A stretch of DNA of 36,084 bases from Bacteroidales bacterium (GTDB lineage Bacteria; Bacteroidota; Bacteroidia; Bacteroidales; UBA932). Every line of letters starts with the position of its first letter. Position 1 is the stretch's first letter. Location of the stretch: NCBI GenBank assembly GCA_017459075.1, contig JAFUDQ010000045.1, positions 1 to 36,084 of the forward strand, read 5' to 3'. Positions 1-36,084 of the stretch are shown in pieces. The translations under genes and the position numbers were made by a program. The notes beneath the pieces were generated by a model, which searched no databases, was not told the origin of the DNA, and saw only the letters and a program-made list of their open reading frames with translations.

Positions 1-2
1 TT

Positions 3-1085
3 GTAGGTGTAGCCGCCACAGCTCCTTATGAGAAGGCTTTCGAGGCCGTTAAAGCCGCCAAGGCTGCTGGCCGTCCGGTCCACTTCCTGCCCCCTTCCCG
101 CTACTATAACACGATGGTGACAGAGAAACTCTTCCCCGGAGAAAAACCATCTACCGTGTTTATAGAAACCGTTGTGAGCCAGCGACTTGTAAAAGAGCCT
201 TGTGAAATTGAGGCTATTGACGATGCCTGCGCCCTTGGCTATGAGATGCACTCCGTAGGCCGCGACAACATTCGCATCGGCATTGTTGAACAGGAAATCG
301 TAGGAAAGATGGAAGGCCTTACCCTCAGCAAAGGTTGGGGCGTATCATTCCCTACCATCCTTACCCAGCATGGTGAGACCCTCCATAACCATCTGCATGA
401 CAAGGTGATAGAGCCCGGCAAACTCATGGTAATCGACGCAGGAGCAGAGAGTAATATGCATTATGCATCGGACTTCACCCGTACCTATCCTACCAGCGGC
501 AAATTCACTACCAAGCAGCGTGAGATTTACCAGATTGTTTGCGACTGTAATGAGCATGCCTTCAGCATCACCCGCCCTGGAATCACTTACAGGGAGGTTC
601 ATCTGGCCACCATGCACAAAATGCTTGAGGGGCTCAGTGCCCTCGGCCTTGTGAAGGGAGACCTTGATGAGATGACTGCCGACGGCATTGCCGGCCTCTT
701 CCAGCCTCACGGCCTTGGCCACAACATGGGGCTTGACGTGCATGATATGGAGGACCTTGGTGAGAATCTTGTTGGCTATGACCGCGGCCAGATTCGTGCA
801 AAGCAGCTTGGCCTTGGCAGCCTGCGTATGGCCCGTAACCTTAAGCCCGGCTTTGTAATTACCGATGAACCAGGTATTTACTTCATCCCTGCCCTTATTG
901 AGGAGTGGAAAGAGAAGGGCCTTGGCAAGGGTATCATCAACTTTGAAAAGCTTAAGGATTACTACGACTTCGGCGGAATCCGCTTGGAGGACGACGTTCT
1001 TGTAACAGAGACTGGTGCCCGCCGCTGCGGTCCCAAGCGTCTTCCTATCCTTCCGGACGACGTTGAGGCCGCTATGGCGAAATGA
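3..1085 (+). CDS. M24 family metallopeptidase (Xaa-Pro aminopeptidase type), 5' truncated
   Basis: C-terminal part of an aminopeptidase P-like cytoplasmic metalloprotease that removes N-terminal residues preceding proline. The frame is open from base 3, before the first ATG at 114, so the gene begins outside the window and 114 is not its start. The pita-bread fold's five metal ligands are visible in order: Asp in VIDAGAE, Asp in YASDFTRT, His in QPHGLGHNMG, Glu in TDEPGIYF and Glu in IRLEDDVLVT. A di-metal active site is therefore expected to be intact. The C-terminus is followed within 3 bases by two tandem small palindromic repeats. The family assignment is secure; whether the true substrate is Xaa-Pro dipeptides or longer peptides cannot be decided from sequence. 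Confidence 0.93.
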   Translation, partial: VGVAATAPYEKAFEAVKAAKAAGRPVHFLPPSRYYNTMVTEKLFPGEKPSTVFIETVVSQRLVKEPCEIEAIDDACALGYEMHSVGRDNIRIGIVEQEIVGKMEGLTLSKGWGVSFPTILTQHGETLHNHLHDKVIEPGKLMVIDAGAESNMHYASDFTRTYPTSGKFTTKQREIYQIVCDCNEHAFSITRPGITYREVHLATMHKMLEGLSALGLVKGDLDEMTADGIAGLFQPHGLGHNMGLDVHDMEDLGENLVGYDRGQIRAKQLGLGSLRMARNLKPGFVITDEPGIYFIPALIEEWKEKGLGKGIINFEKLKDYYDFGGIRLEDDVLVTETGARRCGPKRLPILPDDVEAAMAK

Positions 1086-1087
1086 CT

Positions 1088-1159
1088 GTCATTTCGACCG
1101 AGCCCGAAGGGAGAGTGGTTGTCATTTCGACCGAGCCCGAAGGGAGAGTGGAGAAATCT
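1088..1159 (+). repeat. Two tandem GTCATTTC...GAAATCT small palindromic repeats
   Basis: Two copies of GTCATTTCGACCGAGCCCGA plus AGGGAGAGTGG lie in direct repeat with a 33-base period (1088-1118 and 1121-1151). The second carries the full 3' end GAGAAATCT to 1159. A third copy, in the opposite orientation and with 3 differences over 39 bases, is at 10729-10767. The pair fills the gap between the M24 stop and the next ATG, so it forms most of that gene's leader. Similar sequences occur dispersed in many bacterial genomes; the mechanism of spread is not visible here. Confidence 0.9.
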
Positions 1160-1166
1160 GTAAACA

Positions 1167-1649
1167 ATGATAGGTGACATTCTACTGGCAGCCCTGGGAA
1201 TATTCCTGGGAGTCTTCGGAATCATCGGCAGTATAGTACCGGCACTGCCCGGCCCGCCAATTAGCTGGCTTGGCATGCTGGTTATGTACCTGCGTTTTGA
1301 AGGCTCAATCTCCAGTACCCAGCTCTTCATCTGGCTGGGAATAACCGTCGTCGTTACCATCCTTGACTACATAGTCCCCTCAAGAATCACAAAATACACC
1401 GGGGGTAGCAAGGCCGCGTCCTGGGGCTCCACCATAGGAATGCTACTTGGAATGTTCCTGACGCCCATCGGAATGATTCTTGGCGGCCTCATCGGTGCCT
1501 TCGTGGCCGAATACGCGTTCGGCAGCAAGGATACCCTCAATTCAACTACCGCCGCCCTGGGCGCCTTCCTCGGCTTCCTCGTCGGCACCGGCCTTAAACT
1601 TTTCGCCGCTGTCTGGATGATAACCATCATCATCGGCGCCATCTTCTAA
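1167..1649 (+). CDS. DUF456 family small integral membrane protein
   Basis: A 160-residue, very hydrophobic and glycine-rich protein with about four to five predicted membrane segments. Glycine-rich hairpins such as GIIGSIVPALPGPPISWLG near the N-terminus and GMLLGMFLTPIGMILGGLIGAFVAEY in the middle are typical of the DUF456 family. No biochemical function is established for the family as far as I know. The ATG at 1167 lies only 7 bases after a palindromic repeat, so the ribosome-binding region is largely repeat-derived. The gene converges with nhaA, and a 45-bp palindrome sits between the two. Family call confident, role unknown. Confidence 0.85.
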   Translation: MIGDILLAALGIFLGVFGIIGSIVPALPGPPISWLGMLVMYLRFEGSISSTQLFIWLGITVVVTILDYIVPSRITKYTGGSKAASWGSTIGMLLGMFLTPIGMILGGLIGAFVAEYAFGSKDTLNSTTAALGAFLGFLVGTGLKLFAAVWMITIIIGAIF

Positions 1650-1741
1650 AAAGCAAAAAAATTCTAAAAAGTCCTTTACATCCAGTAACCGACGCTGGCT
1701 TCATCTTCCAGTAGTATAAGCCTGTTCTGATTATCAATAAC

Positions 1742-1786
1742 TTACGCATTTCAACTTGGCAAAAACGGCTAAGTTGAAATGCGTAA
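1742..1786 (-). repeat. REP-like 45-bp palindrome, copy A
   Basis: Arms TTACGCATTTCAACTT (1742-1757) and its exact reverse complement (1771-1786) flank a 13-base loop. Its loop sequence reads in the opposite direction to copies B, C and D (5374, 9558, 10642). Beyond the palindrome the sequence GTTATTGATAATCAGAAC (minus strand) is shared with copy B. It sits at the convergent junction of the DUF456 gene and nhaA, ending 4 bases before the nhaA stop codon, where it could act as a two-way transcript end. It is probably a substrate of the Y1 transposase encoded at 9726. Confidence 0.9.
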
Positions 1787-1790
1787 CTAG

Positions 1791-3185
1791 CTAATTTTCA
1801 ATGGCTGGTTTTTTATGGAAGAGATTTACAAGGATGCTGCCAAGCAGGCCGGCGCAGAGGGAGCCCATGAGCACAGCCACCTTACCCATGTTGCGCAGCT
1901 GCTCCGCCACCTCTGGATGGTCTCCGAAGGACAGGGTATCCACAAAGATGGACATTGTAAAGCCGATACCGCCAAGGCAGGCAACGGCAAACAGCATCTT
2001 CCAGTTGGCCTTTGCAGGCATCGCCCCAACCTTTGCCTTAACGGCGATCCAAGACGCCAGGGTAATGCCAATCGGCTTGCCAAGGAGGAGGCCAAGGAAT
2101 ATACCCATGCTGACGCTGCCAAGCTCAGGGCTGAAATTGAATACATTGAAATATTCCACACTGGGAATGGTTACACCGGCGTTCGCAAGGGCGAAAATCG
2201 GCATAATCACAAAATTAACCCAAATGCCAAGAGCATGCTCCAGACGGTAACTCATGCCGATGCAATTGCGGCTGGTCCTGCTGAGCTGGCGCAGAATATG
2301 CCTCTGGGGGCCGTTGGGGAAGCCACCTTCCTCATGAATGTTGTCGTATTCAGAAAGCAGATGGCGGTAATGGTCGCGCTTGTGGAAGTAATACTCTTTT
2401 GTATACCTGGGAGTCATCGGCACAAGGAAAGCCATAACGACACCGGACATGGTGGCGTGGATTCCGGAATAGTAGAAAAGTATCCATATTGCCACGGCGG
2501 GAATGATGTAAAAAATCATCCTTTTCTCTCCTAACTTATTCATTATCAGCACAAAGATAATGAGAAGCACGGCGATGCCAAGAAGCAGGAGGTTGATGCT
2601 GCCGCCATAGAACAGGGCCACCACAAGGATGGCAATAAGGTCATCGGCAATGGCAAGGGCGGTAAGGAAGACCTTCAGCGAAACTGGGACTTTGTCTCCA
2701 AGAATGGAAAGGATTCCAACCGCAAAGGCGATGTCTGTGGCAGTGGGGATTCCCCAACCGCTGGAAGCGGCGGCGGGACTATGGTTGACAAGGGTGTAAA
2801 TGAGGGCCGGCATAATCACTCCGCCAAAGGCTGCAATGATTGGCATAACGGCCTTCTGGCGGCTGCTGAGTTCCCCGTTTACTACTTCTCGCTTGATTTC
2901 AAGGCCAACAGTGAAGAAGAAAACCACCATAAGAATGTCGTTGATGAACTTTTCAACGGTCATTCCCTGGGGGAATTCAAAGCTGCCTATTTTGATGGAA
3001 AGAGTGGTCTCAAGCACCTCTTTATAAGCCTCGCTGGTCCAGGGCAGGTTGGCCAAAAGCATTGCAACGACAACGCAAAGCAGCAGCACAACGCCCTGCG
3101 CCCAGGGCCTTTTAACGAACCTTTCCTGTTTAGTCTCAAAGATGTGAACGCCCTTGTTCCAGGCGTAAATTGGAATCAGTTTCAT
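1791..3185 (-). CDS. nhaA: Na+/H+ antiporter NhaA
   Basis: Inner-membrane sodium-proton antiporter, 464 residues, within the range for Bacteroidetes NhaA. The ion-binding aspartates known from E. coli NhaA are present: Asp151 in PTATDIAFAVGIL and the Asp181-Asp182 pair in ALAIADDLIAILVVA; a late LLGKPIGI segment supplies the conserved lysine. About a dozen hydrophobic segments are visible. Compared with E. coli NhaA there is a hydrophilic insertion of about 60 residues in the middle (RYTKEYYFHKRDHYRHLL to RTSRNC). The start ATG lies 3 bases after the ahcY stop, so the two are probably co-transcribed. The stop codon abuts REP copy A. Confidence 0.95.
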   Translation of the reverse strand: MKLIPIYAWNKGVHIFETKQERFVKRPWAQGVVLLLCVVVAMLLANLPWTSEAYKEVLETTLSIKIGSFEFPQGMTVEKFINDILMVVFFFTVGLEIKREVVNGELSSRQKAVMPIIAAFGGVIMPALIYTLVNHSPAAASSGWGIPTATDIAFAVGILSILGDKVPVSLKVFLTALAIADDLIAILVVALFYGGSINLLLLGIAVLLIIFVLIMNKLGEKRMIFYIIPAVAIWILFYYSGIHATMSGVVMAFLVPMTPRYTKEYYFHKRDHYRHLLSEYDNIHEEGGFPNGPQRHILRQLSRTSRNCIGMSYRLEHALGIWVNFVIMPIFALANAGVTIPSVEYFNVFNFSPELGSVSMGIFLGLLLGKPIGITLASWIAVKAKVGAMPAKANWKMLFAVACLGGIGFTMSIFVDTLSFGDHPEVAEQLRNMGKVAVLMGSLCAGLLGSILVNLFHKKPAIEN

Positions 3186-3188
3186 GAT

Positions 3189-4436
3189 TTATTCCCCGTA
3201 AAGGTAAAGTCTTTGTTTTTCTGTGAGTTTGTCTATGCTGATGCCCCAGGCTGCCAGTTTCCTGAAAGCAACGGCGCGGTCAATTTCTTCCGGAACGTTA
3301 AGGAGCATATCGCCCTTTTCGCGCTCCTGGCCGCGATGGTCTGCAAGATATTTGGCGCTGAGTGCTTGGATGGCAAAGGACATATCCATGATTTCCGCGG
3401 GATGGCCGTCGCCAGCCGCAAGATTCACAAGGCGGCCTTCTGCGATAACATAGAAGGTCTTTCCATCCTCCATTGTGTAGGCCTTAATGTTTTCCCTTGC
3501 GGGAGATGTCTTGACGGCCGATTTTTCCAGATAAGCGACATCGACTTCACAGTCAAAATGGCCTGCGTTGCAAAGGATTGCCCCGTCCTTCATGATGGCG
3601 AAATGCTCTGCCGTTATAACATCGTCGCAACCGGTGACGGTAACGAAAAGGTCTCCCTTCGGAGCGGCCTCCTTCATTGTCATGACCTGGAAACCGTCCA
3701 TCACAGCCTCTATCGCCTTTACAGGGTCGATTTCAGTGACGATAACCTTTGCGCCCAGGCCTTTGGCCCTCATGCTGACGCCTTTGCCGCACCATCCGTA
3801 GCCGGCTACGACGACGGTTTTGCCTGCGACGATAAGGTTGGTAGCCCTGTTGATGCCGTTCCAGACAGACTGGCCGGTGCCATATCTGTTGTCAAAGAAA
3901 TGCTTGCACTGGGCGTCATTAACAAGCATCATGGGGAATGGAAGCTCCTTGGCAGCATTCAGCCTGCGAAGGCGAAGGATGCCGGTCGTTGTCTCTTCAC
4001 ATCCTCCGATGACTCCGGAAATCAGGTCCCGGAACTCCGTAAGCATCAGGTTTACAAGGTCTCCGCCATCGTCAATTATGATATTCGGTCCGATTTCCAA
4101 GACCTTCCTGAGGCAGTGCTCGTATTCCTGCGGCGTGGCGCCGTGAAGGGCGAATACATTGACTCCGCTGCGGTCAAGTGCGGCGGCTACGTCGTCCTGG
4201 GTACTCAGGGGGTTGCAGCCGGTGGCGTACATTTCCGCTCCGCCGGCAGCGAGGACCTGGCACAGATATGCAGTCTTGGCCTCCATGTGAACGGAGAGGG
4301 AAACTTTCAGCCCCTTGAAGGGCTTAGTCTTGGAAAAATCGGCCTCCAGGCCGTTTAAAAGCGGCATGTGAGCGCGCACCCAGTCTATTTTCAGCTGGCC
4401 CGACGGGTAAAGGTCCTTGTTTCTGATTTCGCTCAT
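3189..4436 (-). CDS. ahcY: Adenosylhomocysteinase (S-adenosylhomocysteine hydrolase)
   Basis: NAD-dependent enzyme that splits S-adenosylhomocysteine into adenosine and homocysteine in the methyl cycle. Seen: IDDGGDL, EETTTG, FDNRYGTGQS, the Rossmann motif VVVAGYGWCGKG and the C-terminal LVNLAAGDGHP. The YGWCGKG form and the length near 415 residues match the compact Thermotoga/archaeal type rather than the longer eukaryotic type. I chose the ATG at 4436 over the one at 4499. It is preceded 11 bases upstream by GGAGG (4452-4448), alignment with the Thermotoga protein as I remember it begins just after this point, and the upstream start would lie within the fabG promoter. It is probably transcribed with nhaA. 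Confidence 0.93.
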   Translation of the reverse strand: MSEIRNKDLYPSGQLKIDWVRAHMPLLNGLEADFSKTKPFKGLKVSLSVHMEAKTAYLCQVLAAGGAEMYATGCNPLSTQDDVAAALDRSGVNVFALHGATPQEYEHCLRKVLEIGPNIIIDDGGDLVNLMLTEFRDLISGVIGGCEETTTGILRLRRLNAAKELPFPMMLVNDAQCKHFFDNRYGTGQSVWNGINRATNLIVAGKTVVVAGYGWCGKGVSMRAKGLGAKVIVTEIDPVKAIEAVMDGFQVMTMKEAAPKGDLFVTVTGCDDVITAEHFAIMKDGAILCNAGHFDCEVDVAYLEKSAVKTSPARENIKAYTMEDGKTFYVIAEGRLVNLAAGDGHPAEIMDMSFAIQALSAKYLADHRGQEREKGDMLLNVPEEIDRAVAFRKLAAWGISIDKLTEKQRLYLYGE

Positions 4437-4447
4437 AATATTTTTTT

Positions 4448-4473
4448 CCTCCGGAAAAAGGCTTGCAAAATTA
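4448..4473 (-). promoter_or_regulatory. ahcY -7 element and ribosome-binding site
   Basis: On the minus strand TAATTTTG (4473-4466) matches the Bacteroidetes -7 consensus TAnnTTTG. It is followed by GGAGG (4452-4448) and the ATG at 4436. No convincing -33 TTTG is seen at the right distance. Together with the fabG promoter at 4482-4513 this makes a compact divergent promoter region. Confidence 0.5.
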
Positions 4474-4481
4474 GCCAAATA

Positions 4482-4513
4482 TTTTGGAATTGAGGACATA
4501 AGAGTTAATTTTG
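4482..4513 (+). promoter_or_regulatory. Bacteroidetes-type promoter of fabG
   Basis: TTTTG (4482-4486), 19 bases, then TAATTTTG (4506-4513). Both boxes and the spacing fit the Bacteroides primary sigma factor consensus. Transcription would start near 4520, giving a leader of about 35 bases before the fabG ATG. Confidence 0.65.
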
Positions 4514-4553
4514 CGGAATAAATATAGTTTGAAACTGTAAAAATACACGTAAT

Positions 4554-5300
4554 ATGGGACTTTTAGAAGGTAAGGTAGCCCTCATTACAGGAGCTGCCAG
4601 AGGTATCGGAAAAGCCATCGCCCTTAAGTATGCTTCAGAGGGTGCAGATGTAGCTTTTACTGATCTTGTAATTGATGAAAACGCTCAGAAGACCGTAGAG
4701 GAAATCGCCGCTTACGGTCATAAGGTTCAGGCTTACGCTTCCAACGCAGCCAACTTTGAGGAGACTCACGAGGTTGTAGAGAAGATTAAGGCAGACTTCG
4801 GCAAAATTGACATCCTTGTCAACAACGCCGGTATCACCAAGGACGGACTTATGCTCAAAATGACTGAGCAGCAGTGGGATGCGGTTCTTGCAGTTAACCT
4901 TAAATCTGCATTCAACTTCATCCACGCATGCGTTCCCGTCATGATGCGCCAGAAAGGCGGAAGCATCATAAACATGTCTTCCGTTGTAGGTGTTCACGGA
5001 AATGCAGCCCAGGCTAACTACGCAGCCTCAAAGGCCGGCCTAATCGCCCTTGCAAAGAGCATCGGCCAGGAGATGGGCCGCAAAGGCATCCGCGCCAACG
5101 CCATCGCCCCCGGTTTCATTGAGACCGCTATGACCCAGGCTCTCCCTGAGGAGGTTCGCAAAGAGTGGATGGAGAAGATTCCGCTCCGCCGCGGCGGTAC
5201 CCCTGAGGACATTGCAGACGTTGCAACCTTCCTTGCAAGCGACATGTCTTCTTATGTCTCCGGCCAGGTTATCCAGGTCGATGGTGGCATGAATATGTAA
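4554..5300 (+). CDS. fabG: 3-oxoacyl-[acyl-carrier-protein] reductase FabG
   Basis: NADPH-dependent reductase of the fatty acid elongation cycle, 248 residues, the usual length. Seen: the cofactor motif TGAARGIGKA near residue 12, NNAG at 90-93, and the catalytic set Asn115, Ser143, Tyr156 and Lys160 in the NVK, MSSVVG and YAASKAG motifs. The C-terminus SSYVSGQVIQVDGGMNM is that of classical FabG. A well-formed promoter lies upstream. It is apparently monocistronic and converges with the beta-barrel gene at 5430, with REP copy B between them. Other short-chain dehydrogenases are possible, but the C-terminal and active-site context favours FabG. Confidence 0.93.
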   Translation: MGLLEGKVALITGAARGIGKAIALKYASEGADVAFTDLVIDENAQKTVEEIAAYGHKVQAYASNAANFEETHEVVEKIKADFGKIDILVNNAGITKDGLMLKMTEQQWDAVLAVNLKSAFNFIHACVPVMMRQKGGSIINMSSVVGVHGNAAQANYAASKAGLIALAKSIGQEMGRKGIRANAIAPGFIETAMTQALPEEVRKEWMEKIPLRRGGTPEDIADVATFLASDMSSYVSGQVIQVDGGMNM

Positions 5301-5373
5301 TTTTGCTCCGGCCGGCAAGCAGGTGTTGAGTCCACAGCCTCAGCACAGCACGCCAGCACTGAGTATCAACGAG

Positions 5374-5418
5374 TTACGCATTTCAACTTAGCCGAGTTTG
5401 CCAAGTTGAAATGCGTAA
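5374..5418 (+). repeat. REP-like 45-bp palindrome, copy B, within an 85-bp duplicated block
   Basis: Arms TTACGCATTTCAACTT and reverse complement around a 13-base loop. The conserved block is longer: 5343-5427 equals 9527-9611 at 84 of 85 positions, including 31 bases of non-palindromic left flank (GCACAGCACGCCAGCACTGA and following). The single difference is in the loop (GAGTTT versus GATTTT). It lies between convergent fabG and the beta-barrel gene, and ends 11 bases before the latter's stop codon. Confidence 0.93.
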
Positions 5419-5429
5419 GTTATTGATAA

Positions 5430-6056
5430 TCAGAACCAGTAGCCGACGCCGAAGGTTAAGGCGTGGACGCGGTTTGCATCGCAATATGGAAGATTGCTGG
5501 CATCACTCAGGCCGTACTCGTATCCAACGCGGAGTTCATAATGGCTTAAGGCTATTACTCCGGCGGAAATTCCGCCCTGAACAAAGAAGCGCTTCATGCC
5601 GTTATCGCCAAAAATATCCTTATTTGTGACCTCGGGGGTAATCGGCATAGTGTAAATCAAGTTGTTAAGAGCAGTGAAGTCGCTTCCAAAAAGACCAATA
5701 TTGAAACTTGGTCCGGCAGCAACATAAACTTCCAAAACCTTGCCAAGTCCGAAGGTGTATTTAATCTGTACAGGAATCCTTAGGTAATGGGCTTTAAACT
5801 CAACGGCAGCCGGCGATTTGAAGTTTTTATAATCCCAGTTTGCCGATGCAAATACAGAAAGGTAACTGACCGGCAAGGCAATCTCTGCCCCTGCGCCAAC
5901 GTAGTACCCGTCAAAAGAGGTACTTTTAATATTTTTTGCGCTTTTGAAAACAGACTCTATCCTGCCGGAACCAACGTTCCATTTTACCGGAACCTGAGCA
6001 AGAGAAGTAATTGAAAACAGGCCTGTTAGTAGAACAATAACCGCTATCTTTTTCAT
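5430..6056 (-). CDS. Outer membrane beta-barrel protein
   Basis: 208-residue secreted protein with a clear signal peptide (MKKIAVIVLLTGLFSITSLAQ). It has alternating hydrophobic and polar strands rich in aromatic residues and ends in GVGYWF, the C-terminal aromatic signature of outer membrane barrels. It resembles the OMP_b-brl_2/PorT-like small barrels common in Bacteroidetes (eight-stranded type by size). No substrate can be inferred. It is transcribed divergently from the DUF4249/TonB receptor pair, which might mean a shared envelope function, but no shared regulatory site was found. Its stop codon lies within the flank conserved between REP copies A and B. Confidence 0.75.
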   Translation of the reverse strand: MKKIAVIVLLTGLFSITSLAQVPVKWNVGSGRIESVFKSAKNIKSTSFDGYYVGAGAEIALPVSYLSVFASANWDYKNFKSPAAVEFKAHYLRIPVQIKYTFGLGKVLEVYVAAGPSFNIGLFGSDFTALNNLIYTMPITPEVTNKDIFGDNGMKRFFVQGGISAGVIALSHYELRVGYEYGLSDASNLPYCDANRVHALTFGVGYWF

Positions 6057-6129
6057 ATTTGCTTGAATTAATGGATTAATCTAAAGTTTTTTTTTTAATT
6101 TGAGGCAAGTTATCAAAAACTTTCGAATT

Positions 6130-7317
6130 ATGAAACCCCTTCATACTTTAAAGTTCCTTTCGATGCCTTTCCTGATAGCATTATTGCTCTTCGGACTCGC
6201 TTCGTGTGTGGAATGGGTTAGCTTGAATACTGATGACCCGCAGGAGATAGTGATTAGTGCTGTGCTGACGGATTCTGATGAGCAGGTTGTTGATTTGTTT
6301 TGGACAAAGCGGAACGATGATTCAAAAGAAAGTGAATATAAAAGGATAAGAGAGGGTTCCGTAGAACTTTTCATAAATAAAAACAACAATTGGGAACTTG
6401 TAGGCGGCTTTTCTTGCCGGAGCGATGGCGCCTGGGTCATGAATTACAAGGCGGAATATGATGCTTCATACAGACTTGTAGTCTCTGCCGGAAGTCAGAA
6501 GGCTTACGCCGAGACAACAATGCCGGGGGACATAAAATGTGTTTTCTGGCCTAATCCTACATTCCTTGCAAGCACAAGTCTTGTACCAGCTGTTCGTCCA
6601 TCCCGCAGAATTGTCAGGACAGATGGCCAGGAGAGAGACATATTATGTATTGCTTATTTTATGCAGAATGGGAAAATCTGGGACAAGATTACTACAAGCC
6701 ATACCGATATTGACATGTTCAATGTATTGGGTGAATGCGGTTCATATAAGAAAAATTTGCTGCCTGCGGACTTTACCGAAGAGGATTTTATTATAAGGGA
6801 CGGTATTAAATACGTGGAGTATATTTATGACAACCAATACACTCTCGTTCCAGAATATTCTTTTAACAGCTATGCTTTCATTCACCAGCGAGTTGGCAAT
6901 ACTAATCCATATAAGTTTAACGGTTATTCTGTTCTATTTAGTTTATCTGATGAATACGATGAACCGATGCGCTATATGGATTATCCGCAATACGGGATGT
7001 ATGTAAACAAAGAGGAGGAGTATATGCTTTGGGGACCGGCTTTTGATTTTAGAAAAGTCGGTGATGATTTAGGAGATTATGACCTGCACCTAATATATCC
7101 GTCCCAAGAGCTATATGACCATCTGAAAGATGTAATAATCCGCATAGGAGAATCTACTGAAAAGGATTTTTCACTTATTCTTCGCCGGGAATCTCCTTAT
7201 TCAAACGTGGTCGGAGGCCGGGGCATTTTTGCCGCGGCTAAATACGAGCACGAATATCATGAGAACTACTTAAACTACCTTGTGGAAAAATATGAAGAAC
7301 TTCGGCAGACTCTTTAA
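6130..7317 (+). CDS. DUF4249 family lipoprotein
   Basis: About 395 residues with a lipoprotein signal peptide ending in LLFGLASC (Cys26), followed by a beta-rich region of the DUF4249 type (IVISAVLTDSDEQVVDLFWTK, SYRLVVSAGSQKAYAETTMPG). DUF4249 proteins are predicted surface or periplasmic lipoproteins that are regularly encoded next to a TonB-dependent receptor, as here. The frame is also open from a TTG at 6100, but the ATG at 6130 gives a standard signal peptide and is preferred. The last 26 bases overlap the next gene, consistent with translational coupling. Function is unknown; a partner role in uptake with the receptor is inferred. Confidence 0.8.
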   Translation: MKPLHTLKFLSMPFLIALLLFGLASCVEWVSLNTDDPQEIVISAVLTDSDEQVVDLFWTKRNDDSKESEYKRIREGSVELFINKNNNWELVGGFSCRSDGAWVMNYKAEYDASYRLVVSAGSQKAYAETTMPGDIKCVFWPNPTFLASTSLVPAVRPSRRIVRTDGQERDILCIAYFMQNGKIWDKITTSHTDIDMFNVLGECGSYKKNLLPADFTEEDFIIRDGIKYVEYIYDNQYTLVPEYSFNSYAFIHQRVGNTNPYKFNGYSVLFSLSDEYDEPMRYMDYPQYGMYVNKEEEYMLWGPAFDFRKVGDDLGDYDLHLIYPSQELYDHLKDVIIRIGESTEKDFSLILRRESPYSNVVGGRGIFAAAKYEHEYHENYLNYLVEKYEELRQTL

Positions 7318-9385
7318 AACCCTTCTTGCGGTTGCCATGCTCTTCATCTCCGGAGCAGCGGTTTACGCCCAGGAGCCACAGGGGATGGTTGACAGCCTTA
7401 ATGCTTCCAAAATTACGGCAAGGCGTCCTTTTGGAAGCAGCATTAGGGAGGTTTCCTCCAGAAAAATCCGAAGCGTCGTAAGCCCTTTGGGGACAGGAGA
7501 TGTCATTAAATTCGTTCAGACCCTGCCTGGCGTTTCTTTTGGCATGGAAGGCACTTCCGCTTTTTATGTAAGAGGCGGTAACAATGGAAACAACCTTATT
7601 TCGCTTGATGGCGTAACTATTTATGGTACAAGTCATTTGATGGGACTGCTGGCTCTAATCCCGGATGAGATTATTGCAAAGAACGAGTTTATCGTAGGAG
7701 GCTTTGATGCCTGGGACGGAAATTTGCTCTCTTCTCATATCAAGATGACAAGCCACGGCATTAAAGACGGAGGCTTCGGCTCTATCGTTGTCAGCAACAT
7801 GAATGAATCCCTGATGTTTTCCCTTCCCGCGGGGAAGCACTTCTATTTTCTTGGAGCCGCCAGGGTATCGCCAGCCCAGTATGAATACAATGTGATTGCC
7901 AAAGACATAATATCAGACAAACTGAACCTCCCGAACAAAATAAAGGCCCAGGTTTATGACTATTATGGCAAAGCCTCTTACATACCTTACAACAGGCTGA
8001 CTTTTAATTTCTCTTATCTTTCCAGTTACGATGCCTACAACTGGGACACCCGGGATGAGAGTTCGCACGATGAGATGGGATGGCAGAACAAGATTTTTAT
8101 TGCCGATGCCGACTGGACTCCCATCGACAAACTAAACCTGTACCTTTCTTACTCAGACAACTATTTTCATTCAGACCAGTTGCAGAAGCGTTCGGTGAAT
8201 GAGAAGAACAGCACTCTGATGCACATGTTTTCCGGAATCAGTGAAAAAAAGACGCAGGTTAGAATCTCCTTCGAGCCATCGGAAACCATTAAAATTGTAG
8301 CAGGGGCAGATTTTAAGAAAGCCTCATTTACTCCGGCAGCTTTCGCCGCCAGAAAAAGAGCGCCATGGCTTACGGATACACTTAAGGCCAGGACAAGTAT
8401 TTATTATGCACAGGCGGAAATCGGCAATCCGGACGAGGCCTGCATTAAACTAGCATCAAGATTCAACCTTTACAAAGGCCATGATGGTATAACAAAAAAG
8501 GTCCCTGAATTCAGGGTCAAAGGGAATTTGGCTGTAAGTGAGCATCTTGGGATTGAGCTTACGTATGACCGCCTGGCACAATTCTATCACACATTAGAAG
8601 GCGTTCCAACGGGTTTTTCCATCGACTTGATTGTCCCTTCAAGAGACAGTCTTTCATACGAAAAGGCAGACCAGTTCTATGCCGGAATTGTGTCTCGCGG
8701 AGAACTGCCTGTCAATTTCTCAATCGGCGCTTTCTGGAAGAAAATGTCTGGCCTTGTGTTTTTTGAAAAGGCCGATAAGTTTTTTACAACCAGCGCCATG
8801 GAGTGGGAAGAGAACCTGCTGATTGGTGACGGCTCCTCCCGTGGTCTGGAAGTATCGCTTGACGGAAACTATAAAAAATTTTCCGGACGGCTGGCCTATA
8901 CTTTGTCCAAAACAGACCGGACGTTTGACAAATTGAATGAAGGAAAACCCTTTCCCTTCAAATTTGACAGGCGGCATATCCTGAGTCTTTCCGGCAAATA
9001 CCTCATTAAGGACAACGAGCGTGTAACACATGCACTAAACGGCTTGTTTACATACACAAGCGGACATAAAGAGTCACTTCGTGCCGGCACATACCCGGTA
9101 TGGGCAGACCCTTACGATTTCTTTAAGTGGAAGGGGCAAAACTTTGATTTAGACTATTTTACGCATCCTAATAACTACACCATGAAGCCCTATATCCGCC
9201 TGGATATTTCTTATAGCCTTACCCTTAAGAGAAAGAGTGTAGACCATGAGTTCGTGCTTGGGATTTACAATGTTTTCAACAGGCATAATCCCTACGCCCT
9301 TACCTGGGATATGGAGTCTGAGCGCTGGATGAAAATCAGCATTTTCCCCATCATGCCCTCCATCTGCTACCGGATGACGTTCTAA
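7292..9385 (+). CDS. TonB-dependent receptor with plug domain
   Basis: About 697 residues. After a Sec signal peptide (to AVYAQ) comes a plug domain (GDVIKFVQTLPGVSFGMEGTSAFYVRGG, LISLDGVTIYGTSHLMG), then a beta-barrel of some 500 residues ending in CYRMTF with terminal aromatic Phe. The N-terminal carboxypeptidase-like domain common in Bacteroidetes receptors is absent, so the plug begins almost at the mature N-terminus. Start at the ATG at 7292, inside the end of the DUF4249 gene; the TTG at 7280 is less likely. Together with the DUF4249 lipoprotein it should form a small outer-membrane uptake system. Substrate unknown. Confidence 0.88.
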   Translation: MKNFGRLFKTLLAVAMLFISGAAVYAQEPQGMVDSLNASKITARRPFGSSIREVSSRKIRSVVSPLGTGDVIKFVQTLPGVSFGMEGTSAFYVRGGNNGNNLISLDGVTIYGTSHLMGLLALIPDEIIAKNEFIVGGFDAWDGNLLSSHIKMTSHGIKDGGFGSIVVSNMNESLMFSLPAGKHFYFLGAARVSPAQYEYNVIAKDIISDKLNLPNKIKAQVYDYYGKASYIPYNRLTFNFSYLSSYDAYNWDTRDESSHDEMGWQNKIFIADADWTPIDKLNLYLSYSDNYFHSDQLQKRSVNEKNSTLMHMFSGISEKKTQVRISFEPSETIKIVAGADFKKASFTPAAFAARKRAPWLTDTLKARTSIYYAQAEIGNPDEACIKLASRFNLYKGHDGITKKVPEFRVKGNLAVSEHLGIELTYDRLAQFYHTLEGVPTGFSIDLIVPSRDSLSYEKADQFYAGIVSRGELPVNFSIGAFWKKMSGLVFFEKADKFFTTSAMEWEENLLIGDGSSRGLEVSLDGNYKKFSGRLAYTLSKTDRTFDKLNEGKPFPFKFDRRHILSLSGKYLIKDNERVTHALNGLFTYTSGHKESLRAGTYPVWADPYDFFKWKGQNFDLDYFTHPNNYTMKPYIRLDISYSLTLKRKSVDHEFVLGIYNVFNRHNPYALTWDMESERWMKISIFPIMPSICYRMTF

Positions 9386-9526
9386 GCCCCGTAGCGCGGC
9401 GCTATCGAATGCCGACAGCTTCGTGAGACTGTCATTTAAGCTGGTTCTGATAGAGCCGCACTGGTTTTTCCCGAAGCCTCCAGCCTTCCACCGAGACCAC
9501 ACCACCGTGACTTAGCTTTCAGCGTC
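9386..9526. other. Intergenic region after the TonB receptor, no gene seen
   Basis: Nothing coding is supported here. The bases 9426-9436 (GACTGTCATTT) resemble the start of the small repeat at 1088 but do not continue into it. The segment then runs into the 85-bp block holding REP copy C and the promoter of the transposase gene. Confidence 0.5.
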
Positions 9527-9557
9527 GCACAGCACGCCAGCACTGAGTATCAACGAG

Positions 9558-9602
9558 TTACGCATTTCAACTTAGCCGATTTTGCCAAGTTGAAATGCGT
9601 AA
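9558..9602 (+). repeat. REP-like 45-bp palindrome, copy C (upstream of RAYT)
   Basis: Same palindrome as copy B and the same orientation as the transposase gene that follows 124 bases later. Its right flank contains a second short palindrome, TTATTGATTTTCAATAA (9604-9620), shared in slightly altered form with copy D. The surrounding 85 bases (9527-9611) are almost identical to those around copy B. Confidence 0.93.
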
Positions 9603-9654
9603 GTTATTGATTTTCAATAAAGCTGAATTTTTGTTGAAAAAATCACCGCTAGTC

Positions 9655-9685
9655 TTTGATATGAGCACGGGGCTTCGTATCTTTG
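9655..9685 (+). promoter_or_regulatory. Bacteroidetes-type promoter of the RAYT gene
   Basis: TTTG (9655-9658), 19 bases, then TATCTTTG (9678-9685): a full match to the Bacteroides -33/-7 consensus. The start point would be near 9691, 35 bases before the ATG at 9726. A good promoter for a transposase gene suggests it is expressed and not merely decaying. Confidence 0.65.
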
Positions 9686-9725
9686 TAGGTAAGAGGGGCT
9701 TGTAAGTCCTGCCCCCTTGTGAGAG

Positions 9726-10649
9726 ATGATTCGCAGAAGATTTAGTGCCGATGCCTGGATGCACATTTACAAAAGACGTCATGATGGTTTTTTGATCTTT
9801 TATTCGATCAAAGATTATCTTGTTTACTTCACGCTACACTCCGTTTTGTCAGTCAAATACGGAATAAAAGTCTATGGCCTTTGCTTTATGCTTGACCATA
9901 TTCATTCGATAGTTCAGGCAAATAACCTTAAGCAATTATCTTTGTTTGAGCATGAAGTCAGCCGGCTTTTTTCTTTGGCATGGAACGAGGAATATGGCAA
10001 AAGCGGACAAATGTTCGGGCCGTTTGGCAGCGCACCAAAATATGGCAACAAAGAGAAGCGTTCGGTTTTTGCGTATGTGGTGAATAATCCAGTAGAAAGA
10101 CATCTTTGTAACAAGCCAGAACAATTCAAGTGGAATTTTTTGCACCCCAAACTGCCGTCAGATAGGGGTAATTCAGGGGAATTCTTGTATGCTAAAGATC
10201 GAGTGAACGCCCTTAGGCATCGGCTACGTCCTCTGACGTATGCTGTCCTTAACAATCTTGTAAAAGATTTGGATGAGAAGGAAACGGGCGCATTGGTTAA
10301 TCATATCATAAATACCTATAACGTAATTGATTACGATGCCGTCGTTAGCCTTTATGGAGATTACAATCAGTTACTTGTGGCGGTAAATTCCAATGTTGGT
10401 GGAGAGTATGAAATAAGAGAGCATTTCATCGGTTTTTCTGATAAAACGTATGCTTCTTTTAGCGCTAGTCTTCAGCGGCGATATCCCCGTGCGTCCGTCA
10501 AAGAAATTTTGAATTGGGGTACGGATAAAAAGTTGGAGGCCTTGTTCTATCTTGAAAAGACGACTTATGCCTTAGACAGGCAAATTGCAAAATACCTTCA
10601 CCTGAGGGTCGTTGAAAGTGCCGATATTGATTATCAGCTAGTTACGTGA
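9726..10649 (+). CDS. REP-associated tyrosine transposase (Y1/IS200-like, HUH)
   Basis: 307-residue single-strand-specific transposase relative. The first 140 residues match the Y1_Tnp fold: the metal-binding HUH motif is His58-Ile-His60 in LDHIHSIV, and the likely nucleophile is Tyr117 in FAYVVNNPVERHL, the family's Y-x-x-x-NP signature. Residues from about 150 form a second region (KDLDEKETGALVNHIINTYNVIDYDAVV onward) with no recognised domain, possibly helical DNA-binding. It lies between two same-direction palindromes (9558 and 10642), the arrangement of RAYT genes with REP sequences. There are no IS-like inverted ends or target duplications in view. The stop codon lies inside REP copy D. 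RAYTs are regarded as domesticated, REP-spreading enzymes; activity here is inferred. Confidence 0.85.
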   Translation: MIRRRFSADAWMHIYKRRHDGFLIFYSIKDYLVYFTLHSVLSVKYGIKVYGLCFMLDHIHSIVQANNLKQLSLFEHEVSRLFSLAWNEEYGKSGQMFGPFGSAPKYGNKEKRSVFAYVVNNPVERHLCNKPEQFKWNFLHPKLPSDRGNSGEFLYAKDRVNALRHRLRPLTYAVLNNLVKDLDEKETGALVNHIINTYNVIDYDAVVSLYGDYNQLLVAVNSNVGGEYEIREHFIGFSDKTYASFSASLQRRYPRASVKEILNWGTDKKLEALFYLEKTTYALDRQIAKYLHLRVVESADIDYQLVT

Positions 10650-10686
10650 TTTAACTTAGCAAATTTTGCCAAGTTGAAATGTGTAA
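10642..10686 (+). repeat. REP-like 45-bp palindrome, copy D, overlapping the RAYT stop codon
   Basis: Diverged copy: TTACGTGATTTAACTTAGCA then AATTTTGCC and AAGTTGAAATGTGTAA. The change from GCA to TGA in the left arm creates the transposase stop codon (10647-10649). The left arm no longer pairs perfectly, although the right arm has one partly matching change (GTGTAA). Left flank AGCTAG is shared with copy A; right flank TTGATTTTCAATA with copy C. Confidence 0.88.
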
Positions 10687-10728
10687 GTAATTGATTTTCA
10701 ATAGAAGCTTATATCGGAGTGTGTGAGG

Positions 10729-10767
10729 AGATTTCTCCACGCGCCCTTCGGGCTTGGTCGAAATGAC
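10729..10767 (-). repeat. GTCATTTC...GAAATCT small palindromic repeat
   Basis: Minus-strand copy of the 39-base unit seen at 1121-1159, with 36 of 39 positions identical. It lies in the 180-base gap between the RAYT gene and comF, together with REP copy D. That two unrelated repeat families sit in this gap marks it as a tolerated insertion site. Confidence 0.88.
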
Positions 10768-10829
10768 AAGGGGAAAGGTTGAAGTTGTTGAATTATGTGG
10801 TTTGTTGAGGCAAAAAGAATATAGGTGCT

Positions 10830-11897
10830 ATGAGGCTATTCGGGGCGATAAGGGATGTGCTGATTCCGGCGAAGTGCGCGGTGTGCGGGCGGGTGCTGCT
10901 TCGCGATGAGTGGCATCTTTGCCTTGGGTGCCTTGCGGATATGCCGCTGACGTTTTTCTGGATGACCCCGCACAACAAGATGGCGGATGCCTTCAATGAT
11001 TTGATACAGAGGTCTTTGGCCGATGACGCTCCGTATGAACCGTATTCCCGTGCTACGGCTTTGTTCTATTATCAGGGGGAGTACGAGCATCTTACCAAGG
11101 CGGTAAAATACGGCGGCAACGCCGCGCTCGGCATCTGGCTAGGCCAGATGCTGGGGCGGCGGCTGTTGGCTGCCGGCTTTTCCGGGGCGACAGCCCCGAC
11201 CGAAAAGCCCGCGGCGTTGCCGCCAAAGCCCGGAGGGATACCTTTTGGGGTTGGCGGAATGCCGCCGGTGACGGCGGTGGTGCCAGTGCCGCTGCACTGG
11301 AGGCGGCGCTGGAGACGTGGCTACAATCAGGCGGAGCTTATAGCAAGGGGCGTGGCGGAGGCCATCGGTGCTCCGCTGCGGACGGACATCCTGCGCAAAG
11401 TACGGTCTACCGGCAGCCAGACCAAGCTCAGCCACGAGGAGCGCCTGGCGAACGTCGCGTCCGCCTTCAGGGCCGACGGGGCGGCACTGGCTTCGCTCCA
11501 GAGTAGATTTCCGGTCAAGCCGGGAATGACGGAAGCGGTGCCCGGAATGACGGAAGCGGTGCCCGGAATGACGGAATCTGGCCCGGGAATGACGGAAAGG
11601 GAACCGGGAATGACGGAAGCGGAACCGGGAATGACGGAAGGGGTGCCGGGAATGACGGGGAATGTCATTCCGAGCGTAGTCGAGGAATCTCATATCCTTT
11701 TGGTAGATGATGTGTTTACCACGGGGGCGACCTTGTTTTCCGCCCGGCAGGCCCTTTTGGCGGCAATGGGTGACAGATTCCCGGTCAAGCCGGGAATGAC
11801 GGAAGCGGGCCCGGGAATGACGGAAGCGGCCCCGGGACAGACAGCTGTCAAGCCCGGATTAAGGATTTCAGTAGCGACCCTGGCTTATGCCCAATAA
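10830..11897 (+). CDS. comF: ComF family phosphoribosyltransferase-like protein with repeat insertions
   Basis: Homologue of the ComF/GntX competence-associated protein; normal length is about 230 residues, here 355. In order: a zinc-ribbon with Cys16, Cys19, Cys31 and Cys34; the phosphoribosyltransferase core with VVPVPLHWRRRWRRGYNQAELIARG (151-175); and the PRPP-binding loop ILLVDDVFTTGAT (289-301). Extra length is in three places: about 117-146 (GC-rich palindrome), about 224-286 (PGMTEAV-type heptads) and about 313-344 (PGMTEAG-type). Each insertion keeps the frame and lies between core strands, so the protein may still fold. In other bacteria ComF acts in DNA uptake; that role here is by homology only. 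Confidence 0.85.
   Translation: MRLFGAIRDVLIPAKCAVCGRVLLRDEWHLCLGCLADMPLTFFWMTPHNKMADAFNDLIQRSLADDAPYEPYSRATALFYYQGEYEHLTKAVKYGGNAALGIWLGQMLGRRLLAAGFSGATAPTEKPAALPPKPGGIPFGVGGMPPVTAVVPVPLHWRRRWRRGYNQAELIARGVAEAIGAPLRTDILRKVRSTGSQTKLSHEERLANVASAFRADGAALASLQSRFPVKPGMTEAVPGMTEAVPGMTESGPGMTEREPGMTEAEPGMTEGVPGMTGNVIPSVVEESHILLVDDVFTTGATLFSARQALLAAMGDRFPVKPGMTEAGPGMTEAAPGQTAVKPGLRISVATLAYAQ
11112..11224. repeat. Nested GC-rich inverted repeats inside comF
   Basis: GGCGGCAACGCCGC (11112-11125) is the exact reverse complement of 11211-11224. Between them GGCTTTTC (11175-11182) pairs with GAAAAGCC (11202-11209), and CGGGGC (11183-11188) pairs with GCCCCG (11193-11198). The inner hairpin encodes residues GFSGATAPTEKP, which are not part of the usual ComF core. 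Confidence 0.7.
11505..11690 (+). repeat. In-frame repeat array in comF, insertion 1 (21-bp period)
   Basis: It begins with the palindromic unit AGATTTCCGGTCAAGCCGGG plus AATGAC. About seven units of a 21-base repeat follow (core GGAATGACGGAAGCGGTGCCC, 11523-11657). It ends with GTCATTCCGAGCGTAGTCGA plus GGAATCT (11664-11690). The 21-base period equals seven codons, so copy-number change would not shift the frame. Translated as variants of PGMTEAV. Confidence 0.92.
11775..11860 (+). repeat. In-frame repeat in comF, insertion 2
   Basis: It starts with AGATTCCCGGTCAAGCCGGG plus AATGACGGAAGCGG, the same opening as insertion 1, followed by about two further 21-base units and a fading end around CAAGCCCGGATT. 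It separates the residues MG after the PRPP loop from the last core strand LRISVATLAYAQ. Confidence 0.88.
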
Positions 11898-11930
11898 TTT
11901 TGGAAACTTAAGGATTTATCCTTAGTTTTG
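11898..11930 (+). promoter_or_regulatory. Bacteroidetes-type promoter at the head of the PUL
   Basis: TTTTG (11898-11902), 20 bases, TAGTTTTG (11923-11930). Box sequences and spacing match consensus. It lies directly after the comF stop and 22 bases before the first fucosidase ATG, so transcription of the locus probably begins here, near 11936. Confidence 0.68.
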
Positions 11931-11952
11931 TGAACACACAAAAGAAACAACC

Positions 11953-13422
11953 ATGAAGAAGACACTCGTTTACCTTGCAGCACTGCTCCTGACAGCACTC
12001 TCATGCGGAACCAAAGACCCCGGCGCACCCGCCCCCTACGGAACCCTCCCCACCAAAGGCCAGATAGACTGGCAGAGGCAGGAACTAATTATGTTCTACC
12101 ACTTTGGCCAGGCCACATTCTCTGGCTGGGACGGAGAGAACCCCTCCTGCAACGGAAAGCCCTGGACCGCTGAACTCCTGCTCCAGAACTACGCACCGGC
12201 CACCATCGACGCAGACCAGTGGGTAAAAACAGCTGCAGACAACGGCTTCAAGGAAGTAATCATCACCGCAAAGCATCACGACGGCTTCTGCCTCTGGGAT
12301 AATCCGGAGAGCACGGTAGACATCGCCAATGAAAAATGCAAAAACCACACAGACGTTGTGAAAGCCGTTTCAGACGCCTGCGCAAAATACGGTGTAAACC
12401 TTGGCATCTACCTCTCCCCCTGGGACAGGATGATAGAGGCTGCGGGTTATGATATTGATACTTATGAGGTTATGTACAAGAACGCCCTTAAAGACCTCAT
12501 GACAAAATACGGCAAGGTAACAGAGATTTGGTTCGACGGCAACCATGCCGGCGCCTTCAACTGGCCCGCAGTGAACGAGGTAGTCTTCGGCATCAATCCG
12601 GACTGCGTAATCTTCTCCAACGGAGGCCCAGGCTGCCGCTGGGTTGGCAATGAGCAGGGAGAAGCCGGCGAAACCAACTGGTCTACCCTTGACGCCGTCG
12701 GCCGCAAACTCACTCCCGGTCACATGGAAGGAGACTACAAGACTTTCCTTGGTTCAGGAGACGAGGGCGCATCCCGCTGGGTACCGGCGGAAAGCGACTT
12801 CAGCATCCAGCAAATCGGAGACCCCAACGGCTGGTTCTACGGGGCCGATGACCCCAGGAAGACGGCATCGGACCTGATGGACATCTATTACAAAAGCGTC
12901 GGCCGCAACTCCATCTTCCTCATGAACGTTCCGCCGTCTGACAAAGGCGTCATCGACGCAAAAGAAGTTGCAATCATGGAAGAATTCACCCGCATGCGCA
13001 CCGCCGTTTTCGGGACTAACCTGGCCGATGGTGCCACCGTTACCGCCACCAATGTCCGTGGCAGCAAATATGCCCCTGCAAACCTTCTGGACGGGGATTA
13101 TGATTCATATTTTGCAACAGAGGACGATGTCACTGACGTGGATATAGATTTCACTCTTGACGGTGAAAAGACTTTCAACCGCGTAATGCTTCAGGAGTAT
13201 ATCCCTCTGGGACAGCGCGTGAAGGCCTTCTCAATAGCAGTGAAATTTGACGGAGTGTGGACGGAATGGGGTAGCGGAGAAACCACAACAATCGGACACA
13301 AGCGCATCATTCTTGGGGAAACCGTAACTACGGATGCTGTCAAAATATGTATCAATGAATCAAATGCTTGCCCGGTATTGAACGGTTTCGGCCTCTTTAA
13401 TGATACCGTCTCCGGACTCTAA
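11953..13422 (+). CDS. Alpha-L-fucosidase (GH29) with C-terminal discoidin-like domain
   Basis: 489-residue lipoprotein (signal peptide ending LLLTALSC) that should hydrolyse terminal alpha-linked L-fucose. GH29 signatures: FYHFGQATFSGWDGEN, the substrate-contacting AKHHDGFCLWDNPES, and WFDGNHAG with the probable nucleophile Asp195. The RWVGNEQGEAGETNWSTL segment resembles the region holding the acid/base in GH29 subfamily B, so 1,3/1,4-fucosyl linkages are plausible but unproven. Residues from about 350 (GTNLADGATVTATNVRG onward) look like an F5/8 type C carbohydrate-binding domain. A paralogue follows 110 bases downstream. Confidence 0.92.
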   Translation: MKKTLVYLAALLLTALSCGTKDPGAPAPYGTLPTKGQIDWQRQELIMFYHFGQATFSGWDGENPSCNGKPWTAELLLQNYAPATIDADQWVKTAADNGFKEVIITAKHHDGFCLWDNPESTVDIANEKCKNHTDVVKAVSDACAKYGVNLGIYLSPWDRMIEAAGYDIDTYEVMYKNALKDLMTKYGKVTEIWFDGNHAGAFNWPAVNEVVFGINPDCVIFSNGGPGCRWVGNEQGEAGETNWSTLDAVGRKLTPGHMEGDYKTFLGSGDEGASRWVPAESDFSIQQIGDPNGWFYGADDPRKTASDLMDIYYKSVGRNSIFLMNVPPSDKGVIDAKEVAIMEEFTRMRTAVFGTNLADGATVTATNVRGSKYAPANLLDGDYDSYFATEDDVTDVDIDFTLDGEKTFNRVMLQEYIPLGQRVKAFSIAVKFDGVWTEWGSGETTTIGHKRIILGETVTTDAVKICINESNACPVLNGFGLFNDTVSGL

Positions 13423-13495
13423 TGACAGATTATCCGTTTTTGTTACTGGATTTTCCGGAATTTTAAACAGAAAGCGGCTAATAGATTAAAAATAC

Positions 13496-13526
13496 TATGT
13501 ATTTTCTAAAAAAACGTTTAATTTTG
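13496..13526 (+). promoter_or_regulatory. Possible internal promoter giving a nearly leaderless mRNA
   Basis: TAATTTTG (13519-13526) is a perfect -7 box; 19 bases upstream TATG (13496-13499) is a weak -33. Transcription would begin about at the ATG at 13533. This argues for 13533 and against the in-frame ATG at 13497 as start. Confidence 0.4.
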
Positions 13527-13532
13527 CACCCT

Positions 13533-15578
13533 ATGGTACAAAAAGCGAACGTTTTTTTAATGTGCATTGCCCTTTTTGCGACAATGTCCTGCAGTAGTAA
13601 AGACTCTATTCCAAATGAGCCTGAGTATAAAACAGTTGCAGTAACCGGCGTAACAGTAGGACCAACATCCCTGGAACTGAAAGTTGGGGAAACCGGCCAG
13701 CTCAGCGCCAGCGTAACCCCCAGAAACGCCACCAATCCCGGAGTGAAATGGAATTCAGGAAACACTTCCATTGCAACCGTCGATGGCAACGGTCTTGTAA
13801 CGGGAATCGGCGCCGGCAGCACTGTAGTCGTTGTTGTAACGGACGATGGCAGCTTCAAGGATAAATGCTCCATCGTCGTCAAGGAAGCAGAAAAACCGGT
13901 TGTTCACGTTACCGGAGTCAGCCTTGACAAAACATCCCTGACAATGGAAATAGGGGAGAGTGCAACGCTTACCGCCACAGTTGAACCTGTAAATGCAGAG
14001 AACAAGGCTGTCACATGGTACAGCTCTTCTTCTACCGTTGCTACGGTTTCAGCCGGCAGGGTAACGGCAGTCGCCGCAGGAACAGCTACCATCGGCGTAT
14101 CTACCGTTGACGGAGGATTTACTGCAAGCTGCACGGTTACAGTGAACGCAGGTGCGCCTTCAGACCCAGGAGCACCCACAGCCTACGGCGCAGTTCCTAC
14201 CAAAGGACAGCTCGCATGGCAGCGCCAGGAACTCCTCATGTTCTATCATTACGGCCAGGCAACCTTCTCCGGCTGGGACGGTGAGAATTCAACATGCAAC
14301 GGACGCTCTTGGACAGAAAGCCTTCTGCTCCAGAATTATACCCCTACCACTATCGATGCTGACCAGTGGGTAAAGACTGCCGCAGACAACGGCTTCAAAG
14401 AGGTAATCCTAACCGCAAAGCATCATGACGGCTTCTGCCTCTGGGACAATCCTGAAAGCACAACAGACGTCGCCAATTCCAATTGCAAGAACCATACAGA
14501 CGTTGTAAAGGCCGTTTCAGACGCCTGCACCAAGTACGGAGTGAACCTTGGTATCTATCTCTCACCTTGGGACAGGATGATTGAAGCAGCCGGTTACAGC
14601 ACCTCCCAATATGAGGATATGTACAAAAAGGCCCTCAAGAGCCTTATGACCAGCTATGGCAAGGTAGTTGAGATGTGGTTCGACGGCAACCATGCCGGCT
14701 CCTTCAACTGGTCTGCAGTGAATCAGGTTGTGTACGATGCCAACCCGGACTGCGTAATCTTCTCCAATGGCGGCCCCGGCTGCCGCTGGGTCGGAAATGA
14801 GGCCGGCGAGGCCGGAGAGACCAACTGGTCCACCCTGAACATCAGCGGCCGCGGCCTTTCTCCGAGCAACCTTCCTGGCAACTATGAGTCATACCTTAGC
14901 CAGGGAGACGAGGGCGCTTCTTCATGGTGCCCCGCAGAGTGCGACTTCAGCATCCAGCAGATCGGAGACCACAACGGCTGGTTCTACGGTGCATCGGACA
15001 GCCGCAAGACCGCAAAGGAACTCATGAACCTTTATTACAAGAGCGTGGGCCGCAATTCAGTCTTCCTAATGAACGTTCCGCCGTCCAACAACGGCGTCAT
15101 CGCCTCACAGGAAAAGACTGTCATTGAGGAGTTTACGAGCATGCGTAACAGCATCTTCGGTACCAATCTTGCCGATGGTGCCACGGCAACCGCCACCAAC
15201 GTCCGCGGCAATGTGACGGACAAATATGGCCCTGCCAACATGCTTAACGGCAACTACGATTCTTATTTTGCAACCGACAACAACGTCACAACAGTCGAAA
15301 TCGAATTCAATCTCTCAGGCAGCAAGACCTTCAACAGGGTGATGCTCCAGGAATACATTCCTCTTGGCCAGCGCGTCAGGAGCTTTGAGATTCAGGTTAA
15401 GAGAAACGGCAGCTGGACGTCATGGGGAAATGGTTCAAAAACCACCATCGGCCATAAGAGAATCATTCTTGGCAGCTCCGTTACCACAGATGCCGTGAAG
15501 ATAAGAATCACTGGCTCAAAGGCTTGTCCCGTCCTGAACGGCTTTGGATTGTATAACGACACCGTTTCCGGTCTATGA
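13533..15578 (+). CDS. Alpha-L-fucosidase (GH29) with two N-terminal Big_2 domains
   Basis: 681-residue paralogue of the preceding enzyme, alike over the catalytic and C-terminal regions (same FYHYGQATFSGWDGEN, AKHHDGFCLWDNPES and WFDGNHAG motifs; probable nucleophile Asp384). It adds two bacterial Ig-like group 2 domains, about residues 35-117 and 125-205 (VTGVTVGPTSLELKVGETGQL; VTGVSLDKTSLTMEIGESATL). These may act as a spacer lifting the catalytic domain off the membrane. Start chosen at 13533 because it gives a lipoprotein-like signal (MVQKANVFLMCIALFATMSC); the ATG at 13497 would add a basic stretch that overlaps a -7 box. Its stop overlaps the next gene by 4 bases (ATGA). Confidence 0.92.
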   Translation: MVQKANVFLMCIALFATMSCSSKDSIPNEPEYKTVAVTGVTVGPTSLELKVGETGQLSASVTPRNATNPGVKWNSGNTSIATVDGNGLVTGIGAGSTVVVVVTDDGSFKDKCSIVVKEAEKPVVHVTGVSLDKTSLTMEIGESATLTATVEPVNAENKAVTWYSSSSTVATVSAGRVTAVAAGTATIGVSTVDGGFTASCTVTVNAGAPSDPGAPTAYGAVPTKGQLAWQRQELLMFYHYGQATFSGWDGENSTCNGRSWTESLLLQNYTPTTIDADQWVKTAADNGFKEVILTAKHHDGFCLWDNPESTTDVANSNCKNHTDVVKAVSDACTKYGVNLGIYLSPWDRMIEAAGYSTSQYEDMYKKALKSLMTSYGKVVEMWFDGNHAGSFNWSAVNQVVYDANPDCVIFSNGGPGCRWVGNEAGEAGETNWSTLNISGRGLSPSNLPGNYESYLSQGDEGASSWCPAECDFSIQQIGDHNGWFYGASDSRKTAKELMNLYYKSVGRNSVFLMNVPPSNNGVIASQEKTVIEEFTSMRNSIFGTNLADGATATATNVRGNVTDKYGPANMLNGNYDSYFATDNNVTTVEIEFNLSGSKTFNRVMLQEYIPLGQRVRSFEIQVKRNGSWTSWGNGSKTTIGHKRIILGSSVTTDAVKIRITGSKACPVLNGFGLYNDTVSGL

Positions 15579-16309
15579 GAAATCTGATCCTCCTGCTTGC
15601 CTTGCTTGGTCTTATGGGCGCCTGCGCACCCAAAGACGGTATCCGTACAATGCGTGCATCCACAAGCAAGGAAGTGGACCTTGGAAAAATCAAGGAGATT
15701 GACGGCCCTGTCAAGGTAAGGCTCCTCCTTAGGAATGACTATAAGGATACCCTTTATCCCGTGCAGCTGTACACCCCGTGCGGGTGCACGCAGGCCAGTT
15801 TTGACAAGAAGCCTGTCGCCCCCGGTGAAGATGAGGTGCTGGAAGTAGTCTATAATCCCGCCTACAACCCCGGTCCAATGATGGAGCAGATTCAGATACT
15901 TTATACAAACTCTCCCACGCGCGTGCGCATAATAACTATTAAGGGAGAGGTCATCGGTTACAATCATCCCATAGAAGAAGACCGCCCCTATGCCTTTGGC
16001 GAGGGTTTGTACATGAGCCATAAGGTTCTGAGCTACGGCCTTGTGCGCCCTGGCGACACTTCTGACATGTTCTTCCGCTACGGGAACGGAAACACCGGCT
16101 CCGCCACCGTTGAATTCGAGATTCCGGAGGAGTGGAAGCCCTTCTTCCGCCTTCGCCAGCCCGGTAAGATGAAGGCCGATGAACGTGATACCCTCCATGC
16201 CCGTTTTACTATGCCGATGGGTGTGGACAGCGCTTATTTTGCAGTACGCCCCATTGTGGACGGAAAATATACGGATGAAGTCCTGTCAGTGCGGGCTGTA
16301 TCCAGATAG
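15575..16309 (+). CDS. DUF1573 domain lipoprotein
   Basis: 244 residues with a lipoprotein signal (MRNLILLLALLGLMGAC, Cys17). The N-terminal half is a DUF1573 domain, an Ig-like fold recognised by YTPCGCTQASFDKKPVAPGEDEVLEVVYNP, with the conserved Cys68-Gly-Cys70. The C-terminal half (about 140-244) repeats the style of a second, more degenerate domain. DUF1573 proteins are abundant in Bacteroidetes envelopes, but their function is not known to me. Translation is coupled to the fucosidase by a 4-base overlap, and the SusC gene follows after about 50 bases, so it is part of the locus although it is not a usual PUL component. Confidence 0.8.
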   Translation: MRNLILLLALLGLMGACAPKDGIRTMRASTSKEVDLGKIKEIDGPVKVRLLLRNDYKDTLYPVQLYTPCGCTQASFDKKPVAPGEDEVLEVVYNPAYNPGPMMEQIQILYTNSPTRVRIITIKGEVIGYNHPIEEDRPYAFGEGLYMSHKVLSYGLVRPGDTSDMFFRYGNGNTGSATVEFEIPEEWKPFFRLRQPGKMKADERDTLHARFTMPMGVDSAYFAVRPIVDGKYTDEVLSVRAVSR

Positions 16310-16358
16310 ATAAATGAAAACAAAACCTAAACAAATATTACTACTAATTAAAAACCTT

Positions 16359-19300
16359 ATGAGTTTCCAACTAAAGAAAGTCTTTGCAGGCGCCTTCGCG
16401 GTGCTTGCCGGGCTGTTCCTTGCAGGTGGGACCGCTTTCGCCCAGAACAGGACGATTACGGGTACTGTCACCGACGAGTTCGGTGAACCTCTCATCGGCG
16501 CAAGTGTCATCGTTGAAGGAAACACCAGCGTAGGTGTAATAACAGACCTGGACGGTAATTATTCCATTTCCGTTCCGGCAGACGCTGTTGCACTCCGCTA
16601 TTCCTTCATCGGACAGGAAGACGCCGTAGAGCAGATCGGAGACCGTACGGTTATCAATGTCCAGCTTGCGACGGCATCTACCGTCCTCAATGCGACAGTG
16701 GTAACGGCTATGGGTATCCGAAAAGAGGAAAAATCCCTTTCCTACAATGTTCAGCAGCCGAAACTGGAGAGCGTAAGCCCTGTTGGATCCTTCGTCAACA
16801 GCCTTAACGGTAAGGTTGCCGGAGTTTCCATTAACCAGTCTTCTTCTGGTGTGGGAGGAACCTCACGTATCGTCATGCGTGGTTCCAAATCCATCTCAAA
16901 CAACAACAATGCACTGTATGTGATTGACGGTATCCCTATGCAGTCCCTGCGCGGCTCACAGCCGGAGGGTACCTATGCGGGAGCAGGTCAGACCGGTGAC
17001 GTCCTCGGTACTTTGAACCAGGAAGATATCGAGTCTATCTCCGTCCTCTCAGGCCCTTCAGCAGCGGCTCTTTACGGTGCAAATGCAGCAAATGGTGTCA
17101 TCATCATCACCACAAAGAAAGGTGGAAAAGACCGTTTGGATATTGACTATTCAAACAGCACCATCTTCTCACGTGCCTATGTGATGCCTTCATTCCAGAA
17201 CACTTACGGCCCTACTTCTCCCGGTTCATACTACAGCTGGGGAAGCAAACTGGACACCCCGTCCTCTTACAAGCCGCGTGATTTCTTCCAGACAGGTGTA
17301 AACGAGGTTAACTCTATCGCCCTGTCAACTGGTACCGACCGCAGCCAGACCTATGTTTCTGCAGGTGTGGCCAATGCCCGCGGTATCATCCACAACAACA
17401 ATGTAAACAGGTACAATCTGTCCTTCCGCAACACTACAGACCTTCTCAAAGACGTCCTCACCATGGATATCAATGTAACTTACGGTCGTGTAAGCGAGCA
17501 GAACATGATTTCCCAGGGTGAATATGGTAACCCTGTAGTTCCTGTATACCTCTTTCCTGCAGGAGACGACTTTTCCAAGCTTCAGGTTTACGAGCGTTAC
17601 GACGCCGGCCGTAATTTCAAGACCCAGTTCTGGCCTTATGACTTCATCCAGTCAATGCAGAACCCTTACTGGATTACGGAACACCAGAAATGGCAGAACC
17701 TGAAGAACCGTCTCATGGGCTCCGCACAGCTCTCTTACAAGCCTCTCAACTGGCTCACCCTCTCTGCCCGCGCCAAGTTCGACCGCACGGACGAGAAGCA
17801 GGAGCAGAAGTTCGACGCCGGTACCAACACCCTGTTCACAGAGGGTTCAAAGCACGGTAAATACGGACTCAACAACCAGTACACAGAGCAGAAGTTCGCA
17901 GAGTTCCTTGCCTCCTTCAATAAGTACTTCGGAGACAACGCCTTCAATCTTACCGGTGTAGTTGGTACGAACATCGATGACATCCGTTTCCGTTCAGATT
18001 ATATCAACGGACCTCTTGCCATGGTTAACAACAAGTTCAACCTCAACAACATCGACCGTAGCAGCACCCATACCAATCTTGGTTCAAGCGGATGGCATTC
18101 ACAGAACCAGTCTGTCTTCGCCAACGCCCAGCTTGGATGGCGCAGCAGGGTTTACCTGGATATGACCTACCGTATTGACTGGAACTCTACGCTGTGGACA
18201 GCCGGTGCCATTACTTATCCTACAGTAGGTCTCTCCGGTATCGTCACAGAACTCCTTCCTTTCCTCAAGAGCAGTTTCTTCCCTTATTGGAAAGTACGCG
18301 CTTCTTATTCGGAGGTAGGTAATACTCCCAACCCGGCAGACTTCGCCCTTTATCCTACTTATGCACAGACCAACGGAAGCATCAGCACTGATATCCGCCG
18401 TCAGAATACGGACCTTGATCCGGAGCGCACCAAATCTTGGGAACTCGGTACCAATATCCACTTCTTCGACAGCAAACTCCAGATCGATGCTACCGTTTAC
18501 AACTCCAACACTTTCAATCAGTTCTATACCGCTCGCCTGAGTTCTACTTCTACAAACAGCGGCATGTTGCTGAATGGTGGTAAGGTAAACAACAAGGGTA
18601 TTGAGCTTGCACTCCGCTATGATGATTCCATCGGCAAAGTAAACTTCGGCACTTATGTAACATGGACATGGAACAAGAACACCATCAAGAGCCTCAGCTT
18701 CGTAGATCCTACCGACGGAAAGGTTTACGGACGTGACGGTATCTCCGTAGGCGGCTTCGGCGGTGTGAACAACGTTCTTTATGAAGGTGGTTCCCTTGGC
18801 GATGTTTACGTAACTACAATCGCTACCGATGAAAACGGCTTCTACAAGCAGAATTCTGACGGTATGATTATAGCCGATTACGATGAAAAGGATATGATTT
18901 TTGCAGGTACAACCGATGCCAAGCACCGCCTCAGCTGGGGTGGCCATGTTGGCTGGAACGGTATTACCGCAAGCTTCCTCTTCACCGGCCGCTTCGGTGG
19001 TGTGGCTATCTCAAAGACCCAGGCTGTCATGGATTACTACGGTATCTCCCAGAACACAGCCGACGCCCGCGAGCAGGGTTACTTCATGATTAACGGCATG
19101 AAGAACTACGACATCCAGGGCTACTATCAGGTAATCGGTGCAAACCAGGGCGTAATGAGCCAGTATGTTTACAGCGCAACCAACGTTCGCCTCGCAGAGG
19201 TTTCCGTAGGTTACGACTTCCCTTGCAAGAACTGGGGATGGATCAAGGGCGTCAATGTTTCTGTTGTCGGAAACAACCTTGCAATGCTTTACCTGAAGGC

Positions 19301-19904
19301 TCCGTTCGATCCTGAAATGACCTCAAGTGCAGGTACTTACAACCAGGGCATCGACTACTTCATGCAGCCTTCTACAAGAAGCGTAGGCTTCTCTGTAAAA
19401 CTTAAGTTCGGAGGCAGCACCGCATCCAAGTCTGATGCAGTAGCATCCCACGACACCTATCGTCCCGCCAGAAGCGCCGTAGAGGAGCCTAAGGTAGTGG
19501 AGAAGGTGGTTTACAAGGACAAGGTAGTAGAGAAGGTGGTAGAGAAGGAAGTTATCAAGGAAGTTCCTGCCAAGACTTTGACAGAGACCTACTCTGATGA
19601 TTTGTACTTCATCATCGGCAAAGCCGAAATCCGCCCGGACGAGGCATTCAAGCTCGGCCGCATCTGCCAGATCCTCAAGGACAATCCTGATGCAAAGGTT
19701 ACCATCACCGGCTACGCCGACAGTGGTACCGGAACAGATGAAATCAACCGTGAACTCTCCGGTCAGCGCGCCGACAAGGTTGTTGACATGCTCGTGAGTG
19801 CCGGTATTTCCCGCAGCAGGATAATCAGCTCTTCTTATGCAGGAGACCGCGACGCTTCCAAGAGTCCTGAATTCAACCGTGTTGCTGTATGTATCGTCAA
19901 ATAA
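16359..19904 (+). CDS. SusC/RagA-type TonB-dependent transporter fused to a C-terminal OmpA-like domain
   Basis: 1181 residues. Order: signal peptide (to TAFAQ); carboxypeptidase-like domain (ITGTVTDEFGEPLIGASV, about 33-108); plug (about 140-250, with SRIVMRGSKSI and ALYVIDGIPM); 22-strand-type barrel ending in RSVGFSVKLKF near 1016, the normal end of a SusC protein. The frame continues with a charged linker (repeated VEKVV/KEV, about 1017-1077), then an OmpA-family domain (about 1078-1181) with YFIIGKAEIRP, VTITGYADSGTGTDEINREL and the peptidoglycan-binding signature NRELSGQRADKVVDML. So a glycan importer appears tethered to the cell wall. Start at 16359 follows an AT-rich leader; an ATG at 16314 would add 15 basic residues. 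susD follows after 11 bases. Confidence 0.92.
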   Translation: MSFQLKKVFAGAFAVLAGLFLAGGTAFAQNRTITGTVTDEFGEPLIGASVIVEGNTSVGVITDLDGNYSISVPADAVALRYSFIGQEDAVEQIGDRTVINVQLATASTVLNATVVTAMGIRKEEKSLSYNVQQPKLESVSPVGSFVNSLNGKVAGVSINQSSSGVGGTSRIVMRGSKSISNNNNALYVIDGIPMQSLRGSQPEGTYAGAGQTGDVLGTLNQEDIESISVLSGPSAAALYGANAANGVIIITTKKGGKDRLDIDYSNSTIFSRAYVMPSFQNTYGPTSPGSYYSWGSKLDTPSSYKPRDFFQTGVNEVNSIALSTGTDRSQTYVSAGVANARGIIHNNNVNRYNLSFRNTTDLLKDVLTMDINVTYGRVSEQNMISQGEYGNPVVPVYLFPAGDDFSKLQVYERYDAGRNFKTQFWPYDFIQSMQNPYWITEHQKWQNLKNRLMGSAQLSYKPLNWLTLSARAKFDRTDEKQEQKFDAGTNTLFTEGSKHGKYGLNNQYTEQKFAEFLASFNKYFGDNAFNLTGVVGTNIDDIRFRSDYINGPLAMVNNKFNLNNIDRSSTHTNLGSSGWHSQNQSVFANAQLGWRSRVYLDMTYRIDWNSTLWTAGAITYPTVGLSGIVTELLPFLKSSFFPYWKVRASYSEVGNTPNPADFALYPTYAQTNGSISTDIRRQNTDLDPERTKSWELGTNIHFFDSKLQIDATVYNSNTFNQFYTARLSSTSTNSGMLLNGGKVNNKGIELALRYDDSIGKVNFGTYVTWTWNKNTIKSLSFVDPTDGKVYGRDGISVGGFGGVNNVLYEGGSLGDVYVTTIATDENGFYKQNSDGMIIADYDEKDMIFAGTTDAKHRLSWGGHVGWNGITASFLFTGRFGGVAISKTQAVMDYYGISQNTADAREQGYFMINGMKNYDIQGYYQVIGANQGVMSQYVYSATNVRLAEVSVGYDFPCKNWGWIKGVNVSVVGNNLAMLYLKAPFDPEMTSSAGTYNQGIDYFMQPSTRSVGFSVKLKFGGSTASKSDAVASHDTYRPARSAVEEPKVVEKVVYKDKVVEKVVEKEVIKEVPAKTLTETYSDDLYFIIGKAEIRPDEAFKLGRICQILKDNPDAKVTITGYADSGTGTDEINRELSGQRADKVVDMLVSAGISRSRIISSSYAGDRDASKSPEFNRVAVCIVK

Positions 19905-19915
19905 AGGAGAGCGCT

Positions 19916-21490
19916 ATGAAAATGAAAAATATTATCCTTACCCTTGCCGCTGCCGCTTTTGTTTTTGCAGGCTGTACCAAGGATTTTGAGAATATCAACA
20001 AGAACGATTTCGGCGTAAACGAAGAAGAACTCAGCCAGGACGGTCTTGCCGTTGGCGGTATGCTTCAGCAGCTGGAACGTTCCGTGATTATCTATCGCGA
20101 CGGCAATTATCTGGATTCAGACTATCAGATTATGTACAACCTTTGCGCAGAGACATGGTGCGGTTACATGGCACCGACACTGAGCGATGGTCATCATGCA
20201 GGCTGGGATGTCAATGATGGTTGGCATCGCCGCATGTTCACTGTTAAGTATGAGTACGGAATGGCCGGATATACCGCATTTGTTGCCAAGGCAGAGCCTC
20301 TTGGTCTTGCAAATGAGCTTGCTCTTGCAAAGATCCTGAAGGTTACCACCATGCATCAGGTTGCAGACTATTACGGTCCTATTGCTTATTCTAACATTGG
20401 TTCCATTACCAATATCTATGATCCTCTGGATCAGGTATATACACAATTCTTCAAGGAACTGGACGAAGCTATCGAACTCCTTGAGAAAGTAGCCGGAACA
20501 GGTGCTAAAATCCTGGAAGACTACGATCTTATCTATGGCGGCGACGCTGTTAAGTGGGTTCAGTTTGCCAATTCTCTCCGCCTTCGCCTGGCAATGCGCG
20601 TAAGCTACGCAGACCCTGCCCTGGCACGCGAGGAGGCAGAAAAGTCCATCGCCAGTCCTTTTGGTGTCATCACTTCCAACAGCAACAATGCTGTGATTGC
20701 TGAGGCCGGTGTTCGTCATCCTGACTATACCATCAACGTAGATTTCAACGATGCCGATACCCAGATAGGTGCTTCCCTGGATTGCTATCTTAACGGATAT
20801 AACGATCCCCGTAAGTTCCTGTATGCCAATCCCGCAGGCGACGGAAACCTTCACGGTGTACGTCCCGGTATCACTCCTTCCACATGGTCAAACTACAAGA
20901 ACTCCGCTGCCAAGGTGTCTGCTCCCAACGCCGCAATCTACAAGATTTGCTGGCTGAATGCTGCAGAAGTTGCCTTCCTGCGCGCAGAGGGTGCCCTCAA
21001 GGGTTGGAACATGGGTGGTACTGCTAAGGATTTCTACGAGGAAGGTATCAAGCTTTCCTTCGAGGAATGGGGTGCAGAGGGTGTTAACGCTTATCTGGCT
21101 AACAACTCCGCAAAACCTGCCGCTTTCGCAGACAATGTAGGCCGTTCAAATGCAACTGCTCCCTCTACCGTTACCATCGCCTGGAACCAGAGCGACCCGG
21201 ACGAGGTTAAACTGGAAAAGATCGGTACCCAGAAATGGCTCGCCCTCTTCCCCAACAGCGCAGAGGCATGGGCAGAGTACCGTCGTCTTCACTATCCGGT
21301 TCTCGTTCCCCCGGCAAACAACTATTCCAATGGCGTGGTCAATACCAACCAGGGTATCCGCCGTGTACCTTATCCCGTATCTGAGCAGACCGATAACCCG
21401 GAGGGCTATGCAGCCGGTGTCGCAGCTCTCGGTGGCCAGGATAACGCAGGTGTACGCCTTTGGTGGGATGCAAAGCCTTTTAATAACTGA
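19916..21490 (+). CDS. SusD-like nutrient-binding outer membrane lipoprotein
   Basis: 524 residues; lipoprotein signal ending in FVFAGC (Cys20). The mature start CTKDFENINKNDFGVNEEEL and the helical repeats resemble the SusD-like_2 group; WCGYMAPT, KWVQFANSLRLRLAMRVSYADP and CWLNAAEVAFLRAEGALKGW are typical helices of the fold. SusD proteins form the lid over the SusC barrel and bind the glycan. The ATG at 19916 is preceded by AAAGGAG (19903-19909) at 6 bases, one of the few clear Shine-Dalgarno sites here, and is preferred over the in-frame ATG at 19889 inside the SusC-OmpA end. Partner: the SusC-OmpA fusion directly upstream. Confidence 0.93.
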   Translation: MKMKNIILTLAAAAFVFAGCTKDFENINKNDFGVNEEELSQDGLAVGGMLQQLERSVIIYRDGNYLDSDYQIMYNLCAETWCGYMAPTLSDGHHAGWDVNDGWHRRMFTVKYEYGMAGYTAFVAKAEPLGLANELALAKILKVTTMHQVADYYGPIAYSNIGSITNIYDPLDQVYTQFFKELDEAIELLEKVAGTGAKILEDYDLIYGGDAVKWVQFANSLRLRLAMRVSYADPALAREEAEKSIASPFGVITSNSNNAVIAEAGVRHPDYTINVDFNDADTQIGASLDCYLNGYNDPRKFLYANPAGDGNLHGVRPGITPSTWSNYKNSAAKVSAPNAAIYKICWLNAAEVAFLRAEGALKGWNMGGTAKDFYEEGIKLSFEEWGAEGVNAYLANNSAKPAAFADNVGRSNATAPSTVTIAWNQSDPDEVKLEKIGTQKWLALFPNSAEAWAEYRRLHYPVLVPPANNYSNGVVNTNQGIRRVPYPVSEQTDNPEGYAAGVAALGGQDNAGVRLWWDAKPFNN

Positions 21491-21504
21491 TAATGCTGAA
21501 GGAT

Positions 21505-22641
21505 ATGAAAAAGATATTTTGTTTACTCTCTATCGCCCTTGCAGTCGCAGCTTGCGACACAAAGGAAGAGACTCTTGAACTCCAGCATTTCAAAACGCCG
21601 GGTGTAGAGGAAGATCTTACTGAATCTGATCTGGCTTATTATAAGAATCTGCGTGAGTGGAAAGAGTCCAAGCACACTATTTCTTACGTATATTTCGCCG
21701 CATGGGCTCCGCCGGAGGGTGCTACCAGTCTGTTTATTGAGTATCAGACAATGCGTCCCCGTCTTATCTCCCTTCCTGATTCACTTGATATCGTGAACCT
21801 TTGGATGGGTACTCCTATGAAGCAGGAGTCTACCGACGCATGTTTCTATGGCAACGTCAAGAATCCGGAGACCGGAGAGATTGAGCGTAAGCCTATGAAT
21901 ACTTATGATTATTCTCCCAATGCCTATGCAGACCTTGAGTTCTGCCAGAAGTACAAAGGCACCAAGTTCGTTATGCACGCCGACGCCTCTCACTACGGCC
22001 AGGAGTTCGAGCTTGACGGCCAGTACTGGAAGGTAGAAAGTAACAATGAAGAGTCCATCCGCGCATACGGCCGCCTTGTTGTTGACATCGTCAACACTCA
22101 CGGTCTTGACGGCGTAGACTTCGACTATGAAGGTTGGGGTGGAAATCAGATTTTCTGGGTTATCGATGAGGTTGGAAAATACTTCGGTCCTCAGGGCAGC
22201 GATCCTTCCAAGCTTCTTATCGTTGACTACTTCGGCGGTTATCCCGGCGGAAACATCGAGCCTTACATCAACTATCTTGTAAAGCAGGCTTATTCCGCCC
22301 AGGGTTCTTCTACCGGCGGTCCCAGCTGGTGCCCTGCAGAGAAGATGGTCTACTGCGAGCAGTATGAGCAGTCTTCAGGCGAAGGCCCCAACTACCTTAA
22401 CGGTGGTTATCCTACCGGAAGGACAAACGAGGCCGGAGAAAAAATGTACACACTTGAGTCTTATGCCCGCTATGCTTCAGAGGCTACTGAAGGACTGGGC
22501 GGCGGCTTCGGTGCTTACTACATCGACAATGATTATGCAAACGGTCAGGAAGCCCTTAAAGCAAAGGGTTATGCCAACTATCACTTCGATACCTATGGTT
22601 TCCTGCGTCGTGCCATCCAGATTGTAAACCCTGCCAAATAA
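21505..22641 (+). CDS. GH18 glycoside hydrolase, endo-beta-N-acetylglucosaminidase type
   Basis: 378-residue lipoprotein (MKKIFCLLSIALAVAAC, Cys17). The GH18 motif DGxDxDxE is complete in LDGVDFDYEGWG, with catalytic Glu209 and the assisting Asp207. Size, single-domain form and the SusCD/DUF1735 neighbourhood match surface endoglycosidases that cut the chitobiose core of N-glycans (EndoH/BT1044-like) better than chitinases. A YYIDNDYANG segment near the C-terminus completes the barrel. An in-frame ATG at 21493 is also possible; 21505 gives the standard MKK signal peptide. The stop overlaps the next ATG by one base. Exact glycan type (high-mannose or complex) cannot be read. Confidence 0.88.
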   Translation: MKKIFCLLSIALAVAACDTKEETLELQHFKTPGVEEDLTESDLAYYKNLREWKESKHTISYVYFAAWAPPEGATSLFIEYQTMRPRLISLPDSLDIVNLWMGTPMKQESTDACFYGNVKNPETGEIERKPMNTYDYSPNAYADLEFCQKYKGTKFVMHADASHYGQEFELDGQYWKVESNNEESIRAYGRLVVDIVNTHGLDGVDFDYEGWGGNQIFWVIDEVGKYFGPQGSDPSKLLIVDYFGGYPGGNIEPYINYLVKQAYSAQGSSTGGPSWCPAEKMVYCEQYEQSSGEGPNYLNGGYPTGRTNEAGEKMYTLESYARYASEATEGLGGGFGAYYIDNDYANGQEALKAKGYANYHFDTYGFLRRAIQIVNPAK

Positions 22642-23900
22642 TGAAGACTATGATGAAAAAATACATGTTCATTGCTTTGGCAGCCGCTTTCTGCATGACT
22701 GCATGCACTCAGACTGCCGATGATTTCGAGTATGGAAAAGAAATCGTCCTCATTACCGGAACAGATTCTTCTCCTATTTCTTCAGACCAGATCCTGGCCG
22801 ATGAGATTCCCGTTTCCTACAACTTTACCGTTTCCACTACCGGAATCGTAAAGAAGGATACAAAGATTCACATCAGCTATGACAGCAAGGCTGTGGAAGA
22901 GTACAATGCCCGTTACAAGACCAGCTATGTGGCAGTTCCCCGTGATGTATTCGTAATCAACGACGAGTATGTTACCATCGCCGCAGGTACCGCAACATCG
23001 GCAATGACTTCCGTAACCCTGCGTGACAATACTTTCATCGAGGAAGGTGTCAATTATGTAATTCCTCTTGCTGTGGCTTACTCAGAAACCGGCAAACCGG
23101 ACATCCTCAATGCTTCCAAGAACCTTTTCATCAAGATTGGAAAGACTATCGAGAGCTACTCCCTGGATATCACCGGTACCGGCATCTACAGTACTTACAG
23201 CTATGGAAACAATGGCTACGACCTTAACAACTGGACCCTTGAAATCAAGGCTCATCCTTACAACATGAAGAGCCGCGGCAGCGATCAGCTTTGCCGTCTC
23301 TGCTGCTGGAATGAGGATGGCGGCGGCCAGGTGCTCCTCCGTTTCAACGAGAACGGTAAGCCTTGGAAGACCCTTGATATCGTCGCTCCTAACGGCCGTT
23401 ATGTTACCGGCGCCATCGGCGAAGGTGATGAGGCTGTGGGTGCTTTCGACCCTAATCAGTGGTATATGATTTCAATCGTATGGGATGGCAGCAGCATGTC
23501 CGTATACATCAATGGCCAGAAGGATACTCCTTGGCAGAACACAATCTCCGGCAACCAGGGCTTCAAGCTCAACCGCTTTGAGATTGGTATGTCATGGGGC
23601 GGCTACGGCAGCTCACAGAGTTACACCGGCCGTATGGCAGAGATGCGTATCTGGAATGTTGCACGCAGCCAGAGCGACATTGCTTCTACCCTCTGCTCTG
23701 TAGACGCCAAGTCTGCAGGTCTCCTTGGCTACTGGAAGATGAACGAAGGCGAAGGCCATATCTTCCACGACTCTACCGGTTCCAACGATATGGACTGGGA
23801 CCGCTCAGAGCGTCAGGCCGATGAAACCAATTACACCAACACCGGTGCCGGAAATTCCGTATCTTGGGTGAAGGATGAAAAGAACAAGTGTGCACAATAA
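22641..23900 (+). CDS. DUF1735 and LamG domain surface glycan-binding lipoprotein
   Basis: 419 residues; lipoprotein signal ending MTAC (Cys22). Residues about 30-165 form a DUF1735 domain (VPRDVFVINDEYVTIAAGTATSAMTSV), the N-terminal module of N-glycan-PUL GH18 enzymes and binders of the BT3987 type. Residues about 175-410 form a concanavalin A-like/LamG domain (LLRFNENGKPWKTLDIV, WYMISIVWDGSSMSVYINGQ, AEMRIWNVARSQSDI, LLGYWKMNEGEG). It lacks catalytic residues and is probably a surface glycan-binding protein in the SusE/F-like position. It begins one base before the end of the GH18 stop codon. Confidence 0.85.
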   Translation: MKTMMKKYMFIALAAAFCMTACTQTADDFEYGKEIVLITGTDSSPISSDQILADEIPVSYNFTVSTTGIVKKDTKIHISYDSKAVEEYNARYKTSYVAVPRDVFVINDEYVTIAAGTATSAMTSVTLRDNTFIEEGVNYVIPLAVAYSETGKPDILNASKNLFIKIGKTIESYSLDITGTGIYSTYSYGNNGYDLNNWTLEIKAHPYNMKSRGSDQLCRLCCWNEDGGGQVLLRFNENGKPWKTLDIVAPNGRYVTGAIGEGDEAVGAFDPNQWYMISIVWDGSSMSVYINGQKDTPWQNTISGNQGFKLNRFEIGMSWGGYGSSQSYTGRMAEMRIWNVARSQSDIASTLCSVDAKSAGLLGYWKMNEGEGHIFHDSTGSNDMDWDRSERQADETNYTNTGAGNSVSWVKDEKNKCAQ

Positions 23901-23918
23901 CGAAAAACTCATAATTCA

Positions 23919-26624
23919 ATGAAAAAATTTCTTACAGCAATCGCAATGGGTCTTGTCCTGTTGGGCTGCAACAAAGAGTATGATGATTCCGAGCTCAAGA
24001 ACAGGATCACTACTCTTGAAACCAAGGTAGGCAACCTTGAGGCTAATATGAAGGCCATCCAGTCCGCTACCAACGACGGTATGTTCGTTCAGAGCGTAGA
24101 GGAACTTTACGAGGATGGAAAAGTAGTCGGTATTACCGTTACTTACACAACCGGAACTGTATATACTTTCCAGATTTCCGGAGCCGGCGCAGAGAACAAC
24201 ATCTCTGTAATTCGCAACTCCAGCGGTGCTCTTTGCTGGGCAATCAACGGAGAAATCATCAAGGTAGACGGCAAAGACCTTACCGTTGGCCAGACTCCTT
24301 CATTCTCAATTGAGAACGGTCATCTTATTGTTACCATCGACGGTAACAAGACCGATGTGGGTCCTGTTTCTGGCGGCCTTGGCGATGCTATCTTCAAGGA
24401 CATCAAGGTTACTGACGATGCAGTTATCCTCACCCTTGATGACAACAGCACAATTGAGATTCCTTTTGCAAAGGCTTTCCGTCTTGTTATTGCAAAGACT
24501 CAGTATGCCGTTACTTCCACCGACCCCTTCGACATTGAGTATACCGTAGACAACAAGACCGCAAGCACTGTTGTTGACGTATTTACCGATGCCAACTATG
24601 AGGCTACTGTAACCGACAGCAAGATTACCATTACTCCTCTCGCAGTAGTAAAGGGTACCGCTCTGGCTTACGCAGACTCAAAGACCGGTCTTACTTCTAT
24701 CGTAAAACTCGTCTTCGACCAGGAAGGTGAGCCTGATACTTTCGAGCCTACAGACGACAAGGCCGATCCTACCAATAACATCGACTATATCGCAGAGGCT
24801 GCAGACGGCAAGGTAGAGGCACACGTTGTTTCCAACATCGCATTTGACGTTGCTCCTCAGGTTGACTGGATTCACTATGTTTCTACAAAGGCCCAGTCTT
24901 ACACTATCACCCTCTCTCTTGATGACAACAAGACTAAGGAAATCCGTACCGGTGAGGTTAAGATTTTCCGTGCAGGCACAGACCAGCTCCTCCAGACCTT
25001 CGTAATTGCCCAGAAGGCTTCCGAGGTTGAGATTGAGAACTACAATCCTGCCGGCTGGACAAAGGTATTCGACATGTCCAACTATAAGGTTAACTCTACC
25101 TTCAAGTGGGACGGTATCCAGCTTAACCCTGGTGCTGTTACTCTCCAGTGGAAGTTCTACTCCAACAAGTGGAATAACCATAAGTTCAATGACAGGGATG
25201 CCAACAACAACCAGCTTTACTGCAACCGTCTTGGTGAGTTTGCCAACTCTGACGAGTCCCAGTCTGTACTCCTCCGCTTCTCCAACGATGGTGACGCTGA
25301 CGGACAGCTTTGCCTCAATGCAGGTATTCTTGGAATCAACCAGGTTCAGATTGCAAAAGATGGCAAGGCTTATGTATGGCCTACCGGCGAATGGGTAGTT
25401 CTTACTATCGTTTCCGATGGTTCAAAGGTTTCTATCTATCATAACGAGGAACTCGTAAATGCTTATAATGCTAACCCTGGTACTTCATGGAATCTCCAGC
25501 GTTTCGATCTCTCTATGACTTGGGACGACGGCAGCAACTGGCCTCTCAAGCAGGCATTCAACGGTTACTCTGCTTATACACGTGTTTGGAGCCGCGCTCT
25601 TAGCGTAGAGGATATCGCTGCAACTCTTTGCGACGTTCCTTCAGACAAGACAGAAGGCCTTGAGGCTTACTGGAAGTTCGACGGTTCTACAGACAAGTAC
25701 GTTACCAACTCTGCTCCTAAGAACAGCAGTATGGAGCTTGACTTCACAGACTGCTGGGACGGAAACGGAAAAGCTCAGGATAACAGCGACGCTGCTGTAG
25801 CTGCTTGGAAGGCTCTTGAGGGCGCAGACTTCACCGGTCTCTGCTATCGTGAGAAAGGAACAGGCGACGACAACCCTGGCGGTGGTGACAACCCTGGTGG
25901 CGGTGATGAGAAGGTTAAGGCTACCTATTGGGGCAATGCTCAGGCAGCTGCCTGGTACAAGGCTTTCAACAGGGCTGTTTCTCTTCCTGACGGCTATTCA
26001 GTAACAATCCACTTCTATTATGATGCTGCAAGACAGCAGCGCCTTGGCAACTTCGGTGACAAGAACGAGGCTCCTTGCAACATGCTTCGCTTTGGTGAGG
26101 CTGGCAACAACAACCAGCTTGAGTGGATGGTTGATACAGGCGGTGGCCGTGTTAAGATTCGTGCAAGCAAAGAAGCTGTTCCCGGCCAGTGGAATGCTGT
26201 TACCCTTACAGCAGGCGCTGATGGATACAAGATGTATATCAACGGTGAGGCTGCCGGTTCAGATGCTTCTGCTTATCGTTCTGGTACTTCCTTCCAGGCT
26301 ATCGAGTTCGCTAACTCATGGGGTACTGCATACCGTTCTTCATTCGAGGGCGCTATCGCTTACATCTCCCTGTGGAGCAAGCAGCTCAGCGAGACTGAGG
26401 TTGCAGCAAACGTATTCTGCGAGCCTAGCGGCACCGGTCTTGAAGGCTTCTGGCCTATGACCGAGGGCGAGGGTGCTACCTTCTATGACAAGACCAAGAA
26501 GTATGACGATATCGACCTCCGCTACATGACCCGCTGCGATGATGAGACCAACTATGTTGATGTTGACGTTTCCTCTTACGTAGAGTGGAGAGAGTATCCC
26601 GCTATCAAGAAAGCTGCAAACTAA
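23919..26624 (+). CDS. DUF4988 multidomain surface lipoprotein with two LamG domains
   Basis: 901 residues; lipoprotein signal ending LLGC (Cys17). A short coiled coil (SELKNRITTLETKVGNLEANMKA split at about residues 24-45) and beta-rich region to about 250 are of the DUF4988 type. Next comes an Ig/BACON-like part (about 275-385). Two LamG/concanavalin-like domains follow, at about 390-640 (YWKFDGSTD near its end) and about 675-890 (GYKMYINGEAAG, GFWPMTEGEG), joined by the flexible linker NPGGGDNPGGGD. The end DETNYVDVDVSSYVEW parallels DETNYTNTGAGNSVSW in the preceding protein, showing common origin of the LamG units. Likely a long surface binder; the coiled coil could drive trimerisation. 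Confidence 0.85.
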   Translation: MKKFLTAIAMGLVLLGCNKEYDDSELKNRITTLETKVGNLEANMKAIQSATNDGMFVQSVEELYEDGKVVGITVTYTTGTVYTFQISGAGAENNISVIRNSSGALCWAINGEIIKVDGKDLTVGQTPSFSIENGHLIVTIDGNKTDVGPVSGGLGDAIFKDIKVTDDAVILTLDDNSTIEIPFAKAFRLVIAKTQYAVTSTDPFDIEYTVDNKTASTVVDVFTDANYEATVTDSKITITPLAVVKGTALAYADSKTGLTSIVKLVFDQEGEPDTFEPTDDKADPTNNIDYIAEAADGKVEAHVVSNIAFDVAPQVDWIHYVSTKAQSYTITLSLDDNKTKEIRTGEVKIFRAGTDQLLQTFVIAQKASEVEIENYNPAGWTKVFDMSNYKVNSTFKWDGIQLNPGAVTLQWKFYSNKWNNHKFNDRDANNNQLYCNRLGEFANSDESQSVLLRFSNDGDADGQLCLNAGILGINQVQIAKDGKAYVWPTGEWVVLTIVSDGSKVSIYHNEELVNAYNANPGTSWNLQRFDLSMTWDDGSNWPLKQAFNGYSAYTRVWSRALSVEDIAATLCDVPSDKTEGLEAYWKFDGSTDKYVTNSAPKNSSMELDFTDCWDGNGKAQDNSDAAVAAWKALEGADFTGLCYREKGTGDDNPGGGDNPGGGDEKVKATYWGNAQAAAWYKAFNRAVSLPDGYSVTIHFYYDAARQQRLGNFGDKNEAPCNMLRFGEAGNNNQLEWMVDTGGGRVKIRASKEAVPGQWNAVTLTAGADGYKMYINGEAAGSDASAYRSGTSFQAIEFANSWGTAYRSSFEGAIAYISLWSKQLSETEVAANVFCEPSGTGLEGFWPMTEGEGATFYDKTKKYDDIDLRYMTRCDDETNYVDVDVSSYVEWREYPAIKKAAN

Positions 26625-26641
26625 TCAGTTTTCATAATTAC

Positions 26642-26673
26642 AAAAGGACCGGCCCTTCTGGACCGGTCTTTTT
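26642..26673 (+). terminator. Rho-independent terminator of the PUL
   Basis: Stem AAAAGGACCGG / CCGGTCTTTTT (11 pairs, one G-U) with a 10-base loop, the right arm ending in five T. It lies 17 bases after the last PUL stop codon and closes the operon. Confidence 0.85.
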
Positions 26674-26930
26674 ACGCTTACATAAAGGCGCAGATGTTTT
26701 TCGTACCATAATATTGCATTGTTTGTTTATAACGGTGATGTAAACAGGTTCCTGGCCATCGTCAGAGACTGCAAATGCTGCGCAAATGCCAAGACAATTG
26801 ATAAGTTCCATAAGATTATTTCATATATTTGTGGCAAATAATGTTTGAAATGAAAACAACTAGCAGATAGACTATCAAAAGCATCTGTAAAGGATGAAAC
26901 GGTTATTATCAGTATTGATAGACAAATTTG
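26674..26930. other. Gene-free stretch, possible decayed coding remnants
   Basis: No gene is supported. On the plus strand a short open frame (about 26695-26842) reads FVYNGDVNRFLAIVRDCKCC and continues to ISYICGK before a stop. Further on, a second fragment reads LSKASVKDETVIISIDRQIW then stop. Neither has a proper start or recognised family. TATATTTG at 26825-26832 fits a -7 box without a -33 partner. The region may be a decayed small gene pair. Confidence 0.3.
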
Positions 26931-26933
26931 GTG

Positions 26934-26987
26934 AAAAAAATTAAAGACTTTGTAAGTGATTGAAAATTATCAACCTACAAAGTCTTT
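26934..26987 (-). terminator. Terminator downstream of tRNA-Leu
   Basis: On the minus strand a 12-pair perfect stem (AAAGACTTTGTA / TACAAAGTCTTT at 26987-26976 and 26954-26943) with a 21-base loop is followed by AATTTTTTTC. It starts 4 bases after the tRNA 3' end. Confidence 0.8.
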
Positions 26988-26991
26988 TCTG

Positions 26992-27076
26992 TGCCTCGGA
27001 CGGGACTCGAACCCGTACAGACCTTGCGGTCCAAGGGATTTTAAGTCCCTCGTGTCTACCATTCCACCACCAAGGC
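26992..27076 (-). tRNA. tRNA-Leu (anticodon UAA)
   Basis: 85-base class II tRNA read on the minus strand. Acceptor stem GCCTTGG / CCGAGGC with one T-G pair and discriminator A; D-arm with GGTGGAATGGTAGACAC; anticodon stem-loop AGGGACTTAAAATCCCT with anticodon TAA; long variable arm GGACCGCAAGGTC; T-arm CGGGTTCGAGTCCCG. CCA is not encoded. A terminator follows directly. Confidence 0.95.
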
Positions 27077-27173
27077 TGCAAAAGCAGGGACCGGAGGTCT
27101 CCTGCTTCGGGGTACAAAGATAAGAAGTGGATTTTAATTTTGCAAAATGGCGATGTGTTTTTGGGGGGTTACT

Positions 27174-27205
27174 ATTGTAGAAATGGAATTAAATATCTAA
27201 ATTTG
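27174..27205 (+). promoter_or_regulatory. Bacteroidetes-type promoter of the beta-propeller gene
   Basis: ATTG (27174-27177), 20 bases, TAAATTTG (27198-27205): a full -7 match and TTG core at -33. The leader would be about 60 bases before the ATG at 27273. Confidence 0.5.
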
Positions 27206-27272
27206 AACGTTTTAACCAATTGTAGGCCTTGCACATAACTAAAAAAATATAAATTCAAAACACTTATACTCT

Positions 27273-28286
27273 ATGAAACTCATCAATTGTCTTGGAATTT
27301 GCGCAGCATTTGCAGCGGTACTTTCCTGTGGCGGCTCAAAGATTACTCTGGACTCTTATGTAGCAGAGGAAAGCGGCCTCAACATTCAGAAAATCACAGA
27401 CGAGAGCAAGAATGCCGTTTGCGGTAACAACTTCAGCTATGCTCCTGCCAACTTCGGTCGTTCCAGCGTGGGCGGATGCAGGAAACTCGGCATGTATTGG
27501 GGAACACAGAAGGTGCTCTCAATTTCTCCTGACGGCCAGGATATCGCCTATCTTACCGTTTCAAACAAGCAGAGGAACGTTATGATTCGCAAGGCCTCTT
27601 CTGCAGGAACCAGCACCCAGCGTACCTTCCGCGATGTATATGACTTCAGCTATGGTCCTGACGGCAACATCTACTTCACGGATTATGTAGGAAACGGCAA
27701 ATGGCAGATTCATTCTGTAAACGCAAAAGCCGGCAGCGTCATGCGCCAGCTCACCAGCAACAACAATGATGAAACCCCTGTTATGGCAAAGAACGGCCAC
27801 AGCCTCTTCTTCACCCGTCATGACAACACCGGTTCAGCCATCTGGTGCCTTGACGTAGAGGACGGAACCCTCACCTTCTGCTCAAAGGGATACAATGTTT
27901 GCCCTGTTGGCGATGGTAGCAGCGAATTCCTCTGCGCCCGTAACTCCGACGAAGGTGTAAGCCAGATTTGGCTCGTAAACTATGTTACCGGCATCGAGAC
28001 TCTTGTACTTGCAGACAAAGAGCGCGGCTTCTCAAATCCTGCTCTCTCTCCTGACGGAAAATGGATTGCTGTCCAGGGCAGCTCAAGAACTTCTGCCGGC
28101 AAGGTTAAGAACCTTGACCTCTTTGCAGTCAAGATTGACGGCACCCAGTTCATCCAGCTCACCTATCACCCTGCAACAGACTGCAACCCTGTCTGGTCAG
28201 CTGACGGCAAAGCCCTCTACTTCATTTCTTCAAGAGCTTCCAAGGACCGTTCATACAATGTTTGGAAGATGAGGTTCAACCTCTAA
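27273..28286 (+). CDS. PD40/TolB-like beta-propeller lipoprotein
   Basis: 337 residues; lipoprotein signal ending AVLSC (Cys19). It has at least five propeller blades with the PD40 signature: VLSISPDGQDIAYLTV, DFSYGPDGNIYFTD, TPVMAKNGHSLFFTR, NPALSPDGKWIAVQG and NPVWSADGKALYFISS. It resembles the TolB C-terminal domain but lacks the TolB N-terminal domain, and no pal or tolQRA genes are nearby, so it should not be called tolB. Such propellers mediate protein-protein or ligand binding in the periplasm. It stands alone with its own promoter and terminator. Confidence 0.85.
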   Translation: MKLINCLGICAAFAAVLSCGGSKITLDSYVAEESGLNIQKITDESKNAVCGNNFSYAPANFGRSSVGGCRKLGMYWGTQKVLSISPDGQDIAYLTVSNKQRNVMIRKASSAGTSTQRTFRDVYDFSYGPDGNIYFTDYVGNGKWQIHSVNAKAGSVMRQLTSNNNDETPVMAKNGHSLFFTRHDNTGSAIWCLDVEDGTLTFCSKGYNVCPVGDGSSEFLCARNSDEGVSQIWLVNYVTGIETLVLADKERGFSNPALSPDGKWIAVQGSSRTSAGKVKNLDLFAVKIDGTQFIQLTYHPATDCNPVWSADGKALYFISSRASKDRSYNVWKMRFNL

Positions 28287-28334
28287 TTTCAGGACGCGTT
28301 TTTTGCAACTACTTGAACAGTAAGTCATTAAGTA

Positions 28335-28366
28335 AAAGCCTGGTACGGGATTCCGCACCAGGCTTT
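28335..28366. terminator. Bidirectional terminator-like hairpin
   Basis: AAAGCCTGGT (28335-28344) pairs with ACCAGGCTTT (28357-28366); after an A/C mismatch, CGG/CCG extend the stem round GATT. It lies between two convergent genes. The T-run is only three bases on each side, so it is a moderate terminator. Confidence 0.65.
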
Positions 28367-28418
28367 CGCTTAAACAACTATTATTCAGCCACTTAAAAAA
28401 AACGGCCAAGTGTCAACC

Positions 28419-29537
28419 CTACGGCATAAAATACTCCAACAGGGCCTGAATAATATTCTGCCGGGAAACCTCCGGCTTTAAAGCCTCAGACACGGGAAGG
28501 TCTTCAGGCGAAACTTGAATAAGGGATTCAAAGCCCATCGAGTCCAGCTCCGGACAATGAATGACCCTGCCGGCAATCAAGATGACAGGTACTCCCTTAG
28601 CCTTGGCCCGCCTTAACACTCCCGCCGCCGTCTTCCCCTTCGGGGTTTGGCTGTCTGCGCGCCCTTCCCCTGTAATAACAAGGTCTGCCCCTTCCAACTT
28701 TTTATCAAAGCCGATGGTATCCAGAACCATTCCGGAGCCGCTTTGCAGGGTTGCCCCAAGGAACACCTTGAAAGCCCCGCCAAGGCCACCGGCTGCGCCG
28801 GAGCCCTTTTCAGAAACAACATCCTGTCCTGTGCACTCCCTGATTATTCCGGCAAGATGCCTCATGCCCGCGTCAAGCCTCTCTACCAACTGCGGCCCAG
28901 CCCCTTTCTGCGGAGCAAAAACCTTAGCCGCTCCATCCGGCCCGCAAAAGACAGTGTTTACATCACAGGCAACAGTAAAGGTGGCCCCTCTTAGGCCCGG
29001 AACAAGGTCACTTAAATCAATACGCTCTATCCTTTCAAGATCACAGCCGCACCCCTGAAGCACCTCGCCGTCTGAACTAAGGAACCTCGCGCCAAGAGCC
29101 GTCATCATTCCTGCCCCGCCGTCATTAGTAGCGCTGCCTCCAAGCCCTATAAGGAAATTACGGCAGCCACGGTCCAAAGCATCCAGAATAAGCTCTCCAG
29201 TGCCAAAAGAACTTGTTTTCCAAGGCTCCCTTTCGCCTGCGGACAACAGCGTAATCCCACTGGCGGAAGCCACGTCAATCACCGCCGTATTATCCGGAAG
29301 AATGGCGTAGGAAGCCCGTATGGGGCGCCCGAGAGGGTCTGAAGCCTCTGCCTGAACCAAATGGCCTCCCGTAGCGGCGGCAACAGCCTCAGCCGTTCCC
29401 TCGCCACCATCGGCAACGGAAAGCTTTACAATATCCGCATCAGGAAAAACCTGCCTCAGGGCCACGGAAACAGCATCGGCCACATCGGCCGAAGACAATG
29501 AGCCCTTGAAAGAATCAGAGGCAATAACAATTTTCAT
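28419..29537 (-). CDS. Glycerate kinase (GarK/GlxK family)
   Basis: 372-residue cytoplasmic enzyme phosphorylating D-glycerate (usually to 2-phosphoglycerate in this family). Seen: the N-terminal MKIVIASDSFKGSLSSADVADAV with the SFKG nucleotide/substrate motif, ADGGEGTAEA, the central GLGGSATNDGGAGMM and the C-terminal VITGEGRADSQTPKGKTAAGV. Length is normal for the family. It begins directly after the stop of the small upstream gene with no gap and so belongs to the end of the same transcript. Context with cell-shape genes is probably positional rather than functional. Confidence 0.93.
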   Translation of the reverse strand: MKIVIASDSFKGSLSSADVADAVSVALRQVFPDADIVKLSVADGGEGTAEAVAAATGGHLVQAEASDPLGRPIRASYAILPDNTAVIDVASASGITLLSAGEREPWKTSSFGTGELILDALDRGCRNFLIGLGGSATNDGGAGMMTALGARFLSSDGEVLQGCGCDLERIERIDLSDLVPGLRGATFTVACDVNTVFCGPDGAAKVFAPQKGAGPQLVERLDAGMRHLAGIIRECTGQDVVSEKGSGAAGGLGGAFKVFLGATLQSGSGMVLDTIGFDKKLEGADLVITGEGRADSQTPKGKTAAGVLRRAKAKGVPVILIAGRVIHCPELDSMGFESLIQVSPEDLPVSEALKPEVSRQNIIQALLEYFMP

Positions 29538-29780
29538 TTAGTCTCCGTAAGGGTTGGCCTCATCCCACTCCTTAAGCTCATCACCATGCTTCAAAACGCA
29601 GTGGTCATGTATTTTAACCTTACGTGAGCTTTCAAGAGAGTTCCACCAGCGGGTGCAGGCCGGGTAAAGCACGTCAGCCTCATCTACAGCAACCCTGCCG
29701 GATTTGGACAAACCCTTTCTGGCGATTCTTTCTTTTTCTGTTATGGGGAGCGATGTCCACCAAATCTCTATCTCGTTCAT
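29538..29780 (-). CDS. Small conserved-type protein of unknown function
   Basis: 80 residues from the ATG at 29780 (an in-frame ATG at 29804 adds eight residues, MLRIYKKT). Sequence begins MNEIEIWWTSLPITEKERIA and is rich in Trp and charged residues, with no signal peptide or membrane segment; two cysteines (PACTRWW and DHCVLKH) and several His could bind metal, but no known motif is formed. It abuts the glycerate kinase start exactly. I do not recognise a family. The tight spacing and sensible composition support a real gene. Confidence 0.6.
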   Translation of the reverse strand: MNEIEIWWTSLPITEKERIARKGLSKSGRVAVDEADVLYPACTRWWNSLESSRKVKIHDHCVLKHGDELKEWDEANPYGD

Positions 29781-29850
29781 AGTCTTTTTATAAATACGCA
29801 GCAAAGATAATACTTTTGCTTAAGAAATAATTTTTTACCAATTCTAAATT

Positions 29851-31266
29851 CTAGAAGTACTTCTTTTCTTGACGGTATAGGACGACAAATATGAAAATAA
29901 GTATAGTGAAAGCCCAGAGAGAGGACCCGCCATAGCTCATCAGTGGAAGAGGTATGCCAATCACAGGCATCAGGCCTATTGTCATGCCTATGTTGATGAA
30001 AAGATGCATGAAAAGGCACGAGGCAACGCAGTAGCCGTAAATCCGCGTGAAATTCTCGCGTGACTTCTCTGCATCGGAAATAATCCTCCAGATAAGGGCC
30101 ACATAAAGGCCTATCACAAGAAGGCAGCCAAGAAAGCCCCACTCCTCTCCGACTGTGCAGAAAATAAAGTCAGTGCTCTGCTCTGGAACAAAACCGTAAG
30201 TCGTCTGCGTACCCTGCAGGTAACCCTTGCCCGTCATTCCTCCGGAACCGATTGCAATCATGCTCTGGTTAACATTGTATCCAACCCCGGCAGGGTCATC
30301 CTTCATGCCCAAAAGCACCTCTATACGCTTGCGCTGATGCTCCTGCATCACATTATTAATGATGATGTCGGTAGAAAAAATAAGGACAGTCCCCGCAACT
30401 ACACCCACAATGGAATAGAACAAAAACGTGTTTTTATGCTTGTAGGCCTGAAAACAAAGGACGGGAATGGCAAGAGCTATAAGGCCGATGACAACATACA
30501 TCGGCTTTGAAAAATAAGACGGCAGTAAGGCCAGTGCCGCCACAATGGCAGCGCAAATCGCAAGGTTGCGGAAAACCGCCCTCTGCCGCAGGCAATTCGC
30601 AAGCATGAAAATGCCAAGCAGGGTCAGAATCGCCGCGTAAGGCGATGCCGTCAGGGTAAGAATGAAAAGCAGTATGCTTATGCCGATGAAAGCCAGGATC
30701 CAGCCGGACAGCCCCTCCCTGTAAAGAACAAACAGGAAGCCCACATACACAAGGGCCGAGCCCGTTTCCTTCTCTCCGAGGATAATCAGCATAGGCAGTC
30801 CCACAATAAGGGCGACTTTGAAAAAATCCTTAAACCTGCCCATCTGGAAGCCGTTTCGGCTCAGCACGAAGGCAAGAAGAAGGGACGTGGTTATCTTGGA
30901 AACCTCTGCCGGCTGAAAGCGTACCGCCCCGAAGCTGAACCAAGAGCGGGAGCCTTTGACCTCTACACCCAGGAAGATAACCGCCACCAAAAGGAAAACA
31001 ACGCCAATATACAACGGGATGGCCGCCCCTTCCCACATCCTCGCGGGTAGGGCGAACAAGATAAGAATCGCCAGGACGAAGGCCGTAGCAATCCAAAGGC
31101 ACTGCATTCCGCTTCGGACAGAAATGTCAAAGATAGAAGACGGCTCGGAGGAATGAACTGAAGCATAAATATTTACAAGGCCGATGAAGACCAAAGCCAG
31201 GTAAATCCCTATGATTCTCCAATCAAGGGACTGCTTCATGTTTCTTCGTTTGAATGTATTCTCCAT
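29851..31266 (-). CDS. rodA: Rod shape-determining peptidoglycan polymerase RodA
   Basis: 471-residue SEDS-family glycosyltransferase of the elongasome, with about ten membrane segments. Seen: KGSRSWFSFGAVRFQPAEVSK (104-124), GEKETGSALVY (164-174), the long loop HQRKRIEVLLG through GYNVNQSMIAIGSGGMTGKG, and PEQSTDFIFCTVGEEWG with Asp366 at the position of the catalytic Asp known in E. coli RodA (Asp262). It starts 2 bases after the mrdA stop, the usual PBP2-RodA pairing. An internal ATG at 31239 (MKQSLDWR) is an alternative start. Confidence 0.95.
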   Translation of the reverse strand: MENTFKRRNMKQSLDWRIIGIYLALVFIGLVNIYASVHSSEPSSIFDISVRSGMQCLWIATAFVLAILILFALPARMWEGAAIPLYIGVVFLLVAVIFLGVEVKGSRSWFSFGAVRFQPAEVSKITTSLLLAFVLSRNGFQMGRFKDFFKVALIVGLPMLIILGEKETGSALVYVGFLFVLYREGLSGWILAFIGISILLFILTLTASPYAAILTLLGIFMLANCLRQRAVFRNLAICAAIVAALALLPSYFSKPMYVVIGLIALAIPVLCFQAYKHKNTFLFYSIVGVVAGTVLIFSTDIIINNVMQEHQRKRIEVLLGMKDDPAGVGYNVNQSMIAIGSGGMTGKGYLQGTQTTYGFVPEQSTDFIFCTVGEEWGFLGCLLVIGLYVALIWRIISDAEKSRENFTRIYGYCVASCLFMHLFINIGMTIGLMPVIGIPLPLMSYGGSSLWAFTILIFIFVVLYRQEKKYF

Positions 31267-31268
31267 GC

Positions 31269-33101
31269 TTAGTCTGTCTTAACCCTCCACATAAGGTCTC
31301 CTTCCATTACACGCTTCTCCATGTCCGGACGCGAAATCTCCCCGGTCAGGTATTTCTCTACCAGAAGCGAAGCGATAGGAGCTGCCCAGGTTGCCCCGAA
31401 GCCCGCATTCTCTACATAAGCAGCCACGGCAATCTTTGGATTATCCTTTGGAGCAAAGCAGATGAAAACAGAGTTGTCCGCTCCGCGGGGATTCTGGGCC
31501 GTACCCGTCTTGCCGCAAATATCCAGCCCCGGAACCGCCGCGATGCTTGCCGTTCCCCCGGAGCCGAAGCCGCTGTTCACGGCCTTCCACATTCCCGGAA
31601 TCACTTTCAGGAACTGGGTGGTATCAACCATCGTGTAATGCTTCTCCTTGAACTTCTCATCTATCGTAATCTCCGGCGAATCCTTGATGATATGCGGAAT
31701 CTTATACCATCCCCTGTTGGCAACCGTTGCACTTAAATTGGCAATCTGGAGTGGTGTAACGCCGATTTCTCCCTGGCCGATGGAGATGGAAACAATCGTC
31801 GTGAACTTCCATCCGCCCTTGCCGTAAAGCCTGTTGTACAGTTTGGACGTAGGAATGGTTCCGCCAAGCTCGGAAGGAAAGTCACTCCCCAGCTTATGCC
31901 CGAAGCCGAAGCTTTCTACATACTCATGCCATTTGTCAAGCGCCTCTGCGATGGAGCTGTATTTCCTGTTTTCCAGAGTATTTCTGAGGGCATAGCAGAA
32001 GTAGGCGTTGCAGGACATCATTATTGCCTGTTCCAGCGGAATGGGCGATGGGTGCGCGTGGCAGCCAAGTTTATGTTTTCCGAAATGATATCCCCTGCTA
32101 CACGGATAGCTGTCCGTCGGCTTCAGCGTCCCTTCCTGAAGGCCGATGAGGCCGTTTACGAGCTTGAATACAGAGCCCGGAGGGTACGATGCCTGCACGG
32201 CCCTGTTATACATCGGCCTGTAAGGATCTTTGAGGATGTCTTCATAATTACGCCTCATGTCAGCAAGCTTGTTCACATCAATACCGGGGCTTGACACAAG
32301 GGTCAGAATCTCGCCTGTGGCGGGCTCTATCGCCACAAGGGAACCAACTTTGTTCTGCATCAGTTCCTGTCCGTACTGCTGAAGGACGGCGTCGATGGTA
32401 GTGACGATGTCTTTCCCCGGGACAGCCTCTTTGTCAGAGGCACCATCGTTATACTGCGACTGAATCTGGTTTTTGGAGTTGCGAAGATAGATATGATAAC
32501 CCTTTTCACCGCGGAGCTCCTCCTCTCTGGTAGCTTCGATACCCGTCTTTCCGGCATAGTCCCCGGGACGGTATTCGTCAGGATGCTGTTTCAGGTATTT
32601 GGCATCGACCTCTGCCACGTAGCCGAGCAGGTTGCCTCCGGCATTGAAAGGGTAGTCCCTGATGCTTCTTGTCTGCCCCTTGAAACCCGGGAACATGTAG
32701 GCGATTTCCGCGAATCGCATATAAGACTCCGCGGGCATCTGCTTTATCATTACAACGCCCTGGAAGCCTATCTTGCGCCTGTCCCTTTTGTACTCCGCCA
32801 TCTTGCTGCGGATGAAATCCGGTTCAACGCCAAGCACTTCAGCAAGCAGCAGGGTGTCAAAAGGCTGGACCTCGTGCGGGGTAACCATGAGATTGTAAGA
32901 CACCTTGTTACCTACAAGAATGCGTCCGTTCCTGTCGTAGATGACTCCTCGCGTCGGATAAATGATATCGTACACCATGGAGTTGTTGGACGCGTTAATC
33001 TTGTACTTGTCATCTATAATCTGGATGATGAATAGTTTGACAAGCAGGATGCCGGCAGCAACAACAAGCCCGGTGAGCAGTTTATTCTTCCTGGAGGCCA
33101 T
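31269..33101 (-). CDS. mrdA: Penicillin-binding protein 2 (peptidoglycan transpeptidase MrdA)
   Basis: 610-residue class B PBP that crosslinks peptidoglycan during side-wall growth together with RodA. N-terminal membrane anchor (GLVVAAGILLVKLFIIQII), PBP dimerisation domain with RGVIYDRNGRIL (51-62), then the transpeptidase domain with all three motifs: Ser310-x-x-Lys313 in PPGSVFKL, Ser363-Cys-Asn365, and Lys531-Thr-Gly in CGKTGTAQNPRG. It begins one base after the mreD stop and runs into rodA, so the mre-mrd genes form one operon. Confidence 0.96.
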   Translation of the reverse strand: MASRKNKLLTGLVVAAGILLVKLFIIQIIDDKYKINASNNSMVYDIIYPTRGVIYDRNGRILVGNKVSYNLMVTPHEVQPFDTLLLAEVLGVEPDFIRSKMAEYKRDRRKIGFQGVVMIKQMPAESYMRFAEIAYMFPGFKGQTRSIRDYPFNAGGNLLGYVAEVDAKYLKQHPDEYRPGDYAGKTGIEATREEELRGEKGYHIYLRNSKNQIQSQYNDGASDKEAVPGKDIVTTIDAVLQQYGQELMQNKVGSLVAIEPATGEILTLVSSPGIDVNKLADMRRNYEDILKDPYRPMYNRAVQASYPPGSVFKLVNGLIGLQEGTLKPTDSYPCSRGYHFGKHKLGCHAHPSPIPLEQAIMMSCNAYFCYALRNTLENRKYSSIAEALDKWHEYVESFGFGHKLGSDFPSELGGTIPTSKLYNRLYGKGGWKFTTIVSISIGQGEIGVTPLQIANLSATVANRGWYKIPHIIKDSPEITIDEKFKEKHYTMVDTTQFLKVIPGMWKAVNSGFGSGGTASIAAVPGLDICGKTGTAQNPRGADNSVFICFAPKDNPKIAVAAYVENAGFGATWAAPIASLLVEKYLTGEISRPDMEKRVMEGDLMWRVKTD

Positions 33102-33102
33102 G

Positions 33103-33606
33103 TCAGCGGTCCTCCCTTGTTAGCATGTTTGCAATCATTACGGAGAGCATCGTTCCGGCAATAAGAGAAACAATGAAGCGGGTCAGGTTCTCTTCCAAAG
33201 TCCGGGTGACGCCGCCATCGGCCCAGACATAAATGAAAAGGAAGATGGCCTGGGCTATTGCCACGGCAAAAATCACCTTGGCCGGCCCGTATTTTTTTAT
33301 GGAGAAATCTTCATCCCTGGCCCTTACCTCTTCTCCGAAAATGGCGTTGCAGATGGTTTTGCGAAGCCCTGCAACCGGCAGGAGGGCCACGACATTAAGC
33401 CCCAGTACACCCTCGGCCGCAAAGTCAACGGCGAAGCCGGCCGCAAAGGCAATGAGCATGGCCTTGATTGTGCTAATCCTTGAGGGGATGCAAATAGCGA
33501 TGGCGGGAAGAAGGCTTAGAGTAAGGTACATGCTGATATGCAAGTAATTGCAAATCAGCGCCTGGGCTGCCACAAGAAGGGCTACTGAAAGGAAGGAATA
33601 TTTCAT
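33103..33606 (-). CDS. mreD: Rod shape-determining protein MreD
   Basis: 167-residue membrane protein with about five hydrophobic helices, the size and profile of MreD, which links MreC to the RodA-PBP2 complex. Sequence conservation in MreD is low; the call rests on position between mreC and mrdA, topology and length. Its ATG overlaps the mreC stop in the arrangement ATGA, implying translational coupling. A cytosolic loop (EEVRARDEDFSIKKYG) lies in the middle. Confidence 0.88.
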   Translation of the reverse strand: MKYSFLSVALLVAAQALICNYLHISMYLTLSLLPAIAICIPSRISTIKAMLIAFAAGFAVDFAAEGVLGLNVVALLPVAGLRKTICNAIFGEEVRARDEDFSIKKYGPAKVIFAVAIAQAIFLFIYVWADGGVTRTLEENLTRFIVSLIAGTMLSVMIANMLTREDR

Positions 33607-34433
33607 TTCCGCGCCTCCTTTTTCTCTATGGACTGGATTTCCTCCCTGTCCTTGTTGGTTACAAGGGTGACATACCTTACGGCGGAATAGTCCTGGAATA
33701 GCTTCACATCAATGTCGTATGTGGAGCCGTTGATGATTTTGGAGCCCTCTATCGTACCCAGCGGAATGTCCGGGGGGAAGATGGAAGAATGGCCGCTGGT
33801 GTAAACCGTATCGCCTTTTTCAAATTTGTGCTGAAGGCTTATCTCCCTAAGCGTAGCATGCGATAGGCTCTTACCGTCCCATGCCATCGGCCCTACGGCA
33901 CCCTCCCGCCCTATGCGGGCGCTAAGGTTGAAGTTGCTGTTGAGGAAGGAGATGGCATACGAATAATTCGTGCTTACGGTATCAATGATGCCGATGATGC
34001 CGCGGCTGGTTATGACTCCCGAGTGCGAGGCTATGCCGTCTTTTGCTCCCTTGTTGATAATGAGGTAGTTATGATGCTTGTTGCGGCTGTTTTTTACTAC
34101 CTGGGCCCATGAGAACGTGAAGTTCCCGGCGGTAAATGGACGGCCGGCTTCGGCTTCATTCAGGGAGTCAGCCGCCGCGTCATATTTTGCCAGTGCGCAC
34201 TGCAATTCAAAATTCTCCTTGGAGAGGCTCTCGTTTATCTGCTTCAGGGCAAAGTAATCTCCTATGCTCTGGCTCCATCCCCAGACCGTGGAAATGACGC
34301 TATGAGAGAGCCGGGACAGGAAAAACTCCTGTCCTGAGGTACTGCGGCGCAGCAAACCCAATGCGGCAATCTCCAAAGCTATGAAGATTGCCACATTAAT
34401 CCCGGAGCGGTATATGTTCCGCTTCCCGGCCAT
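33603..34433 (-). CDS. mreC: Rod shape-determining protein MreC
   Basis: 276 residues: one N-terminal membrane helix (INVAIFIALEIAALGLL), a coiled-coil stretch (LKQINESLSKENFELQCALAKYDA) and the periplasmic beta-barrel core (KNSRNKHHNYLIINKGAKDGI, GVITSRGIIGIIDTV, GDTVYTSGHSSIFPPDIPLGTI). MreC forms the periplasmic scaffold that activates PBP2/RodA. It starts one base after the mreB stop. Full length and intact. Confidence 0.94.
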   Translation of the reverse strand: MAGKRNIYRSGINVAIFIALEIAALGLLRRSTSGQEFFLSRLSHSVISTVWGWSQSIGDYFALKQINESLSKENFELQCALAKYDAAADSLNEAEAGRPFTAGNFTFSWAQVVKNSRNKHHNYLIINKGAKDGIASHSGVITSRGIIGIIDTVSTNYSYAISFLNSNFNLSARIGREGAVGPMAWDGKSLSHATLREISLQHKFEKGDTVYTSGHSSIFPPDIPLGTIEGSKIINGSTYDIDVKLFQDYSAVRYVTLVTNKDREEIQSIEKKEARK

Positions 34434-34434
34434 T

Positions 34435-35457
34435 TTACCTCATAAGGAATGAGTAATTTTCTACATTCTTAAGGGCGATGCAGGTTCCTCTTGCTACAGC
34501 GCGAAGCGGGTCCTCTGCTACGTGGAACTGGATATTTACCTTCTCTGAGAACCTCTGAGCCAGGCCGCGGAGCAATGCGCCGCCACCAGACAGGAAGATA
34601 CCGTTCTCTACGATATCGGAGTAAAGCTCCGGGGGAGTGTTTTCCAGAACATGCAGGATGGAAGCTTCCAGCTTGGCAATGGACTTGTCAAGGCAGTGGG
34701 CGATTTCCGGGTAAGTAATGGTTGCGTCAACAGGGTGCGCTGTCATGAGGTTAGGACCCCTTACGATGAAGGGCTCCGGCTCATCTTCCAACTCCGGAAT
34801 AACGGCGCCGACGGCAATCTTGATTTTCTCTGCCGTGGTTTCACCTACGCGGATGTTGTGCTGCTGGCGAAGATAGTACTGGATATCGCTTGTAAACACG
34901 TCACCTGCGGTACGGATGCTGTCCTGCTGAACGATGCCGCCCAGTGAAATAACGGCGATTTCAGTTGTACCGCCTCCGATGTCAACTACCATGTTGCCTT
35001 TAGGCGCCTCTACATCCAGGCCGATACCCAGGGCTGCTGCCATAGGTTCGTAGATAAGGTAAACGTCGCGGCCTCCGGCGTGCTCCGATGAGTCACGCAC
35101 GGCCCTGATTTCCACCTCTGTACTGCCGGAAGGGATGCCTACCACAATCTTGAGGCTGGGAGAAAACAGGCTCTTGTGTTTGCTGTTCACCTGCTTGATG
35201 AAGCCGCGGATCATCATCTCTGCGGCGTTGAAGTCTGCAATTACACCATCCCTGAGCGGACGTACGGTCTTGATTCCGGGATTGGTCTTTTCGTGCATCA
35301 GCTTGGCCTTCTGACCAAGGGCGATGCACTTTCCTGTATTGTTATCAATAGCGACGATACTTGGTTCGTCCAGGACGATCTGGTCGTTCTGGAAGATAAC
35401 GGTGTTGGCCGTTCCAAGGTCAATCGCAAGCTCCTGCGAAAAGAAAGAAAATGCCAT
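34435..35457 (-). CDS. mreB: Rod shape-determining actin homologue MreB
   Basis: 340-residue bacterial actin that guides the elongasome along the inner membrane. ATP-binding signatures: phosphate 1 DLGTANT (13-19), phosphate 2 DIGGGTTEIAV (159-169) and adenosine motif FLSGGGALLRGL near residue 290. The amphipathic N-terminus MAFSFFS fits membrane binding. First gene of the minus-strand mreB-mreC-mreD-mrdA-rodA operon; its start faces ispD across 104 bases. Confidence 0.97.
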   Translation of the reverse strand: MAFSFFSQELAIDLGTANTVIFQNDQIVLDEPSIVAIDNNTGKCIALGQKAKLMHEKTNPGIKTVRPLRDGVIADFNAAEMMIRGFIKQVNSKHKSLFSPSLKIVVGIPSGSTEVEIRAVRDSSEHAGGRDVYLIYEPMAAALGIGLDVEAPKGNMVVDIGGGTTEIAVISLGGIVQQDSIRTAGDVFTSDIQYYLRQQHNIRVGETTAEKIKIAVGAVIPELEDEPEPFIVRGPNLMTAHPVDATITYPEIAHCLDKSIAKLEASILHVLENTPPELYSDIVENGIFLSGGGALLRGLAQRFSEKVNIQFHVAEDPLRAVARGTCIALKNVENYSFLMR

Positions 35458-35497
35458 TTTTAAAAATTTTTGTAAAATTACAAAAAAGCGCGAATTC

Positions 35498-35512
35498 TCC
35501 GATAATATCGGA
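35498..35512. promoter_or_regulatory. 15-bp perfect palindrome between mreB and ispD
   Basis: TCCGATA-A-TATCGGA is a perfect palindrome with 7-base arms in the 104-base gap between divergent mreB and ispD, close to the expected -33 area of the ispD promoter. It could be an operator for a dimeric regulator; no regulator gene is visible nearby, so this is a weak inference. Confidence 0.35.
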
Positions 35513-35533
35513 CTGAAAAAAGATAATATTTCT

Positions 35534-35541
35534 TATTTTTG
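35534..35541 (+). promoter_or_regulatory. ispD -7 element
   Basis: TATTTTTG fits the TAnnTTTG consensus and ends 20 bases before the ispD ATG. No clear -33 TTTG is present at 19-21 bases upstream. Confidence 0.4.
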
Positions 35542-35561
35542 CGAAAATTTGACCTTTCGAT

Positions 35562-36084
35562 ATGCTTCCAGAGGAAAAAGAGAGCAGAAGATTCTATCTG
35601 ATAGTAACCGCCGGCGGGCAGGGAACAAGGATGGGGGCCGATGTCCCCAAGCAGTTCCTGTCCCTTGGAGAGAAGAACATACTTCACACCACCATCTGCG
35701 CCTTTGCCGATGTCTTCCCAGACATGAAGGTGATAACCGTTCTGCCGAAGGAGCATATTACATTCTGGAAGGAATATTGCCTTAAAAGCGGGTTTACGAT
35801 GCCGCAAACACTTGTTAAGGGGGGCTTTACAAGGTTTCATTCTGTTAAGGCTGCCCTTGCCAAGGTGCCGGACGGAGCCATTGTAGCCATTCATGACGGC
35901 GTGCGCCCCTTCGTTTCTCCCAAGCTGCTTAAGATGATGAAGGCAAGGATGGATGCCGGATGCCGCGCCCTCATTCCCTGCATGCCCACGACAGACACCT
36001 TGAAAGTACTCAGGAAAAACGGGGCTGGAGAGCTTGAAATTGTTCCCGGAGCCAAGGCGGACAGGAGCGAAATCTTTGGCGTGC
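35562..36084 (+). CDS. ispD: 2-C-methyl-D-erythritol 4-phosphate cytidylyltransferase IspD, 3' truncated
   Basis: Third enzyme of the non-mevalonate isoprenoid pathway, joining CTP to methylerythritol phosphate. 174 residues are visible; the frame runs off the window end. Seen: the nucleotide-binding loop TAGGQGTRMGADVPKQFL (about 16-33), GGFTRFHSVKAAL, the metal-binding AIHDGVRPFVSP (about 107-118) and the PTTDTLKV segment. The usual length is about 230, so some 55 residues are missing. An IspD-like cytidylyltransferase for sugar alcohols (TarI type) is less likely, given the plain single-domain form. Confidence 0.9.
   Translation, partial: MLPEEKESRRFYLIVTAGGQGTRMGADVPKQFLSLGEKNILHTTICAFADVFPDMKVITVLPKEHITFWKEYCLKSGFTMPQTLVKGGFTRFHSVKAALAKVPDGAIVAIHDGVRPFVSPKLLKMMKARMDAGCRALIPCMPTTDTLKVLRKNGAGELEIVPGAKADRSEIFGV

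Follow-up and report, generated by a model that had tools for sequence, protein, structure and literature searches.

Gut Bacteroidota take up glycans through SusCD importers. The described members of the SusC/RagA family (TIGR04056; for example, the structurally solved BT2261-2264, BT1762-1763 and RagAB) possess a carboxypeptidase-like domain and a plug, have susD behind them, and stop at the last strand of the barrel. Recombination among susC paralogues occurs in Bacteroides, whose invertible SusC loci, or shufflons, undergo site-specific inversions. OmpA-like domains are found in other proteins of the envelope. The stand-alone OmpA proteins of Bacteroidota, about 360-450 aa in length, consist of a small barrel, a linker and an OmpA domain; Pal is a short lipoprotein with a peptidoglycan-binding fold; and PorE, a lipoprotein associated with the T9SS, lacks a barrel and combines carboxypeptidase-like and OmpA-like domains. 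According to PMC12611786, F. johnsoniae has its outer membrane anchored by a separate OmpA, and this OmpA and a SusC complex are the two most abundant components of that membrane. PMC12204202 reports that canonical Pal was not detected in the phylum, proposes PorE as a substitute wall tether, and treats the tether between outer membrane and wall as unsettled.

The window, that is, the whole stretch of 36,084 nucleotides that we analysed, contains a gene that departs from this layout (Table 1). The initial annotation had read it as a complete SusC protein followed, in one frame, by a linker and an OmpA-family domain, and the profile matches bear this out. A single open frame of 1196 codons covers all three parts; it matches TIGR04056 with 595 bits (cut-off 368) over profile positions 1-981, at residues 46-1032, and PF00691 with 56.6 bits (cut-off 27.2) over profile positions 1-87 of 98, at residues 1098-1183. 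The other Pfam matches in the protein are Plug and CarbopepD_reg_2. Like the described SusC/RagA proteins, it therefore has the full profile, the plug, the carboxypeptidase-like domain and a susD behind it. Unlike theirs, its chain does not end at the last strand of the barrel, but continues for 164 residues beyond the end of the SusC profile, with the linker and the OmpA domain. The last-strand Phe is the final residue in 37 of 39 unfused SusCs from six of the genomes in the collection described below.

The start at 16359, already chosen in the annotation, is better supported than 16314, because the orthologues L012 and L016 begin at the equivalent Met. The gene directly behind is susD (PF12741, 544 bits), which has an in-frame ATG at 19889 and, before its lipoprotein signal, a Met at 19916, 11 bases past the fusion stop. 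This confirms the claims that susD begins 11 bases downstream and that the fusion is the working SusC of its locus.

Table 1. Features of the fusion gene and its surroundings, in window coordinates.
Feature	Position	Strand	Evidence
SusC-OmpA fusion gene (likely start 16359)	16314..19904	+	frame, profile matches, orthologue starts
SusC part: carboxypeptidase-like domain, plug, barrel; residues 46-1032	16449..19409	+	TIGR04056, 595 bits
V/E/K-rich linker, residues 1033-1097, predicted disordered	19410..19604	+	profile ends, AlphaFold
OmpA-like domain (predicted to bind peptidoglycan) and stop	19605..19904	+	PF00691, fold
susD partner (PF12741), signal-peptide Met 19916	19889..21490	+	frame and Pfam
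DUF1573 protein, directly upstream	15575..16309	+	Pfam scan
Two alpha-L-fucosidase-family proteins with F5/8C domains	11953..15578	+	
GH18 BT1044-like protein, same locus	21493..22641	+	PF16141
Two locus proteins: BT_3987-like N-terminal and laminin-G-like; DUF4988 and laminin-G-like, with a weak BACON match	22641..26624	+	

The protein is likewise distinct from the known OmpA-domain families. Proteins of the OmpA/OprF type carry a small N-terminal barrel, whereas here the N-terminal part is a full SusC. The Pal model TIGR02802 (39 bits, cut-off 125) and the PorE model NF052230 (45 bits, cut-off 600) match the OmpA domain only, and the protein belongs to neither family: it shares with PorE an outer membrane location and the pairing of carboxypeptidase-like and OmpA-like domains, and with Pal the peptidoglycan-binding fold (by Foldseek), but it is a barrel transporter rather than a lipoprotein.

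Structure prediction of the C-terminal end, which the initial annotation had proposed as a check, agrees with the OmpA assignment. Given the last 167 residues together with 24 relatives as input, AlphaFold predicts a disordered linker and then, in the last ~104 residues, the beta-alpha-beta-alpha-beta fold of OmpA (ten-residue means 80-97). The Foldseek matches of this domain in the PDB are OmpA-like domains, including those of OprF and PorE (6top); the TM score by target length is 0.87 against 9uu2 and 0.76 against 3td5, a structure solved with a peptidoglycan peptide. A full-length model, used only for the order of elements and the fold match because its mean pLDDT is 62.8, matches SusC structures, 5fq6 best.

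We collected 106 distinct fused ORFs, under 43 genome labels, all of the SusC-OmpA architecture. This set excludes G093:C81, G093:C80, G135:C11 and G012:C37, frames cut by contig ends (G159, G094, and one each in G027 and G184), and three genes of genus g40 that were used in trees only; L009-L022, L024-L027, L029 and L030 are not counted as such, since the same genes were re-entered under G handles. A SusC model built from 24 family members, some of them inside the set, matches all 106 ORFs (lowest score 560.7 bits, coverage at least 0.82). Behind every one lies an ORF of 405-693 aa, starting between -16 and +38 nt from the stop. A loose pattern finds a lipobox-like motif in 104 of these downstream ORFs, and the 84 that were scanned give overlapping matches to SusD-like_3 (63), SusD_RagB (61), SusD-like_2 (47) and SusD-like (15). 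The frameshift or assembly join near 19400 of which the initial annotation had warned is very unlikely, given that 106 distinct ORFs share the architecture, and the fused gene is intact. The window's own genome holds a second copy on contig C38 (36,084 bp), identical across the two stretches compared; C38 looks like a redundant contig, and its copy is therefore no independent evidence for the fusion.

Nor is the window gene the single odd protein for which it had been taken; it is one member of a recombining SusC gene family. When species genomes were scanned with the C-terminal part, 26 loci were recovered: 23 are ORFs of 1081-1397 codons with a SusC-like part joined to the linker-OmpA module, and the other three, at 380-428 codons, are OmpA proteins. 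Record titles name a ruminant host for 13 of the 23 fused loci. Of 400 genomes from the window's genus, at least 41 carry a module-bearing ORF of at least 900 aa, counting matches down to about 108 bits. In a sample of the family (299 genomes, 25 genera, E up to 1e-25), fused ORFs occur only in this genus and in g40, with L031 lacking a genus assignment. In the samples of the order (393 genomes, E up to 1e-20) and the phylum (395 genomes, E up to 1e-16), the module was found on an ORF of at least 900 aa in the window's own genome only, at cut-offs below which fusions with unrelated OmpA domains would score; on these samples we rejected a wider spread beyond the family. Even within the six genomes counted, only a minority of SusCs are fused: one of 12 SusC loci above the cut-off in the window's genome (with the redundant contig counted once), and 9/36, 3/36, 6/17, 7/21 and 7/20 of the SusC matches in five others (32/130 in total, the counts including fragments and one apparently duplicated contig).

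The modules of the fused genes form one clade. A quick tree, which carries long-branch warnings, was built from 109 fused OmpA domains and 41 stand-alone ones; the fused domains occupy one side of a branch with SH-aLRT 98. In a more careful tree, with 39 fused domains and 23 stand-alone ones, the support of the fused clade is 99/90. The split that unites this clade with 14 stand-alone domains of the same family has a support of 96/76, and L260, a stand-alone protein of the same genus on a long branch, lies outside it. The stand-alone OmpA proteins of Bacteroidota are thus the closest relatives of the module, and some have linkers similar to its own, but they bear a small barrel where the fusion has a SusC transporter. 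The fused barrels, grouped by single linkage at 50% identity, fall into 24 groups (15 with several members, nine single), four of which also contain unfused members. A barrel tree (FastTree, again with long-branch warnings) requires 17 changes between the fused and unfused states, 14 of them forced by starred branches, although such counts do not separate gain from loss.

The identity between two modules hardly depends on that between their barrels; SusD and the barrel end, by contrast, go with the barrel. Over 5565 pairs, the Spearman correlations of module, SusD and barrel end with barrel identity are 0.20, 0.52 and 0.66, respectively; for the 83 V-type genes, the corresponding values are 0.33, 0.45 and 0.60. 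Within the 5565 pairs, SusDs are 17.3% and the last 108 barrel residues 24.0% identical where the barrels are less than 30% identical, and SusDs are 79.3% identical where the barrels are at least 75% identical. For 29 of the 83 V-type genes, the closest module belongs to a gene with an unrelated barrel (<40%), whereas the closest SusD does so for four of 83; even among the genes for which an orthologous barrel is available, this holds for the closest module in 23 of 76.

The DNA itself delimits what is shared. In five pairs of genes with unrelated barrels, identity is mostly 40-60% over the barrel and rises to 79-96% in the last two 50-codon windows. We obtained 2731 blastn matches between genes whose barrels are less than 40% identical. 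Relative to the stop codon, their starts have quartiles of -405, -375 and -312 nt and their ends quartiles of +2, +3 and +25 nt. What these genes have in common is thus a cassette of about 310-410 nt that typically ends at the stop codon; its 3' edge is not always sharp, because 866 of the 2731 stretches extend more than 10 nt beyond the stop. The clearest exchange is that of L148. Compared with L197, its barrel DNA is about 98% identical and its SusD protein 97%, while the modules are only 64-68% identical; with L146, whose barrel is unrelated, L148 has in common 414 nt, 90% identical, that end at the stop codon. The cassette has been swapped, with the cognate barrel and SusD on either side, a pattern that needs recombination at both cassette edges. 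We therefore read the fused module as a putative recombining 3' anchor cassette, found in two of the genera sampled, and we infer recombination as the route of its spread. Similar to the Bacteroides shufflons, this is recombination among susC paralogues, but the shufflons invert site-specifically, whereas the fusion family exchanges a 3' domain, also between species.

These patterns bear on two other accounts of the fused genes. That they are artefacts of assembly or gene calling has a negligible probability: the sequences do come from metagenome assemblies, and the window's genome does include a redundant contig, but the collected ORFs are distinct and intact, each has a SusD-sized gene behind it, and the exchanged cassette of L148 sits between its cognate barrel and SusD. 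An assembly mix-up in L148 is unlikely as well, because the two other fused modules fetched from its genome are only 62 and 69% identical to its own. The other account holds that one ancient SusC-OmpA gene descended vertically and was lost in the unfused relatives, with the OmpA domain merely better conserved than the barrel. It would fit the single clade of fused modules, and counting state changes does not speak against it. Yet where the barrels are orthologous (at least 75% identical), the barrel end keeps a higher identity (83.1%) than the module (70.9%); where they are less than 30% identical, the modules are still 58.7% identical; module DNA reaches 96% identity per window where the barrels are saturated; and in L148 the module has been exchanged while the remainder of the gene pair is orthologous. 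We regard vertical descent as largely refuted and highly improbable. Homogenisation within genomes was rejected as the main cause of module similarity, since modules on barrels less than 30% identical are 60.2% identical within genomes and 58.7% between them. Single cases of such homogenisation exist (L121/L125, L213/L214).

Taken together, the protein of the window is probably a glycan importer of the SusC type that is anchored to peptidoglycan from its periplasmic side, with a linker-OmpA module that would be copied as a 3' cassette. An outer membrane barrel releases its chain into the periplasm after the last strand, and the OmpA domain is therefore expected to face the wall: the chain past the last strand would re-enter the periplasm, the flexible linker would span to the wall, and the OmpA-like domain would tether the SusCD complex to the sacculus by binding the diaminopimelate stem peptide. 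The window's linker is 65 residues long, and those of five other genomes have about 54-79 residues (lengths obtained by subtracting profile ends); at least three VEK/KEV-like repeats occur in 96 of the 106 genes, and an Ala-rich sequence takes their place in ten. In all 106 modules the Asp of GYAD and the Arg of LSxxRA are kept, as are the motif's Thr, Asn, Leu and last Arg. We take the conserved Asp and Arg to be the diaminopimelate ligands; together with the OmpA fold, they make wall binding the likely function of the domain, and we infer that it binds peptidoglycan in the cell. The module most likely has a single origin in a stand-alone barrel-OmpA protein from this bacterial family; homologous recombination would later have placed copies of it between barrel end and stop codon in many unrelated susC genes.

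Were the domain instead a neutral tail without anchor function, recombining as a genomic repeat, recombination between repeats would be expected and the intact state of the unfused orthologues would find an explanation; but V-type modules have a median dN/dS of 0.31 (2488 pairs with a synonymous difference of 0.05-0.6), the Asp and Arg are invariant, and the linker keeps to a narrow range of lengths, so that we consider a neutral tail decidedly unlikely. It is also unlikely that the target of the domain, instead of or besides the wall, is some other component of the periplasm, such as one of the Ton, secretion or assembly machinery: OmpA-like domains do occur in multidomain proteins such as PorE, while the residues that we take for diaminopimelate ligands are completely conserved. 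We assign a very small probability to the view that fused SusCs replaced stand-alone OmpA as the main wall tether. No barrel-covering stand-alone relative was found in 20 of 41 fused genomes, some of them incomplete, but 21 of 41 keep a stand-alone barrel-OmpA protein (in a survey whose 39 unfused genomes were drawn mostly from genomes without a module match), and further OmpA proteins persist, such as one of 406 codons in the window's genome. The fusion is therefore not a general replacement of stand-alone OmpA. Returning to the wall anchor, anchoring must be dispensable for transport, because only a minority of SusCs are fused and orthologues of fused SusCs exist without the module. Its benefit we can only guess at: it might steady the transporter against the pull of TonB or hold the barrel near TonB, as the initial annotation had suggested, add envelope tethers in a phylum without a detected canonical Pal, or keep chosen importers out of vesicles.

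A search of the open-access literature, judged by titles and the beginnings of abstracts, found no description of a SusC-OmpA fusion. Each half belongs to a known family; what seems new is the combination of the two and, most of all, the trading of anchors among importers. The family suggests that these uncultured gut Bacteroidales may tie chosen importers to the cell wall. More tentatively, the module could be a mobile wall-anchor cassette that is installed on, removed from and replaced on selected transporters, in which case the glycan importers that a species carries would also determine how and where its outer membrane is fastened to the wall. If true, this would place a transporter-borne tether in a phylum in which, according to PMC12204202, canonical Pal was not detected. 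The family also provides natural orthologous importers with an anchor, without one, and with an exchanged one; the effect of wall anchoring on mobility, TonB-driven uptake, vesicle sorting and envelope strength is therefore directly addressable. It offers, moreover, a clear case of an outer membrane protein that gains and trades a periplasmic domain at a fixed boundary.

As for the substrate of the window locus, our guess, by analogy, is an N-glycan, because the locus encodes a PF16141 protein, and proteins of this family such as BT1044 belong to complex N-glycan use, according to PMC11180146.

Among the SusC genes collected from related genomes (each denoted by an L number), those that carry a C-terminal OmpA-like domain include a barrel group of approximately 1081-1095 codons, comprising L154, L157, L161, L163, L164, L168 and L189. 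In the three members of this group that we checked, the match to the SusC profile begins only at position 100-107 of SusC, and these proteins are therefore without the carboxypeptidase-like domain. Unfused orthologues of this group, 913-919 codons in length, are present in three genomes.

A further sub-group of ten fused genes (L207-L216) has an Ala-rich linker instead of the V/E/K-rich linker, and its OmpA module is related to that of the V/E/K-linker genes. Two genes, L131 and L149, have almost identical barrels of the window's type. Some 61 N-terminal residues of L131 are absent from the first Met frame of L149; the frame may be interrupted there, or its start may lie late.

Within the window, the glycan locus is adjoined by a cell-elongation operon. 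Pfam searches returned no match for the 167-aa protein of this operon, nor for either of the two proteins that lie upstream of the fucosidases.

Further features of the window
Feature	Position	Strand
DUF4249 protein, then small TonB-dependent receptor	6100-9385	+
Two proteins (307 and 355 aa) upstream of fucosidases	9726-11897	+
Cell-elongation operon: MreB, MreC, 167-aa protein, PBP2-type transpeptidase, RodA/FtsW	29851-35457	-

The window's own genome also contains contigs C22 and C38, the latter of which, at 36,084 bp, is exactly as long as the window and identical to it across the two stretches compared. C38 is thus probably a redundant contig that inflates the contamination value of this genome.
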